Source: an uncultured Clostridia bacterium
GTDB taxonomy: Bacteria; Bacillota; Clostridia; Oscillospirales; Ruminococcaceae
Reading direction: 5' to 3'
NCBI GenBank assembly: GCA_947627465.1
Contig: CANQWD010000015.1
Location: 1 to 57,611 of the forward strand
DNA length: 57,611 bases
Shown here: piece after piece, positions 1-57,611 of the stretch
Layout: each line of letters begins with the position of its first letter
Numbering within the stretch: the first letter of the stretch is position 1
The notes under the pieces: generated by a model
Databases searched by the model: none
What the model saw: the letters and a program-made list of their open reading frames with translations, nothing else
Told to the model about the DNA's origin: nothing
Position numbers and translations under genes: made by a program

Positions 1-108
1 TGTGTATAGCGACCCATTTTGCTTCCCCCTTTGGTATTGGATTTGTCGTTACTTCCATTATACCACAAGGTCAGCTCAATGGGTTGCTTTTTTTATTTGG
101 TGTTGCAC

Positions 109-837
109 TTATATTGTAAATCTATAATATAATTCTTCGAGCATAGCTCGATAGTCTACCTTAATGTCATCAATGTCTTTCTTTCCAGCCGTGTATGTGA
201 TTTTATGTGCAGAAAAATTGCCAACTTTGCGAAATGTATCAAACTCATTTTTTATCCTTGAAAGATTCAAAGTTTGATTATTTACAGCATTTTGCACAAT
301 TTTATCCAGCATCAAATACCCTTTGGCATCTTTGCCCTTTATTTCGTTATCAATACCGAGTTTCTGATATGACAAAATCAACAGTATTTCGAACAATCTT
401 CTCATTAAAACTGCGGCTGCATCATAGTAGTTATTACCATAGCAGCAATTAATTTGCTGAATCAGTCTATCCAAAAAAGTGCGCTTTTTGCAAAATTTAA
501 ATTCATCAATTAATTCATTGTCTGACTGAATGGTTGTTGTATCATCCCATAATGCTGAATATCTCTGATCATATTCCTGAAGTGTTGTAGGAACAAATTC
601 AAGTGATGTTTTCAATCCCTTGGGAACACGCATTATTTTTTTGTCCAACAACCCCTTTTTCACTCTGCTAGTGTTTATTGAGCTATATCCAGCATCTGAA
701 AACAACTCATTAATGCCTTTTAAATCGAATGTAGATTCGTTCGTTGTTTTATAGTGAAAATAGCAAAGAAGCCCAGCACGTTGTGTTTGATTCATCTTCT
801 CTATCTCTGTTGCGTTTATAAAATCAAGTAATTTCAT
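109..837 (-). CDS. HEPN/DUF4145-like hypothetical protein, third gene of an RM operon
   Basis: 242 aa. I do not recognise an exact family. The C-terminal third contains RKVGNFSAHK followed by a short acidic helix, a pattern typical of DUF4145/HEPN-like domains (R, then GN, then AH). The N-terminal 90 residues are compact and basic and could be a winged helix. It starts 17 bases after the stop of the restriction endonuclease remnant with a GGAGATG ribosome binding site, so it is probably the last gene of the methyltransferase-endonuclease operon. HEPN-type domains are common in defence loci, so an accessory or abortive-infection role is possible but only inferred. The first 108 bases of the window hold no gene I can support. 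Confidence 0.6.
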   Translation of the reverse strand: MKLLDFINATEIEKMNQTQRAGLLCYFHYKTTNESTFDLKGINELFSDAGYSSINTSRVKKGLLDKKIMRVPKGLKTSLEFVPTTLQEYDQRYSALWDDTTTIQSDNELIDEFKFCKKRTFLDRLIQQINCCYGNNYYDAAAVLMRRLFEILLILSYQKLGIDNEIKGKDAKGYLMLDKIVQNAVNNQTLNLSRIKNEFDTFRKVGNFSAHKITYTAGKKDIDDIKVDYRAMLEELYYRFTI

Positions 838-854
838 ATCTCAATCATCTCCAA

Positions 855-1668
855 TTATTTTGCAAATCCCTTATAGCTCCCAAACCCCAACATATAAACC
901 GCCATAGCCGTAGCCAGATCGCGCGACCCAATCTTCTGCTTATCCGCAATCGCCCGCAATTCCTCAATGACCGTATCGTGCGGCACTATTGTTCCCGACA
1001 GCTCGTCCACGGACTTCTGAATGACCTCCGGCAACACCATACACATCTGGTAAAACGCGTCCTCTTGCCCAGTAACGAGCGCATAGAACTGATCTATGCT
1101 CACACGCCTAATCAGCTTATGCCCGACCTTTTTACCGTCAACGGTAGTTTCCCACTTGATATTCTGGGAACGCTTCGCGATTGCTTCCACCAGAAAACAC
1201 GCACAGTCGTCATCGTTCAAAATCTGGTTTTGCATTTTGATGAACGTTTTTCCCGCCGACGCGGAGTTCATGGTGTTATGCTTATTTTTCATCTCAACAT
1301 AAATCGTGTGGACTACGCCGCCATCGGGTAAGGTTATGCCGTCCGAATCTTCAAAGATAACATCCCAACCACCCTCATCACCGTTGTCGGGAACGTGACA
1401 CTTGTCGATATAGTTGAAGATGCGCTGGTGGAAGTAGCCTATATCGTTATTGTTGGACTTATCACGCTGACGGAAAATCTCACTGTTGACGATCTGCTCC
1501 CAACTTGAACCGTAAACTGTCTTGTCAAAAATCAGCTTTACCGGGTCGATAAGGTTTGTTGAAACGCTTTAGATCAAAGGACTCCAGCTTTTCGCCGTAT
1601 TTCTCAATCGTAGCCTTAACGTGCTTGGTAAAATCATCTTCTGAAATAAAACTCAAATTCCACATCAT
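855..1668 (-). pseudogene. Eco47II/Sau96I-family type II restriction endonuclease, frameshifted
   Basis: The N-terminal part (MWNLSFISEDDFTKHV...) begins at the ATG at 1668, which overlaps the methyltransferase stop as ATGA. Near 1550, after FDLKRFNK at an A run, the reading frame is lost. The downstream frame resumes with LIDPVKLIFDKTVYGSSW and runs without a stop through IFRQRDKSNNNDIGYFHQ and VEMKNKHNTMNSASAGKT to the stop at 855. The RQRDKSNNNDIGYFHQ and EMKNKHNT blocks are typical of the Eco47II family (PF09553), which cuts GGNCC/GGWCC-type sites. One extra base or two missing bases would explain the break. Together the two parts give about 270 aa, the normal family length. Either the nuclease is inactivated or the assembly has an indel error; a read-level check would decide. 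Confidence 0.8.
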
Positions 1669-2885
1669 AAATCCTCCAAAGCTGATTTTATCTTCAAAGC
1701 TATTTCGTAAGCCAAATTCACAGGAACGGCGTTCCCGACTTGCTTGTATTGAGAGCCTATGCTGCCGCAGAATTTCCAATCATCGGGGAAACTCTGGCAG
1801 CGAGCATTTTCTCTTATCGTAAACGGACGCGCCTCCAACGGGTGACATCTGTCCGTCTGTTTCTGGCTCGGAGATGTAAGCACGGTGAGCGACGGCTCGT
1901 CCAAACTCAAACGGCGCAATATCCCCGTTCTGCCGCCCTCCATATACCAGCAGCTTTTCATATATTCCTTTGCAATATCTTCGGGAATATCTCTCCAATA
2001 CCCTCCCGGAGGAACAAGTTCAAACACCTTTCTCTTGTACTCCGAATAAGGCGTTCCCTCGCTTTTGGGGCAATCAAGCAGAATATCCCGTAAAACGGGC
2101 TTGTACTTGTGTGGTGTTGGAAATTCAAAATGAACCTTTTTCGCCAGATCCTTGCGTATTCCGATTGTGATCAAGCGTTCTCTCTTCTGAGCAACACCGT
2201 AATCCCAAGCGTTTAGAACCGCCTTTTGAATGACATAACCCGCGCTCTCAAAAATGTCCAAAATCGTTTGATATGTACGCCCTTTATCGTGAGTAAGTAA
2301 CCCGCGCACATTTTCAAAGAGGAACATTTTCGGCTGAAGCTGTTCCAAAAATTTCGCGTAATGGTAGAAAAGCGTTCCGCGCGCATCCTCTAAACCAAGC
2401 CTTTTGCCCGCATACGAAAAGCTCTGACACGGAGCACCGCCTGAAAGAAGATCAAGCTCGCCACTCTTTATGCCGAAAAACCTCGGCAGATTCAAAGAGG
2501 AAATATTAGCTATATCATCGTTGATAACCCGCCATTTTGGGCGATTGAGTTTCAAGGTATCGGATGCGTCCTTGTCTATCTCGATAAGCCCAAGCGAGTT
2601 AAACCCGGCTTTTTCAATTCCCAGCGCAAGCCCTCCCGCGCCCGCGAATAACTCAATAGAGTTAAATTGTCTTTGATGGATAGGAGCAGTAAACGTAACA
2701 TCTATAATATCGCCGACATTACAATTCAGCGCGGCGCAGATCTTCTCTATGCTTTCAAACGAAATGGGTTCATTCTTGCCCATACGCGCCATAACATTAA
2801 AACTGACACCCGATGCCTCTTTTAAATCGGTTTTGTTCATATCCTTATCAATCAATAATTTCCACAGCTTATTGTATGTAACCAA
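1665..2885 (-). CDS. DNA cytosine-5 methyltransferase with N-terminal HTH domain
   Basis: 406 aa from a TTG at 2885, chosen because AGGAGG lies 9 bases upstream; an in-frame ATG at 2924 has no such site. Residues about 5-60 form an XRE-type helix-turn-helix (LLIDKDMNKTDLKEASG...). The rest is a C5-methyltransferase: motif I ELFAGAGGLALG, motif IV GAPCQSFS with the catalytic Cys, motif VI FENVRG, motif VIII QKRERLITIG and motif X QVGNAVPVNLA. Such HTH fusions (as in M.EcoRII or M.MspI) often repress their own promoter. Paired AAATCGTT repeats upstream fit this. The stop overlaps the endonuclease start by four bases. The partner is Eco47II-like, so a GGNCC-like target is inferred. Confidence 0.92.
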   Translation of the reverse strand: MVTYNKLWKLLIDKDMNKTDLKEASGVSFNVMARMGKNEPISFESIEKICAALNCNVGDIIDVTFTAPIHQRQFNSIELFAGAGGLALGIEKAGFNSLGLIEIDKDASDTLKLNRPKWRVINDDIANISSLNLPRFFGIKSGELDLLSGGAPCQSFSYAGKRLGLEDARGTLFYHYAKFLEQLQPKMFLFENVRGLLTHDKGRTYQTILDIFESAGYVIQKAVLNAWDYGVAQKRERLITIGIRKDLAKKVHFEFPTPHKYKPVLRDILLDCPKSEGTPYSEYKRKVFELVPPGGYWRDIPEDIAKEYMKSCWYMEGGRTGILRRLSLDEPSLTVLTSPSQKQTDRCHPLEARPFTIRENARCQSFPDDWKFCGSIGSQYKQVGNAVPVNLAYEIALKIKSALEDL

Positions 2886-2923
2886 GATAACCCACCTCCT
2901 ACATCTTGTGCCTAATATTTTCA

Positions 2924-2952
2924 TTTACATCATATATTCTCCGGTTTGTCAA
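2924..2952 (-). promoter_or_regulatory. Predicted promoter of the HTH-methyltransferase operon
   Basis: On the minus strand TTGACA (2952-2947) is followed by a 17-base spacer and TGTAAA (2929-2924), about 40 bases upstream of the chosen TTG start. This is the best sigma-A-like match in the gap. Confidence 0.55.
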
Positions 2953-2953
2953 G

Positions 2954-2992
2954 GCATTTCACGAAATCGTTAGATAATTTTTCTAAATCGTT
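2954..2992. promoter_or_regulatory. Candidate operator: paired AAATCGTT repeats plus TTTCACGAAA palindrome
   Basis: AAATCGTT occurs at 2964-2971 and 2985-2992, exactly 21 bp (two helical turns) apart, just upstream of the TTGACA box. A TTTC-AC-GAAA palindrome lies between them and the promoter (about 2957-2966). A related TTTCACGAAAT sits in front of the XRE regulator at about 9033. Autoregulation by the HTH domain of the methyltransferase is an inference. Confidence 0.4.
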
Positions 2993-2999
2993 TACTCCC

Positions 3000-3025
3000 C
3001 CCCGCGTCAACTAAGCGGCGCGGGG
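3000..3025. terminator. GC-rich hairpin after the MobV gene of element A
   Basis: CCCCGCG (3000-3006) pairs with CGCGGGG (3019-3025), 8 bases past the relaxase stop. There is no strong T tract, so its efficiency as an intrinsic terminator is uncertain. Confidence 0.4.
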
Positions 3026-3033
3026 TTGTATTC

Positions 3034-4371
3034 TTATCGTCCTTTCCGATGCAGTATGACCGGCTGCAAAAACTTCTCCAACTTCTCCCTAAGCCCAAAA
3101 CTTTCTATGAACTCGATCACCCTATTGTACCGCTGTTTCAGCGCGTCCAACTCCTTTTGCATGGCAGGAAATGAACAACGCTCCACCCACGCATTGTGAA
3201 CCCGTTCACGGAGGGTGCTATTCTCGTTGGACAGTTCTTCGTTCTTCTTTTTTAGCTCTGCGACCTCGGCGGTCAACTCACCCTCACGGCTCTCATCCGC
3301 GATCTGCTTTTTGGCAATATCTGTCAGCTTCTCGTAGTCCTCAGGCGAGATCGTGACCTTGCCGCCGAAGACTGTCTTGCCCGTTTCGATGTGGTCGATA
3401 GTATTTATCTTCACAACCTTTTCCACGCTCTTGCTGAGTATGTCCTGCTTTTCGGCAAGCGTAGCCTCCGTTTTGGCTTTGATGGTCTCCTTTTCGGTAA
3501 TCTCGCTGTCAAGCTGCTCTACTTCGGCTCGTTTCTCCATACACTCCGTGCCGAGCTTGTCAAGGTCTTGCTCAGTGCGCTCGATAGCCTCTTTTCGCCA
3601 TTCAAGAATCAGTTCCTTATTGCCTATTTCGCCATTCAAACGCGCGACCTCTTGCCGTTGGTTATCGGCTTTTTCTTTCAATTCTGCGTACTCCTTGTAC
3701 TGCTCAACCGTCAAACTTCCGCGCGACTTTTCGGGAGCGGCAATCTCAATACCGTGTACCTTGCAGATGTTCTCCAAAACGGCTCGCTCGCTTTCCCGCC
3801 AACGGCTTATCGCGTCCTTACCCGAGTCGTAACCCATTTCTTTCAAAGCCTGTGCTATTCCATTCTGGGTGTCAACGCCTTGCTTGTAATGCCCGATCGG
3901 TATGTAGTCAATATGCAAATGTGGAGTAGCCTCGTCCATGTGAAGAACGGCGTTGAACACACGGAAGTTCGGGTTGCGCTCTTGAAAGCCGTTCATATAC
4001 TCGGTCAGGCACTCGGCGGCGATAGCAGCGTCCGCCGAACCAACGCCCGTATCGTCCTTTGTGCCGATCTGAACAACGTCCTCGTAAAAGCTCTTACGCT
4101 TGTCCGCAGAAGTCACCACGCTCTGGGCAGGAGCGCGTTTGAAAACGTGTTCAAAGTAGCCCGACTTGATCTTCCTGTCGGAGCGTTTCTGCTTTGCGTT
4201 GTAACGCTCGACCGCCGCGCTGAATATATCATCATACGCAACATCAATCGGCTGCTCGACGAAGATGACGTTATCTTTCGTGCGAGCGCAGTCAACATTC
4301 TTCGCGGAAAACTTGCGATTGTTATGTGTAAGACTGCCCTTGCCTTGACAGTGCGAAATTGTTTTTGCCAT
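3034..4371 (-). CDS. MobV-family relaxase (Mob/Pre), element A
   Basis: 445 aa, starting at 4371 seven bases after AAGGAG. The N-terminal ~200 residues are the MobV nicking domain. The histidine motif HMDEATPHLHIDYIP (family HxDE..PHxH) coordinates the metal for cleavage at oriT. The N-terminal HNNR block and FEHVFKR segment also fit the family. The rest is a long charged coiled coil (LILEWRKEAIERTEQDLDKL onward). This C-terminal part is close to 90% identical by eye to the element B relaxase (12798-14093) over about 100 residues, while the N-terminal domains differ far more, which suggests mosaic exchange. A candidate oriT lies directly upstream. The protein should support mobilisation by a helper conjugation system; no transfer genes are present here. 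Confidence 0.9.
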   Translation of the reverse strand: MAKTISHCQGKGSLTHNNRKFSAKNVDCARTKDNVIFVEQPIDVAYDDIFSAAVERYNAKQKRSDRKIKSGYFEHVFKRAPAQSVVTSADKRKSFYEDVVQIGTKDDTGVGSADAAIAAECLTEYMNGFQERNPNFRVFNAVLHMDEATPHLHIDYIPIGHYKQGVDTQNGIAQALKEMGYDSGKDAISRWRESERAVLENICKVHGIEIAAPEKSRGSLTVEQYKEYAELKEKADNQRQEVARLNGEIGNKELILEWRKEAIERTEQDLDKLGTECMEKRAEVEQLDSEITEKETIKAKTEATLAEKQDILSKSVEKVVKINTIDHIETGKTVFGGKVTISPEDYEKLTDIAKKQIADESREGELTAEVAELKKKNEELSNENSTLRERVHNAWVERCSFPAMQKELDALKQRYNRVIEFIESFGLREKLEKFLQPVILHRKGR

Positions 4372-4442
4372 AGTCATTCTCCTTTCTGTAATGGGTATAG
4401 CGTTCTCGCTTTTCTTACTTTCGTGCCGAAAGTAACGCCATA

Positions 4443-4534
4443 GTACCTTTGACAGCGATCTCCGCTTCGCTACGATCACTATCAAAGGTACAGGCGCTCT
4501 CCGAGGGGCAAGGGGGCGTTAGCACCCCCCTTGC
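4443..4534. other. Candidate oriT region of element A (two inverted repeats)
   Basis: Hairpin 1: GCAAGGGGG (4508-4516), loop CGTTAGCAC, CCCCCTTGC (4526-4534). Hairpin 2: GTACCTTTGA (4443-4452) pairing with TCAAAGGTAC (4482-4491). A further TTACTTTCG-TGC-CGAAAGTAA dyad lies about 4416-4436. Hairpin 1 recurs in element B with the same loop and a compensated base-pair change in the stem. The region lies just upstream of mobV, where MobV origins usually sit. Confidence 0.6.
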
Positions 4535-4637
4535 AATCCCCCGCCTTTCGCGGCTCTACTACTTCATCGCCTATCCGAAAATCGGCACGGTGGAAAAGAA
4601 AAGACCGCGGGAACCGCTTTTCTTTTTCGGACTTGTT

Positions 4638-4802
4638 CTAATCGAACAAGCCGCCCATTCCATCACAGCGGTTGTCCTCGTAGAGTTCCGCGAACGTCAT
4701 TCGAGGCTTGCGCGTTCTCCGAAAGGACGAGCGCGTCAGGAAAAGAAATGCTGCTTCCGCACCCGCCGTTAATACTGCTACTGCTATGATCATCTGTTTC
4801 AT
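4638..4802 (-). CDS. 54-aa conserved membrane peptide, element A copy
   Basis: 54 aa, beginning MKQMIIAVAVLTAGAEAAF and ending CDGMGGLFD. GGGAG precedes the ATG. Residues 4-22 form one hydrophobic, Ala-rich segment, followed by a basic stretch (RRTRKPR) and an acidic amphipathic tail with TFAELYEDN. The same peptide occurs at the same place, upstream of mobV, in element B (12406-12570), identical at most positions and equal in length. Its conservation across two otherwise divergent elements supports a real gene. I know of no named family. A role in mobilisation, in exclusion or as a small toxin-like peptide is possible but unproven. Confidence 0.75.
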   Translation of the reverse strand: MKQMIIAVAVLTAGAEAAFLFLTRSSFRRTRKPRMTFAELYEDNRCDGMGGLFD

Positions 4803-4845
4803 CAAATACTCCCTTCAAATTCCTCTGCTGCAACATTGTACCTTC

Positions 4846-5877
4846 CTAGATATCCGCAACCTTGCAACCTTCATTCGGCAGATACCAAAACCACGGCGTT
4901 CCCTCTTTTTTTGAGATCACTCCGAGAGCCTTCTTCGCGCCGTATAGCACACGTTTGCTTATTCCCATGAACCGAGCCTTTTCCACCAGCTCCGACTGCG
5001 CGACTTTGCCGTTCGCTAAACTCTCACGGAGAAACTTCTCCGCCAGCTCTGACTTGCTCTCATGAGAAAAGCCGCTCAGCAGTTCATCAATAGAAATATC
5101 ATACTTGCCTATCCAACGGAAACCGCTTTCTTTGCTTAATTCAAACGCGATCGGCACACCCTCCGGCGCGAGAGAGGATTTATCCTGCGCCATTATTCTA
5201 ATTTGCGGGTCATCACGCAGCTTACCGACAATGAGAACGCTCCGCGCCGATGCTTGGAAATCGATCGAACCCAAACCGCGATAAGAAGATTTACCGCCAA
5301 ATGATCTGTTCAAATGCCCGATCAGCACAACTGCCGCCTTGTATTTTTCGGCAAGTCTGCCTATCGTTGACATAACCGTCCGAACCTCGTTTGCGCGGTT
5401 AATATCCACACGCGAACCGACATACGCTCGGATAGGGTCAAGTATCACGAGCCGCGCTCCCGTTTGGATAATTGCCTGTTCAAGTCGTTCATCAAGCATA
5501 TCAAGAGGGGCTTCACTCTCGTCTATCACCTTGATTTGCGAGCAATCCGCGCCGCCAGATTCAAGCCGCGGCTTGCTCGTATCGGCAAGACCGTCCTCGG
5601 CGGTTTGGTAGATTATTCTTATCGACTCACGCGGAGAGCTGTCCTCGGACAGCTTTTCACCTTTGGATAGCAATGCGGCAAACTGCAACATTAACGTAGT
5701 TTTACCGCCGCCTGGGTCGCCCTCTATAATCGTAATCTTCCCAAACGGAATATATGGATACCACAGCCACTCAACTTTTTCAGCCCGAATCTCGTCCATT
5801 CCGATTATCTTCAAAGCGAGCTTGACATTTTCCGCGTAAGGTGGTATAATATTATCGTAACACATCGGCTGCCCCAT
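4846..5877 (-). CDS. RepA-like AAA ATPase (RecA-fold, AAA_25), element A
   Basis: 343 aa from the ATG at 5877. Walker A EGDPGGGKTT, Walker B RLVILDPI, and a GHLNRS motif typical of the AAA_25/RepA hexameric helicase family found on plasmids, phages and integrative elements. The C-terminal 90 residues (SKSELAEKFLRESLANGK...) look like a winged helix. The start is odd: the strongest ribosome binding site (AGGAGG, 5934-5929) serves an ATG at 5921 that overlaps the xis stop, but that frame (MTEKETTAPYLL...) is not the ATPase frame and closes after about 36 codons. An indel near 5890 would join the two. The gene may therefore be 5'-frameshifted, or it may start weakly at 5877. Confidence 0.82.
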   Translation of the reverse strand: MGQPMCYDNIIPPYAENVKLALKIIGMDEIRAEKVEWLWYPYIPFGKITIIEGDPGGGKTTLMLQFAALLSKGEKLSEDSSPRESIRIIYQTAEDGLADTSKPRLESGGADCSQIKVIDESEAPLDMLDERLEQAIIQTGARLVILDPIRAYVGSRVDINRANEVRTVMSTIGRLAEKYKAAVVLIGHLNRSFGGKSSYRGLGSIDFQASARSVLIVGKLRDDPQIRIMAQDKSSLAPEGVPIAFELSKESGFRWIGKYDISIDELLSGFSHESKSELAEKFLRESLANGKVAQSELVEKARFMGISKRVLYGAKKALGVISKKEGTPWFWYLPNEGCKVADI

Positions 5878-5917
5878 ATCTGCGCCAACAGATACGGGGC
5901 AGTCGTTTCTTTTTCCG

Positions 5918-6121
5918 TCATTCGCCCACCTCCTTAAGTTCACCCGCGCTGAACCCGTAGTATTTCTTTTCCAAATAGGCAACAGGGAGTTTTCCGGCAA
6001 TAGTGATAAAACCCTGCGCCCTGAGTTCGCGGTTGCAGTCGCGTATGATCTCGTAAGCCTTGCCGCGGCTTATTCCCAATACCGCCTTTAGCTCGTCTGC
6101 GGTTATGTACTGTTTTTGCAT
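5918..6121 (-). CDS. Excisionase-like small HTH protein, element A
   Basis: 67 aa from the ATG at 6121, with GAGGTG six bases upstream. YITADELKAVLGISRGKAYEIIRDCNRELRAQGF is condensed here to its sense: a MerR/Xis-type winged helix that recognises DNA in recombination directionality factors. It resembles the element B protein (9188-9382): both have GIS(R/K)..AY..I, then L(R/K)..G(F/Y)IT(I/V)AGK and a terminal Y-EKK-YG region. It diverges from the integrase gene instead of preceding it as in element B. It probably controls excision and the xis promoter. Confidence 0.8.
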   Translation of the reverse strand: MQKQYITADELKAVLGISRGKAYEIIRDCNRELRAQGFITIAGKLPVAYLEKKYYGFSAGELKEVGE

Positions 6122-6149
6122 ATTCAGCACCTCTTTCTAAAATATATAC

Positions 6150-6162
6150 GCACTTGTAGTGC
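6150..6162. promoter_or_regulatory. Candidate operator, GCACT-TGT-AGTGC palindrome
   Basis: A perfect 5-bp dyad lies between the divergent xis A and the int A transcription unit. The same GCACT word occurs four times (9069, 9077, 9090, 9162) around the xis B promoter, suggesting a shared type of regulator. Confidence 0.4.
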
Positions 6163-6188
6163 ATATTATCATTATATCACGTCTAATT

Positions 6189-6528
6189 ATGAGTTTTCTG
6201 TTTATGTTGGAGAATGTGAGCGGCGTTGATTTTTCGATCAACGTAAAAAAGCCCGGCGAAAAGTGGGAGTGTTCGATAAATTTCGACGGGCAAGGCGCGA
6301 AACATAATGCCGACTTGTGCCTTTTTTTGGAACGTTGGGCTGAGGAACGCGAAAATTTCCGCACCTACTTTTTCCTCGCTTGAGGATTACTCCCGTTGGA
6401 AAGCGGAAACGCTCGCATACTATTCTCAGACCAACGTCGAGACCGCAGAGCCTTTGGCTTTAGATCTTGAAACGCGCTTAAAAAAGCGTAAAGAATATTT
6501 AGAAAACGAATTGAAAAAGAAAAAGTGA
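6189..6528 (+). pseudogene. Small hypothetical protein split by a frameshift in a T5 run
   Basis: The first frame starts at 6189 (MSFLFMLENVSGVDFSINVK...) and runs to ...ERENFRTYF, then ends at 6383. Removing one T from the TTTTT at 6369-6373 continues the protein as SSLEDYSRWKAETLAYYSQ... to ...LENELKKKK, with its stop at 6526-6528, 11 bases before int A. The joined product would be about 112 aa with a basic coiled-coil end. Both halves have protein-like composition, and the second keeps good spacing to int A. I do not recognise the family. A programmed +1 shift is possible, but decay or an assembly indel is simpler. Confidence 0.55.
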
Positions 6529-6539
6529 AAGGAGCAATT

Positions 6540-7583
6540 ATGTCAGTAACAAAAGACCCGGCAACGGGGAAGTGGATGTCGCAACTCCGCGTGACCGACT
6601 GGCAAGGCAAGACCGTCCACAAAAAGAAAAGGGGCTTCCTTACTAAAAAGGAAGCCCAAGAATGGGAGTTCGATCTTCAGATACAATGCCGCCGCGCACT
6701 GGAAAGTATCGAAATGAAGTTCTCGGAGTTCGTCACGCTGTATCTCGCGGATATGGAACCGCGCTTGAAGCTGTCCACTATCGCGAACAAGAAAAATCTC
6801 ATTGAAACCAAGCTGATACCGTTCTTCGGGAAAATCCCAATCAACGAGATCAGACCGACCGATATACGCAAGTGGCAGAACGGCTTGACAAGTTACCGTG
6901 ACGAAAACGGTGCTCCCTACTCGCAAACATATTTAAAGTGCCTGCAAAATCAGATCACCGCGATATTCAACTATGCCGTGAAATATTACGATCTGCGCGA
7001 GAACCCTTGCCACAAAGCGGGAACAATCGGAAAGAAGAACGCCAATGAAATGCAGTTCTGGACTAAAGACGAGTTTGAGAAATTTCTTAACGCGGTTTCC
7101 GACAAGCCGCTCTCCCTCGCGATCTTTATGACGTTGTACTATACGGGTATGCGCGAAGGCGAGCTGCTTGCTCTCACTCCCAAAGATATAAATTTCAAAG
7201 CGCGGACGATAAGCATAAACAAAAGCTATCAGCGGCTCGGCAAAGAGGACGTGATAACCACGCCGAAAACTCCCAAAAGCAAACGCACGATCACTATCCC
7301 GAATGTCCTCTGCAAGTGCCTGCAAAAGTATATGTCGCACGTTTATGAACTCGGCGCGAACGACCGCCTGTTCAATGTGACAAAGCATTATCTTACAAAA
7401 GAAATGGTAAGAGGGTGCAAGAAGTCGGGAGTTAAAAAGATACGCGTACACGATATTCGGCACAGCCACGCCAGCCTTTTGGTGGAACTCGGTTTCTCGC
7501 CCAAGCTGATAGCCGACCGTTTAGGTCACGAAAAGATACAGACCACCCTCGACACATACAGCCACCTTTATCCGAATAAATAG
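6540..7583 (+). CDS. Tyrosine recombinase/integrase, element A (C-terminus cut by TAG)
   Basis: 347 aa, starting at 6540 after AAAGGAG. An AP2-like arm-binding domain (DWQGKTVHKKKRGF) occupies about residues 1-55, a core-binding SAM-like domain about 60-160, and the catalytic domain follows with Arg in YTGMREGELLAL, HxxR in HDIRHSHASLL, and His and Tyr in LGHEKIQTTLDTYSHLYP. After YPNK the frame meets TAG (7581-7583), but the same frame continues NEVADRLDELATKNP to a TAA at 7631. The element B integrase has similar residues there (QVEMATKLNEIRK). A CAG-to-TAG change therefore probably removed about 16 terminal residues. Its 3' end points at the att repeat at 7722. Confidence 0.92.
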   Translation: MSVTKDPATGKWMSQLRVTDWQGKTVHKKKRGFLTKKEAQEWEFDLQIQCRRALESIEMKFSEFVTLYLADMEPRLKLSTIANKKNLIETKLIPFFGKIPINEIRPTDIRKWQNGLTSYRDENGAPYSQTYLKCLQNQITAIFNYAVKYYDLRENPCHKAGTIGKKNANEMQFWTKDEFEKFLNAVSDKPLSLAIFMTLYYTGMREGELLALTPKDINFKARTISINKSYQRLGKEDVITTPKTPKSKRTITIPNVLCKCLQKYMSHVYELGANDRLFNVTKHYLTKEMVRGCKKSGVKKIRVHDIRHSHASLLVELGFSPKLIADRLGHEKIQTTLDTYSHLYPNK

Positions 7584-7632
7584 AATGAAGTAGCCGACCG
7601 TCTTGACGAGTTGGCTACAAAAAACCCGTAAA

Positions 7633-7654
7633 TTGTAGCCAATTTGTAGCCAAT
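7633..7654. repeat. Tandem 11-bp repeat TTGTAGCCAAT x2, candidate integrase arm sites
   Basis: Two exact copies (7633-7643, 7644-7654) lie just past int A, with an inverted TTGGCTACAA at about 7611-7620. One-turn spacing suits binding by an AP2-like integrase arm domain. Confidence 0.5.
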
Positions 7655-7665
7655 AAAATATAACC

Positions 7666-7710
7666 GCCCCGATAAGCCGCATAACATCACGGATTTATCG
7701 GGGCAATTTT
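7666..7710 (+). terminator. Intrinsic terminator after int A
   Basis: GCCCCGATAA (7666-7675) pairs perfectly with TTATCGGGGC (7695-7704), followed by AATTTT. It lies between int A and the att repeat. Confidence 0.7.
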
Positions 7711-7721
7711 GTGAATTTTAA

Positions 7722-7733
7722 TTATTCCCACTC
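7722..7733. repeat. Candidate att site: TTATTCCCACTC, copy of the guaA 3' end
   Basis: Identical to 21467-21478, which encodes the last residues and stop of guaA on the minus strand. Integrase genes flank it on both sides (int A ends 139 bases to the left). It probably marks the junction between elements A and B. The 3' end of guaA is a known integration target of tyrosine recombinase elements. Confidence 0.65.
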
Positions 7734-7770
7734 CTCAAATTCAACCGTATCCCCATTCTCGCAAATAGAA

Positions 7771-7800
7771 AAAACCGCACTGTAATGCGGTTTTTATTTT
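7771..7800. terminator. Intrinsic terminator hairpin
   Basis: AAACCGCA (7772-7779) pairs with TGCGGTTT (7786-7793), followed by TTATTTT. It lies just inside element B. Confidence 0.6.
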
Positions 7801-7836
7801 TATGATATTTATATTCTCTACGGTTTTCAAATTTTC

Positions 7837-7853
7837 GGTATCAAAACGGTATC
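7837..7853. repeat. Paired GGTATC sites, left end of element B
   Basis: GGTATC at 7837-7842 and 7848-7853, 11 bp apart. The same pair with the same spacing and orientation occurs at the other end of the element (21391-21407). Candidate arm-type binding sites of integrase B. Confidence 0.45.
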
Positions 7854-7875
7854 GGAGATTTCAAGCGTATAAAAA

Positions 7876-8286
7876 CTACAAACTTTTAAACACTTCAATA
7901 TTCGAAAATTGTTCTCTCGCAAAATGAATAAGTTGTTCAAACGGGTTGGCCTTATAGTATTCGCCTAAAATCCCGTTAATGATAATATCGTTTGGAAAAG
8001 ATATTTTATAATTGGTTCTCCAACCATCGCGGTAGCCACAACAGTTCCTTTCATCTTCAGGTTTGTTAGAGTATGCTACAATTGCCTCATAAGAAACGAT
8101 CTGCCGCATCTTGATTAAATCCTCATCAGGTATCTCATATTTCTTTGTTCTTGCCATTTTGGTTTTCGGGTCAAAGACATTTGAAACAATTTCTTTATCT
8201 TCAAAATGGATTGTCGCCTTATACTGCTTTTCTCCCGGAAAAAGCGGCTTATGAACATACACTAAACACAACGGATATAATGACAT
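7876..8286 (-). CDS. Hypothetical protein (136 aa)
   Basis: Not recognised. It is acidic/mixed charge with no signal peptide or membrane segment; a central stretch carries CCGYRDGWRTNY. It lies 20 bases downstream of the XRE regulator on the same strand and is probably co-transcribed with it, in the position where integrative elements often carry an immunity partner. Coding is supported by length, by the absence of a competing frame and by spacing. Function unknown. Confidence 0.55.
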   Translation of the reverse strand: MSLYPLCLVYVHKPLFPGEKQYKATIHFEDKEIVSNVFDPKTKMARTKKYEIPDEDLIKMRQIVSYEAIVAYSNKPEDERNCCGYRDGWRTNYKISFPNDIIINGILGEYYKANPFEQLIHFAREQFSNIEVFKSL

Positions 8287-8306
8287 AATAACACCTCGAT
8301 CAAATA

Positions 8307-9008
8307 TTATTCCCGCCCGGTAAACAAAAACGTCAGCCCCACATCGAACTCGCGGACAATGCGAAAAATGTCGGACGTGTTGAGCGGCGCAATCTCGGTC
8401 GGCTTTTTGGAGCGGTCAAACAGATCGGCTATTTTCTTTTCGGAAAGTTTTATAGCGTAAAGGTCATCGGGTGTTTTCCCGAAACGTTCAAGGTTAGAGA
8501 TTACAATACGCGAGACCTGCACTTGCAAGCACCGATACGGCTTATTCGCCGCCGCGCGCCCCAAAATATCGAGAATTTGCTCGTTTTCGGTGAGTGGCGA
8601 GGGCTTGCTCTGCTCCGGTTCGAGGAGCTTTTGACCGTCAAGCTCCGGATTCAAATAGGTAACGGAACAGCCCATATATTTTGCAATTCTCGAAAGGCTC
8701 GCCGCGTCCAGCTCCACACCATTAAGAACACTGCACATCATATCGGGGTGCGCTTTCATTATATAATATACATTTGTTAAAGCATTGGCGTCGTTTGATA
8801 TTTCAGGCTCCTTACCCTCATCGTCTTGAAAGAAGTAGTCAACAGTAACCTGAAAGTATCCTGCCAACTTTTCCAAAATATCTGCGCCTACCGTTGAACC
8901 GGTCTTCCATTTCTTCAAATTTCCCGTACTAATGCCGATTTCCTTTAAAACAGGGGTCGGCTTAACTCCTTTTTCATCACAAAGCTTTATAAATTGGTCA
9001 TAAAACAC
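8307..9008 (-). CDS. XRE-family HTH regulator, element B
   Basis: 233 aa from a GTG at 9008, with AGGAGGG seven bases upstream. Residues about 3-65 are a classic XRE helix-turn-helix (VLKEIGISTGNLKKWKTGSTVGADILEKLAGYF). Two further segments (LDAASLSRIAKYMGCSV and the C-terminal KIADLFDRSKK region) resemble truncated HTH repeats. It diverges from xis-int-mobC-primase, with the strong promoter of that operon between them, so it is the likely repressor controlling excision and replication of element B. Confidence 0.88.
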   Translation of the reverse strand: MFYDQFIKLCDEKGVKPTPVLKEIGISTGNLKKWKTGSTVGADILEKLAGYFQVTVDYFFQDDEGKEPEISNDANALTNVYYIMKAHPDMMCSVLNGVELDAASLSRIAKYMGCSVTYLNPELDGQKLLEPEQSKPSPLTENEQILDILGRAAANKPYRCLQVQVSRIVISNLERFGKTPDDLYAIKLSEKKIADLFDRSKKPTEIAPLNTSDIFRIVREFDVGLTFLFTGRE

Positions 9009-9080
9009 AAAATATCCCTCCTAATTTTGTATATGTTTCACGAAATTGTAACAGCTCGCAAAATAAATGCACTGTCGCAC

Positions 9081-9109
9081 TTGACAAATGCACTATAATG
9101 AACTATAAT
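9081..9109 (+). promoter_or_regulatory. Strong sigma-A promoter of the xis-int-mob operon
   Basis: Consensus TTGACA (9081-9086), exactly 17 bases, consensus TATAAT (9104-9109), about 79 bases upstream of the xis start. GCACT words at 9069, 9077, 9090 and 9162 surround or overlap it and may be operators. Such a perfect promoter must be kept off, consistent with the divergent XRE repressor. Confidence 0.8.
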
Positions 9110-9187
9110 ATAAATATCAACAATAAAGTGAATAAGTTACTATTCATATTATATCACAGTTGCACTAATTTGTCAAGGAAGTTTTTT

Positions 9188-9382
9188 ATGACAAATAAAA
9201 TTTTACTCAACGCGGAAGAAGTTGCCGAAATCCTCGGTATATCGAAGCCCCACGCCTACAAGCTCATCAAAGGACTGAACGACGAACTGAAATCGCGCGG
9301 CTACATCACGGTAGCGGGCAAGATTAGCCGCAAGTACTTCGAGGAAAAGGTTTACGGAGGTGAGCAGTATGCCCGTGTATAA
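9188..9382 (+). CDS. Excisionase-like HTH protein, element B
   Basis: 64 aa, ATG at 9188 after AAGGAAG. MerR/Xis-type helix-turn-helix (NAEEVAEILGISKPHAYKLI) followed by a wing (LKSRGYITVAGKISRKYF). Its last 14 bases overlap int B, so the two are translationally coupled. Expected to act as the recombination directionality factor and possibly as an autoregulator. It is homologous to the element A protein at 5918-6121. Confidence 0.85.
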   Translation: MTNKILLNAEEVAEILGISKPHAYKLIKGLNDELKSRGYITVAGKISRKYFEEKVYGGEQYARV

Positions 9383-10433
9383 GGACGAGAAAACAAATAA
9401 GTGGTTCGTTTCGTGTTGGTACACCGATTGGCAGGGCGTAAAGAAAAAGAAGGTCAAGCGCGGCTTTGAAACGAAACGCGACGCGCAGGATTGGGAACGG
9501 CAGTTCCGCTTGCAAGACAGCGCAAATCCCGAAATGACGATGAACAGCTTTATGGAGATGTACAAAAACGATGTTTCCCCCAAACTGAAAGAAAACACTT
9601 GGCTCACCAAAGAGAACATCATCATAAAGCACATTCTGCCGACTTTCGGTAATATGCGGCTTAGCGACATCACGGCGAAAAACGTCATTGATTGGCAGAA
9701 CCAAATCCGCAAAGAGGGTTACTCCGACACATATTTGAGAACGATACACAATCAGCTTTCCACGATGTTCAATCACGCAGTGCGTTATTACGGACTGAAA
9801 CAAAATCCCGCCTTTGTCGCGGGCGGAATGGGCGCGAAGCGGCGCGGAGAGATAGTATTTTGGACAAAAGAGGAGTATCTGAAATTCGCCGAGGTGATGA
9901 TGGACAAGCCAATCTATTACTATGCGTTTGAGATACTTTATTGGTGCGGCATACGCGTTGGCGAGCTACTTGCCCTTACACCGTCCGATTTCAATTACGA
10001 GAAGAAAACGCTTCGTATCGACGAATCATATCAGCGGCTCAAAGGGCGTGACGTGATAACCTCGCCGAAAACCGAGAAAAGCAAGCGCATAATCAGCGTT
10101 CCCGACTTCCTCTGTGATGAGATCTCCGACTACCTAAAGAGCCTTTACAAGCCTAATGATGATGACAGAATTTTCTGTGAGCTGTCAAAAAGCTCACTCA
10201 ACAAGACCTTGAAGATCGGCGCGAAAGCTGCGGGAGTAAAGGAACTTCATGTGCATTGTTTGCGCCATTCGCACGTATCGCTCCTGATCGATATGGGATT
10301 TACCGCACTTGCGATAGGGGAACGTATGGGTCACGAAACGCAGGAGATAACGCTGACTTACGCGCACCTGTTCCCCAGTCGGCAAGTGGAAATGGCTACA
10401 AAGTTAAACGAGATAAGAAAGGATGATGAATGA
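9369..10433 (+). CDS. Tyrosine recombinase/integrase, element B
   Basis: 354 aa from the ATG at 9369; GGAGG lies at 9355-9359, too close for the in-frame GTG at 9360. Arm-binding AP2-like domain (DWQGVKKKKVKRGF) at the N-terminus, core-binding domain about 55-155, and catalytic domain with CGIRVGELLAL (Arg I), HCLRHSHVSLL (HxxR), MGHETQEITLTYAHLFP (His, nucleophile Tyr). Unlike int A, the C-terminal helix (ATKLNEIRKDDE) is intact. It overlaps the next gene by four bases. Likely catalyses integration at the guaA 3' end. Confidence 0.95.
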   Translation: MPVYKDEKTNKWFVSCWYTDWQGVKKKKVKRGFETKRDAQDWERQFRLQDSANPEMTMNSFMEMYKNDVSPKLKENTWLTKENIIIKHILPTFGNMRLSDITAKNVIDWQNQIRKEGYSDTYLRTIHNQLSTMFNHAVRYYGLKQNPAFVAGGMGAKRRGEIVFWTKEEYLKFAEVMMDKPIYYYAFEILYWCGIRVGELLALTPSDFNYEKKTLRIDESYQRLKGRDVITSPKTEKSKRIISVPDFLCDEISDYLKSLYKPNDDDRIFCELSKSSLNKTLKIGAKAAGVKELHVHCLRHSHVSLLIDMGFTALAIGERMGHETQEITLTYAHLFPSRQVEMATKLNEIRKDDE

Positions 10434-10756
10434 TGTCGGCAAAGGTATATGACGGCAAAGGTCGTTTTCGCGGGAAGATCGTATCGTTCCGCTGTTCCGA
10501 GGAAGAAAACGCTCTGTTAGACGCGGCGGTCAAGCTATCGGGGCTTACCAAGCAGGATTACATAATCAATAAGATCACAAACCGCGAGGTAGTGGTTCAG
10601 CCGAACTCGCGAGTTTACAAGGCGCTCAAAGACACGCTTGCCGAGGTGCTTGCAGAACTGAAAAGAATTGATAGCGGCGGTGGGGTTGACGGTGATCTGC
10701 TTGAAATTATCCGTCTTATCAATATCACTCTTGACGGCGCGAAAGGCGGTGAATAA
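10430..10756 (+). CDS. MobC-like relaxosome accessory protein (ribbon-helix-helix)
   Basis: 108 aa; ATGATG start overlaps the int B stop. KIVSFRCSEEENALLDAAVK followed by SGLTKQDYIINKI is the usual N-terminal RHH pattern of MobC/relaxosome proteins that bind near oriT and help the relaxase open the DNA. The C-terminal half (LAEVLAELKRIDSGGG, then LLEIIRLINITLDGA) may dimerise. It directly abuts the primase start. Element A has no counterpart in the window. Confidence 0.7.
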   Translation: MMSAKVYDGKGRFRGKIVSFRCSEEENALLDAAVKLSGLTKQDYIINKITNREVVVQPNSRVYKALKDTLAEVLAELKRIDSGGGVDGDLLEIIRLINITLDGAKGGE

Positions 10757-12148
10757 ATGTCGGAAAAGGGAAAGACCGCTCCTTATGAGCCTACGGCAAT
10801 AGGCTCGGAGCAGGCCTCAACTCACAATTCTATTATAGCACCAACGAGCGAAAAAGTCAAGTGGTTAAGTGACGAAAATAAGATCGACGAGCCTATGTTC
10901 TGCGAGTGCTTTTGCGAGCATCGCGAGCTGCGGTACTTTGGCGGAATTTTCTGTTCAATTGACGGAGAAGTAAATCCGGAAAGAATACGCGCCGAGATCT
11001 CCCGAACGCTCACGGAGAACGGCATAAAAAGCGGCATTGCGAATAAAACGAACGCGCTGTTTGAAATTCTGAAGCTGCACTGCCACGCCGAGCCGATGAT
11101 CCCGCGCTTAGATGAAATTCATGTTCGCAACGGCGTAATCAAAGTTGACGGTCGAATGGGCGAACCGCCGACGTTCATTCCTAAAAAGCGTTTCTGCGTT
11201 AATCGGCTGAACATTGATTACGATCCCAAGATATGGGAACATCAATACTATCCGGGGAAGTTTATGGACTTTCTCTGCGGTCTGCTAGACTTCGAGGACA
11301 TTCAGACTTTGCAAGAATATCTCGGCTACTGCTTAATACCGTCAACAAAGGCTCAAAAGGCGCTGTTCATCATAGGCAGCGGCGGCGAAGGCAAGTCGCG
11401 TATCGGGGTGGTGTTGAATGAGATTTTCGGCTCGTCTATGCTGTCGGGAGATTTTCAGCGCGTGGAGAACGACAAGTTCTTCCGCTATAATCTTCAAAAC
11501 AAGCTCATAATGAATGATGACGATATGCAGCTTACCGCTCTCAAATCCACGGGCATTATCAAGAACATCATCACCGCCGAAGTGCCTATTGACGTTGAAG
11601 CGAAAGGACATCAGTCTTTTCCCGCCCTGCTCTACTGCCGTTTCGTTTGTTTCGGGAACGGCTCTCCGAAAAATCTCTACGACAAGACAAAGGGCTGGTC
11701 GCGGCGCTTGCTCATTCTCACTACTAAGCCAAAACCTGCAAACCGCGTTGACGATCCGTTCCTTGCGGAGAAATTCCTCGCTGAAAAGGAACAGATATTC
11801 TGTTGGATGCTGGACGGACTGCGGCGGTTGATCGCGAATGGCTACAAGTTCACCGAAAGCGAAAAGACCCGCGCTAACGCGGCGGACTCGCTTGCGGATA
11901 ACTGTAATATCATCGAGTTCCTCGGCGAAGCAGTCGGGTTTGACAAGAGCAAGGTGGTTTCGAGCAGGCTGCTCTATTCGGTGTATGCGGATTGGTGCGA
12001 GGAAAACGGCTTGACGGCTCTGAAACGCGACAGCTTTATTAGCTGGCTTAGATCGAATGAGGGAGATTACCCGTTCCGCCACGGCAACAATGTCTATTCC
12101 GAGGGCAAGCGCGTGCGCGGGTTCGAGGGATTATTCATCAGAACTTGA
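10757..12148 (+). CDS. D5/P4-type primase-helicase (SF3 helicase), element B
   Basis: 463 aa, starting immediately after the preceding stop. The N-terminal ~160 residues carry a D5_N-like region. The SF3 helicase domain has Walker A GSGGEGKSRIG, Walker B KLIMNDDDM and motif C VCFGNGSP, ending in a winged-helix-like C-terminus (SFISWLRSNEG). These proteins initiate or drive DNA unwinding for phage, plasmid and satellite replication. A dense GTAC repeat array follows immediately and is the natural candidate for its origin, so element B may replicate after excision. It replaces the RepA-like ATPase of element A, showing a swapped replication module. Confidence 0.88.
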   Translation: MSEKGKTAPYEPTAIGSEQASTHNSIIAPTSEKVKWLSDENKIDEPMFCECFCEHRELRYFGGIFCSIDGEVNPERIRAEISRTLTENGIKSGIANKTNALFEILKLHCHAEPMIPRLDEIHVRNGVIKVDGRMGEPPTFIPKKRFCVNRLNIDYDPKIWEHQYYPGKFMDFLCGLLDFEDIQTLQEYLGYCLIPSTKAQKALFIIGSGGEGKSRIGVVLNEIFGSSMLSGDFQRVENDKFFRYNLQNKLIMNDDDMQLTALKSTGIIKNIITAEVPIDVEAKGHQSFPALLYCRFVCFGNGSPKNLYDKTKGWSRRLLILTTKPKPANRVDDPFLAEKFLAEKEQIFCWMLDGLRRLIANGYKFTESEKTRANAADSLADNCNIIEFLGEAVGFDKSKVVSSRLLYSVYADWCEENGLTALKRDSFISWLRSNEGDYPFRHGNNVYSEGKRVRGFEGLFIRT

Positions 12149-12149
12149 A

Positions 12150-12345
12150 AAAAGGGTGTACAGAGTGTACATTCCGCATAACCGTGCGGTTTGATAGGTA
12201 ATTTCAAGGCGTACAAAGGGTGTACAAAGATGTACGGAGATGTACAATGTACGGGCTTGTACATCCTCTGTACACCCCGTGCCGAGCGGTGAAGCCTTTT
12301 GCAGAGCGGTATGGCAAGCCCCTTGTACGCCTTGTACACCCTTTT
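12150..12345. repeat. GTAC repeat array flanked by a 13-bp inverted repeat, candidate replication origin
   Basis: Eleven GTAC words (mostly TGTACA/TGTACG) lie in about 190 bp, many 9-11 bp apart, that is on one face of the helix. The ends form a perfect inverted repeat: AAAAGGGTGTACA (12150-12162) and TGTACACCCTTTT (12333-12345). It sits directly after the primase-helicase gene. The small open frames across it are by-products of the repeats. Iteron-type origin is an inference from position and periodicity. Confidence 0.6.
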
Positions 12346-12405
12346 GGGCACTCCGTTTATATTTTTTCTTTCAGCTTTGGAATTTTTGAAAGTGAGGTTT
12401 TTATT

Positions 12406-12570
12406 ATGAAACAGATGATAATAGCAGTAGCAGCATTAACGGCGGGCGCGGGAGCTGCACTTCTTCTCCTGTCGCGCTCGTTTACTGGAAGAACCCGCAA
12501 GCCTTGTATGACGTTCGCGGAACTTTACGAGGACAACATCTGTAATGTAAGTGGAAGCCTGTTCGATTAG
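12406..12570 (+). CDS. 54-aa conserved membrane peptide, element B copy
   Basis: 54 aa, MKQMIIAVAALTAGAGAALL at the N-terminus and NVSGSLFD at the end, with GTGAGG upstream. One membrane-spanning segment (about residues 4-23), then basic RTRKP, then TFAELYEDN. Identical at most positions to the element A peptide (4638-4802), with the same length and the same place upstream of the oriT hairpin and mobV. The TFAELYEDN block is fully conserved. Function unknown. Confidence 0.75.
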   Translation: MKQMIIAVAALTAGAGAALLLLSRSFTGRTRKPCMTFAELYEDNICNVSGSLFD

Positions 12571-12673
12571 GCAGGTCAGAAAAAGAAAGCGGTTACCGCG
12601 TCTTTTCCTTTTTTTCAGCCGTGCCGATTTTCGGACGGGCAGCAAGGTGAGTAAGCCGCGAGAGCGGGGGATT

Positions 12674-12757
12674 GCAAAGGGGGTGCTAACGCCCCTTTGC
12701 CGCAAAGACTTTTGACACGAAGCGAGGAACGAGTGGAGTGTCAAAAGTAACTTTGCG
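12674..12757. other. Candidate oriT region of element B (two inverted repeats)
   Basis: Hairpin 1: GCAAAGGGG (12674-12682), loop GTGCTAACG, CCCCTTTGC (12692-12700). Hairpin 2: CGCAAAG plus ACTTTTGACAC (12701-12718) pairing with GTGTCAAAAGT, a two-base bulge, and CTTTGCG (12738-12757). Hairpin 1 matches the element A copy in the loop, and the one stem position that differs is compensated on the other side. It lies 41 bases upstream of mobV. Confidence 0.62.
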
Positions 12758-12797
12758 TTGTTACCGTCACGATAACGATTTTATGAAAGGAGAACCT

Positions 12798-14093
12798 ATG
12801 AAAAAGACCATAAGCATACGCATTGGCAAAGGCAGCATTTCCCACAATAACCGAAAGTTCGTAGCGAAGAACGTTGATGAAAAGCGCGTCAAAGATAATG
12901 TGATCCTGTGCTGCGAGAATCTTAAAAACGTTTATGATGATCTGTTTGGCGCGGCACTGGCGGAATACAACGCCAAGCAGAAAAGAAAAGACCGCCGCAT
13001 TGAGAACTATCTTGACCACATCACGAACGGCAAACAAGAGAAGCCGTTCTATGAGCTTGTCTTTCAAATCGGCAATAAGGACGATACTTCGTGCGGCACT
13101 CCCGACGCGGAGATCGCGACGAATATTTTGCGCGAATATTATGATGATTTTCTGAAACGAAATCCGCACATCAGAGTGTTCAATGCCGTTATACATCTTG
13201 ATGAAGCTACACCACATCTTCATGTTGACTTCGTTCCGTTCGCCACAGGGCAGAGCCGCGGACTTTCAACCCGCAACCCCCTGAACAAGGCTCTGGAGCA
13301 ACAAGGCTTTTCCGCAAAGACTAACCTTGAAACGCCCGCAAAGCTGTGGACGGACTCGGAAAAGCAGCAGCTTGCCGAGATTATGCTCAAGCGCGGTATC
13401 GAGTGGGAGCAGCTAGGAACGCACAACGAACATCTTTCCGTCCTTGACTTCAAGAAGCAGGAACGCGCGAAAGAGGTCAAGCATTTGGAGAACGAGATCT
13501 CAAACAAAGACCTGATATTGGAGTGGCGCAAGGAAGCTATTGAGCGAACAGAACAAGACCTTGACAAACTCGGCTCAGAGTGCATGGAGAAACGAGCCGA
13601 GGTCGAGCAGCTTGACAGCGAGATCTCCGAAAAGGAGAACATCAAAGCCAGAACGGAAGCTACGCTTGCCGAAAAGCAAGACATTCTCAATAAAAGCGTA
13701 GAAAAGATCGTTAAGATCAATACTATCGACCACATCGAAACGGGCAAGACGGTGTTCGGGGGCAAGGTCACAATCTCGCCCGATGATTACGATAGACTGA
13801 CCGATCTCGCGAAAAAGCAGATCGCTGCCGAGAATCGTGAGGGAGAGCTGACCGCCGAGGTAACAAAGCTGAAAAAGGAAAATGAGAAGCTGTCCTCCGA
13901 GAACAACACTCTCCGAGAGCAAGTCCAAGCTGCACGGTCTCTAAAATTTTCTTTTTCGGATCTGCAACGTGAACTTGAAACTCTTAAAGAACGCTATCGC
14001 AAGGTGATTGAATTTGTCGAAAGTCTTGGTTTAAAGGATAAGTTGGAGCGTTTTTTGCACTTTAAAAGCACAAGCATAAACAAACGACGCTGA
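12798..14093 (+). CDS. MobV-family relaxase (Mob/Pre), element B
   Basis: 431 aa; ATG at 12798 after AAAGGAG. N-terminal MobV domain with HNNRKF, FYELVFQIGNKDD and the metal/catalytic motif HLDEATPHLHVDFVPF. After about residue 225 comes a coiled coil (LILEWRKEAIERTEQDLDKL, EKQDILNKSVEKIVKINTID) that is nearly identical to the element A relaxase, whereas the N-terminal domains share far less. The relaxase should nick the hairpin region upstream. No coupling protein or type IV secretion genes are present, so the element is mobilisable rather than self-transmissible. Confidence 0.92.
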   Translation: MKKTISIRIGKGSISHNNRKFVAKNVDEKRVKDNVILCCENLKNVYDDLFGAALAEYNAKQKRKDRRIENYLDHITNGKQEKPFYELVFQIGNKDDTSCGTPDAEIATNILREYYDDFLKRNPHIRVFNAVIHLDEATPHLHVDFVPFATGQSRGLSTRNPLNKALEQQGFSAKTNLETPAKLWTDSEKQQLAEIMLKRGIEWEQLGTHNEHLSVLDFKKQERAKEVKHLENEISNKDLILEWRKEAIERTEQDLDKLGSECMEKRAEVEQLDSEISEKENIKARTEATLAEKQDILNKSVEKIVKINTIDHIETGKTVFGGKVTISPDDYDRLTDLAKKQIAAENREGELTAEVTKLKKENEKLSSENNTLREQVQAARSLKFSFSDLQRELETLKERYRKVIEFVESLGLKDKLERFLHFKSTSINKRR

Positions 14094-14204
14094 TTCTTCC
14101 ACCAGAATTTAAACAAGTACTTACTTTTACGTCAAGTGCTTGCCGATTTACATATTGTTTAATGAATAACTCTCCGATATATGTAATATAATAATACTTA
14201 CAGT

Positions 14205-14294
14205 AAAACCTTGCTAATATTAAACTCTGCTGTTTAGGGAATTTTTTGTTTTACTATTTGAGTAGCATTACTTTACAAAGGTTAGCAAGGTTTT
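14205..14294. repeat. 13-bp perfect inverted repeat around an AT-rich 64-bp core
   Basis: AAAACCTTGCTAA (14205-14217) and TTAGCAAGGTTTT (14282-14294). It lies between mobV B and a small ORF, at the border of the mobility module and the restriction-modification cargo, where base composition turns AT-rich. It may be a regulatory stem or the trace of a cargo insertion. Confidence 0.45.
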
Positions 14295-14328
14295 ATTGGA
14301 AGAAAACAGCAATTTTGGAAGGGAAAGT

Positions 14329-14580
14329 ATGGAAAAAACGATAGCTCAAAATATGATTGATATTTTAACCTTGCATAGGCAAAAAAGTGTGTGGTATGGA
14401 GACATTAAAATAATAGAGGAATGTGCTATGAAATCAAATGTTCAAAAAAAGCACCCTCAAATAACCATACAATGTATATTGAATGCACTTGATAATTCAA
14501 AGTATTTTGAGAAAAGTTATATTGTTTCCGATCACACCGGTAAAAAAAGAAAGTATAGGTGTTTTACCATTAAATCATAA
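14329..14580 (+). CDS. Small basic hypothetical protein next to the RM operon
   Basis: 83 aa from the ATG at 14329 (GGAAGGGAAAG upstream). It begins MEKTIAQNMIDILTLHRQKS and ends KKRKYRCFTIKS. Rich in Lys/Arg, with a predicted helix-rich core (TIQCILNALDNSKYFEKSY) that could be a winged helix. It converges on the GHKL ATPase gene with one base between the stops. AT-rich like the cargo. It could be a controller of the restriction operon, but I cannot assign a family. Confidence 0.5.
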   Translation: MEKTIAQNMIDILTLHRQKSVWYGDIKIIEECAMKSNVQKKHPQITIQCILNALDNSKYFEKSYIVSDHTGKKRKYRCFTIKS

Positions 14581-14581
14581 A

Positions 14582-16564
14582 CTATTCTTGCTCAAGTTTA
14601 TCAAATATTTCGATTAGTGGTTGTGCTTGCCTATTTGCTGCAATGTATTCGCTATAAGCCTTAAAAGCGTTTTGAATTAATTCCTGATAATAAACTATCC
14701 GAGCATTCAACGGCTTAATAATATTATCAACAATGGTTCTATTATCCAAGCTATCATTATTATCAATCGGACGACCTACAACAAAAAGTATTTCAAATGC
14801 AGAATTTTTGTAATTTAATTCATAAAGCGCTTTTTGCAATGCATCATGATACTTTTTCACCTGTTTAACAACCTCATCGGTTTTAATAATTCTATCTGCA
14901 CGCTTCAGCTCAATTACTATATGTTTTCCTGCGCTTTGTCTATAGCCCAAATCCAAACGTGCATTTTTTTCTTCTAGCGTTAATGAGTCAATTTCGTGCT
15001 GTAGTGCCTTTTCAACTATGGTTTCCATGTATTCTGTATTCTCCACTCTCTCCCAGGAAGGGTCGAGCAGCCAAAGATGATTGAAAAGATGTTCCTGCAC
15101 AACTTTCTCAAGTGCATTTTCTTCTGTGATATTTTGAAATTTTTTTACAACCTCCATTCTTTCTTTTATGATTTGATAGTAGAGAGTAGCCTCAATCTCA
15201 TCCAATCCCGTAAAAACGTCTTTAAATATCTCGAAATTTTTGGCATCAATGCTATCAATAGCACTTAAATGCCGAGTATACTTAAATTTCTCAAACGCCA
15301 ATATACTGTATTTGAGTATTTCGCGTTTTTTGTCATCGTCCGCAATAATCTGGTTTACCTTTCCAAACATCTTCCTGGCATATTGTTTATCATCCCCTTT
15401 TAAGCCACAAATCCATGTATCAATTACGGGAAGTAACTCCACTGCTTTCTGTTCGCCTGTTTTATTTCTGAGTTCGGTCCACTTTCCCTCTATATACTTT
15501 AATTGATTGTATACAAAATCTCTTAGTGCTGTAAATCTTTCGTCATCGTGTCTGTATTCTTGACGATTACTGGTTGCCATATCGTCCATATCATCATCGT
15601 CAAAAAAATCTGCATTGATCTCTCCTATTAAATATTTTGAATACAATCCGCCCTCAGAGTATTCGCCAAGAATATCTTCCTGCCCAAGCTTTCCTCTGAC
15701 CAAAATAATAATTTTGTTTAAATTGTCGTCGCCTTCCTTTAAATCACCAGACGAGTTCACCGATCCAATCCACCCAGATATCCGGTAATTTTTTGCGCCG
15801 CATGAGACGATGTTTTCTAACGATTCAATATGAACAGCATTATTACAATAATCAGAGTATTTCTTACTTTCCTCACCAAAATACCAGATATAAGCCAACT
15901 TGTTGAAATAGCCCCTATCTTGAATAGTAACAGTTTCACCATTTACACGAACAGTAAAGTTAAACTCATCACCAATTATTCCAAAACGTCTGGCAACTCT
16001 TTTCTTAATATACGTTTCTGTTAATGTTGAGGTATTCTTTTTCAATTTTTTTAGAATAATCTTTGTTCCTGTTTCATTTAGTTCATTTTCAGTCGTATCA
16101 ATTGGCTCGGGATTGTATGATTTAGACATGTTAGAATTATCATCCCTTATGGCGGCTTCAATTTTCTTGCTATCCATTCTAAACCCATTTATTTCGAACT
16201 CTCCATTCTTTTTCTGCTTTCTGGAGATTACATCTATCTCTTGGGCGATAGAGAACATAGAGAGCTTCCCTATTCCCTTTCTCCCCATATACCTGCGCTT
16301 ATATTTAGGAGACTCTAACGATTCTTCCCTCTTTCTGTGACCTACATATAAGAATTTGTTGTTTATATCATAAATATCCATGCCGCAACCGTTATCTTCG
16401 ATAATTATTTTATCCTTATCTATAGTAATATCGACTTGATTCGCATCAGCGTCCCAAGAGTTTGCAACAATTTCTGACAAAACTGCCGGAATATTACTGT
16501 AAAGGTTTATTCCAAGATGATTAAGAACATTTAAACTTAACGACATCGTGTACTTTTCACTCAT
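14582..16564 (-). CDS. MORC/MutL-like GHKL ATPase with C-terminal PD-(D/E)XK-like nuclease domain
   Basis: 660 aa; AGGAGG precedes the ATG by 9 bases. GHKL motifs: N box EIVANSWDADA (about 27-38), DNGCGM (about 57-62), GRKGIGKLS (about 93-101) and GTKIIL. About residues 530-560 carry LDLGYRQ...HIVIELKRAD, which fits the D...(E)xK core of PD-(D/E)XK nucleases. Bacterial MORC-like GHKL ATPases with fused nucleases are known beside cytosine methyltransferases in restriction systems (described by Iyer, Abhiman and Aravind as relatives of eukaryotic MORC). It is the last gene of the minus-strand operon, 2 bases after a methyltransferase. Inferred role: ATP-dependent clamp or effector that cleaves unmethylated DNA. 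Confidence 0.82.
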   Translation of the reverse strand: MSEKYTMSLSLNVLNHLGINLYSNIPAVLSEIVANSWDADANQVDITIDKDKIIIEDNGCGMDIYDINNKFLYVGHRKREESLESPKYKRRYMGRKGIGKLSMFSIAQEIDVISRKQKKNGEFEINGFRMDSKKIEAAIRDDNSNMSKSYNPEPIDTTENELNETGTKIILKKLKKNTSTLTETYIKKRVARRFGIIGDEFNFTVRVNGETVTIQDRGYFNKLAYIWYFGEESKKYSDYCNNAVHIESLENIVSCGAKNYRISGWIGSVNSSGDLKEGDDNLNKIIILVRGKLGQEDILGEYSEGGLYSKYLIGEINADFFDDDDMDDMATSNRQEYRHDDERFTALRDFVYNQLKYIEGKWTELRNKTGEQKAVELLPVIDTWICGLKGDDKQYARKMFGKVNQIIADDDKKREILKYSILAFEKFKYTRHLSAIDSIDAKNFEIFKDVFTGLDEIEATLYYQIIKERMEVVKKFQNITEENALEKVVQEHLFNHLWLLDPSWERVENTEYMETIVEKALQHEIDSLTLEEKNARLDLGYRQSAGKHIVIELKRADRIIKTDEVVKQVKKYHDALQKALYELNYKNSAFEILFVVGRPIDNNDSLDNRTIVDNIIKPLNARIVYYQELIQNAFKAYSEYIAANRQAQPLIEIFDKLEQE

Positions 16565-16566
16565 GA

Positions 16567-17625
16567 TTAATTTCCTCCTAATTCTATGCCGTGTTCTAAC
16601 AAATGATTAACAATGGAAATGCCGATTATTTCTCCCAAACGTACCGGAACAGCGTTTCCAATGTGCCTAGCTATATCACTCATAACTGCCGGATGATCAG
16701 GATCAATAAAATCATACCAATCAGGAAAAGTTTGCAGTAATGCCCCTTCCCTCAACGATAATGCTCTATCTTGTTCGGGATGCCCATATCTTCCTGTTCC
16801 ATAATTATGGAACTGAGTTGTTATTGTTGGACCAATCTGTTGCCATGTCATTCTGCCATAAACGGAACTGTATGTTTGCCCGGTTTCTCGTTTGTGACAT
16901 TCACACCTCAATCTCTCTGGCCAATCCCTCCATGTTCCTCCGGGAACAGAGTGTTGAATTCGCTCAAGATTGATCTCGGATAACCCGGCTGCTCGGTGTA
17001 ATGGATCATTCGGATCAGCTTCTCCCGCTGCAATCGGCGGAAGGTCACCGATAAAATCTTCAACATGAATGTTATTTCTATCATGTGTTGGCTCAATAAT
17101 ATTTATATCGCCCAAAATTGAGCCGACCAGTACAAACCTTCTACGTGTTTGCGGAATACCATAATCCGGACAATAGATAACTCTATAATCCGAATGAAAT
17201 CCATTTCTGTTAAGTATCTCCAGGAACTCCCTAAACACATTTGTTTCTTGAATTTGCGGGACATTTTCCATAGAAACAATTGTAGGATGTACTTCTTCTA
17301 TTAATCTGCCATATTGCAAAAGAAGATCATATTTTTCATCGTTGTGATTTCTGTTACCTAATTTAAATCGCATTTGTGAAAAGGGTTGACAAGGTGCACA
17401 ACCGACCAATATCCTTGTTGCATCGGCAGCATATAAATCAACAATTGTTTCACCGTTTACATCGCGAATGTTTTGAAGATGATAATCAACCTCGTTATTA
17501 TGTTCATATGTATATTGGCATGTAGGGTCAATATCAAAGCCCGCAATTACATTCAGTCCCGCATCAAGTAATCCGCGAGTTAATCCTCCCACCCCACAAA
17601 ACAAATCCACAATCTGTGCTGGCAT
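16567..17625 (-). CDS. DNA cytosine-5 methyltransferase (third of the cargo operon)
   Basis: 352 aa. Motif I VDLFCGVGGLTRG, motif IV GCAPCQPFSQM with catalytic Cys, motif VI MENVPQ, motif VIII PQTRRRFVLVG, motif IX/X ALLQTFPD and IGNAVPVRLGEI. The target recognition region (about 185-290) has no similarity by eye to the other two, so a different target is likely. It is coupled to the GHKL ATPase gene downstream (stop inside the next ribosome binding site) and follows the fusion protein by 29 bases. Markedly more AT-rich than the chromosome. Probably the cognate protector for the MORC-type nuclease. Confidence 0.93.
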   Translation of the reverse strand: MPAQIVDLFCGVGGLTRGLLDAGLNVIAGFDIDPTCQYTYEHNNEVDYHLQNIRDVNGETIVDLYAADATRILVGCAPCQPFSQMRFKLGNRNHNDEKYDLLLQYGRLIEEVHPTIVSMENVPQIQETNVFREFLEILNRNGFHSDYRVIYCPDYGIPQTRRRFVLVGSILGDINIIEPTHDRNNIHVEDFIGDLPPIAAGEADPNDPLHRAAGLSEINLERIQHSVPGGTWRDWPERLRCECHKRETGQTYSSVYGRMTWQQIGPTITTQFHNYGTGRYGHPEQDRALSLREGALLQTFPDWYDFIDPDHPAVMSDIARHIGNAVPVRLGEIIGISIVNHLLEHGIELGGN

Positions 17626-17654
17626 ACTAATATCACCTTCTTCCCATTTAATAA

Positions 17655-19907
17655 CTATTTCACGAATCTGATCTGCACATTCAACTTCAACATCTGTCGC
17701 CCATTATCCTCATATATTTTACCAAAGCCGTGCCTGCTTTGACTCGGAGTATCAAATCGAGTATTGTCAAACATATAGTTCATAAAGGCATTATGATTAT
17801 AGATGTGATAGCAAACCACATCTCCGTCCTCCTTGACGATAATATAACCGCCCGTAGCTTCATAATCCCCTGTCCAAAGAGTACTGGGAACCATTCCGAG
17901 GGCAATGTTAGTCAACAAATTTTTAAGCTTATGCTTAAGATATACGCTGTTGTCAAGGGTATTAACTATACCGCTTTTTGCAACTATTTCGGTTAAGTCC
18001 GAAATCTTGTTGGCTTTTCCCTCATAGTAAGATTTAATCATTGCCGCAAAAATCTCCGTCATTTCGGACGTTACCATTTTAAGGTTAAAGTCAAAAACCT
18101 CGTTTTCCGTACTATCAAATTCAATGTCTGAACCAAGCAGGTGCAAATACTCGAATTTTTGCTTAAATAATCTAAAACTATTAAATTTTGTTATTTCGTC
18201 AAGTGAAAGCGTATGTCCTGTAATAGCGTATATTAAATTTGTAGTACCCGATGCATTAAACAATGTTGACGGACTGCCAAGCTGGGACTTGATGCTAAAT
18301 CCAAAGGTATCATCACGTCCCAACATAATATCGTGAACCATCAAATGAATGTCGGCTTTGTCCTGCGATTTAGCCTTTAAAGACTTACATTTTATGGATT
18401 CGGCAAAACTCCAAACTTCGGGCAATGCGAAAGAACCATCGGAATCTTTCTTTTTCTGCTTTTGATTTTCAATTTCTTTTTTCATTCCTAGAAGCAGCTT
18501 GTTGGTTTGCTCAATAAAACTGCTGATTGGAATTGAACACATTACTTCTCCGGTTTCGGCATTGATGACCTTAACCTCGGTTTCTCGGCTGTATTCAAGC
18601 TTTGAGTCTTTTTCAGAACGTAGAACCTTTAACACATCATAGTAAATGGTAGGTATTTTATTCGTTTCTGCATCCGCAGCATACAGCTTGCCGTCTGCCA
18701 AAAGCTTAAAGAGCGTGTATAGCTCGCTCCATTCGCCGACATTACCTGTCATAACTTCTACTCCTTTATTCATTGTTGTATTATCTTGTTGCTCCAACAC
18801 TGCCAACTGTTTTTTCATAAACTTCGCCATAACCTCCACCGCGGGGATGGTGACAGCGTTCCCGAATTGCTTGTACATAGACCCGTCCGCAAGCCTATCC
18901 GGGAAAGAAAATGTGTCCTCGCCCGTCTTTTCGTCAATAAAGGCATAATTGATAAACCCTTGCAGTTTGCCCCATTCACGCGGAGTCATCGCTCTAATGC
19001 CTTTGTCATTGAGCGGTGTTTGTTTTGAGGGAACTACCTTTCCCGCAACACCCTCTTTGGGGTCTATAACGAGATTACGCTCTTTACCGGAACCGCCGGT
19101 TGCCAGTATAGCGTTTGATACGGGATGCTCTATCTCGGGAAGATTAACGATTCTATATCCGAAACCGTTGCCTTTTCCTTCGTGACGCGCTTTGTGACGT
19201 TCCAATGTTTCAACGTAGCCTGAGGACAGAAAGTACTTGTCGTCCGCGTTCATTTCAAGCAGATCATTTAAGTCTTCATAGATTTTTTTCTCGCGCTTGT
19301 TTGGGAGGGCATTTGGCAGGCTGTCAACTTTATCTCCGAAATACTTTCTGCTAAATCCCATTATGTACACTCTCGGACGATTCTGCGGTACGCCGAAATT
19401 TCGCGAATTTCTCACGAAGTCCTTTGCCGTATACTCAAGTGTACCGTCCTCACTTTTGGTAACCCCGATCACTTTATAATCAAGCTCATTTATCAAGACA
19501 CTGAGGATGGTGTGAAACGTTTGCCCTTTATCGTGTGTGATCAGATTGTCCACATTCTCAAGCATAAACGCTTTTGGCTCGGTACGCTTTATTATATCGG
19601 CAATGTCGAAAAACAGCGTTCCGCGAGTTTTGTCGAGAAAACCCTCTTTTTTACCGGCTCGGCTGAACGCTTGGCAGGGAAAACCGGCAAGGAGCACATC
19701 GTATTTTGTCTTTGCAACCTTGTCTTTAAATTCATCGGTGGTAATATCGTTTGTCGGGTCATCACCGTATAAGTGCTGATATGTAAGGCAAGCGTTCTTA
19801 TCAATTTCGGCAGACAGCACATTCTTAAAGCACTTGGCTAATTCGAAGCCTTTGCGAATACCGCCTATACCCGCGCATAAATCTATTGTCTTGTACTTCT
19901 TGCCCAT
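17655..19907 (-). CDS. Cytosine-5 methyltransferase fused to HpaII-family restriction endonuclease
   Basis: 750 aa. Residues about 1-375: C5-methyltransferase with motif I DLCAGIGGIRKGFE, motif IV GFPCQAFSRAG, motif VI MLENVDN, motif VIII PQNRPRVYIMG, motif X FGNAVTIPAVEVM. Residues about 390-750: an HpaII-family endonuclease, recognisable from TGNVGEWSELYTLFKLL, YAADAETNKI, FALPEVWSFAE, DIHLMVHD and FGFSIKSQLGSPSTLFNAS. The nuclease part is about 355 aa, the length of free R.HpaII, and begins MNKGVEVMTG as if a start codon was absorbed. A CCGG-like target is inferred from the family. A protein carrying both activities is unusual for this family. AAGGAG lies 9 bases before the ATG; the previous gene ends 6 bases upstream. 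Confidence 0.9.
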   Translation of the reverse strand: MGKKYKTIDLCAGIGGIRKGFELAKCFKNVLSAEIDKNACLTYQHLYGDDPTNDITTDEFKDKVAKTKYDVLLAGFPCQAFSRAGKKEGFLDKTRGTLFFDIADIIKRTEPKAFMLENVDNLITHDKGQTFHTILSVLINELDYKVIGVTKSEDGTLEYTAKDFVRNSRNFGVPQNRPRVYIMGFSRKYFGDKVDSLPNALPNKREKKIYEDLNDLLEMNADDKYFLSSGYVETLERHKARHEGKGNGFGYRIVNLPEIEHPVSNAILATGGSGKERNLVIDPKEGVAGKVVPSKQTPLNDKGIRAMTPREWGKLQGFINYAFIDEKTGEDTFSFPDRLADGSMYKQFGNAVTIPAVEVMAKFMKKQLAVLEQQDNTTMNKGVEVMTGNVGEWSELYTLFKLLADGKLYAADAETNKIPTIYYDVLKVLRSEKDSKLEYSRETEVKVINAETGEVMCSIPISSFIEQTNKLLLGMKKEIENQKQKKKDSDGSFALPEVWSFAESIKCKSLKAKSQDKADIHLMVHDIMLGRDDTFGFSIKSQLGSPSTLFNASGTTNLIYAITGHTLSLDEITKFNSFRLFKQKFEYLHLLGSDIEFDSTENEVFDFNLKMVTSEMTEIFAAMIKSYYEGKANKISDLTEIVAKSGIVNTLDNSVYLKHKLKNLLTNIALGMVPSTLWTGDYEATGGYIIVKEDGDVVCYHIYNHNAFMNYMFDNTRFDTPSQSRHGFGKIYEDNGRQMLKLNVQIRFVK

Positions 19908-19913
19908 TGGTGA

Positions 19914-20855
19914 TTACTCCTTAAACAGTTTGTAAATATTATCCGCAATTCGCTTAACCACAGGAACGCAAACGGTATTCCCGCATTGTTTGTAAGCCGC
20001 TTCAAGCGGTATGCCCTTAAACTTAAAATCTCTCGGAAACCCTTGAAGAGCCAAACACTCGTAGGGTGTAAGCTTACGAATACCAAAATCATCGCGGATT
20101 AACGGTACACGGTCGTGGTATGTTCCCATATTCGCCTTAAGAGTAGGCGAAAGCGTGTATTTATTAGTTGCAATGCCGCTGTCGTCTATGCGGTAGATAC
20201 CCGTTTTATCGAGAATTTTTCGGTTGAGCGTGTCATAGTACTTATTCCCCGGCTGATAATAGAAAAAATCATCCTCTTTAAAGGAACGGTTCAGAATGTC
20301 CTCAATCCCGATAGTCAGCGGAATTTCCCCAGGGAACTCGAAACGGTTTATCATATCAAAATCCGAAAACGCCGCAATAAATGTGCGGTCGCGCTCTTGC
20401 GGAATATTCCCGTGCGTACTCGCTCCGAGAATGCTGTACTTAACAAAATACCCAAGCTCGGCAAGCGTATTGTAAATGGTGATGAATGTCCGCCCATTAT
20501 CGTGGTAAATCAAGTTTTTGACGTTTTCAAGCAAAATAACCCTCGGCTGCATTTTTTCGGCTATACGGACAATTTCAAAGAACAGATTGCCCCGCTCGTC
20601 ATTGAACCCGCGCTGATAGCCCATAATCGAGAAGCTTTGACACGGAAATCCTCCGAACAGCACATCTGCTTTCGGAACGTCGGTTGCATTAACGCTTTTA
20701 ACATCACGCTCTGCAAGAACATTCGTGAAGTTGTTGCGATAAGTCATACAAGCAAACTTGTCAAGCTCGTTCGCCCAAATCACATCAAACCCTGCTTGTT
20801 TAAACGCGAGGTCGATACCGCCTATTCCCGCAAACAGGCTAACCGCTGTTGCCAT
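19914..20855 (-). CDS. DNA cytosine-5 methyltransferase (first of the cargo operon)
   Basis: 313 aa from the ATG at 20855 (AGGCGG six bases upstream); the longer frame from 20873 lacks a ribosome binding site. Motif I SLFAGIGGIDLAF, motif IV GGFPCQSFSIMG, motif VI LLENVKN, motif VIII PQERDRTFIAAF, motif X QCGNTVCVPVVKRI. The start overlaps vsr by 17 bases. Short target recognition domain (about 185-260). Together with vsr it forms the usual dcm-vsr pairing, in which Vsr repairs T:G mismatches made when the methylated cytosine deaminates. Confidence 0.94.
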   Translation of the reverse strand: MATAVSLFAGIGGIDLAFKQAGFDVIWANELDKFACMTYRNNFTNVLAERDVKSVNATDVPKADVLFGGFPCQSFSIMGYQRGFNDERGNLFFEIVRIAEKMQPRVILLENVKNLIYHDNGRTFITIYNTLAELGYFVKYSILGASTHGNIPQERDRTFIAAFSDFDMINRFEFPGEIPLTIGIEDILNRSFKEDDFFYYQPGNKYYDTLNRKILDKTGIYRIDDSGIATNKYTLSPTLKANMGTYHDRVPLIRDDFGIRKLTPYECLALQGFPRDFKFKGIPLEAAYKQCGNTVCVPVVKRIADNIYKLFKE

Positions 20856-21261
20856 TTCGAACCGCCTTTTCAATCATATCCGCACACTCTTTCAAATTTT
20901 TCTTTATGTCCTTGCCCCAAAAACGCAGAACCGTCCACCCCTCGGACTGTAAATGCTCCGTAACCTCCCTGTCGCGCTCCATATTTCTCTCTATCTTCGG
21001 AATCCAAAACACTTGGTGTGACTTGAAATCGTGCTTGCGTTCCTCCCAGTTGTAGCCGTGCCAGAACTCGCTGTCGCAGAACACTGCGACTTTCTTTCCA
21101 ATGAAAACAATATCGGGCTTGCCGTAGATACCGTTGACGTTCTTTCGATAACGCAAACCGCGCGACCAAAGCTCTTTCATAAGCATTACCTCAATTTGGG
21201 AGCCTTTGTTCTTTACCCGCTGCATATTGTACTTTATTTGTTCGGGGGTTCTCTTATCCAT
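20839..21261 (-). CDS. vsr: Vsr-family DNA mismatch endonuclease
   Basis: 140 aa. N-terminal RTPEQIKYNMQRVKNKGSQIE is the typical Vsr opening. GKPDIVF supplies the catalytic Asp (D51 in E. coli Vsr) and FWHG the catalytic His. The residues that bind structural zinc in E. coli Vsr (Cys66, His71, Cys73) align with Glu, Tyr and Trp here (CDSEFWHGYNW), so this branch seems to lack zinc. The C-terminal GWTVLRFWGKDIKKN completes the fold. First gene of the five-gene methylation/restriction operon; AGGATG precedes the start. It may act in T:G repair or, as in some defence operons, as an auxiliary nuclease. Confidence 0.9.
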   Translation of the reverse strand: MDKRTPEQIKYNMQRVKNKGSQIEVMLMKELWSRGLRYRKNVNGIYGKPDIVFIGKKVAVFCDSEFWHGYNWEERKHDFKSHQVFWIPKIERNMERDREVTEHLQSEGWTVLRFWGKDIKKNLKECADMIEKAVRNGNSG

Positions 21262-21279
21262 AAACGCACATCCTAACTT

Positions 21280-21316
21280 GTACTCAAAGTGTACTCACCG
21301 TAGCCAATCCGTTGCC
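21280..21316. repeat. Phased 11-bp repeats (GTACTC pair, GTAGCC/GTTGCC pair), right end of element B
   Basis: GTACTC at 21280 and 21291; GTAGCCAATCC at 21300 and GTTGCCACG at 21311. Each pair is 11 bp apart. The second pair resembles the TTGTAGCCAAT repeats at 7633-7654. Candidate integrase arm sites. Confidence 0.4.
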
Positions 21317-21390
21317 ACGCCCAAACCTCGCCGAGCCGCTCCCCAAGCCACCTCAAAGCCCCCCGACATCATTCCCGTCTTTGGAAAAAC

Positions 21391-21407
21391 GGTATCAATC
21401 GGGTATC
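21391..21407. repeat. Paired GGTATC sites, right end of element B
   Basis: GGTATC at 21391-21396 and 21402-21407, 11 bp apart, matching the pair at 7837-7853 in spacing and orientation, 60-76 bases inside the att repeat. Confidence 0.45.
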
Positions 21408-21466
21408 AGTTTGCCATTTCAACTAAAATATTCCGCTTAACCGAGCCGAATTTCAAAGCGGGGTAG

Positions 21467-21478
21467 TTATTCCCACTC
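21467..21478. repeat. Candidate att site at the guaA 3' end
   Basis: TTATTCCCACTC, the complement of the last codons and stop of guaA (GAGTGGGAATAA). Identical to 7722-7733. Integration here keeps guaA intact. Confidence 0.65.
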
Positions 21479-23008
21479 AATAGTAGCCGGCGGCTTAGAG
21501 GTAACGTCATAAACGACGCGGTTGATATGCCCAACCTCGTTGACGACGCGCACGGAGACCTTTTCGAGAACGTCATAAGGGATACGGGAGAAGTCGGCGG
21601 TCATAAAGTCGGAGGTAGAAACGCCGCGCAGAGCAAGAGTGTAGTCGTAGGTGCGCCCGTCGCCCATAACGCCAACGGAGCGCATATTGGTGAGCACGGC
21701 GAAGTATTGGTTAATGGAGCGGTCAAGACCTGCGTTTGCGATCTCCTCGCGGAAAATAGCGTCCGCGTCTTGAAGAATGGAGACTTTCTCGGGAGTGATC
21801 TCGCCGATAATGCGAATGGCTAGTCCCGGACCGGGGAACGGCTGCCGCCAAACCAGCTTTTCGTCAAGACCCAAAGTCGTGCCGAGTGCGCGTACTTCGT
21901 CTTTGAAAAGTAAACGTAAAGGTTCGATAATTTCTTTAAAGTCAACGTAGTCGGGCAATCCCCCGACATTGTGGTGTGATTTGATGACCGCCGCGTCACC
22001 CGTGCCCGATTCGATAACATCGGGATAGATAGTGCCTTGAACAAGATAGTCCACTTTGCCGATCTTCTTTGCTTCTTCCTCGAAAACGCGTATAAATTCC
22101 TCGCCGATGATCTTGCGCTTCTTTTCAGGCTCGGAAACCCCCGCGAGTTTTCCGAGAAAACGCTCGCCCGCGTTCACGCGAACAAAATTCACGCCGCTGT
22201 CCTTAAACGCCGCTTCAACCTCGTCGCCCTCGTTTTTGCGCATAAGTCCGTGGTCGACGAAAATACAGGTAAGCTGACTTCCGATAGCCTTAGCCAGCAG
22301 CTTGCACGCCACGGAACTGTCCACGCCGCCCGAGAGCGCCAGCAAAGCCTTTCCCGAACCTACTTTTTCGCGAATGTCACGAATTGCGGTCTCCGCGTAT
22401 TGCTCCATAGTCCAGTCGCCTTTACAGCCGCAAACGTTGTAAAGAAAGTTGCCGAGCATTTGGAAACCTTGCTCCGTGTGATTTACCTCGGGGTGGAATT
22501 GAGTGCCGTAGAATTTCTTTTCGGCATTCTCGATAGCGCCGTACGGGCACTTCTCCGAGTGTCCGATAGCGCGGAATCCCTCAGGGAGCTGTTCTATGTA
22601 ATCGTTGTGGCTCATCCAAACAACAGACTTGTCCTTCAGATCTTTAAGCAATGGGGATGAAGTATCAAATTCACAGTCCGTGCGCCCGAATTCTGCGGCG
22701 GAGTTTTCGTTCGCCGCGCCGATCTTGCCGCCAAGACCGTAAACCAGAAATTGAGCGCCGTAGCAAATTCCCAAAATAGGCACGCCCAACTCGAAAATCT
22801 CGCCGCTCATTCTCGGGGAGCTGTCTAGATAAACAGAGTTCGGACCGCCAGTGAAAATAATGCCCTTGGGATTTTTCGCGCGAATTTCCTCGATCGGAGT
22901 CTTGTAAGAAATAACCTCGCAGTAGATCTTGTGTTCGCGCACGCGCCGCGCGATAAGCTGATTGTATTGACCTCCGAAGTCAATAACCAGTACCAATTCG
23001 TGAGCCAT
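21467..23008 (-). CDS. guaA: GMP synthase (glutamine-hydrolysing)
   Basis: 513 aa, full family length. Converts XMP to GMP with ATP and glutamine. Class I glutamine amidotransferase domain (about 1-190) with the nucleophile Cys in [13 protein letters not shown] and His/Glu in [15 protein letters not shown]-pyrophosphatase domain with the P loop [16 protein letters not shown], and C-terminal dimerisation domain ending PPATIEWE. The 3' end forms the attachment site for the accessory elements. AAAGGAAAAG precedes the ATG. It follows a small membrane protein gene by 39 bases. Confidence 0.98.
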
Positions 23009-23047
23009 AGTTTTCTTTTCCTTTCATATTAAGAACATATTATCATT

Positions 23048-23473
23048 TCAAACGGACGAGCCGCTTTTTCTTACTCTGACAAAAAAATTTTTCCCGAACA
23101 TAAGTCCCGCAAGAAGCAAAGCCGCTCCGAGACCCGTGTAAAAAAACGCGATAAACACGTTCGGCACCAAATGAAGCGTCCGAAGAAGTATACCTCCGGT
23201 CATCATGACTGCCATTATTATAAACGATCTTACGTCGAAAAATTTTATAAAAAGCTGCTTTGTTTCGCCGTAACCGTCAATTCTCACCGTATGCTTTTTT
23301 ACCAGCTTTCCGAAGATAAAGAACCAAAACACAAGAAAAACGGTAGCGGAAAGCAGAAAATTTATCACAGAAACATACTGGGGATATTCGATTATGCCGA
23401 TCCTCAAAATATTAAAGCCCGCCGCCGTCCACACAAGGCAGGCGATCAGCAAAAGCGTGTTGTTTTTAACCAT
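23048..23473 (-). CDS. Four-helix integral membrane protein, unknown function
   Basis: 141 aa. Four hydrophobic segments at about residues 5-28, 36-56, 84-102 and 108-128, with short basic loops and a basic C-terminus (FVRVRKSGSSV). No family recognised. It lies upstream of guaA on the same strand, 54 bases after the chemoreceptor gene, so it could share a transcript with either. Confidence 0.7.
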   Translation of the reverse strand: MVKNNTLLLIACLVWTAAGFNILRIGIIEYPQYVSVINFLLSATVFLVFWFFIFGKLVKKHTVRIDGYGETKQLFIKFFDVRSFIIMAVMMTGGILLRTLHLVPNVFIAFFYTGLGAALLLAGLMFGKNFFVRVRKSGSSV

Positions 23474-23527
23474 TGTATTCCCCCTTTGGTCACCCGCAAA
23501 ACAACGTTTAACCGAACCAGCAGAAAA

Positions 23528-25006
23528 TTATCCCTCGTTAGTCAGCAATCCCGTCATCTCGCCGACCATGTCGTTGATAGCGCTTACCTGATCGGCAACC
23601 TGAGCCGTATCGTTCGCGTTGTTTGCCGCCATTGCGTTTATTGATTTAAACATCTCGTTGGCGCTCCTGAAATTCTCGGCGATATCCTCATTGATGGAAA
23701 TGGTTTTTGAAACGGTCTCGGACTGCTTGCTGTAAGAATCGTCCATAGCTGTGATAGTTTTTGCGGTCTCGTTCAAAAGCTCTTTCATTTCGCCCATACT
23801 TTTGAACATATTCTCGTAATATTCGGTCTGCGTTCCGAGCCTGCTGGAGTTGTCGTCGATTTGACTTGTAATTTTCGCAATATTCTTCTGAACGCGCGCC
23901 ACGACCGCCTCAACCTCTTTAAGCGAATCGCGAGTACTGTTCGCGAGATTGCCGACCTCGGCGGCTACCACGGCAAATCCCTTCCCCGATTCGCCCGCTC
24001 TCGCCGCCTCTATGGAAGCGTTCAGCGAAAGCAGATTTGTTGATGTGGAAATATCGCTAATAAGCGACAGCGTTCCGCCGATTTCCGATACCGCGCCCGA
24101 CAGCATTTTAGCTATCTCGGTAGTGGCGTTCATGGATCGCGTGACCTCGCCGTTGACCTTGTGCAAATCGTTTAAGAGCTGCGAATTTTCTTCGGATTTA
24201 TCCAGAAGCTCCTTAGAGATCGTTTCCACCTTTTTCACGTTTTCGGAAACCTCGCTCTCCCAACGGCGCAGCTCGTTAAGGTTCAGCATGCTTTCGTCCT
24301 TTTTTTCGGAAAGCGCCGAGCTGTTTCTCACAAGCTCCGTGCTGGTTGCCGCGAGTTCCTCGGCGGAAGCGTTTTCACTGTCCGAAGCAACCGAAAGAAT
24401 GGAACCAACCGCGTTCAAACGCTCCGAAAGAGTACGCACGGAGCCGAGTACGCTTGAGATCTTGTTTTCTCTGTTTTCCACCTGCGTGAACAGCTTGTTT
24501 GTGCGGTAGGTAACGAAAAGACACACAGCTAACAGCACTATGTAAACAATTCCGATAAATATCCAAGCTATCAAGGTAGTGTGCAGCTTATAAAATCCCG
24601 CAGGCGCGGCGATCAGCCCAATAACGTTGGCGACAAGCGTTACAGCCGCGTTTACGAGAAGCGCGTTTTTGTCATAGTACGCGACCAACAAAACCATCAG
24701 CACGAAATATCCGTGGGTAAGGCAAACGTAACCTTGGCTTTCTCCGACGCCGTCAAGAACGGTGACGATCGTGCCTATGATTGGCAAAATGCAGGCAAAT
24801 ATGTACCTTGTCGCCTTTCCGATCAGCTTACGAAGCAGAAAAGTAACGATCGCCAGCGCCGACATCAGCAATATAAGTAAATCCGACTTCTGCCCGTTTA
24901 AAAACAGCATTACAAACGCGCACGCCAAAATCGGCACGGCAAGATGAAAAATCAACATAATGATGTCTACCGTTTTATCGTCTCTTTTTGTTGAACAGTT
25001 GCTCAT
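23528..25006 (-). CDS. Methyl-accepting chemotaxis protein
   Basis: 492 aa from the ATG at 25006 (AGGAG nine bases upstream). The N-terminal ~180 residues hold about six transmembrane helices with no large extracellular loop, so ligand sensing is probably within the membrane. A coiled-coil signalling domain follows, with the hairpin tip ISDISTSTNLLSLNASIEAARAGESGKGFAVVAAEVG that binds CheA/CheW (family consensus N..ALNA.IEAARAGE.G.GFAVVA.EVR.LA). No CheA, CheW or flagellar gene is in the window. Confidence 0.93.
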   Translation of the reverse strand: MSNCSTKRDDKTVDIIMLIFHLAVPILACAFVMLFLNGQKSDLLILLMSALAIVTFLLRKLIGKATRYIFACILPIIGTIVTVLDGVGESQGYVCLTHGYFVLMVLLVAYYDKNALLVNAAVTLVANVIGLIAAPAGFYKLHTTLIAWIFIGIVYIVLLAVCLFVTYRTNKLFTQVENRENKISSVLGSVRTLSERLNAVGSILSVASDSENASAEELAATSTELVRNSSALSEKKDESMLNLNELRRWESEVSENVKKVETISKELLDKSEENSQLLNDLHKVNGEVTRSMNATTEIAKMLSGAVSEIGGTLSLISDISTSTNLLSLNASIEAARAGESGKGFAVVAAEVGNLANSTRDSLKEVEAVVARVQKNIAKITSQIDDNSSRLGTQTEYYENMFKSMGEMKELLNETAKTITAMDDSYSKQSETVSKTISINEDIAENFRSANEMFKSINAMAANNANDTAQVADQVSAINDMVGEMTGLLTNEG

Positions 25007-25098
25007 AATCAATATCTCCTAAAATATAAATAATATTTTGGCGTCCGAAGATATCGGCTCTCGAACCAAATATTTCCGGCAATACCGTTTAACTGCAC

Positions 25099-26661
25099 TT
25101 AAACGCGCATATCAAGCATAGAAAGCGTTATTCCCGCAGGACCGAACCGCCTAAAAAAGTCGTTGAGTTTGTCTTTGGTTTCGGGAGTTTCCATAATTCT
25201 GTCGGAATAAGACAGCATTTGATACATCATAAAAAACATCGCGCGCACCGCCACGTCCTCGCCGTAATCAAAATACTTGTCGATATCCGCCGCCGCCGAT
25301 TTAAGCTCGGTTATCTTGGGGAGCAAGACCTTGGGAACGCGTTTTTCGTCGCCGGTTATCTTCTCAAATTCCTCGGCGGCGCTTAAAAGACGAGCCTTTA
25401 TCTCGTTTTCCATCTGCTCCATGGTAAGCCTGCCGCTTTCGCACAGTTCTCTCAGGCTCTTGCTTGCCCTTATGTAAATATCGCCCCACACAGGCTCTTT
25501 TGTAAGCGTGTCCCATTTCCCCGGCTTAGCGCTCTCCGCCGCGTCGTTTATAAAAACGCTGTCCGTTTGAGTAATCTTCGGCTCCTCCACCGTGCCGAAT
25601 AATACGGCGTTCGGCGGCGGGTCGGACTGCGCGTATTCCGCTTTAGGTTCATCAGTCTGATCGAAAAACGGCGCGCTTTGGTCGTTTATCTCGTTCAGCG
25701 TACTCGATAGGAACATCATCATCTCGTCCGCGCCCATATTCTCAATGCGTTCGCGCATTTCCTTTTCGGACGGCTGAGCTTCTTTTTCAAACGCCTTGAG
25801 CGGGTCTTTCTGCGGCTTGGGAGCTTCTCTCGGAGCTTCCTCGACAAGGTTCGTCTCAAGCGGCTTTTTTTCGGGAATAAGCGGCGCCTGTTCCACAGCC
25901 GCCTGCGCTTCACGCAGTTTTTGCGGATCGGAGGGTTTTATCGTGCCGATCACGGGCACTCTGTCAACAACGCCGCTCATGACCTCGAGCTGTTTCGGCG
26001 GCTCGGACTGCTTCGGGGCTGCGGGCTTCGGTATCGCCTCGGCTTTTGGAATTGTATCAAGACTGGAATTTATCCCGCCGCCTTTGCCGCTTATCCAATT
26101 TATCCGCTCATCGGGAATGGGCGCGGGCGCGTAGTCCTCGGGCAGCGGCGCACGGTTTTCGGGAATTTCGATAAACGTCTCCGTAATAACGGGACTGCGG
26201 TCGTCAAAATCCCGCTCCTCCGACAATTCCTCGTCAAGTTTCCGCGCGATTATTTCCGCGTATTTCTCGGCTTGTTCGGTGCGCCGCTCGACAACTTGTT
26301 CGCGCTCTCTGCAAAGTTCGTCCAAAAGCCTTTTCAGTTCAAACTTATCCAGCGAGTAATCGCTTATCCTAAGTTCAAAGCCGTCTCCCGAAACGGAAAG
26401 CTCGTCGGCGAACTGATCCTCAAAGCTGCTGATGATTTGCAGACCGCCTATTTTTTTATACTCGATCTCGTGCGGCGCACCGTCGGTATTTACATACATT
26501 CTGTCGCCGAAGAACGCTATCCCGCGCGAACCGTCGCGCACGCTTGAAGTATCGATAAAGCCGATAACTCCGCCGCGCGGCGCGAACGCGCACTCGCTTT
26601 TGGAGCCGACGGCGGCGGGACTTATTTTTCTGCATTGCTCCTCAATATTACTTTTCAGCAT
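25099..26661 (-). CDS. Large acidic, proline-rich hypothetical protein
   Basis: 520 aa from the ATG at 26661 (AGAGGTG about 11 bases upstream). Three parts are visible. An N-terminal globular domain (about 1-110) ends ...ISDYSLDKFELKRLLDEL; its alternating strands plus a terminal helix recall a PH-like domain. A long disordered linker (about 130-360) is rich in Pro, Glu and Lys. A C-terminal helical domain (about 395-520) contains VWGDIYIRASKSLRELCESG and RAMFFMMYQMLSY. No signal peptide. I do not recognise the family. It lies 19 bases downstream of pncB. Confidence 0.75.
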   Translation of the reverse strand: MLKSNIEEQCRKISPAAVGSKSECAFAPRGGVIGFIDTSSVRDGSRGIAFFGDRMYVNTDGAPHEIEYKKIGGLQIISSFEDQFADELSVSGDGFELRISDYSLDKFELKRLLDELCREREQVVERRTEQAEKYAEIIARKLDEELSEERDFDDRSPVITETFIEIPENRAPLPEDYAPAPIPDERINWISGKGGGINSSLDTIPKAEAIPKPAAPKQSEPPKQLEVMSGVVDRVPVIGTIKPSDPQKLREAQAAVEQAPLIPEKKPLETNLVEEAPREAPKPQKDPLKAFEKEAQPSEKEMRERIENMGADEMMMFLSSTLNEINDQSAPFFDQTDEPKAEYAQSDPPPNAVLFGTVEEPKITQTDSVFINDAAESAKPGKWDTLTKEPVWGDIYIRASKSLRELCESGRLTMEQMENEIKARLLSAAEEFEKITGDEKRVPKVLLPKITELKSAAADIDKYFDYGEDVAVRAMFFMMYQMLSYSDRIMETPETKDKLNDFFRRFGPAGITLSMLDMRV

Positions 26662-26680
26662 TTGAAGCCGTTCACCTCTT

Positions 26681-28111
26681 TCATTGCTGTGACAGCAAGT
26701 CTTGTTTGATATTCCAAAGCTTCTGCGACAGATCGACGTGATATTTGTGCGGATTTTCAAACCGCAAAAGGGAATTCCACAGCGTTTTTATCTGTTCACC
26801 GCAATATTCTTTTATTTCTTCGATATTCGGCGAATTGTAAACGCGTTTCCCGTTTTTGAACACGAGCACTTGAAGCTCTTTCACGGTGTAGTCCGTCACG
26901 GTTTTGCGTTTCCAAACAAAATCGGGGTCGAAAAGCTCCAATGGCTTTGAGTCGTCGATTTTCTCATCGTGAACGCAGATAAGATCGGCGGTCGCTTTGC
27001 CGCATTTATCAAAAATTCTGTAAACCCTTTTGAAGTGAGGATTGGTAATTTTCACAACGTTCTCGGAGATTTTTATTTTCGGCGTAATTACTCCGTCCTC
27101 CTCAACGGCGCAGAGCTTGTAAACTCCGCCGAACACAGGCTCCGCCGAGGAAGTGATAAGCCGTTCGCCCACGCCGAAGCTGTCTATTTTAGCGCCCTGC
27201 AAAATAAGTTCCGTAATGATGTGCTCGTCCAAGGAATTGGAAGCGACTATTTTACAGTCGGGATATCCCGCTTCGTCCAGCATTTTCCGTGCCTCTATCG
27301 ATAGATACGCGATATCTCCCGAATCCAGCCTTATTCCCACAGGACGCGCCCCCAGCGGCTTTAAAACGTTGTCGAAAGCCTTGATAGCGTTCGGCACGCC
27401 GCTCTTGAGGACGTTGTATGTGTCGACAAGCAGAACCGCTCCATGCGGATAAACGCGGCAGTATTCCTCGAACGCTTCAAGCTCGCTGTCGAACATCTGC
27501 ACCCAACTGTGCGCCATAGTTCCCGTTGCGGGAACGCCGTAAAGCTCGTCGGTCATAACGCACGCCGTACCCGAACAGCCGCCGATATACGCGGCTCTCG
27601 CGCCGAGTATCGCGCCCGCCGTGCCCTGCGCTCTGCGCGAACCGAACTCCAAGATCGCTCTCCCTTGCGCCGCGCGAACTATTCTGTTCGCTTTAGTCGC
27701 GATAAGCGTCTGGTGATTTATCAACAGCAACAGCATAGTCTCGATAAGCTGCGCCTGAATAGCGGGAGCGCGCACGGTTACTATCGGCTCGTAAGGAAAC
27801 ACGGGAGTGCCCTCGGGTATCGCCCAAATATCGCCCTCAAACTTGAAATTCTTCAGATACTCCAAAAACTCCTCGGAAAAGATTTTTTTGGAGCGCAAAA
27901 ACTCGATATCATTTTCCGAAAACCGCAGATTTTCAATATACTCGATAACCTGTTCCAACCCCGCGCATATCGCGAAGCCGCCGTTTTCGGGAATTCGTCT
28001 GAAAAAAACGTCGAAGTAAGCTATGCGGTTTGCATGCTTGGTCTTGAAGTAGCCGTTGCCCATCGTAAGCTGATAGAAGTCGCACAGCATTGTGAAATTT
28101 TGCTCGTTCAT
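26681..28111 (-). CDS. pncB: Nicotinate phosphoribosyltransferase
   Basis: 476 aa. Makes nicotinate mononucleotide from nicotinate and PRPP in the Preiss-Handler NAD salvage pathway. Signature segments: LCDFYQLTMGNGYF at the N-terminus, EFGSRRAQG (conserved substrate loop), GGCSGTACVM, GTMAHSWVQ with the phosphorylatable His region, and GIRLDSGDIAYLS. Length fits the bacterial long form. A nicotinamidase-like gene lies 700 bases upstream on the same strand, so the pair can turn nicotinamide into NaMN. Confidence 0.96.
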   Translation of the reverse strand: MNEQNFTMLCDFYQLTMGNGYFKTKHANRIAYFDVFFRRIPENGGFAICAGLEQVIEYIENLRFSENDIEFLRSKKIFSEEFLEYLKNFKFEGDIWAIPEGTPVFPYEPIVTVRAPAIQAQLIETMLLLLINHQTLIATKANRIVRAAQGRAILEFGSRRAQGTAGAILGARAAYIGGCSGTACVMTDELYGVPATGTMAHSWVQMFDSELEAFEEYCRVYPHGAVLLVDTYNVLKSGVPNAIKAFDNVLKPLGARPVGIRLDSGDIAYLSIEARKMLDEAGYPDCKIVASNSLDEHIITELILQGAKIDSFGVGERLITSSAEPVFGGVYKLCAVEEDGVITPKIKISENVVKITNPHFKRVYRIFDKCGKATADLICVHDEKIDDSKPLELFDPDFVWKRKTVTDYTVKELQVLVFKNGKRVYNSPNIEEIKEYCGEQIKTLWNSLLRFENPHKYHVDLSQKLWNIKQDLLSQQ

Positions 28112-28178
28112 AGATCTCCCTCTCCGTTAAACGCCAACGTTTAAGGCTACACCGCACAATTATTGTCGAGCGGTTGCC

Positions 28179-28526
28179 TTAACACAAGTCTATTTTCTTG
28201 ATAGCACCGTCGCGTATCAGCGCTTTATATGTTTGTCCAACCGAGATACGGTCGAAAAGCTCCTCGTCGATATCTTTCGTGTAAAGAATTTTCCCACCGA
28301 CTATGCGGTAGTCTACGCTGAAAGCGGGGATAGGTCCACCGTCGTAATACACGCGCTCGGAAACGCGCTTGTTGACAATAACTATCCTGCGCGTTTTGCC
28401 CCCGAATAATACGGGCTCTTTGCCGTCTTTCTCTCTATGCGCGTTCACAACCGTAACTATCGGCATTACTATCAAAGTGCCGACCGCGACCGCGATAGCA
28501 ATTATTCCGAAGATATAAGCGCCCAT
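28179..28526 (-). CDS. Single-pass membrane protein, unknown function
   Basis: 115 aa. One N-terminal membrane segment (GIIAIAVAVGTLIVMPIVTV) followed by a soluble, beta-rich domain (RRIVIVNKRVSERVYYDGG, YRIVGGKILYTKDIDEELF) that looks OB- or SH3-like. It is 16 bases downstream of another small membrane protein gene. No family recognised. Confidence 0.65.
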   Translation of the reverse strand: MGAYIFGIIAIAVAVGTLIVMPIVTVVNAHREKDGKEPVLFGGKTRRIVIVNKRVSERVYYDGGPIPAFSVDYRIVGGKILYTKDIDEELFDRISVGQTYKALIRDGAIKKIDLC

Positions 28527-28542
28527 ATCCGCACCCCCGCGC

Positions 28543-28839
28543 TCATTTAAAATTCAGCAGATAAATCAAAACGCCCTCCGCTATGACAGCGAAAACAATA
28601 TCAATAACCGCCGCGGATATCTGTTCCTTGTCGGCTTTTTTTGTTTTGACGAATTGAACCAACAACGCGGCGGGTCTCCTCAAAAAGAACAGCGCGGCGA
28701 ATATCATCAAAAAAATAATGACCGCCCCGCGAGAAAGCGAAAGCACGTCGTTTTCCTCAAGCACCCGCAGAACGACCGCCGCCGCTGCCGCCGCGCCCAG
28801 CGTTATAAGCTCCCACTTTTTAATGTTCCCGAAGCTCAC
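28543..28839 (-). CDS. Small three-helix membrane protein
   Basis: 98 aa with hydrophobic segments at about 12-28, 38-56 and 76-95, separated by basic loops (RRPAALLVQFVKTKKADK). Its start overlaps the nicotinamidase-like stop by four bases, so it is translationally coupled to it. Function unknown; the coupling hints at a link to the NAD precursor pathway. Confidence 0.65.
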   Translation of the reverse strand: MSFGNIKKWELITLGAAAAAAVVLRVLEENDVLSLSRGAVIIFLMIFAALFFLRRPAALLVQFVKTKKADKEQISAAVIDIVFAVIAEGVLIYLLNFK

Positions 28840-29354
28840 AGCACGTCCACCTGAACGCTTTTCATCACTTCCAAAGCGGCGGCGTGCTTGTCCTTGTCGA
28901 ACGAAGCCACCGCGCGGCTGTCCACGATGATTTGACTTTCGGGAAGCGCGGCTTTCGCCAAAACCACGTTGGAAATAACGCAGATATCGGTGACAAGTCC
29001 GCAGAACTCCACCGCTTCATAACGCGCTTCTTTCAGCTTCTCGGCGAATTCGAGCGACCCGAACGACGGCTTTTCGATAACGATATCGCCCTCGCGAACG
29101 CACTCGGAAATTCTCCCGTAGAGCTTGTGACCCTCTGTACCTTTAATGCAATGCGGCACGGGAAGTTTTCGCCCCTCGGCGGTGTTTAAGTAATCCTCGC
29201 CATGAGTATCAAGCGTGAAAATTATCGCGTCCCCGTTTGCTCGGTATTGATTTATCTTGTCCGCTATTATCGGCTCTAAAAGCTCCGCCCCCGCGAAGCC
29301 CAACGCGCCGCTCACAAAGTCATTCTGATAGTCCACAACGACCAATGCTTTCAT
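28836..29354 (-). CDS. pncA: Nicotinamidase-like cysteine hydrolase (isochorismatase fold)
   Basis: 172 aa. Catalytic triad candidates are Asp in VVDYQNDFV, Lys in VIEKPSFGS and Cys in FCGLVTDICV; the metal site DxH appears as TLDTHGEDY and the PHC block as LPVPHCIKGTEG. This set fits PncA, which deamidates nicotinamide to nicotinate. The nearby pncB uses the product. Other isochorismatase-fold amidases cannot be fully excluded. Confidence 0.82.
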   Translation of the reverse strand: MKALVVVDYQNDFVSGALGFAGAELLEPIIADKINQYRANGDAIIFTLDTHGEDYLNTAEGRKLPVPHCIKGTEGHKLYGRISECVREGDIVIEKPSFGSLEFAEKLKEARYEAVEFCGLVTDICVISNVVLAKAALPESQIIVDSRAVASFDKDKHAAALEVMKSVQVDVL

Positions 29355-29382
29355 TTTATCTCCTTATTTAGAAAAAATTTGC

Positions 29383-29482
29383 GAACCGCTCACTACGCTA
29401 CGCTTCGTTCGCTAGCCAAGCTGTAAAAGCTCCGTTCCGCTTCGCTTCACTGCGCTTTCACAGCTTGCTTTCGCAAATTTTT
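29383..29482. repeat. Nested inverted repeats between pncA and glmU
   Basis: AAAATTTGCGAA and its inverse TTCGCAAATTTTT close a loop of about 75 bases. Inside, AGCTGTAAAAGC faces GCTTTCACAGCT. The 14-mer TTAACTGTCAACTG at 29537-29550 is identical to part of the MITE-like element at 55262-55275. The 200-bp gap holds no gene I can support. Confidence 0.45.
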
Positions 29483-29554
29483 ATGCGCCGCCGTGACGTT
29501 GCTTTTTGCCGAACACTGCTTTCATGCGCCGCCCCATTAACTGTCAACTGCTCG

Positions 29555-30919
29555 TTATTTCTTTTTGCGTTGAAAATTCTTCGGCCAGTTTTCGATAATG
29601 CGCGTATGACCGCGCTCCACCGCCAGAGAATTAGGCGGCACTTCCTTTGTTATCGTAGAGCCTGCCGCGGTAGTCGCGTTCTCGCCGACTTTTACGGGCG
29701 CGATAAGGTTAGTGTTGCAGCCGATAAACGCGTGGTCGCCTATTTCCGTGCGGAACTTATTCACGCCGTCATAATTCGCCGTAACGCACCCGCACCCAAA
29801 GTTCACGCCGCGCCCCACCGTGCTGTCGCCGAGATATGTAAGGTGCGCCACGGCGGTGTTTTCGCCAATTTCGCTGTTCTTTATCTCCACAAAATCGCCA
29901 ATATGAACGCCCTTGTGAATTACCGTACCCGGTCTTAACTGTGCGAACGGACCTATCGTTACTCCGTCCTCGACCACAGACTTCACCGCTTTAACGTTAT
30001 CGAGCGTTACATTATCACCGACAGTGCAGTCCTCAATATGAGAATTAGCGCCTATCTCGCAGCCCTTTCCTATAACGGTTTTTCCTAGGATTACGGTGTT
30101 CGGCAAAATAAGCGTATCGCACCCGATCTTTATGTCCGCGCCGATTATAATGCCGTCCGTGGTGATAAAGCTGACCCCGTCGTCCATAAGCTTTTCAAAG
30201 ACGTTTTGCCGAGCCTTTTCGTTCAGCTCCAGAAGTCCTTTGCGGGTATTCGCGCCGAGCACTATATCGGGATTTTCGCTCGTGAACGCCGACGCGTTTC
30301 CGATAATTTCCACGCAGTCCGTGAGGTAGAACTCGCCGTTCGCGTTATTGGTCGTCAGCTTCGGCAGCGCCGAAAGCAAAGCCTTTGAGTTAAACCAATA
30401 AGCGCCCGAATTAACCTCGCATATTTCATCTTCCGTCGGGGAACAATCCTTTTGTTCACGTATCGCGGTGAATTTCCCGTTTTCGCGGATAATTCTGCCG
30501 TAACCCTTTGGGTTTTCGATCTCGGCGGTTATGACGGTAACGTCCGCGCCGCTCGCCTGATGACACTCAAACGACTTTTTCAGCGTGTCCTCGTCGATAA
30601 ACGGAGCGTCGCCGCACAGCACGCAAACGACGTCAGTGCTTTCGACAAGCTCCGAAGCCCGCTTTACCGCGTCGCCCGTGCCGAGCCGTTCTTCCTGAAA
30701 GTATGCCGATATCGTTTCCCCGCGCGAGTTCAAATATTCCTCGGTAAGTTCGCGCTTGTAACCCGTCACGACCCCGATCTTATCAAAGCCGAACTTGTTC
30801 GCCGCGTCCAACACCCATCCGAGCATAGGCTTTTTGAGCACCTCGCACAAAACCTTCGGGCGCTCGGACTTCATTCGTTTGCCCTCGCCGCCCGCTAAAA
30901 TTACACAACCTGTGGTCAT
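29555..30919 (-). CDS. glmU: Bifunctional UDP-GlcNAc pyrophosphorylase / GlcN-1-P acetyltransferase
   Basis: 454 aa. N-terminal uridylyltransferase domain (about 1-230) with the nucleotide-binding LAGGEGKRMKSERPKVL and the active-site GTGDAVKRA and VLCGDAPF motifs. C-terminal left-handed beta helix of hexapeptide repeats (about 250-440) with the acetyltransferase region ENTAVAHLTYLGDSTVG and NYDGVNKFRTEIGDHAFIGCNTNL. Makes UDP-N-acetylglucosamine for peptidoglycan. Full length. Diverges from the PH-domain gene. Confidence 0.97.
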   Translation of the reverse strand: MTTGCVILAGGEGKRMKSERPKVLCEVLKKPMLGWVLDAANKFGFDKIGVVTGYKRELTEEYLNSRGETISAYFQEERLGTGDAVKRASELVESTDVVCVLCGDAPFIDEDTLKKSFECHQASGADVTVITAEIENPKGYGRIIRENGKFTAIREQKDCSPTEDEICEVNSGAYWFNSKALLSALPKLTTNNANGEFYLTDCVEIIGNASAFTSENPDIVLGANTRKGLLELNEKARQNVFEKLMDDGVSFITTDGIIIGADIKIGCDTLILPNTVILGKTVIGKGCEIGANSHIEDCTVGDNVTLDNVKAVKSVVEDGVTIGPFAQLRPGTVIHKGVHIGDFVEIKNSEIGENTAVAHLTYLGDSTVGRGVNFGCGCVTANYDGVNKFRTEIGDHAFIGCNTNLIAPVKVGENATTAAGSTITKEVPPNSLAVERGHTRIIENWPKNFQRKKK

Positions 30920-30945
30920 AAAATTTACCTCGCTTATTTATTGCT

Positions 30946-32127
30946 ATGAAATTTCTGTTATATTATATTCTCCGAAAATTCTTTGTTCGTCTTGATTTTT
31001 CGGACGACCAAATTTTTCTCCAAAAAGGATTTTTTATAAAACGCGCTGCCGCTCTGCCTATCTCCGCGATAATCAAGATAACCTCGCGGCGCACGGTTCT
31101 TATGCGGATTTTCCGTGCCAAAGAAATAACCGTTTTCACGCTCGGCGGCAAGCTGAAATTCTATCTTCCCAAAAGTGAACAGCTCCCGTTTCTCCCCGAA
31201 AAACGCTCCGTCTGCTTAAAGCCGCGTTTTCGCGAGATCGCGCTCGGCGCGTTTATCGACACCCGCGCTTTGGGCGGCATTTTTATTTTCTCGGCGGTAC
31301 TTCGCAGAATTTCCACGGTTTTAGGCGGCGAATATTCAAAAAAGATAATCGCCGCAATCGCCAACACCGCGAACGAGCTTGAACGAACCCTGAAATTCTT
31401 CCGCATAACTGTGCCGAAGATCGCGTTGACTGTCGCGGTTTTCGCGTTCAGCGCGTGGATATTCGCGTTTATCCGCAAAGTTATTCGGCTGAGCCGTTTT
31501 CGCGTTTCACGGAAAAGCGGATTTCTGTTTATCGACAGCGGCATTTTTACATTATATGAGCACGCGCTTGTCCTAAATTCCGCCGCCGTTTACTGCGACA
31601 CCCTCTTAACGTTTTTAGCGAAACGCGCCCCGCTTTATCTGCGCGGCGTGATGATCTCGCCCTGCGTAAAACGCGAAAAACTCTCCAAAACGCTTAAAGC
31701 CTTATGCGGCTTGAAAATGCCGCCGCCCGAGATTTCTCCGCCGAAACGCGCCGCTCTCGGATATATCGCCGCGCCGCTTTTCTATATCGGGTTATTCGCC
31801 TCTGCTCTTATCGCGGCTTACTTTTTACCGTTTTCCGCGGCGCTGCTTAAGACCGTCCTATACTGCGGACTTTTCCTGAACGTTTATTCCGCCGCTCTTT
31901 ACCTATTATATATGCGCCGCTCCAAAGCGGGATTCGCAAAGTTTTCCGCTCTTGCCGCTCGGCGCGGACGGCGGCTTTACACCGTCGTTTTCCCGACCGA
32001 TGTTATTGACTGCGTCACGCTTTCGCAAAGCATTTTCCAAAAACGGAAAGGACTTTGCAACTGCAAGCTCTCGCTTATCGAACATCAAGCGTTCGTCGCG
32101 CGTCAACTTCCGATCACGCGCTCTTAG
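30946..32127 (+). CDS. Bacterial PH-domain (YdbS/YdbT-like) membrane protein
   Basis: 393 aa. Two bPH_2-like repeats are visible: about 15-70 (DDQIFLQKGFFIKRAAALPISAIIKITSRR) and about 180-250 (SGFLFIDSGIFTLYEHALVLNSAAV), each with the strand pattern and the xxGxxxRxxxxxPxxxI theme. Hydrophobic segments at about 105-120, 155-175 and 275-320. Very basic overall. No clear ribosome binding site at the first ATG; a later start is possible. Related proteins are membrane-associated and often linked to envelope functions. Confidence 0.65.
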   Translation: MKFLLYYILRKFFVRLDFSDDQIFLQKGFFIKRAAALPISAIIKITSRRTVLMRIFRAKEITVFTLGGKLKFYLPKSEQLPFLPEKRSVCLKPRFREIALGAFIDTRALGGIFIFSAVLRRISTVLGGEYSKKIIAAIANTANELERTLKFFRITVPKIALTVAVFAFSAWIFAFIRKVIRLSRFRVSRKSGFLFIDSGIFTLYEHALVLNSAAVYCDTLLTFLAKRAPLYLRGVMISPCVKREKLSKTLKALCGLKMPPPEISPPKRAALGYIAAPLFYIGLFASALIAAYFLPFSAALLKTVLYCGLFLNVYSAALYLLYMRRSKAGFAKFSALAARRGRRLYTVVFPTDVIDCVTLSQSIFQKRKGLCNCKLSLIEHQAFVARQLPITRS

Positions 32128-32139
32128 CGGTTCGCCCGC

Positions 32140-32320
32140 AATTCGCTCCCGCAGGGAGCGAATTTGCCGCCCAACGAAGCGCAGCGGAGTTGCGCGGCAG
32201 TTTTGCGCGAAGCGCAAAACGCGGGCGTACCGCGGCTTTGACGAGTGCCCCGTGAGGGGAACGCGGCGAAAGCCGCGCGACCCGAACGGGGCGCGAGGAA
32301 AAGCCTTCCCGCGGCGCATT
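32140..32320. repeat. Cluster of GC-rich hairpins after the PH-domain gene
   Basis: AATTCGCTCCC-GCA-GGGAGCGAATT (32140-32164, perfect 11-bp stem). Then a TGCCGC...GCGGCA stem, a perfect GTTTTGCGC/GCGCAAAAC stem near 32201-32221, and a CGCGGCTTT...AAAGCCGCG stem. There is no coding signal: the frames that cross it in both directions are palindrome artefacts. May act as a terminator cluster or a REP-like element. Confidence 0.5.
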
Positions 32321-32321
32321 T

Positions 32322-32708
32322 TCAATATGCAATATCCGCGCCGTCGTATTGGGTTTGGGCGGCGCTCCCGCCGTTTACCGCCCAATCAATGATATCCGAA
32401 ACGGTTTTCGGCGTTACCGCTTCGGGCAGCGAGAACGGCAGAAAATACCGCTCCCAACACCCGCTTCTCTGCTTGCCTTGAAACAGTCTGCCCTTGCTTA
32501 CCGCGTATGCTTTGGGGGCGTTCAACGTAATTGTCAAAACCAACGCCTTATTCTCGGAAATTATATGCAGAAACGGCGTTTCCCAAGCCCAATCGCTTGC
32601 ACCTTCACTCACGCGAGTCCAATAATCGCGGTCGCCCGCGAGAACATACCAAACGTAATTCTTGCCGCCGCATGTTATCTTTCGGCGGCTTTTTGTCCTT
32701 ACCCCCAT
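32322..32708 (-). CDS. Conserved hypothetical protein (128 aa)
   Basis: Starts at 32708 with GAGGTG six bases upstream, 10 bases after the decarboxylase stop, so likely in one operon. Beta-rich N-terminus (KITCGGKNYVWYVLAGD, FLHIISENKALVLTITLN) and a C-terminal amphipathic helix after PKTVSDIIDWAVN. The pattern resembles small uncharacterised proteins of Clostridia and other bacteria, but I cannot name a family. No membrane segment. Confidence 0.65.
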   Translation of the reverse strand: MGVRTKSRRKITCGGKNYVWYVLAGDRDYWTRVSEGASDWAWETPFLHIISENKALVLTITLNAPKAYAVSKGRLFQGKQRSGCWERYFLPFSLPEAVTPKTVSDIIDWAVNGGSAAQTQYDGADIAY

Positions 32709-32718
32709 AGCTTACACC

Positions 32719-34023
32719 TCAATATGCTTGATTAAGCTCGCGCATAACTATGTACATTTTGTTAACGCCGCGCTTTTTGAGTATTTCGGCGGTCGTGTGG
32801 TCGATTATCTCTCCAGGGTAGATAAGCGGAACGCCGGGAGGACACACAGACTTCATTTCCGCGCATATCTCGCCGCGTGCCGCTTCAATGGGCACCAGCT
32901 TGCGCGGCTTATACATTGCCTCCCACATCGGCATGCCCTCGGTGGCTTTTATCGCGGGATATGTTACAAGCGGCTGAGGATTTCGCATTAAAACGAACTT
33001 TATCGCCATTTCGGCGCGTTCGCAGTCTTCAATCGTCGAAACGCCCGAAAACATCAGCACAACATAGTTTTCGTCCGCCATCTCCGGCTCTACGCCGTTT
33101 GAGCGCAGCGCCGCCGCATACTCAAAGCCGCTCATTCCGCATTCGCGCGCGTTTATCGTAACGCGCAGCGGGTCGCTCTTTTTTAACGGTATACCGCACA
33201 TTGCAAGATCTGCTTTAAGCGCTGCAACAGCCTCGCACGCGTTGTTTATCATTTGAACGTTTTGCACGATAAGTCCGTTAAAACGGTCAAGGCTCTCCAA
33301 AATCAAGTAGGAGGGACTTGAAGAACCGAACACCGACATAAATTCTTTTGCGCGCGAAAAATCCACGCCATCCGTAAAATGCAGATACGCACCACCCGTC
33401 AAAATGGGCAAGGTCTTATGAGCGCTTTCCACGCACATCAGCGGAAAACCCAGCTCCAACGGGTGCAGATACTCCGTGCCGAACTCGCGCTTGTCTATGA
33501 ATTTTAGGTAGGAGCCGTGAGCGTTGTCAATAAGCACGGGAATATTCGGCTTTACAAACTTCCACGTTCCGCCGTAATAATCGATATTCGTTATAAACAA
33601 AGCGTCCGCGCCGACCAGAGCGCGAGAGTCGTATTTGACGTTCGCCGAAAGGAACTCGTCGGGATAAAGCCACTTGATCTTCAAGTGAAGCGCGGCGCAG
33701 GCGTTCGCAAAGGCTCTATGGGAGTAGCGGGAAGCCGCTATTGTTTTACAGCCTTGAGCCTTCAGCAGCGCCAGACCCGTTTGGATTGCCAAGGTGCTGC
33801 CGCCGCAGGAATAACAGGTCCTTTTCGCGCCGAACAGACTTGCCGCCATAGCCTCGCTTGCCGCGATAATACCGCCGCTCGTGTCTGTGTCGTATAGGCT
33901 GTCCGCGCCCTGAACCTCGGTTATGTCATGCGGAAACTCGCCGTTGTGCCCCGGCATGTGCAGGCGCAGGCGGTTATCGAGAGTGTATTTTTCCAGAAAA
34001 TTACAAATCGGTGTATTCATCAT
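32719..34023 (-). CDS. Orn/Lys/Arg decarboxylase family, PLP-dependent, short form
   Basis: 434 aa. Fold-type I PLP enzyme: YSCGGSTLAIQTGLALL (cofactor phosphate region), VLIDNAHGSYLKF (Asp binding the pyridine N and conserved His), and SAHKTLPILTGGAYLH with the Schiff-base Lys. The N-terminal HMPGHN motif is typical of the family. At 434 residues it lacks the N-terminal wing of the inducible E. coli enzymes and resembles the short Firmicutes SpeA/YaaO type. Probable role: polyamine precursor synthesis; which basic amino acid it uses cannot be told. Confidence 0.88.
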   Translation of the reverse strand: MMNTPICNFLEKYTLDNRLRLHMPGHNGEFPHDITEVQGADSLYDTDTSGGIIAASEAMAASLFGAKRTCYSCGGSTLAIQTGLALLKAQGCKTIAASRYSHRAFANACAALHLKIKWLYPDEFLSANVKYDSRALVGADALFITNIDYYGGTWKFVKPNIPVLIDNAHGSYLKFIDKREFGTEYLHPLELGFPLMCVESAHKTLPILTGGAYLHFTDGVDFSRAKEFMSVFGSSSPSYLILESLDRFNGLIVQNVQMINNACEAVAALKADLAMCGIPLKKSDPLRVTINARECGMSGFEYAAALRSNGVEPEMADENYVVLMFSGVSTIEDCERAEMAIKFVLMRNPQPLVTYPAIKATEGMPMWEAMYKPRKLVPIEAARGEICAEMKSVCPPGVPLIYPGEIIDHTTAEILKKRGVNKMYIVMRELNQAY

Positions 34024-34074
34024 AATAACATCGTTCCCTTCGTTATGACGATTTTGAATTGTATTGGTTTTCTC

Positions 34075-34176
34075 TATAGCGATCCACGAAAATAACGCTG
34101 CATTTCAATTAAACATTATAATGCGAGGCATGGGCTTAAAAGTACTAATGCTGCCTAAATTGCGTGGATTGCTATA
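34075..34176. repeat. 102-nt inverted-repeat element between decarboxylase and foldase genes
   Basis: TATAGCGATCCACG (34075-34088) pairs with CGTGGATTGCTATA (34163-34176) with a single G-T wobble. Inside are GCATT (34100-34104)/AATGC (34120-34124) and AGGCA...TGCCT. Both flanking genes read leftward, so the element could be the 3' UTR/terminator of the foldase gene, a small RNA or a MITE. It is AT-rich inside with no ORF. Confidence 0.5.
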
Positions 34177-34189
34177 ATCAGTCACACCG

Positions 34190-35605
34190 CTATTCATCCG
34201 TCGGGACAGCAGTGTCGTCGGAATTGGCTTCGGAAGCGGAACTTTCGGCAGCGGAATCGTCTATGCGCAAAGTCTCGTAATCTATCTCAAACGCGTAATC
34301 TTCGCCCCACTCCTGCATTTTCAAGCTGTATTCGCGAAGCTTAAGCTGCTCAAACACATAATCTATGAAACTTTTTTTCGATTCATCGGAAACTTTCGCG
34401 TCTCCCGTATATACCATTATATGCACGCCGTAGTCGGTAACGCAAGTCGTTTTGCCGCCTATTTTTTCCGGAACGAACGCCGCTGCCTGAAACTCCTCCA
34501 TATACCTGTTCGTATTCGGAATTACGGTGTAGCCATCGGGGTACATAAGCGAACCTTGCGCGTCGTCGCTGTACTCCTTGACAAGATCGTCGATGTCAGC
34601 GCCCTCGTCAAGCTTTTTCTCCACTTCCTCGCGCTTTGACTTAAGTCCCTCCGCTTTTTCCTCGCGGAGCTTGTCGGCTTCATCATCCTTACCGTCGTTT
34701 CGGAGAGTTTGAAGCTCGGTTTTTGTATCGTTGTCAAAGCCCAGCAATACGTGCTTTACAAGCCGCGAACCCTCGGGGAGCCAGATGTCGCTGTAGCCGT
34801 TATTCAGATACTTGTCGGGGTCGCTTTTGTAAAGCTCCTCCGCTTGTTCCACCGCGCCCTCGAACTCCTTTTCGGCGTCCTCGCGCGTTACGCTTTCACC
34901 GAGCTTTGTTTTCAGCTTTTCGGTTATCTTGCTGCTTTTTGCCCACCAATAAAGATCGTCGCGCGTCATTCCGCATTTTGACAACATTTCGTCAAGCATC
35001 TCATTGCCGCGCGTTTCCTTTTCCTCGTCGGAGAGGATAGACTGACTTTCCGCGGCGCTCGTTTCGCCGGACGTGTCGCTTGAAGCGCTGTCCGCTTCGC
35101 TTTCGGCTTCACTTGCGGTTTGGCTTTCGGCTCCGCTTTCACTTTCGCTTTGTGAAGCATTTGCTTCCTGCTCTGCCTCTTGTTCGGCTTTGTTTCCGAA
35201 ATATGCTATCTGCTCCTTGATCTTTTCGTCAAATTCGTCGTCGACGGCTTTTTGCTCCTCCTCGGTGAGGTCGTAAACGCCAAGCTCTTTTGCCTTTTGC
35301 ACAATTATCTGCTCATTTACCAGATATTGTATAATTTTTTCACGCTGCGTTTTACAAGTCTCGGCCACATTTTCCAATGTATCGTCGGTTATTCCGCTGT
35401 TCACCAAATAATATTTATATTCTTTACCGAACATCTCGTAGGTTACTTGCAATTCATCATCGGAGCCGCTTGTGGAATGCGCCACCACCGCATCGGGCTT
35501 CGGCTCGGAATTTGTGTTCACCTTTACTGAGCAGCCGCAAAGCGCGCCCGCCAACACAAGCGCGGTTCCCGCGCGTAACATTTTTGTTATTTTCGTCTTT
35601 CCCAT
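34190..35605 (-). CDS. PrsA-like lipoprotein foldase (peptidyl-prolyl isomerase)
   Basis: 471 aa. Lipoprotein signal: basic start, hydrophobic core, then LAGALCGC with Cys25 as probable lipidated residue (the -2 Cys is unusual). SurA_N-like chaperone region with two helical blocks around a low-complexity Ser/Glu/Ala stretch (about 150-195). Parvulin-type domain about 285-420 (LVKHVLLGF...ADIDDLVKEYSDD...YPDGY...YGVHIMVY). Acidic Ser-rich tail. Helps fold exported proteins at the outer face of the membrane. An extended -10 (TGCTATAAT, minus strand, about 35852-35860) lies about 250 bases upstream. Confidence 0.88.
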   Translation of the reverse strand: MGKTKITKMLRAGTALVLAGALCGCSVKVNTNSEPKPDAVVAHSTSGSDDELQVTYEMFGKEYKYYLVNSGITDDTLENVAETCKTQREKIIQYLVNEQIIVQKAKELGVYDLTEEEQKAVDDEFDEKIKEQIAYFGNKAEQEAEQEANASQSESESGAESQTASEAESEADSASSDTSGETSAAESQSILSDEEKETRGNEMLDEMLSKCGMTRDDLYWWAKSSKITEKLKTKLGESVTREDAEKEFEGAVEQAEELYKSDPDKYLNNGYSDIWLPEGSRLVKHVLLGFDNDTKTELQTLRNDGKDDEADKLREEKAEGLKSKREEVEKKLDEGADIDDLVKEYSDDAQGSLMYPDGYTVIPNTNRYMEEFQAAAFVPEKIGGKTTCVTDYGVHIMVYTGDAKVSDESKKSFIDYVFEQLKLREYSLKMQEWGEDYAFEIDYETLRIDDSAAESSASEANSDDTAVPTDE

Positions 35606-36109
35606 TTTTTGCCTTTCTTTTGTAAAAATTATGTAAAAAATATTCTTCAGCTTGTAGAAAAAGTGTGTTTTTGTTTTCTCCCCCGCGAAGCGTTGGAGAG
35701 AACGCTGTTATAAAGCTCTTTTGGCACCGCAACAAATGAACCGGCTCACATAAAAAAGGTTTTTATACAGGCTGAAATATACTTTTCGGCATTTTTTACC
35801 GATAAAATACTTTAAGACAACATATTTTAACGACAAACATACCTTTATATCATTATAGCACAAATCCCAAAAAAAATAAAGACAAACTCGCAAATATTTC
35901 AAAAAAAGTAATGAAATTTTTTTAAATTTATGTTATAATATAAAAAACGTTGGAAACTTACAGTGAAAACATTAAAATTTCAATGAGCATTGCATTGGTA
36001 GTAAAAATATGTTATAATAGAATAAGATATCGTCAAAGCGCGGTTTTTCGGCTTTTTTCGATACCAAATGTAATATTACGCTGATAAATAACAGGGGGTT
36101 ATGTTAAAT
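35606..36109. promoter_or_regulatory. 504-bp AT-rich intergenic promoter region
   Basis: No gene seen. It separates divergent transcription units. Plus-strand TATAAT boxes occur at 35934-35939 and 36013-36018, the latter with TTGCAT 17 bases upstream (35990-35995) for the BMP lipoprotein gene. The minus strand has TGCTATAAT near 35852-35860 for the foldase gene. A palindrome-rich 19-mer at 35673-35691 (TTTTCTCCCCC followed by GCGAAGCG) is repeated at 37305-37323. Confidence 0.5.
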
Positions 36110-37297
36110 ATGGCTTTTAGAAAAATAGATGCCGCGAGATTTCTCGCAGCTGTGTTGGCGGTCACAATGACGCTCGGATTTACGGGCTGCAATAACGGCG
36201 ACGACGATTCTTCGTCAAGCTCCGTTTCCTCCGGATCCGATGACGAAAACAAGATCGAAAACCACAAGGTGGGGTACATCTTCCGCGAGAGCGCTTCCGA
36301 AAGCGGCTTTGCGGCGCAGCTGTGCGAACAGCGCGACAGAGCCTCCACTCGTTCGAGCGTGGAGACTTGTTACATCGAAAACGTGACGCTTACCGACTTT
36401 GAGGGCGCTGTCAAGGCATTATCGAACGACGGCTGCACGGATATCGTGGCTTGCAGTCCGACTTACGCTAACGTTCTGAACGCCGTGGCGAAAAAGTATC
36501 TCGATCTGAACTTCATAAGCATCGGCGCAATCGACGGAGGGATAAATGTCAGCGCGTACTGCGAGGCAACTTATCAGGGCGCGTATGTGGCGGGCTTGGT
36601 CGCGGATTTCAACTCCTCGGCGAAAAAGATCGGCGTTGTGGTCGATCCCGGGCTTACGAGCGAGGTGGCTGTCGTGAACGCCGTGCAGCTCGGCTCTCAG
36701 CTTAATCAGGACGGCGGCTCTACCGTTTACACGGCTGCAGCGGAGAGCGACAAAGAGATAGAGCAGGCGATAAACGAGCTTAGGAAAAACGGCTGCGACG
36801 TTATCGTATGTTACACGAACTCGGCGCACTCGGCGGATTACTGCGAAAAGAACAACATCAAATTTATCGGCTGTCTCGATTACAGCGAGGAGGAAAACAA
36901 GTTCTCCAATATGATCATGTATTTCTATTGCAGACGTGACAGCTACTTCCTCGCGCAATTCAAGTCAATGAAGCTCGGTACTTGGGCAACGGACGCTTAC
37001 ATAGGCGACATGAGCAACGGCACGGTGAACGTCTCGCCCGCGCTGAAGAAGGCGGCGAACGACGGCACGCAGAAGCTTATCGACGCGATCGTGCCGTACA
37101 TCACGGGCGGAACGGCTATCGTGTTCAAGGGACCGATCAAGGACGCCTCCGGAAACGTCAAGCTGCTTGAAACGGACGAACTTACGGATTCGCAGATACT
37201 CGGTATGAACTGGTATGTTGAACACGTTGAGGCGGTGGGCGACTTTAGGCAGGCACAAACCGAGATCAAGCCCAATCAATTTGACATCAAGACTTAA
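36110..37297 (+). CDS. BMP-family substrate-binding lipoprotein (PnrA/Med-like)
   Basis: 395 aa from the second ATG (36110; a first ATG at 36101 sits only 2 bases after AGGGGG). Lipobox TLGFTGC near residue 29, a Ser/Asp-rich spacer, then a two-lobed periplasmic-binding fold: HKVGYIFRESASESGF, DIVACSPTYANVLNAVAKKY, YQGAYVAGLVADFNSS, KIGVVVDPG and NGCDVIVCYTNSAHSADY follow BMP/PnrA nucleoside receptors (typical GY.AG..A......K.G.v.G). No ABC permease or ATPase is adjacent, so it either serves a remote transporter or works alone, like Med. Confidence 0.88.
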   Translation: MAFRKIDAARFLAAVLAVTMTLGFTGCNNGDDDSSSSSVSSGSDDENKIENHKVGYIFRESASESGFAAQLCEQRDRASTRSSVETCYIENVTLTDFEGAVKALSNDGCTDIVACSPTYANVLNAVAKKYLDLNFISIGAIDGGINVSAYCEATYQGAYVAGLVADFNSSAKKIGVVVDPGLTSEVAVVNAVQLGSQLNQDGGSTVYTAAAESDKEIEQAINELRKNGCDVIVCYTNSAHSADYCEKNNIKFIGCLDYSEEENKFSNMIMYFYCRRDSYFLAQFKSMKLGTWATDAYIGDMSNGTVNVSPALKKAANDGTQKLIDAIVPYITGGTAIVFKGPIKDASGNVKLLETDELTDSQILGMNWYVEHVEAVGDFRQAQTEIKPNQFDIKT

Positions 37298-37306
37298 ATA
37301 CAGATT

Positions 37307-37337
37307 TTCTCCCCCGCGAAGCGGGGGAGAAGTTTTG
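37307..37337 (+). terminator. Intrinsic terminator of the BMP lipoprotein gene
   Basis: Perfect 11-bp stem TTCTCCCCCGC / GCGGGGGAGAA with a GAA loop, followed by GTTTTG, 10 bases after the stop. Confidence 0.85.
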
Positions 37338-37370
37338 TATAATAACCTGTTTTAAAGAACTTAATAAAAG

Positions 37371-37403
37371 TGCGCTCTCACCCGCTTTGCGGAGGAGAGC
37401 GCA
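37371..37403. terminator. Bidirectional hairpin between convergent genes
   Basis: TGCGCTCTC (37371-37379) pairs with GAGAGCGCA (37395-37403), followed by A7 (a T tract when read leftward). It can terminate the minus-strand regulator gene. Confidence 0.65.
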
Positions 37404-37481
37404 AAAAAATTTTCTTTTATTGTTCCTTTTCATTGGATCAAACGAAGATATACGCGGACTTACCCTCTCGGTTATGCGGTT

Positions 37482-40400
37482 TCACGATTCCGCGCGTGCT
37501 GCGGTGACGTCGCTTGCCACGATGATATAATTTGTCACGCCCGAGGAGGACTTGCCTATTTCGTCAACGCTCACGCGCACAACGCGGTTCAGCTTGCCGT
37601 GCTTTATCCGCACGTCGCTTGTTTTCACTCCGGAGCCGAGCGCCGTTTTAAGAAGCTCATTCAAACGTTCGGGCTTATCGCGCGGCACGTCGAACACGCT
37701 GTAAAACTTATCGTTCGCGTAAGTTATCTCAACGGCGCGGTCATTCAGGCTCACAAGAGCAAGACCGTCATGAAAGTTTCGCACGATGGTTTCAAGCCGC
37801 TTTTGATCGTTGTATTTTTCGGTAACGTCGGCGACGATAACCATATAAACGCGCTTTCCGTTATCGGAGTTGTAAAGTCCGACTGTAAGATCGATAGCGG
37901 CGTTTTTGCCGTCGCTTTTTGTCACGCGGTACGGCAGGTTCACTATGCCGCCGCGCTTTACCGCCTCGTTTATCGTGTTGAGGTCGCCGTTTTGGATATT
38001 GGAATAAACCTTGTCGAAAATGTCCGGGTCGTCGGTTTTTTCAATGCCGATAGTGCTCCAAAAGCTATCGTTGCTGTAAATGATATGCGGCTCATGCTTA
38101 TCGGAAACCTCAATGGTGAGAATTCCCGCGCCAACACGGCTCATCGCCTCGTCAACAAGCCTTTGATTTTCAAGAAGCTTCTGCCCTGTCCGCTTTTCGG
38201 CGTCGATATTGTTGGCTATCCCGATAAGGCGGGTCATACGGTCGCCCTCGAAAGTCCGCAGTTCGGTGAACCTGTACCAATAATACTTGCCGTCCACGCG
38301 GTTTTTCAGGCGAAACTCCTCGGTAGCTCTTCCGGGCATGCGTTCGGTGTGGAAAAGCCTTACCTTTTCGCGGTCGTCCGGGTGAGTGATACTTTCAAAG
38401 TTGTTGCCCTCCGTGATGTAATCGGTAACTTTATCCGTTTCAAAGCCGAAGATCGTCAAATCTCCCGCATAGAAAATGTCGCCCGTCACAAGGTCTATAT
38501 CCGCGATAGCCGAACCGGTCGTTTTGAGCAGCTCGTCTATGCGGTTTTCCGAAAGCGCCATTTTCTTGTCGTTTTCGATCTTTTCGGTTATATCGTTAAA
38601 GGCTATGCAGATTATCGGGTTTTCTTTTGTGCCGCCGAGCGTTCTGTGAACGCCGTCCAGATAAAGCAATTTCCCGTTTCTGTCGCGGCGGCAAACAGTC
38701 GCGTGGACGGCTTTATCCGTGCGGAGAGCTTCAAGGCAGGCGTTTTGCGATATCTCGGCGTACTCGGGCGGCATCATATCCCAAATGTTGATATGTTCAT
38801 CGCTGATATCGTCGGGAGAGTAGCCCATAATTTTTGCGTAGCCCTCGTTTACGCGGATAGCCTCAAGCTTGCCGTCGTACATCTCGTAAATGCCGAAGCC
38901 GCCGAACGCGCCGCTTATCAGCTTTGAAACCAGCGCGTTGCTGCCCAAAAGCTCGTTTACCTCTTTATTAAGCTCGTATCTTTCAATAACGGAGCTGTCG
39001 CCGCTTACCTTTTCAAGCGCGATGAGACGCGTGAACTCCTCCTCGGGAACGGGGCGCGAGAAATAATAGCCCTGAATGTAGGCGCAGCCTATGCTTACCA
39101 AAAAGTCGAACTGCTCTTTGGTCTCCACGCCCTCCGCCAGCATCGGGATATTCAGCCACTTGGACATTCTCGACACGGAGGTGACGATAGTTCCGACCTT
39201 GCCGTTCTCCTCAAAGCCCTGCATAAATTTCATGTCCAGCTTGAGGATATCTATCGGGATATCCTTGAGCGTATTCAGCGATGAATAACCGCTGCCGAAA
39301 TCGTCCATAAGCACGGGATAACCATTTTCGCGAAGTCTGCCTATCGTCTCGAGAAGCTGCGCGGGGTTGTCGTTATACGCGCTTTCGGTGATCTCTATGC
39401 GGAAATATTTCGGATCTATGCCATAGCGGTCTGTTATCGAGCTTATGCTGTCGAACAGGTACGGGTCGTAAAGGCTCATACGCGAAATGTTTACCGATAT
39501 CGGGAAATCGGGGTCGCCGTTTTCGCGGCGGCGTTTCATAAACTTGCAGACCTGTTCCAGAACATACAGATCAAGCTCCGCGATAAAGCCGTTTTTCTCG
39601 AAAACAGGCACGAATTTTCCGGGGCTTACCATTCCCTTGACCGGGTGATTCCAGCGCACAAGAGCCTCGGCGCTTGTGAAGCGCCCTGCTTTTATTCCGT
39701 AAACGGGCTGATAGTATACGCAAAACTCTCCGTTTTTCAGAGCGCGTGCGCTTTCGTCGCATATCTCCTGCTCCTCGATCATGGCGAGATGCATTTTTTC
39801 GTCGTAAAACGCAATGTGCTCATGGTAGCTGCCCGTTATCGAACGGCAGGCTATCGAAGCTCTGTCCGCCATGTTTTCAACGGACATCGCGCGGTCCGTT
39901 ATAGTGTAAACGCCTATGTAATACTGAATGTCATGCGTTAAAACTCCGCTTTGCGAAACGGCGCTTTGTATCGTCTGCAAGACGGTCTGCGGGTGAACGC
40001 CGCGCTCGGAATAGGGTGTTAATATCATAAAGTTATCCGCGAAAAAGCGCGCGAAAATACCTCTTCCCTCAAACAGTTTCCGAATGGCTTCCGCTATCGT
40101 TATCAGCACCTTATCGCCGACGTCGCGCCCAAGCAAGTCGTTTACGACTTTAAAGGAGCCGATGTTCAATTTCATCAGCGAAAACTCCGACAGGGGATTT
40201 TCGTCAAGCACACGGCGGGCGTTACGCAAAAACGCGAGACGGTTAAAAAGCCCCGTAAGCGGGTCGAAATACGCGGCGGCGCGCAGCTCGTCCTCGAAGT
40301 ATTTGTCCTTTGTGATATCGGTTATGAACGAATAGAGCTTCATTTTGCCGTCGTCCTCGCCGCGCATCATCTGGCAGCGCATTGAAAGCCATATTTCTTC

Positions 40401-41501
40401 ATTCTTATTGGAAACGCACTTGAAATCGTATTTGAACTCGCCGCCCGTTTCGGGGATAGACAATATCTTTCCGCGCATAACTTCGACGTCGTGGGCGGAT
40501 ACGCCGCGACTTGGTCGGTCGAAGATCGCCGCTACGCACTCCTCGCTGCTTGAATAACCGAGCATATCGACCAAGCCTCGATTTACGAATTCGGTATAAA
40601 ATCTGCCGTTCTTGCCGCGCTGTGAAAGCGAAAGCCCGCCGGGAGCGTTGTTGAACACGGTTTCCAGACGCTCTTGATTTTCACGTAGCCGACGGTCGTT
40701 ATCCTCGGCGCGAAGCTCCTGTCGCTTTTCGGCGTTTATATCCAGGAACACGCAATAAAGCTCGGTCACGCCTTGCTTTTCGCTGATCCCTCCCGCGGTA
40801 ATTCTTATCCAGCGGCAAGTCTCGGGGCGGCTCTCGTCGCCTATCGCGAACACGAACGTAAAGCTGTTCTCTTTTTTTGCTGTTTCGATAAGCTCATTAA
40901 GCCATTCGGGGCGCTTGGGCATTATAAACTGCATTGAAAATCCGTTGGGATCCATTCCGAAAAGCGCGGGCAGTTCACTGTTATAATATGTGCAGTCGGC
41001 GGTTTTGCCGTCCGTTTCGATTATCGCCACGCCTCCGGGCAGGTTTTCCATAAACGCGCTTAGGCGGCGTTCCGAGACTACCTCGCGTTTGAGCATTTCG
41101 TTTTCGCTGCGTATTTTATCAAGCTCGCAAAGGCGCAAAACGCTTTTTACTCGTCTGCGTATAACGTTCATGTCCTCGCCGCGCGACACAAAATCCACGG
41201 CTCCCAGCTCGTAGGAACGCTTCTGCGCGGACGGGTCGCTGTCGGACGTAACCACCACGACCGGTATTGTCCTTAAATATTCGTCCGCGTTAATTGTCTG
41301 CAAAACGTCGTAGCCGTCGGGCTTCGGCATTAGCATATCCAACAGCACCACGTCGGGCGGGTTTTCGCCGCGCATTATCTTCAGCGCTTCTTCGCCGCCT
41401 CTTGCCGTGATTATATTATAACTGTCCTTTAACATTTCGGACATAAGCTCTATATTATGTTCGGCGTCATCAACAATTAAAACGGTATAGCGTTTTTCCA
41501 T
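37482..41501 (-). CDS. REC-PAS-PAS-GGDEF-EAL-PAS multi-domain c-di-GMP regulator
   Basis: 1339 aa. Receiver domain at 1-120 with acidic pair D11/D12 and phospho-acceptor D55 (VVLLDMLMP); the usual Lys is Arg (DFVSRGED). Two PAS domains about 140-410. GGDEF domain (YFDPLTGLFNRLAF...) has FADNF in place of GGDEF, so it is unlikely to make c-di-GMP. EAL domain looks active: SAEALVRWNHP, ITES, MDDFGSGYSSLNTL, AEGVET, QGYYFSRP. At least three more PAS domains follow (about 880-1330). No membrane segment. Predicted cytoplasmic phosphodiesterase. Order with EAL in the middle and PAS at the C-terminus is unusual. No histidine kinase adjacent. Confidence 0.92.
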   Translation of the reverse strand: MEKRYTVLIVDDAEHNIELMSEMLKDSYNIITARGGEEALKIMRGENPPDVVLLDMLMPKPDGYDVLQTINADEYLRTIPVVVVTSDSDPSAQKRSYELGAVDFVSRGEDMNVIRRRVKSVLRLCELDKIRSENEMLKREVVSERRLSAFMENLPGGVAIIETDGKTADCTYYNSELPALFGMDPNGFSMQFIMPKRPEWLNELIETAKKENSFTFVFAIGDESRPETCRWIRITAGGISEKQGVTELYCVFLDINAEKRQELRAEDNDRRLRENQERLETVFNNAPGGLSLSQRGKNGRFYTEFVNRGLVDMLGYSSSEECVAAIFDRPSRGVSAHDVEVMRGKILSIPETGGEFKYDFKCVSNKNEEIWLSMRCQMMRGEDDGKMKLYSFITDITKDKYFEDELRAAAYFDPLTGLFNRLAFLRNARRVLDENPLSEFSLMKLNIGSFKVVNDLLGRDVGDKVLITIAEAIRKLFEGRGIFARFFADNFMILTPYSERGVHPQTVLQTIQSAVSQSGVLTHDIQYYIGVYTITDRAMSVENMADRASIACRSITGSYHEHIAFYDEKMHLAMIEEQEICDESARALKNGEFCVYYQPVYGIKAGRFTSAEALVRWNHPVKGMVSPGKFVPVFEKNGFIAELDLYVLEQVCKFMKRRRENGDPDFPISVNISRMSLYDPYLFDSISSITDRYGIDPKYFRIEITESAYNDNPAQLLETIGRLRENGYPVLMDDFGSGYSSLNTLKDIPIDILKLDMKFMQGFEENGKVGTIVTSVSRMSKWLNIPMLAEGVETKEQFDFLVSIGCAYIQGYYFSRPVPEEEFTRLIALEKVSGDSSVIERYELNKEVNELLGSNALVSKLISGAFGGFGIYEMYDGKLEAIRVNEGYAKIMGYSPDDISDEHINIWDMMPPEYAEISQNACLEALRTDKAVHATVCRRDRNGKLLYLDGVHRTLGGTKENPIICIAFNDITEKIENDKKMALSENRIDELLKTTGSAIADIDLVTGDIFYAGDLTIFGFETDKVTDYITEGNNFESITHPDDREKVRLFHTERMPGRATEEFRLKNRVDGKYYWYRFTELRTFEGDRMTRLIGIANNIDAEKRTGQKLLENQRLVDEAMSRVGAGILTIEVSDKHEPHIIYSNDSFWSTIGIEKTDDPDIFDKVYSNIQNGDLNTINEAVKRGGIVNLPYRVTKSDGKNAAIDLTVGLYNSDNGKRVYMVIVADVTEKYNDQKRLETIVRNFHDGLALVSLNDRAVEITYANDKFYSVFDVPRDKPERLNELLKTALGSGVKTSDVRIKHGKLNRVVRVSVDEIGKSSSGVTNYIIVASDVTAARAES

Positions 41502-41753
41502 AATTTGATGCTCCTTTTAATAGGTTCGGTTCTCAATTCGTTTTTTGGCATAGTTCCTATAATAATCTACTATAATTGTACAACAAACAGCGAAAATTGT
41601 CAATAGATATTTGTGAAAGTTGGATTTTTTTGTTGAAATTGCTGTTTTTTGCACGTTGTGGGTTGACGGTTGAAATTTTCCGCGGAATTTGATAAAATAG
41701 TGTAAGATTTACATTTCCTCCGCGTCAGTATAAATGAGAGAGGAAGTGACGTT
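41502..41753 (+). promoter_or_regulatory. Divergent intergenic region with ECF sigma gene promoter
   Basis: TTGAAA (41670-41675), 17 bases, TAAAAT (41693-41698), about 55 bases before the sigma gene. A perfect TTCCGCGGAA palindrome (41678-41687) sits inside the spacer and is a good operator position. No gene seen here. Confidence 0.5.
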
Positions 41754-42314
41754 ATGACCGACGGCGAGATAACGAAGCTTTTTGAACTGCGCGATGAAAG
41801 CGCTGTTGCGGAAACGCAGAAAGCTTTCGGCAAGTACTGCGAAAAGATCGCGCGGAACATTTTGGAAAACGAACAGGAAGTTCAAGACTGCGTAAACGAG
41901 GTTTACTTTAAAGTTTGGGAAAGCATTCCTCCGGAGCGCCCGCGCAGTCTGGCGGCTTATCTTGCAAAAATAACGCGAAACGCCGCGCTTTCGCGTTATC
42001 GAAAAAACTCCGCCGAAAAGCGCGGCGGCGGAAGAGTTCCGCTTATCCTTGACGAGCTTTCGGAACTGGTGAGCGACGGCATGAGCGTTGAACAAACCTT
42101 CGAGCGCCGCGAGCTTATTGCCGAGATCAACCGCTTTTTGGAAACGCTGCCCGACAGGAACCGTCAAATTTTCATTGGGCGGTTCGTGCTCTGCGAGAGC
42201 GTGCGCGATATCGCGAAGCGCTTCGGAATGACCGCCAATGGCGTTTCCGTAAACATCAACCGCACCAAAAAACAACTCAGAAAACATCTTATTAAGGAGG
42301 GCTATGAATTATGA
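41754..42314 (+). CDS. ECF-type RNA polymerase sigma factor
   Basis: 186 aa. Region 2 about 25-90 (CEKIARNILENEQEVQDCVNEVYFKVWESIP) with the -10-binding helix. Region 4 about 125-180 (LETLPDRNRQIFIGRFVLCESVRDIAKRFGMTANGVSVNINRTKKQLRKHL), an HTH that reads the -35. The linker is short, as in ECF sigmas. Its stop overlaps the start of a membrane protein gene by four bases, the usual arrangement with a cognate anti-sigma factor. Confidence 0.93.
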   Translation: MTDGEITKLFELRDESAVAETQKAFGKYCEKIARNILENEQEVQDCVNEVYFKVWESIPPERPRSLAAYLAKITRNAALSRYRKNSAEKRGGGRVPLILDELSELVSDGMSVEQTFERRELIAEINRFLETLPDRNRQIFIGRFVLCESVRDIAKRFGMTANGVSVNINRTKKQLRKHLIKEGYEL

Positions 42315-43633
42315 AAAAGGAAGAATTATTTGATCTGCTGGGAGAGGTGGACGACAACTTTATCGAGGAAGCGATGCTTGATGATTTCGACAACGAGCGC
42401 GGCGTAAGAGTCCGCCCCGGCAAGACCCGCGCAATGCCGCTAAAGATCGCGGCGGGAACGGCGGCTTGCTTAGCAGTGTTCGCGGCGGCGGGGCTTATTT
42501 ACGCGAACCGCGGTAAGCTCGGCTTTGCGCCCGCAAGTTCCCCGGAAACTGCCGATACGTCTTTCGAAACGAGCGCCGCGTTATCGCCTGAGGACGACTT
42601 TATAAAGCAATGCAAAGCGGCTGTCACCAAGGAAAGCGACGCTATCAGCGGGCGCGACGACGCGGTATGGGAAACAAGAATGCTCGACATCGACTGCGAC
42701 GGCTCAGACGAGCTTTTGCTACATCCGACCACCGACGGATATACTGTTCCCGATATCGGCGTTCGCGTATTCAAGAACTCCGCGGACGGAATACAAGACC
42801 TTGGCAGATTTGCCGTCAACTGTGACAAGCTGGAGCTTGACGAGATATACAAATCGGAAAAAGAGGGCGACAACAATTTCTACTACCGCTTCTCCCACAG
42901 CACCAACGCCGTTAAGCTCCTAACGATAGACGGTATACGGACGGTATCATTCAGCGAAATGTACCAAAAGCTTGTTGAGGAGGACTATCTGCAACTGGAG
43001 ACCACTTATCACAAAGACGACGACCCCTCTCTTATGAGCTCCGAAAAGGCTTACTGCTGCCATGAGGAGATCGGCGTTGATGAACTTTTGCGAATTTGGG
43101 AACAGTTCCCGCAGATACCCGCGCCCGACACCGTTTATAAAAACGACCTTCTGCCGAAGATGTTCAAGGTGCTCAAAGAGAAGTACAACATCTCTGACGA
43201 CCTCGGCGAGCTGCCATACCGCACCTCTTTGTTTTTTGATATTGACAGCGACGGCTCGGACAACGAGATTATTCTTAGGTTTGACGACGTCCCGCAGCTT
43301 AACGGAATTTATATTTTCTACGTCAACAACTCCGAACCCGAGCTTGTCGGAGATTTTGAAACAGGTGCTTCCGCCGAAATTTCCGATATTGGCGGCAAAG
43401 AACAATTTTGGTTCTACAGCGTGGAGACCAAGACCGAATTTGTATTCAAGACGATAGTTAAAAATTCGGACGGCACATTCACTTCCAAACCGTATCTCGC
43501 ACAAATTTCCGACGAAAACGCAACTCACTATGAGCTGAAAGGGCAAGAAATATCCGAGGAAAAGTACAATGAGGAGCTTAGGAAATTTGTTCCCGACAAA
43601 GACGAGCAGCCCTATTTGGAATTCCGCTTCTGA
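42311..43633 (+). CDS. Single-pass membrane protein, probable anti-sigma partner
   Basis: 440 aa. Cytoplasmic N-terminus of about 48 residues (KKEELFDLLGEVDDNFIEEAMLDD) with the acidic start common in anti-sigma/DUF-type partners of Clostridial ECF factors. One membrane helix (about 49-70, KIAAGTAACLAVFAAAGLIYA) and a 370-residue outer domain with repeated DIDxDGxDE-type acidic loops (MLDIDCDGSDELLLH, FFDIDSDGSDNEIIL) that resemble calcium-binding or VCBS-like blades. Translational coupling to the sigma gene supports joint function. Confidence 0.75.
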   Translation: MKKEELFDLLGEVDDNFIEEAMLDDFDNERGVRVRPGKTRAMPLKIAAGTAACLAVFAAAGLIYANRGKLGFAPASSPETADTSFETSAALSPEDDFIKQCKAAVTKESDAISGRDDAVWETRMLDIDCDGSDELLLHPTTDGYTVPDIGVRVFKNSADGIQDLGRFAVNCDKLELDEIYKSEKEGDNNFYYRFSHSTNAVKLLTIDGIRTVSFSEMYQKLVEEDYLQLETTYHKDDDPSLMSSEKAYCCHEEIGVDELLRIWEQFPQIPAPDTVYKNDLLPKMFKVLKEKYNISDDLGELPYRTSLFFDIDSDGSDNEIILRFDDVPQLNGIYIFYVNNSEPELVGDFETGASAEISDIGGKEQFWFYSVETKTEFVFKTIVKNSDGTFTSKPYLAQISDENATHYELKGQEISEEKYNEELRKFVPDKDEQPYLEFRF

Positions 43634-43662
43634 GACCGTTTTAAAGCACCCCGCATAACGAG

Positions 43663-43726
43663 ATCCCCCGCTCATTTGAACGGGGGATTTTCCACATAAA
43701 AACTCCCCGTTCAAGCGAACGGGGAG
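43663..43726. terminator. Two terminator hairpins between convergent operons
   Basis: ATCCCCCG (43663-43670)/CGGGGGAT (43681-43688) followed by TTTT for the plus strand, and CTCCCCGTTC (43703-43712)/GAACGGGGAG (43717-43726), preceded by AAAA-rich sequence (T-rich leftward), for the minus strand. Confidence 0.8.
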
Positions 43727-43738
43727 CAGGTGTTTTAA

Positions 43739-45691
43739 TTACTCGTCGTCGGAAGCAGTCTCGCCGCTTTCGGAAAGCGCTCTGATAGAGAGCGAAACGC
43801 GGTTCTTTTCCTCGTCGATGTCGATGATCTTAACGTCAACAACATCGCCGACTTTCAGCACGGTGTTGATATCCTGAACGCGCTCGGTGGATATCTGGCT
43901 GATGTGGATAAGTCCATCAACGCCCGGAATTATCTGCGCGAACGCACCGAACTCCGTAATGGAAACGATCGTTGCCTTGATAACGTCGTCCTTTGCGTAC
44001 TCCTCGATAAACTTCGTCCAAGGATTATCGTCGGGGTCTTTTGCGGAGAGCGATACTCTCTTCTTCTCCAGGTCGAAAGACTTCACGATAACGTTTATCT
44101 TATCGCCGACTTTAACAATATCCTTCGGGTGCCCTACTCTGTTCCAAGTGAGGTCGGCAGTGTGCACCAAGCCGTCCACAGCGCCGATATCAACGAACAC
44201 GCCGTAATTCTCGATAGAACGAACCTCGCCCTCGAACTTCTGACCTACCTCGATAGTCTCCCAGAACTTCGCTCTCTCAGCCTCGCGAACCTCGCGGGTC
44301 GCCTGACGTATCGAGCCAACAACTCTGCCGCCGCGGTCGTTCGAGACCTCTATAATCTTGAACTTAACGCTCTTGCCCTGAAGCGTATCGAGCTTGCCGC
44401 CGCGCGGAACGCCCGTGTGAGAAGCGGGAATGAACACGTTGGTGTTCTCGTAATTTACGATAACGCCGCCGTTTACAACGCGCGTAACCTTGCCCTCGAT
44501 AGTCTCGTTCGCCTGCTTTATCTCGTCAAGCTTTTCAAGACCGAGCTGAGCATCGACGCGCTTTTTCGAGAGAGCCGCCGTACCCACGGAATCGTCTACC
44601 TTAATGACAACAGCGTCGATAACGTCGCCGGGCTTTACGATATCCTCAACCTCTGCGGTGGGGTCGTTCGTAAGCTCCTCGCGGACTATGTAGCCTGTCT
44701 GCTTTGCGCCTACCTCAACGACTGCTTCCTTTTTGGAAACGCTTACCACAGTCGCTTTTACTCTTTTGCCGTTGTATAATTTGTTAAAAGACTGATCCTG
44801 CTCAAGCAGCGAAGCAAAGTCCTCCTCATTTTCATTATTATTTTTGGTGATTTCCTCGTTCATCTTATCATGAACCTCCTTAATGGTATGGGCAGGCGTT
44901 GAAGCCCCTGCCGTTATTCCGATGATATCATCGGCTTGCAGACCCTTTAAGATCTGCGGAGGAATTTCCTCTGCGCTTGTTACGAAAACCGTCTTGGCGT
45001 TCTTTTCGCAAATCTCGGCGAGTTTCCTCGTGTTTGAGCTGCTGCGTCCTCCGACAACTATCATCAGCGCAGCTCGTCTGCTAAGCTCCCGTGCGCTTTT
45101 CTGGCGCTGCTCGGTCGCCGTGCAGATCGTGTTGTGTATTTCAACGCGTGGAAACTCCGCCGAGATTTTTTGCGAAATCTCGGAAAACTCCCCGCTGTCG
45201 AAGGTCGTTTGAACTACTATACAAACAGGCTCGGCGGTCTTTTCCAGAACCGCTTTTAGCTGTTCCGCATTTTTTGCCGCGAACGTCTTGCAATTCGCGT
45301 GCCCCATTATCCCGATTACCTCGGGGTGGTTTTCATCGCCCAAAACTATCAGCGTTCCGTTTTTCGGCACACTTGCGGCAATTTTGTGTATTTTTAGGAC
45401 GTTTGGGCAAGTGGCGTCGATCACTTCGGCGGAACACTTCCGCGCCGTTTCCTCAACAGCCCTCGCCACTCCGTGCGAACGTATCACGAGCGGTTTTCCG
45501 ACGGCTTCCTCCGGCGTTTCCACCGCGTGTATGCCCTTTGCTTCAAGCTCTTCTATCGCGCGCTCGTTGTGGATAAGCTCTCCGAGCGTGAACACCTCGC
45601 CGTATTTTTCGGCGGCGGTCTCCGCAAGGTTTATGGCGCGTTTAACTCCAAAGCAGAAGCCCGCTTTGTCGGCTATCTCAATTCTCATCAC
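43739..45691 (-). CDS. ispH: IspH (HMBPP reductase) fused to four S1 RNA-binding domains
   Basis: 650 aa. Residues 1-280 are IspH, the last enzyme of the MEP isoprenoid pathway: AGFCFGVKRAI, ATCPNVLKIH and GITAGASTP carry the three Cys of the iron-sulphur cluster; RSHGVA and GDENHPEVIG bind substrate. Four S1 domains follow at about 305-375, 390-460, 478-548 and 562-632 (for example GVFVDIGAVDGLVHTADL, GAFAQIIPGVDGLIHISQI). The fusion is well known in Clostridia, where the S1 part stands in for ribosomal protein S1. Overlaps plsC by four bases. Confidence 0.97.
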   Translation of the reverse strand: MMRIEIADKAGFCFGVKRAINLAETAAEKYGEVFTLGELIHNERAIEELEAKGIHAVETPEEAVGKPLVIRSHGVARAVEETARKCSAEVIDATCPNVLKIHKIAASVPKNGTLIVLGDENHPEVIGIMGHANCKTFAAKNAEQLKAVLEKTAEPVCIVVQTTFDSGEFSEISQKISAEFPRVEIHNTICTATEQRQKSARELSRRAALMIVVGGRSSSNTRKLAEICEKNAKTVFVTSAEEIPPQILKGLQADDIIGITAGASTPAHTIKEVHDKMNEEITKNNNENEEDFASLLEQDQSFNKLYNGKRVKATVVSVSKKEAVVEVGAKQTGYIVREELTNDPTAEVEDIVKPGDVIDAVVIKVDDSVGTAALSKKRVDAQLGLEKLDEIKQANETIEGKVTRVVNGGVIVNYENTNVFIPASHTGVPRGGKLDTLQGKSVKFKIIEVSNDRGGRVVGSIRQATREVREAERAKFWETIEVGQKFEGEVRSIENYGVFVDIGAVDGLVHTADLTWNRVGHPKDIVKVGDKINVIVKSFDLEKKRVSLSAKDPDDNPWTKFIEEYAKDDVIKATIVSITEFGAFAQIIPGVDGLIHISQISTERVQDINTVLKVGDVVDVKIIDIDEEKNRVSLSIRALSESGETASDDE

Positions 45692-46293
45692 TCAATATCG
45701 GGCGCGGCGGCTTTCAAATCCGCAATTCTGCCCATTATCTTATTGCTTATTTCGTGTATCGCGCGTTTGTCCGTAAGCTCGGCTTGGAATTCCTCTTTCG
45801 GGAGCATTTCGCCGATAGAGATCAGCGCGTTTCGGCGAAATTTCTTACGCCCGTACTTAACGAACACCGGGATAACGGGCGCTTTAGCCCGCACCGCGAT
45901 TATCGAAACGCCGCTTTTCGGTCTGCCGAGCTCGCCCGTTTTGGAACGCGTGCCCTCGGGGAAGATGATGAACGTTCGACCCTTGTCAAGGCTTTCTATC
46001 GCCTTATCTATCGCGGCGAAATCTTTCGCGCCGCGCTTTACGGGGAACGCCCCGAGCCGCCTTATCAGCCACGCGAACAGGGGATTTTTGAAAAGCTCCT
46101 CTTTCGCCATAAACGTAAAGCGACCTTTAAAGGTAACGCCGATGAACGGCGGATCGTTGTTTGAAACATGATTGGACGCGATAATGCAGCCGCCGAGCTT
46201 TTTCGGGATATTCTCCCGCCCCACGACGGTTATCTTGAACTTGATGTGATAGAAAAGCCACGCCAAGCCCGTTGCCAGCTTATAGAAGAACAT
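45688..46293 (-). CDS. plsC: 1-acyl-sn-glycerol-3-phosphate acyltransferase
   Basis: 201 aa. PlsC/LPLAT family: catalytic NHVSNNDP (HX4D, with a shortened form S-N-N-D) near residue 42, FPVKRG, and FPEGTRSKTGEL for substrate binding. N-terminal membrane-associating segment. Makes phosphatidic acid for phospholipids. Middle gene of the cmk-plsC-ispH/S1 operon, with one-base overlap at its start and four at its end. Confidence 0.94.
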   Translation of the reverse strand: MFFYKLATGLAWLFYHIKFKITVVGRENIPKKLGGCIIASNHVSNNDPPFIGVTFKGRFTFMAKEELFKNPLFAWLIRRLGAFPVKRGAKDFAAIDKAIESLDKGRTFIIFPEGTRSKTGELGRPKSGVSIIAVRAKAPVIPVFVKYGRKKFRRNALISIGEMLPKEEFQAELTDKRAIHEISNKIMGRIADLKAAAPDIE

Positions 46294-46976
46294 CAGCGCG
46301 CCTCGGTCTTTTCGGCGATTATCTTACACACCAGATCCACCGACTGCTCGAAATCAAGTCCCGATGTGTCCGCCAAAACAGCGTCCTCCGCTTGCTTGAG
46401 CGGAGCGGTCTCGCGGTGCATATCCGCGTAGTCGCGCTCGTTCAGTTCCCTCAGCACATCGTCGAACTTCACGTCCTTGCCCTTTGCGATAAGTTCGTCA
46501 TAACGGCGCTTAGCGCGAATTTCCGCGTCCGCTGTGAGGAAAATCTTCACGTCAGCATTAGGAAGCACCACCGTGCCGATATCTCTTCCGTCCATTATCG
46601 CGGAGTTTTTCGCGGCAGTGTCTCTCTGGATATCGAGAAGCGCCTCTCTTACCGCGGGCACCGGTGAAACAGCGCTTGCCGCCATAGATATCTCCGGCAG
46701 ACGTATCTCCTCGGAAACGTCCTCGCCGTTCAGGAAAACGTGCTGCGTTCCCTCGGTCAGCCGTATCTCGAGCTTGATGTTATCAAGCTGCGCGGCGATA
46801 GCGCCGGCGTTTTTCAGATCCACACCGTTCCTTACGCAAAACAGCCCCACGGAACGGTAAAGCGCACCCGTATCGCAATAAATAAATCCCAGCCTTGCGG
46901 CGGCGGCGCGTGCAATACTGCTTTTCCCCGCGCCTACGGGTCCGTCGATCGCGACGGCAATAGATTTAGCACTCAA
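46293..46976 (-). CDS. cmk: Cytidylate kinase
   Basis: 227 aa. Phosphorylates CMP/dCMP. P loop IDGPVGAGKSSIARAAA, YCDTGALYRSVGL (CMP binding), DGRDIGTVVLPNADVKIFLTA, and the lid RYDELIAKGKD. Full length. First gene of the operon with plsC and ispH/S1, the usual Clostridial grouping. Confidence 0.96.
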   Translation of the reverse strand: MSAKSIAVAIDGPVGAGKSSIARAAAARLGFIYCDTGALYRSVGLFCVRNGVDLKNAGAIAAQLDNIKLEIRLTEGTQHVFLNGEDVSEEIRLPEISMAASAVSPVPAVREALLDIQRDTAAKNSAIMDGRDIGTVVLPNADVKIFLTADAEIRAKRRYDELIAKGKDVKFDDVLRELNERDYADMHRETAPLKQAEDAVLADTSGLDFEQSVDLVCKIIAEKTEAR

Positions 46977-47047
46977 TTCTTGATATACACTCCAAACTGT
47001 TAAAATCGCAAAAAGGGTACAATAAGCCCTTTTTCAGACTTGCTATT

Positions 47048-47076
47048 ATTATAACACATTTATATAGAAATTGCAA
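47048..47076 (-). promoter_or_regulatory. Promoter of the cmk-plsC-ispH/S1 operon
   Basis: Minus strand TTGCAA (47076-47071), 17-base spacer, consensus TATAAT (47053-47048), about 72 bases upstream of cmk. Confidence 0.7.
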
Positions 47077-47094
47077 GGGGGGTTTTTAACTTTT

Positions 47095-48348
47095 TCATAT
47101 ATTTTTCACGAAAAGCGCGGCTGAACTTCCCGCGAGCCGCCCCGTCGAAAACGCTATCTGGAGATTGAAGCCGCCCGTATAAGCGTCGGCGTCGATAAGC
47201 TCGCCCGCGAAGAAAAGCGCTTTGCAAAGCCGACTTTCCATGGTTTTCGGAACAATTTCCTTAACGTTTACGCCGCCGCGTGTTACAATCGCTTCGTCTA
47301 TCGGACGGAACGATTTGATATGCAAAGTCAGATATTTCAGCGCTTTCAACAAAGTTTTGCGCTCGGTTTTGGTGATTTCGTCAACATGCTTATCAAAAGG
47401 AATTCCCGTAAGCTCGGCAAACGGCTTGCAAAGCTCTCTCGGAAGCAATTTCCTCAGGCTTTCGGAGAACGGTTTTCCGCGCAAAGCTTCAAAATCGCGG
47501 AGAATTCGCGCGTCCAGCTGCTTTTCCGACAACGCGGGTTTCAGGTCGATTTCAAGAACGCAGCGGCTTTCGGCTTCGCGCGGGATATGCGCCGAAGCGC
47601 TTAAAACGGTCGCGCCGCCCACGCCGTCCAAAGTGAACGCAAGTTCGCCGAAGTCCTCGTAGATCTGCTTGTTATCGCAAATCAGCTTTATCGCGGCGTT
47701 TTTCAGCGTTAATCCGACGGCTTGCCCGACCCAAGTTTCAACCGTAACCAAAGGGCAGAGCGACGGGCGCGGCTCGATTATCGTATGTCCCGCCTGTCTC
47801 GCCAATGCGTAGCCGAAGCCGTCCGAGCCGGTTTTCGGGTAGCTTTTCCCGCCGGTTGCCAGAATTACCGTTCTTGCGCGAATTTGTCCGTTTTGTGTAT
47901 TTACTCCGCAAACCGCGCCGTTTTCAATAACAAGCGAACGGACGTTTTCGCGCCTTATCTCTACGTTGAGTTCGCGAAGCTGTTTTTGGAGCGCGTTTAC
48001 GATATCGGCGGCTTTGTCGGAGACGGGAAAGACGCGCCGTCCGCGCTCGGTTTTTAAAGGCACACCCGCGCTTTCAAAAAACGCAATAACGTCGCTCGGC
48101 AGACAGCGCGAAAACGCGCCGTACAAAAACCGCGCGTTATTCGGTATGTTTTCGAGGAGCGTTTGCAGGTCGCAGTTATTCGTGACGTTGCACCGTCCCT
48201 TGCCCGTTATCGAGAGCTTTCGCCCGAGTTTTTCGTTTTTCTCCAGAAGGAGCACACTCGCTCCCTGCTCCGCGGCGGCTATCGCGGACATCATTCCCGC
48301 CGCGCCACCGCCGACTACTATTAAATCAGTCAATGTTTCACCTTTCAA
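47095..48348 (-). CDS. NAD(P)/FAD-dependent oxidoreductase, BaiN/HI0933 family
   Basis: 417 aa. N-terminal Rossmann FAD motif VVGGGAAGMMSAIAAAEQGA, then KLGRKLSITGKGRCNVTN typical of HI0933-like flavoproteins, VILATGGKSYPKTGSDGFGY, and C-terminal FAGELIDADAYTGGFNLQIAFSTG. BaiN acts on bile-acid intermediates in one Clostridium, but most members have no proven substrate, so a specific role is not claimed. Overlaps the GNAT gene by four bases. Confidence 0.92.
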   Translation of the reverse strand: MKGETLTDLIVVGGGAAGMMSAIAAAEQGASVLLLEKNEKLGRKLSITGKGRCNVTNNCDLQTLLENIPNNARFLYGAFSRCLPSDVIAFFESAGVPLKTERGRRVFPVSDKAADIVNALQKQLRELNVEIRRENVRSLVIENGAVCGVNTQNGQIRARTVILATGGKSYPKTGSDGFGYALARQAGHTIIEPRPSLCPLVTVETWVGQAVGLTLKNAAIKLICDNKQIYEDFGELAFTLDGVGGATVLSASAHIPREAESRCVLEIDLKPALSEKQLDARILRDFEALRGKPFSESLRKLLPRELCKPFAELTGIPFDKHVDEITKTERKTLLKALKYLTLHIKSFRPIDEAIVTRGGVNVKEIVPKTMESRLCKALFFAGELIDADAYTGGFNLQIAFSTGRLAGSSAALFVKNI

Positions 48349-48851
48349 TCCAAATGAAGCGAGTAATATAGCGCGTCAAAGATCTCGCTGCCGTCAAACC
48401 GCGAGTACTGTCCGTTTTCTTCGAACCGAAATCCGCACTTTTGCAGCACCTTTTTCGACGCGGTATTTTCGACTGCGTGACACGTTACAAAATCTCTCGC
48501 GCCCGCGTTCTTATACGCCCATTGTATCAGAGCTTTGGCGGCTTCGGTCGCGTAGCCTTGCCCCCAAAACGCGCGGTTGAGGTTGTAACCCAAATGATAG
48601 GCGTTGTTTCCGCTGTCGAATTCCACATCGCCCGAGCCTATGACCTTTCCCGTTGTGGCAAGCTCGAAACCGAAGTGATTTTCCTCCGCTTTGATACTGC
48701 TTATCCATTTCTTTACCTGCCCAACATTTTCATAAGGAGCATACGGCATAAATCTATTTACAACTGGATCGCTGAGCCATTCAAACGCGTCCTCCGCGTC
48801 GTTTGCCGTCAGCGGTCTTATGATCAGCCTTTCGGTTTGGAATTGGCGCAT
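48345..48851 (-). CDS. GNAT-family N-acetyltransferase (RimJ-like)
   Basis: 168 aa. TERLIIRPLTANDAEDAFEW opening, acetyl-CoA site GYNLNRAFWGQGYATEAAKAL (V/I..xxxQGxGxA/G) and C-terminal HAVENTASKKVLQKCGFRFE. Typical of RimJ/RimL-type acetyltransferases of protein N-termini or small molecules; substrate unknown. Fourteen bases after the RpiR-type regulator. Confidence 0.9.
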   Translation of the reverse strand: MRQFQTERLIIRPLTANDAEDAFEWLSDPVVNRFMPYAPYENVGQVKKWISSIKAEENHFGFELATTGKVIGSGDVEFDSGNNAYHLGYNLNRAFWGQGYATEAAKALIQWAYKNAGARDFVTCHAVENTASKKVLQKCGFRFEENGQYSRFDGSEIFDALYYSLHLD

Positions 48852-48865
48852 TGTTATGTTCTCCT

Positions 48866-49726
48866 TTAAACGTCTTTTTCATAGACTTTGTTTCTATCCC
48901 AAAGCTGTTCGAGCTTGCCGAAGGTCTGCTCCACGCGGCAGCGGTTGGTGGTAGAAACCGTGGCGATAAGCGCGTTGATAAGGCTCATAGGGGCTACCAA
49001 GCTGTCCACGAACGACACCATGTCCGAAGCCGCATAAAGCGAGGTGTGCGCGTATTCGGTGAGCGGGCTGCTTTCGCTGTCGGTTATCGCGATTATGTGC
49101 GCGCCCATCTCGCGGGCGAAGCGGCACGCTTCTATCGTGCTTGAAGCGTAGCGCGGGAAACTCATCGCGATAAGCAGATCGCCCTCGCCTATGTGTATCA
49201 TCTGCTGATACAACTCGGCTGTGCCGACGGCTCCGACAAGCGTTACTTTATCCAAAATCAATCTCAAATAATAATACATAAAGTTTGCCAAAATACCCGA
49301 ACTCATTGCGCCTTGAATGTAAATGCGCTTCGCGGCGACTATCGTCGAGACGGCGTTCTCAAAATCCTCGCGGTTTACCGCTTCAAGAGTGCGGCGAATT
49401 TTCTCGATATCCTGATTCAGCACGCCCGAAATGGGGTCGTCCGCGCCTATTCTGCTGCGCGTTACGTCCATTCTTTGAAGCGAGGTGAGTTTGTTCTTGA
49501 TGTGGCTCTGAAGCGACCGCTGAAGCTGCGGATAACCCTCGTAGCCCAGTTCTATGGCAAATCTCACCACCGTGGATTCCGAAACTCCCACGGCGTTGCC
49601 GAGCTTCAGCGCGGTCATATACGCCGCCTTTTCGTAATGCTGCAAAATATAATTGGCGATAAGCTTCTGGCTTTTGGAAAATTCGGGCAGCTTATCCTCG
49701 ATAGTTTTCAATAGATCCTCATTCAT
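48866..49726 (-). CDS. MurR/RpiR-family transcriptional regulator
   Basis: 286 aa. N-terminal HTH_6 domain (about 1-77) with recognition helix VGVSESTVVRFAIELGYEGY, then a SIS sugar-phosphate-binding domain (about 125-255: RIYIQGAMSSGILANFMYYYL, GDLLIAMSFPRYASSTIEAC, HIIAITDSESSPL). Such regulators sense phosphorylated sugars. The downstream genes, a GNAT and a flavoprotein, are not obvious sugar genes, so the true targets may lie elsewhere. Confidence 0.93.
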   Translation of the reverse strand: MNEDLLKTIEDKLPEFSKSQKLIANYILQHYEKAAYMTALKLGNAVGVSESTVVRFAIELGYEGYPQLQRSLQSHIKNKLTSLQRMDVTRSRIGADDPISGVLNQDIEKIRRTLEAVNREDFENAVSTIVAAKRIYIQGAMSSGILANFMYYYLRLILDKVTLVGAVGTAELYQQMIHIGEGDLLIAMSFPRYASSTIEACRFAREMGAHIIAITDSESSPLTEYAHTSLYAASDMVSFVDSLVAPMSLINALIATVSTTNRCRVEQTFGKLEQLWDRNKVYEKDV

Positions 49727-49995
49727 TTTTTTGACCTCCGCGAGAACGTTAAAACAGTTTTTTCTCTCTGTTTACCTATTATATAATACTACTTTATTTT
49801 GAAATTTTCAAGAGGTTTTGCAGAATTTTTTCTTTGAACTTGCAAAAACTGTGCATTTTTTTGCAGTTTTGGCTGTGTTATGATGTATTCAGCGGAAGGA
49901 AGAACGCCGATATCCGCCGACGGAAAGCGCGTTTGCGGGAAAATTTACAAAAGCGCGGCGGCTTCCGCGAAAATTTAATTAAGGAGGGAAGAAAA

Positions 49996-51366
49996 ATGAA
50001 TTTCAAAAGTTTGCTTTTCGGGAGCGGGCTTTCGGCGAAGAAAGCCGCGTATTCCGCTGCCGCTGCCGCAAACGAATGCGATACCGCGCGTTGGCTCGAC
50101 ATATACAACGGCGGCGGCGAATGGCGGTACACTCGCAAGGGCGGGCTTAACGGCGGCACGCGGCGAGTGGCTTCGCCGGGTGCAGCTCGGACGCTTTGTT
50201 CGGAGTTGTCGCGGCTATGCTTTACCGAGGGCACGGAGCTTTTCTGCGCAGACGGCGAAACGAACGCATATTTGAAGAAAGTATTGGACGACAACGGATT
50301 TACCGAACGTTTTCCCGTATTTTTGGAAAAAGCGTTCGCGCTGGGCGGCGGCGTTATCAAGGTTTACAGCGATAACGGCGGCGTTAAGCTGGACTTCATC
50401 GACGCGGACGGCTTTGTTCCGACGAAATGGGACGGCAGGGGTTTTTACGGCGGCGCATTCGGCTCGGAGATCACCGAAAACGGCAAAAGCTACGTTCTCG
50501 CGGAAACTCAGGAAGTCTCCGAAGCGGGGCTTACCGTCGAAAACAGGCTCTACTCCGCGAACGGCAAGGAACTGGAGCTTTCGGCGCTGTTTCCGAAAAT
50601 GCGCGAGAAAACCGTTATCAAGGGGCTTTCAAAGCCGCTGTTCGTGTATTTCGGCACGGGCGCGGGGAAAAACCGCCAATGTCCGCCGCTCGGCGCTTCC
50701 GTTTTCGCGGACTGCGAGGACACGCTGAAAGCTATCGACATCGTGTTCGACAGTCTGACGCGCGAGTTTATTCTCGGCAAGAAACGCATTATCGTGCCGA
50801 CCTACGCGGTGCGCGGCGAGTATGACGAAAACGGTGATCTTAAACGCTATTTCAACGTGAACGACGAGGTTTTTGAAGCTTTTTCGACGTCGGACACGGA
50901 CGAGCTGAAGATTGCCGACGCTTCCGCCGAGCTGCGCGTTACGGAACACGTCGAAGCGCTTGACAAGCTGCTCGATCTGTTATGTATGCAGGCGGGGCTT
51001 TCCGAGGGCGCGCTTTCGTTCAAAAGCGGAACGCTGCGCACCGCGACCGAGGTCGTCAGCCGAAACAGCCGCACTTACCGCACGGCGCAGTTTTACAGGC
51101 GGCTTATCGCCCGCGGACTTGCGCGTGTCGCGGAGAACGTCTGTCTGCTCGGGAAAATGTCGGGCGAACTTTCGCAAAACGCTTGCGAGACCGCGGCGGT
51201 GCGCTTCGCGGACGGTATATGCGAGGACGAGAATACGAAAACCGAACGCGCCAAGGGACTTTTTACGGCGGGACTGATATCCAAAGCGCGTGCGCTTTCG
51301 GAAATTTACGGCATTCCGCTAAACGAAGCGAAAGCTATGGAAAAGGAGGACAACAATGAACGATGA
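49996..51366 (+). CDS. Phage portal protein (SPP1 gp6-like)
   Basis: 456 aa from the ATG at 49996 (AAGGAGGGA nine bases upstream). Portal features: N-terminal DIYNGGGEWRY, a long central domain with VFLEKAFALGGGVIKVY and FIDADGFVPTKWDG, a stem helix region VFADCEDTLKAIDIVFDSLTREF, and GTLRTATEVVSRNSRTYRT near the C-terminus, as in gp6/A118-type portals. Twelve portals normally form the DNA gate of the capsid. No terminase gene lies upstream: the preceding gene is a chromosomal regulator. Base use is host-like, suggesting long residence. Confidence 0.85.
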   Translation: MNFKSLLFGSGLSAKKAAYSAAAAANECDTARWLDIYNGGGEWRYTRKGGLNGGTRRVASPGAARTLCSELSRLCFTEGTELFCADGETNAYLKKVLDDNGFTERFPVFLEKAFALGGGVIKVYSDNGGVKLDFIDADGFVPTKWDGRGFYGGAFGSEITENGKSYVLAETQEVSEAGLTVENRLYSANGKELELSALFPKMREKTVIKGLSKPLFVYFGTGAGKNRQCPPLGASVFADCEDTLKAIDIVFDSLTREFILGKKRIIVPTYAVRGEYDENGDLKRYFNVNDEVFEAFSTSDTDELKIADASAELRVTEHVEALDKLLDLLCMQAGLSEGALSFKSGTLRTATEVVSRNSRTYRTAQFYRRLIARGLARVAENVCLLGKMSGELSQNACETAAVRFADGICEDENTKTERAKGLFTAGLISKARALSEIYGIPLNEAKAMEKEDNNER

Positions 51367-51754
51367 AACGATCAATGTGACGGAGGAAACCGCGGACTAC
51401 GTTCCCGAGATGGAGAACGAACCGACGGAAGAACCCGACAAAACGGCGGCTCTCGAAGCCGAAAAGCAAGAGCTTCTCGGCAAGCTAAAGGAGCTTGAGG
51501 CGGAGCTTTTGAGAGAGCAGATCAAGGTGAAGCTTCTCATTCTGGGAATTCTTCCCGAAAAGCTGGAGGACGGCGCGGCAATGGCTTACGGGCTATGCCT
51601 TGCGGGAAAAGAACCCGACGCCGCCGCCGAGGAGATAATCGCCGCCTACCCGCACCTCAAAGCGGTACGGCGCGAGCTTCCGCAATTTTCCGCCGAGAGC
51701 GCGGGAAGCGGCGACGGTTTTTCCGCTATCCGCAAGATATTCTCAACGAGATAA
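51356..51754 (+). CDS. Phage scaffold-like small acidic protein
   Basis: 132 aa, overlapping the portal gene by 11 bases. Acidic N-terminus, then a coiled coil (KTAALEAEKQELLGKLKELE...LLREQIKVKLLILGILPEKL) and a short C-terminal tail (GFSAIRKIFSTR). Position between portal and major capsid protein and the coiled-coil design match phage scaffolding (gp20-like) proteins; the assignment rests mainly on context. The 270 bases after it hold no gene I can support. Confidence 0.65.
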   Translation: MNDETINVTEETADYVPEMENEPTEEPDKTAALEAEKQELLGKLKELEAELLREQIKVKLLILGILPEKLEDGAAMAYGLCLAGKEPDAAAEEIIAAYPHLKAVRRELPQFSAESAGSGDGFSAIRKIFSTR

Positions 51755-52023
51755 TTACGCGTAAAAGCGCGGAGCGAACGGCGCAAACCGGCGGAGTTTA
51801 CCGCATGAATATAAAAGGCGCGGCGGTTCGCTTTGGCTGACGGAGTTTCTCGGCGATACTAATACATATTTAATTATGGGGCGGGAGGGAGAGGTTTTAC
51901 ATAGCCGTTTTAAGGCCGGCGGCGCGGACTTTCGGGGTTACCGTTTAGCAAAGGCGCGGCAGTCGGCTTTCGGGGCGGCATTGAAGCAGCGAACATTTTA
52001 CAATGAAAGGAAGTATTTTTATT

Positions 52024-52908
52024 ATGGCAAATCAGGTTGAATACGCAAAGGTATTCCAAAAGGAACTTGACAAGCAGATCATCGAAGGCTCGACATCGGG
52101 CTGGATGGAGGAGAACGCTTCTCAGGTCATTTACAACGGCGGGTGCGAGATAAAAATTCCCAAGATCGCGCTCAAGGGACTGGGTACATACGACCGCACG
52201 GACGGCTACACTACCGACCCGATCACTTACACCTACGAGACCCGCGTGCTTTCAATGGACAGAGGAAAGCGTCTGCGTATCGACGCGCTCGACGTGGACG
52301 AAGCGGGCTTTGGACTGGCGGCGGCAAACGTCGCGGCTGAATTCCAGAGAGTTAAGGTAATTCCCGAAATCGACTCTTACCGCTACTCGACGCTTTCCAA
52401 AAACGCGAAGATCACCAAAGTTTACACTCCCGACAAAAAAACCGTGCTCTCCACGCTGCTCGGTCAGCTCGGCGAAGTGCGCGAGGTGACGGGCGGCGAG
52501 GGCGAGCTTGTTATCGCGATGTCACGTCCCGTTTACGATATGATAATGCTTTCAAGCGAGGTCACTCACTCGCTGGACGTGGGCAGCTTCAATCAGGGCG
52601 AGATAGAGTTCAACGTTAAGACGATAAACGGCGTTTCCATTATCCCCGTGCCCTCGGCGAGAATGAAGACCGCTTACACGTTCGACCCCGCCGACGGCTT
52701 CTCCGCCGACAGCAGCGCAAAGCAGATAAACTGGCTTATCTGCCCGAGAACCGCGCCTATCGCGATATCAAAGACGGACAATCTTAAGATAATCGCGCCC
52801 GAACAGAACCAATTCGCGGACGCTTGGGATATCGACTACCGCAAGTATCACGATATCTTCATTCCCGACAACAAGAAAGCGGCTATCGCGCTTTGCACCG
52901 CTTCCTGA
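52024..52908 (+). CDS. Major capsid protein (HK97-fold, by context)
   Basis: 294 aa from the ATG at 52024 (AAAGGAAG upstream). Begins ANQVEYAKVFQKELDKQIIEG, then EIKIPKIALKGLGTYDRTDGY (N-arm/E-loop), RVLSMDRGKRLRIDALDVDE, VIPEIDSYRYS and a C-terminal DNLKIIAPEQNQFADAWDID block, as in the coat proteins of Clostridial siphophages that lack a protease. Alone it would assemble a shell with portal and scaffold. Best expressed candidate of the cassette given its strong start. Confidence 0.85.
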   Translation: MANQVEYAKVFQKELDKQIIEGSTSGWMEENASQVIYNGGCEIKIPKIALKGLGTYDRTDGYTTDPITYTYETRVLSMDRGKRLRIDALDVDEAGFGLAAANVAAEFQRVKVIPEIDSYRYSTLSKNAKITKVYTPDKKTVLSTLLGQLGEVREVTGGEGELVIAMSRPVYDMIMLSSEVTHSLDVGSFNQGEIEFNVKTINGVSIIPVPSARMKTAYTFDPADGFSADSSAKQINWLICPRTAPIAISKTDNLKIIAPEQNQFADAWDIDYRKYHDIFIPDNKKAAIALCTAS

Positions 52909-52981
52909 TCGGATTATCCGAAATCTAACAATTCTGCGGGCGGGGCTTCCCGCCCGCTTTTTGATATAAGGAGGACATATA

Positions 52982-53350
52982 ATGAACATTGTAATACACG
53001 ATCTTGAAGAATACGTCGGCGAGATCGTCAGCGACCGCGAGGACGAAGCAAGACGCTGTTTGACCACTGCCCTCACCATCGTTGAAGCGCTTAGCGGCGG
53101 GAAAGCGGAAAGCGCCGCCAACCGCTCAAAGCGCACAGAGGGACTTATAAAACAGGCGGTTTTGCTGAAAGCGGCGGAGCTGTTTTCAACGGGCGGCGGC
53201 TCGAAAAAAAGCAGTGTCTCGCTCGGCGACCTTTCCTATTCGGAAAGCGAGAAAGCCGTGAAAAAAGCGGACACTTCGGAAACCATTATGCAGCTTCTTA
53301 AAGCCGCGGGCTGTTTCAGAGAAAATACCGCCGCGGAGGTGATAGAATGA
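52982..53350 (+). CDS. Probable head-tail connector protein
   Basis: 122 aa; GGAGG seven to nine bases before the ATG. Helical with LLKAAELFSTGGGSKKSSVSLGDLSYSES in the middle, a pattern seen in gp6/gp15-like head completion proteins whose flexible Gly/Ser loop enters the connector ring. Assignment is by position after the major capsid protein and by secondary structure. Overlaps the next gene by four bases. Confidence 0.6.
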   Translation: MNIVIHDLEEYVGEIVSDREDEARRCLTTALTIVEALSGGKAESAANRSKRTEGLIKQAVLLKAAELFSTGGGSKKSSVSLGDLSYSESEKAVKKADTSETIMQLLKAAGCFRENTAAEVIE

Positions 53351-53724
53351 ACGTAAAACCTATTCCAAACGAGCTGCTTGGCGAGCAGATAGTCCTTATC
53401 GTTCCGACGGCAACCGGCACTGCGGAATACCTCGTTGAAAACGTCCGCGCGGAACGTTCCGAAAAAATAGAGGACAGCTCCGCCAAAAGCCCGCGCTGCT
53501 ATGACGAGATTACGGTGTGGGCAGACTTTCACAATTCCAAATTGACGGGTATTCCCAATTTTACGGAATTGATCGAAACAAATCCCGAAACGTTATTTCC
53601 TGTCGGGGCGCTTGTACGCTATAAAAACGAGCTGTTCGAGGTCTTTGAGAGCAAAATTTACAAAGCGGGAACTCCGCACCACATCAAATTTAAGGCAAGA
53701 AAGACAGGTGACGATAATTTATGA
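53347..53724 (+). CDS. Minor capsid protein (Minor_capsid_1-like)
   Basis: 125 aa. KPIPNELLGEQIVLIVP opening, ENVRAERSEK, TVWADFHNSK, LFPVGALVRYKNELFEV and a final HHIKFKARK follow the layout of the Minor_capsid_1 family of Firmicutes phages. Overlaps the genes on both sides by four bases (ATGA), so it belongs to one translationally coupled operon. Confidence 0.65.
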   Translation: MNVKPIPNELLGEQIVLIVPTATGTAEYLVENVRAERSEKIEDSSAKSPRCYDEITVWADFHNSKLTGIPNFTELIETNPETLFPVGALVRYKNELFEVFESKIYKAGTPHHIKFKARKTGDDNL

Positions 53725-54065
53725 AAATAACGATAGGCGGCGAGGTCTTTAACAACGTCACGGAACTTCATGCAAACCGCGAGGCTCGTCAAACCGAGAT
53801 ACGCTACAACACGCTCGGCGATATGCTGATAGATCTGGTGGCGAGGAAATACGCGCTTGAAGTATCGTTCGGGATAATGACGGAGAACGAACTTAAAAAG
53901 CTGCGGAAGCTCACAAACAAGATATTCGTTTCGGTTACGTTCAACTCGCCCGAGGGCGAAGTCACCGAGGAGTTTCATATCTCCGAAGAACCCGCCGCGC
54001 AGGTGAAGTCCGTCAACGGCATTAGAATGTACGGCGGCGTGCGGCTTATTATGAAGCAGAAGTGA
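53721..54065 (+). CDS. Small phage structural protein, tail-related by position
   Basis: 114 aa. Starts MKITIGGEVFNNVTELHANR, beta-rich, with RYNTLGDMLIDLV and a C-terminal GIRMYGGVRLIMKQK. I do not recognise a family. It overlaps the minor capsid gene by four bases and precedes a tail-hub-like gene by 10 bases. Probably a tail completion or tube-adaptor protein. Confidence 0.55.
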   Translation: MKITIGGEVFNNVTELHANREARQTEIRYNTLGDMLIDLVARKYALEVSFGIMTENELKKLRKLTNKIFVSVTFNSPEGEVTEEFHISEEPAAQVKSVNGIRMYGGVRLIMKQK

Positions 54066-54075
54066 GGTGTGAAAA

Positions 54076-55122
54076 ATGGCAGTATCCGAAAAATTCAAGG
54101 AGCTGGCTTTGGCAAACGGCAGACACGTTTCCTGCAAAATAGAAGTCGGCGATAAAATCTACTACGACGACCGTATTCTTTATTTTAACCTTTCAGACGT
54201 TACGCACCCCGACTGGTTCACGATCGGCACAACGTGCTCGAACGAGTTCAGCTTTAAGGTGATTCACTACGAAAAGCCCGAGCTTCAAACCACAGTCAAG
54301 CCGTTTATCAGCTTCGACGGCAAAGAGTGGTTCTGTCTTGGGATATTCTATGTTTCGCGAAGATATGTGCGCGGAAAATACGCGACCTTTGTGTGCTACG
54401 ACAAAATGAACAGTCTCGGCGTGCCGCTGTCCGACGAAATTACCGACGAGGAATTTTCAAACACAGACACTCTGCTGAACGCGGTCTGCAAACAGGTTGG
54501 AGTAAAATTCAGCGGCAATTGCGCGAAACACACGGCGTTCAAGCCCAAAAGCGACACTACCGTGCGAAATGTTATCGGATATATCGCGGCTCTGAACTGC
54601 GCGTGTGCGAAAATAGACAAAAGCGGAGAGCTGGTTTTCAAGGAATACAAGCAGGCTCCGAGCGAGGAAACTCAGCGCCTTTCCGTAAACAACTGCTTTC
54701 ATGTCAACCGCAATATCACGCGGGCATTTATCGGCGGCATACGCGTGAACACGGGCACGGAAATGCTTCATTACGGCGAGAGCAGCGGCCCCTCGGTGGT
54801 CGATATTACCAATCCGTTTATGACGCAGTCCGTGTTGAACTCGCTAGGGAAGCAGCTTAAGCCGTTTCGGTTTTACGGCGCGGAAATCAAAATGCAAGGG
54901 CTGCCGTTTCTGGAAACGGGGGAATTTATTCAGCTTGAAAACAAGAACGGCTCTTTAACGCCGCTTGTCATAAGCGAGATAAAATATCATTACGACGGCG
55001 CGTTTACGGCGGAGCTGTTTTCCAAAAACAAGTACGTCAGCGACCCGCCCGTGGGCAAACAGGCGTTTGAAAGCGAGATCTCCAAGCTTTGGGAATTCGT
55101 TCTGGAAAATCACCCACAATAA
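54076..55122 (+). CDS. Phage tail/baseplate hub-like protein
   Basis: 348 aa. N-terminal part has VSCKIEVGDKIYYDDRILYF, CSNEFSFKVI and WFCLGIFYVSRRYVRG..ATFVCYDKM, a pattern common in tail-tip/hub proteins of Firmicutes siphophages, followed by SDTTVRNVIGYIAALNCACAKID (a helix typical of hub domains) and a C-terminal ISEIKYHYDGAFTAELFSKN. Last gene of the cassette; no tail tube, tape measure, fibre or lysis gene follows. Confidence 0.65.
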   Translation: MAVSEKFKELALANGRHVSCKIEVGDKIYYDDRILYFNLSDVTHPDWFTIGTTCSNEFSFKVIHYEKPELQTTVKPFISFDGKEWFCLGIFYVSRRYVRGKYATFVCYDKMNSLGVPLSDEITDEEFSNTDTLLNAVCKQVGVKFSGNCAKHTAFKPKSDTTVRNVIGYIAALNCACAKIDKSGELVFKEYKQAPSEETQRLSVNNCFHVNRNITRAFIGGIRVNTGTEMLHYGESSGPSVVDITNPFMTQSVLNSLGKQLKPFRFYGAEIKMQGLPFLETGEFIQLENKNGSLTPLVISEIKYHYDGAFTAELFSKNKYVSDPPVGKQAFESEISKLWEFVLENHPQ

Positions 55123-55127
55123 ATCAC

Positions 55128-55161
55128 ATGTTCTCCCCGTCGCCGTTGGCGGGGAGAACAT
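55128..55161 (+). terminator. Terminator of the capsid cassette
   Basis: ATGTTCTCCCC...GGGGAGAACAT stem (55128-55161), followed by TGCTTTTAT, six bases after the hub gene stop. Confidence 0.75.
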
Positions 55162-55175
55162 TGCTTTTATAGTAC

Positions 55176-55288
55176 AATTGACAGTGTACAATGTACAATT
55201 GACAATTAAGGGGCGCCGCTGCGCGGCGCGTATTTTAATCGGCGCGCGAAGCGCGCATACCTTAACTGTCAACTGTAAACTGTCAATT
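55176..55288. mobile_element. MITE-like palindromic element, about 113 bp
   Basis: Terminal inverted repeats AATTGACAGT (55176-55185) and ACTGTCAATT (55279-55288), with related CAATTGACAATTAAGG and CCTTAACTGTCAACTG inside. The core holds two perfect GC-rich hairpins (GGCGCCGC/GCGGCGC-type and GGCGCGC/GCGCGC). No ORF. The 14-mer TTAACTGTCAACTG also occurs at 29537-29550, suggesting a dispersed family. Confidence 0.6.
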
Positions 55289-55322
55289 CGGCAGATGACT
55301 AAAAGTGATGCCCGTATTGTTT

Positions 55323-55333
55323 TTTTCGACAAA
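55323..55333. promoter_or_regulatory. 0A box upstream of spo0A
   Basis: TTTTCGACAAA, which is the complement of TTTGTCGAAAA and contains the core TGTCGAA bound by phosphorylated Spo0A. It lies about 120 bases upstream of the predicted promoter and about 230 bases before the spo0A start. Confidence 0.6.
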
Positions 55334-55451
55334 TCCCGACATTTTGCGGGAACAAATCCAAAAGCATATTTTAGTCGGAGGGCGGTTTTGGGCGATTGTA
55401 ATCGCGTTTCCAAATTTTTTCCAATTTTTGGGAATATTTTGGAAAAACCTA

Positions 55452-55480
55452 TTGCAATAATTACCAAAAAATGGTAAAAT
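55452..55480 (+). promoter_or_regulatory. Predicted spo0A promoter
   Basis: TTGCAA (55452-55457), 17 bases, TAAAAT (55475-55480), about 79 bases before the ATG. A GCGATT-GT-AATCGC palindrome lies further upstream (55392-55405), and a TTTTTTCCAA/TTGGAAAAA dyad about 55417-55446. Confidence 0.6.
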
Positions 55481-55558
55481 ATAATCAGACGAAAGAAAAC
55501 ACTGTAAAAACACACGGCTTTCGGCTGAAATGAAAAACAAAATTTGGAGGAATTTGAA

Positions 55559-56341
55559 ATGGCAGACAAAATAAAAGTACTTATCGGAAACGACACCGCG
55601 GATCGCGGAATGGCTTGGGCGGGCGCTCTGAAAAACGCGGGAATGTATGCGATCACACGTCGGTGCGACGGAAACTCCGTGCTTAATTCCATAAAGTCAG
55701 AAGCCCCCGACGCGGCGGTACTGGAAGCGAAAATGCCGTTCTGCGACGCGGTGGAGGTCATTCGCAAGCTGAAAGTGGAAAAGAAATACGTTCCGAACGT
55801 TATCATCGTTTCGGGAACTCCCGACCCGACCTTGGAGCGCGAAGCGGCAGCTCTCGGAGCGTCGTTTATGCTTCAACCCGTCGATCCGCAGTTTTTGGTG
55901 ACTAAGATAAACCAAATGTGCGGAGTGGCTCAGCCGCCAAAGGCTCCCGACGAGACAGATTTGGAATGCGCCGTTACCGAGATAATTCATCAAGTGGGTA
56001 TTCCCGCGCACATCAAGGGTTATCATTATCTCAGAACCGCCATTATGCTTTCCGTAAACAACGACGAGATGATAAACTCGATAACAAAGCTTCTTTATCC
56101 TACCGTCGCGAAACAGTATGACACCACGTCCTCGCGTGTCGAGCGCGCTATTCGTCATGCTATCGAGATAGCTTGGGACCGCGGAGACATAGACGTGCTG
56201 ACTAAACTTTTCAGCTACACCGTACACACCTCAAAGGGCAAGCCGACCAACTCGGAATTTATCGCTCTCATCGCCGATCATCTGCGTTTGAAATTTAAGC
56301 AGAGCAGTCAAAAGAACGCTGTCGCGGCGGTTTATCACTGA
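55559..56341 (+). CDS. spo0A: Spo0A-like sporulation regulator with degenerate receiver domain
   Basis: 260 aa from the ATG at 55559 (GGAGG 8-9 bases upstream). The C-terminal effector domain (about 140-255) is clearly Spo0[36 protein letters not shown] (DNA-recognition helix) and [29 protein letters not shown]. The receiver domain (1-115) is altered at key sites: the phospho-acceptor position is Glu56 (AAVLEAKMP), one acidic-pair residue is Asn11, and the conserved Lys is Gln106 (FMLQPVD); the switch Thr is Ser85. It therefore probably cannot be phosphorylated in the normal way and may be constitutively active or controlled otherwise. No spoIVB lies upstream, unlike most spore formers. Confidence 0.92.
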
Positions 56342-56355
56342 TAGATTTGCAAAAA

Positions 56356-56491
56356 GAGCATTTTCAGACGGTCGAGAAGTCCTCAAATGCTCGAGTGTTT
56401 GCAAGCAACCACCCTGAAGCCGCGCCACGGCTAGCCTTAATGGCTTCCGTAGCGCGGCTGACGACGCAGATGAGGGTTTCTCGACCGTCTG
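56356..56491. ncRNA. Structured non-coding element between spo0A and the amidase gene
   Basis: Positions 56365-56385 pair with 56471-56491 as a continuous 21-bp helix including two adjacent G-T pairs. Inside, AGCCGCGC (56418-56425) pairs with GCGCGGCT (56452-56459), enclosing ACGG/CCGT and AGCC/GGCT with a TTAAT loop. A competing stem, GAGCATTT (56356-56363) with AAATGCTC (56385-56392), would open the 21-bp helix. Strand of transcription is not certain. No T tract follows. It may be a cis-regulatory RNA, a small RNA or a MITE; I recognise no known RNA family. Confidence 0.5.
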
Positions 56492-56551
56492 CTTGTCATA
56501 ATGTTAAATTTCTCCGCATAGACTTGTACAAAAACAACACGGAGGAAAATT

Positions 56552-57379
56552 ATGAAAGTAAAAAAAAGTTCAATGAAGCTGACGCTTGTGCTGATAGGCT
56601 GTTTTATAGCGCTCGCGATCTGCGCGCGGATAACGGAGCACGCTCTGCCCACGGCGGCAAGCGCGTCCTCGAAGCCCGTGATCGTACTTGACGCGGGGCA
56701 CGGCGGAATGGATTCTGGAGCGGTGGGCGTTACGGGTGTTCTTGAAAAAGACGTAAATCTGTCGATCGTTTTGGCACTTCGGGATATGTTTGAGATGTCG
56801 GGTTTTGACGTTGTTTTAACGCGCGACGAAGATATCTCCATTTACGACGCGGGCGTTGAGGGCATACGCAATCAGAAGCTCAACGATATGGATAACCGCC
56901 TGAAAATAATCCAAAAATACCCCGACAGCATTTTCCTGTGCATTCATCAAAACAACTTTACTGATCCGCAATACTCGGGCGGGCAGATGTTCTACAACAA
57001 TAACAATCCCAAAAACCGCACGCTGGCTCAAATTATGCAAAACAAATTTGCCGAGCTTCAGCAAGGCAACGAGCGCGAGATAAAGCTCACGGGCGAGGAG
57101 CTTTTTCTGCTGAAATCCAACAAAAACCCCTCGCTTATGATAGAGTGCGGTTTTCTTTCCAATCCCGAGGAGGAGCAGCAGCTCTCGACTTGGGAATATC
57201 AGCAGAAGGTCGCGTTCACGATCTACGGCGGCGTTATGGAATTTCTTGACGCGACCGCCGAACAGTCCTCGGAATTTGAAGAGGCGAGCGTTCCCGAAAG
57301 TATTTCCGAGGAAGTTTCCGAAACGCCCGATAACGCTTCGGATATTTCCGAAAGCGCCGCGGATAACTCGGCGGCATAA
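56552..57379 (+). CDS. cwlD: N-acetylmuramoyl-L-alanine amidase (Amidase_3, CwlD-like)
   Basis: 275 aa; GGAGG before the ATG. N-terminal membrane anchor or signal (LTLVLIGCFIALAICA). Amidase_3 domain about 45-230 with the zinc and catalytic residues in LDAGHGGMDSGA (His), GVLEKDVNLSI (Glu), CIHQNNF (His) and MIECGFLSNPEEE (Glu). Layout and length match CwlD, which cleaves stem peptides to make muramic-lactam in the spore cortex. A Ser/Glu-rich tail (about 240-275) is extra. The neighbour spo0A supports a sporulation link, but a vegetative amidase remains possible. Confidence 0.88.
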   Translation: MKVKKSSMKLTLVLIGCFIALAICARITEHALPTAASASSKPVIVLDAGHGGMDSGAVGVTGVLEKDVNLSIVLALRDMFEMSGFDVVLTRDEDISIYDAGVEGIRNQKLNDMDNRLKIIQKYPDSIFLCIHQNNFTDPQYSGGQMFYNNNNPKNRTLAQIMQNKFAELQQGNEREIKLTGEELFLLKSNKNPSLMIECGFLSNPEEEQQLSTWEYQQKVAFTIYGGVMEFLDATAEQSSEFEEASVPESISEEVSETPDNASDISESAADNSAA

Positions 57380-57423
57380 AGTCAGTCAATGAATAAAACA
57401 GCTCCGTAACAGCATAAACAAAG

Positions 57424-57449
57424 TGTCCCCGCCGAATTTGGCGGGGACA
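57424..57449 (+). terminator. Terminator after the amidase gene
   Basis: TGTCCCCGCC (57424-57433) pairs with GGCGGGGACA (57440-57449). The remaining sequence to the end of the window is non-coding: a purine-rich run at about 57505-57538 and two small palindromes (GTGAACGC/GCGTTCAC and GCGGAC/GTCCGC). Confidence 0.7.
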
Positions 57450-57611
57450 TCACAGTCTGTAGAAAAAGTCGGTTATAAATACAGCCAGCTAATTGAGCGT
57501 GTTAGGGGGAAGAGGGGGAGGGAGAGGGGAAAAGGGAGCGCGCGAGTGAACGCTTCGCGTTCACTCTCACACAATATGCTTTGCGGACTGTCGTCCGCAA
57601 TTCGCGCTCCG

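Follow-up and report, generated by a model that had tools for sequence, protein, structure and literature searches.

The window, a stretch of 57,611 nucleotides from an uncultured Clostridia bacterium, contains five tightly packed open reading frames that form an operon on a mobile element (Table 1). The list of open reading frames and the domain matches bear out all five as the first-pass annotation had placed them. Neighboring genes are separated by gaps of 2, 29 and 6 bases, while vsr and M1 overlap, and this arrangement is not due to chance. Three operon genes match PF00145 in the Pfam search, with E values of 4.5e-56 (M3), 6.2e-71 and 1.5e-81 (M1), and a motif search found PCQ, ENV, QxRxR and GNxV in M1, M2 and M3 alike.

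Table 1. Features of the operon and of the element that carries it (positions in the window).
Feature	Position	Strand	Remarks
vsr, Vsr-type T:G mismatch nicking endonuclease	20839-21261	minus	140 aa, first operon gene; TIGR00632, PF03852
M1, C5-cytosine methyltransferase (MTase)	19914-20873	minus	from TTG (319 aa), ATG at 20855 likelier start; PF00145
MTase-HpaII fused open reading frame	17655-19907	minus	750 aa; PF00145 and PF09561
M2, HpaII-type C5-cytosine MTase half of fused gene	18774-19907	minus	about residues 1-378; PF00145 at residues 5-365
R.HpaII half of fused gene	17655-18752	minus	PF09561; alignment to separate R genes of four relatives
M3, C5-cytosine MTase, putative GHKL cognate	16567-17625	minus	352 aa; PF00145
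R.HgiDII/BbrUII-family enzyme, GHKL ATPase domain and C-terminal PD-(D/E)xK motif	14582-16564	minus	660 aa; NF050001
94-aa protein, no assigned function, convergent to operon	14296-14580	plus	homologues in L003, L054
Integrative mobilizable element carrying the operon	7722-21478	no strand	12-bp direct repeats at both ends; 3' end of guaA
Tyrosine integrase	9360-10433		PF00589
DUF5906 protein	10757-12148		Pfam
MobV-type relaxase	12738-14093		PF01076

The Vsr protein scores 139 bits against TIGR00632 (cut-off 98) and matches PF03852 with an E value of 5.2e-24 in the NCBIfam and Pfam searches. R.HpaII covers the entire PF09561 RE_HpaII family (positions 1-359 of 359; 343 bits, cut-off 25, E 2.3e-102). 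Relatives were collected by a genome scan with a single protein, which detects close relatives only, and in all 11 named Clostridia relatives found, vsr, M2 and R.HpaII follow each other in this order as separate genes. The vsr homologues upstream of this pair are 76-86% identical to that of the window, and M2 shares 78-91% identity with the stand-alone MTase gene that precedes R.HpaII there; the MTase of an HpaII pair on an Acinetobacter pittii plasmid is 44% identical. A vsr-like gene presumably also adjoins the HpaII system in H. parainfluenzae. M2 would methylate CCGG, R.HpaII would cut this site when unmethylated, and Vsr would nick the T:G mismatches arising from deamination of 5-methylcytosine. 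A passage of PMC6116569 describes cleavage of CTGG/CCGG mismatches by a published Vsr, and the section of PMC8099122 on a tandem HpaII system reports methylation of CCGG by the MTase and slower growth caused by the nuclease, which the MTase partly reverses.

In the window, M2 and R.HpaII lie in a single open frame of 750 codons with both domains complete. The two genes are separate in the 17 other full-length R.HpaII genes examined (17/17), so that the fusion stands at 1 of 18 with the window included, a count that excludes partial or interrupted R.HpaII genes (L016/L052, L017/L053, L018, L081) and omits three further Acinetobacter plasmid matches (H2-H4). Within the fused frame R.HpaII keeps its own ribosome site, AAAGGAG, and an ATG at 18,752, hence free R.HpaII may also be made. 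We expect M2 and R.HpaII to be translated as one chain, with some free nuclease probably arising from the internal start. Since phage protection dropped about 100-fold in an engineered Eco29kI fusion, according to an excerpt of PMC3039593, the fused M2-R.HpaII may be a weak defence.

The second module consists of M3 and the GHKL protein. The latter scores 764 bits against the NCBIfam BbrUII/HgiDII equivalog NF050001 (cut-off 550) over residues 5-656; only scores above the cut-off are counted here, because below it the model matches 383 of 391 class genomes, mostly through short N-terminal matches. HATPase_c_3 is recognized by Pfam (E 2e-19), and the ATP-binding motifs E31, N35, D57xGxGM and G94RKGIGKLS are invariant in five of five sequences, in which the nuclease motif D538...(D/E)xK554 is likewise conserved. 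An AlphaFold model with a pLDDT of 41 and an alignment depth of 3 was set aside. In 5/5 neighbourhoods with an enzyme of this family scoring over the cut-off (window, L003, L054, L065 and L066), the gene immediately upstream of that enzyme encodes an M3-like MTase; L010, L055 and L056, whose GHKL match scores too low or is distant from M3, are not among them, and on plasmids the neighbourhoods cover 2 of the 13 records in which the GHKL match spans more than 80% of the query. The target-recognition region of M3 resembles that in L065 and L066. The convergent 94-aa protein, with no Pfam family above cut-off, is 82% identical in L003 and 43% identical in L054, where it also adjoins M3.

The first-pass annotation was right to see in the operon an HpaII restriction enzyme of CCGG type and a second enzyme of GHKL type, each accompanied by a C5 MTase of its own, together with a Vsr. 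Its description of the GHKL half as a MORC-type system is rejected: the protein belongs to the already named BbrUII/HgiDII family, and the MORC signature GhXhhpXXRhl of the S5 domain (PMC2292703) has no match across the 660 aa, in strict or relaxed form. According to a part of PMC5867850, M.HgiDII has been characterised as a 5mC MTase acting on GTCGAC. By analogy, M3 would methylate GTCGAC and the GHKL-PD-(D/E)xK enzyme would cut it.

M1 is intact in five of the 11 relatives, broken in two and absent from four. With moderate confidence, we consider it an orphan MTase in the window, most likely left over from the loss of a CCGG-fold partner nuclease. Such a third nuclease, with the PspGI/EcoRII/Ecl18kI/BsaWI fold, is present in relatives and absent from the window. 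We call it CCGG-type from what we take to be the recognition sites of Bsp6I, NgoFVII, PspGI, EcoRII, Ecl18kI and BsaWI. Among 12 loci, intact M1 and an intact CCGG-fold nuclease are both present in five and both lacking in five, and one occurs alone in two (the window and L002; Fisher p 0.08); for the 11 loci without the window, p is 0.015. Because the loci are related, the apparent tendency to co-occur is suggestive only. We rejected M1 as a certain partner. Other relatives of the nuclease speak against it, as they occur beside different MTases, namely HpaII-like C5 enzymes (L068, L070) and one of N4/N6 type (L072); in L069 no MTase is annotated next to it. The nearest plasmid relatives of M1 (46-51%) lie, where the neighbour is named, beside Bsp6I-, NgoFVII- or PLD-type nucleases and not CCGG-fold ones. 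An M1-like MTase at E 1e-60 or better occurs in four further genomes of the class; the two loci examined among them (57% and 51%) showed no clear partner nuclease. Single-protein scans of viral contigs, which find close relatives only, returned one distant MTase for M1 and no relative of the fused or the GHKL protein.

Depletion of CCGG was considered as a sign of HpaII action in the host. The ratio of observed to expected CCGG is 0.20 in the right flank (43 sites versus about 215, both strands counted), 0.42 in the element and 0.64 in the operon. Over five stretches of this genome, 95 kb in total and two of them picked for MTase genes, it is 0.31. With one or two stretches per genome, the ratios are 0.23, 0.33, 0.34, 0.66 and 0.87 in five family relatives and 0.74 and 1.06 in two further genomes, all seven without an R.HpaII match, and 0.60, 0.80 and 1.04 in three genomes with R.HpaII. 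GGCC is rarer still (0.03). As depletion does not track possession of HpaII, we dropped it as evidence.

The operon is a mosaic of modules with separate histories, as is apparent from the differing synonymous differences between the window and L003: 0.62-0.70 in vsr, M2 and R, 0.20 in the GHKL gene and no more than 0.03-0.05 over the 3'-terminal third of M3. Non-synonymous change is low across all genes compared. The comparison shows, at the level of sequence, that the second module was recently exchanged by recombination. M3 adjoins the HpaII module in 2 of the 11 relatives, and all five genes occur together in just one, in which M1 is broken; the notion of one conserved five-gene set is thereby rejected. 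The first-pass annotation had suggested checking whether the GHKL protein, the fused gene and Vsr co-occur. Vsr does accompany the HpaII module throughout (11/11), whereas nine of these relatives lack a GHKL gene in the stretch examined and the fusion was seen only in the window.

The view of the operon as mobile-element cargo holds, given the integrase, the relaxase and the flanking 12-mer repeats. The exact 12-mer is found at 7722-7733 and 21467-21478 and at no other place in the window; the available chance figure (5 found versus a mean of 3.98) covers copies with up to two mismatches and not this exact pair. Overall, we read the operon as two tandem Type II restriction-modification (RM) systems with the orphan M1 and a shared Vsr, on a mobilizable element at guaA, with a probability of about 0.8. 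Both systems would restrict incoming DNA broadly and may in addition penalise its loss from the cell, where "its" refers to the element.

An integrated, layered defence, in which all five proteins cooperate, for example with the GHKL ATPase and Vsr paired in the manner of MutL and Vsr, and with M1 guarding against both nucleases, appears very improbable. The tight packing of the genes would agree with it, as would the stimulation of Neisseria Vsr by MutL (in a passage of PMC6116569) and the MORC/paraMORC operons with GHKL, C5 MTase and Vsr neighbourhoods outlined in part of PMC2292703. However, the complete set recurs in a single relative, within the stretches examined vsr is found without the GHKL gene in most relatives and GHKL plus M3 without vsr or HpaII in L054, L065 and L066, and the GHKL half underwent a separate exchange. 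It is unlikely that M1 is a second guardian, one that by its own methylation keeps R.HpaII from cutting or steps in where M2 activity leaves gaps. M1 lies near the front of the operon, is intact and has accumulated few non-synonymous changes (pN 0.156 versus pS 0.746 to L004), but 6 of the 11 relatives keep open M2 and R.HpaII genes while lacking M1 or carrying a broken copy. R.HpaII evidently manages without M1.

Doubt of another kind concerns the fused frame, which might stem from faulty assembly or sequencing, or be a recent lesion, with the living pair separate as in relatives. The rarity of the fusion and the retained ribosome site and ATG fit this explanation, and the frame comes from one draft assembly of 52 contigs. 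Against it, several indels rather than a single homopolymer slip set the junction apart from that of L003, and no stop interrupts the frame along its whole length, with both domains intact; we regard an error or lesion as rather unlikely. Somewhat more plausible, though still the lesser expectation, is a mainly selfish role, in which the RM genes act as addiction modules holding the element in place at guaA, with phage restriction a side benefit; this account is compatible with our preferred reading. Type II RM systems are mentioned as possible addiction modules of such elements in a part of PMC5704250, growth is slowed by the HpaII nuclease in the excerpted results of PMC8099122, and the neighbouring second element holds a further C5 MTase along with a gene for an Eco47II-type nuclease. 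In a single-chain M-R, however, the two activities would disappear together, which would weaken post-segregational killing.

What seemed a new five-gene defence thus becomes two known systems with a readable history, on gut Clostridia mobile elements where modules assemble, lose nucleases, strand MTases and exchange cutters. New here are the swapping of nucleases in the position that follows M3 and, if not an assembly error, a natural single-chain cytosine-5 RM.HpaII, which would be the natural counterpart of the engineered RM.Eco29kI. Titles and abstract openings among the matches listed, drawn mostly from outside subscription journals, contain no description of the five-gene set or of a natural M-R.HpaII fusion. 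A bolder but rather unlikely reading is a natural single-chain C5 Type IIP RM.HpaII, made as fusion plus free nuclease, in an island that swaps nucleases behind conserved MTases, with the unrelated HpaII-type and CCGG-fold nucleases of relatives probably sharing protection by CCGG methylation. If true, this would amount to a layered attack on one motif, which a phage could not escape by inhibiting a single nuclease. With the GHKL enzyme, in turn, one could ask directly whether ATP is required by a Type II cutter of a six-base site.

Among known systems, HpaII-type RM systems, including the katablepharid mitochondrial one as portrayed in part of PMC8099122, likewise pair a PF09561 nuclease with an adjacent C5 MTase, and the mitochondrial system has a second RM pair in tandem, as in the window; the window differs by its single MTase-nuclease frame, Vsr and the extra MTase. 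Type IIC enzymes hold MTase and endonuclease in one chain, as expected here. According to sections of PMC3039593, the engineered RM.Eco29kI was made from a Type IIP C5 pair by eliminating the stop/start overlap between its genes, and the natural Type IIC enzymes among its listed table rows are m6A enzymes. In contrast, the window fusion is MTase-first, natural (if real) and keeps an internal R start. HgiDII/BbrUII systems (GTCGAC) share the GHKL-plus-nuclease protein over the equivalog cut-off and the C5 MTase directly upstream, whereas here the module lies downstream of an HpaII module, its nuclease gene was recently exchanged and the GTCGAC site is only predicted. MORC/paraMORC RM operons also place a GHKL ATPase near a C5 MTase and Vsr, and paraMORC3 has a C-terminal RE-fold nuclease like the window protein (both from passages of PMC2292703), but the window protein lacks the MORC signature, scores as a named Type II family and has no helicase gene in its operon. 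Finally, the integrative mobilizable elements at the 3' end of guaA presented in part of PMC5704250 share the tyrosine integrase, the site and Type II RM cargo; by comparison with that part, the window has a MobV-type relaxase and two elements in tandem.

All five minus-strand open reading frames reported by the first-pass annotation are present at the positions it gave, as an ORF listing of the window confirmed. The vsr gene overlaps that of M1, the first of three C5-cytosine methyltransferases, and the gaps that follow M1 in transcription order measure 6, 29 and 2 bases. A motif search recovered in M1, M2 and M3 every methyltransferase motif looked for. We conclude that the operon comprises two Type II restriction-modification systems that are independent of each other, together with a probable orphan methyltransferase and a shared Vsr.

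Features of the operon and of the flanking elements (operon genes identified with Pfam and NCBIfam)
Feature	Position	Strand	Remark
Second element	1-7721		in tandem
Eco47II-type nuclease, second element	855-1292		RE_Eco47II C-terminal half; reading frame split
HTH-C5 methyltransferase, second element	1665-2924
Mob_Pre-like protein, second element	3034-4485		judged by sequence
AAA_25 ATPase, second element	4846-6000
Integrase, second element	6525-7583
12-mer, further copy	7722-7733		exact
94-aa ORF	14296-14580	+
GHKL protein	14582-16564	-	660 aa
M3, C5 methyltransferase	16567-17625	-
M2 (C5 methyltransferase) with full-length HpaII nuclease	17655-19907	-	single frame
M1, C5 methyltransferase	19914-20873	-	from TTG; ATG at 20855 more likely start
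Vsr	20839-21261	-	first in transcription order
12-mer, guaA 3' end	21467-21478

The GHKL protein had been described as MORC-like, an identity that did not hold. It scores 764 bits (cut-off 550) against the NCBIfam equivalog NF050001, 'BbrUII/HgiDII family restriction enzyme', with the match spanning residues 5-656, and a motif search of it did not find the MORC signature as defined by Iyer et al. (PMC2292703). All five family members in the alignment share the GHKL motifs and, C-terminally, a D...(D/E)xK motif. Directly upstream of over-cut-off members lies an M3-like methyltransferase (46-94% identical to M3) in 5/5 neighbourhoods examined, namely the window, the related locus L003, L054, Haloplanus (L065) and Rhizobium (L066). 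Since M.HgiDII is reported as a characterised 5mC methyltransferase for GTCGAC (PMC5867850), this arrangement predicts GTCGAC as the target of M3 and the GHKL enzyme. The family is rare in the class: only 2 of 391 genomes, one of them the window's own, score above the cut-off, and matches at E 0.001 or better occur in 383 of 391, nearly all far under it. The 94-aa ORF has conserved counterparts next to the M3-GHKL pair in L003 and, differently oriented, in L054; it has a weak Cas2_II match in PADLOC (E 3e-4) and matches no Pfam family above the cut-off.

Close relatives of the fused M2-R.HpaII protein were sought by a pattern-based scan of one genome per species (84,980 species), which yielded 11 loci, all in metagenome-assembled genomes (titled Oscillospiraceae, Ruminococcus, Ruminiclostridium or uncultured Clostridia). 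Each retains the order vsr, M2, R.HpaII, with identities to the window of 76-86%, 78-91% and 65-89%, respectively. R.HpaII matches occur in 7/391 class and 4/398 phylum genomes, two genomes, among them the window's own, being common to both samples. Vsr accompanies the HpaII module also in L050 and L051, and was not found with it in L049, L057 and L058. Two of the relatives carry a 132-aa protein between M1 and M2 (L003:7613-8011, L004:2291-2689) that is missing from the window; it matches no Pfam family above the cut-off nor, for the L003 copy, any NCBIfam family, and it is possibly a regulator. A CCGG-fold nuclease that relatives carry has other partners elsewhere: in L068 and L070 a methyltransferase 67-69% identical to the one adjoining R.HpaII in Lactococcus petauri (L058), and in L072 an N4/N6-type methyltransferase, as judged by motifs.

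Comparison with L003 shows that the two modules have separate histories. Synonymous difference amounts to 0.62-0.70, near saturation, in guaA, vsr, M2, R and MobV; it declines along M3 from 0.76 (5' end) to 0.03 (3' end), with 0.20 in the GHKL gene and 0.40 in the 94-aa neighbour. DNA identity is 0.93-0.98 from ~17.1 to 15.0 kb, 0.88-0.89 on to 14.4 kb and then 0.72, against 0.62-0.88 in the remaining aligned genes. Hence, exchange of the GHKL end is more recent than that of the HpaII end. In L010, the same slot holds other content: an M3 78% identical to that of the window is followed by a 559-aa GHKL protein (L010:6224-7903) matching NF050001 over residues 7-369 only (295 bits, under cut-off). 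This protein combines the BbrUII/HgiDII ATPase part with a different C-terminal part, which has no Pfam match; the effector domain that follows a conserved methyltransferase has apparently been swapped.

The operon is carried at the 3' end of guaA, where a 12-mer has one further exact copy in the window; a tyrosine integrase, a DUF5906 protein and a Mob_Pre relaxase lie between the copies (Pfam). guaA is described as an insertion site of integrative mobilizable elements, and Type II restriction-modification systems as their cargo (PMC5704250). In another class genome, an HpaII nuclease fragment lies downstream of a guaA-like gene (64% identical) at a distance of ~2 kb (L053:1034-5138) and may be a relic at this site.

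Vsr enzymes are reported to be able to act on CTGG/CCGG mismatches and to be multispecific in some cases (PMC6116569), so that the single Vsr found in this genome may serve all three methyltransferases. The HpaII nuclease is reported to slow growth, an effect partly reversed by its methyltransferase (PMC8099122). Defence and element maintenance are both possible roles. In the host chromosome (window 21479-57611, L090-L094), GGCC is nearly absent, at 0.03 of expectation, and depletion of CCGG is strong (0.20-0.31). Several family relatives without an R.HpaII match display like depletion, and that of CCGG speaks neither for nor against the two-system reading.

Among the full-length R.HpaII genes examined, fusion with M2 is seen only in the window. 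The two are separate genes in all 11 relatives, in three complete class loci (L049-L051), in the phylum locus L080 (where the 365-aa length of the frame was the criterion) and in the plasmid loci L057 and L058; hence 17/17 other full-length R.HpaII genes, partial or interrupted copies left aside, are unfused, and among class and phylum matches only the window's open frame exceeds 400 aa. As the fusion is known from one contig, the frame is possibly an assembly error. Aligned to L003, where the stop codon of M2 overlaps the start of R, the window junction differs by several indels, which bring R into the M2 frame without a stop. The fused frame retains the AAAGGAG and ATG of R, separated by 8 bases, so R can probably be made both alone and as a fusion. 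RM.Eco29kI, in which a Type IIP C5 pair was fused by engineering, is reported to keep ~80% of methyltransferase and one third of nuclease activity, with ~100-fold less phage protection (PMC3039593); by analogy, a working but weakened fusion is plausible here.
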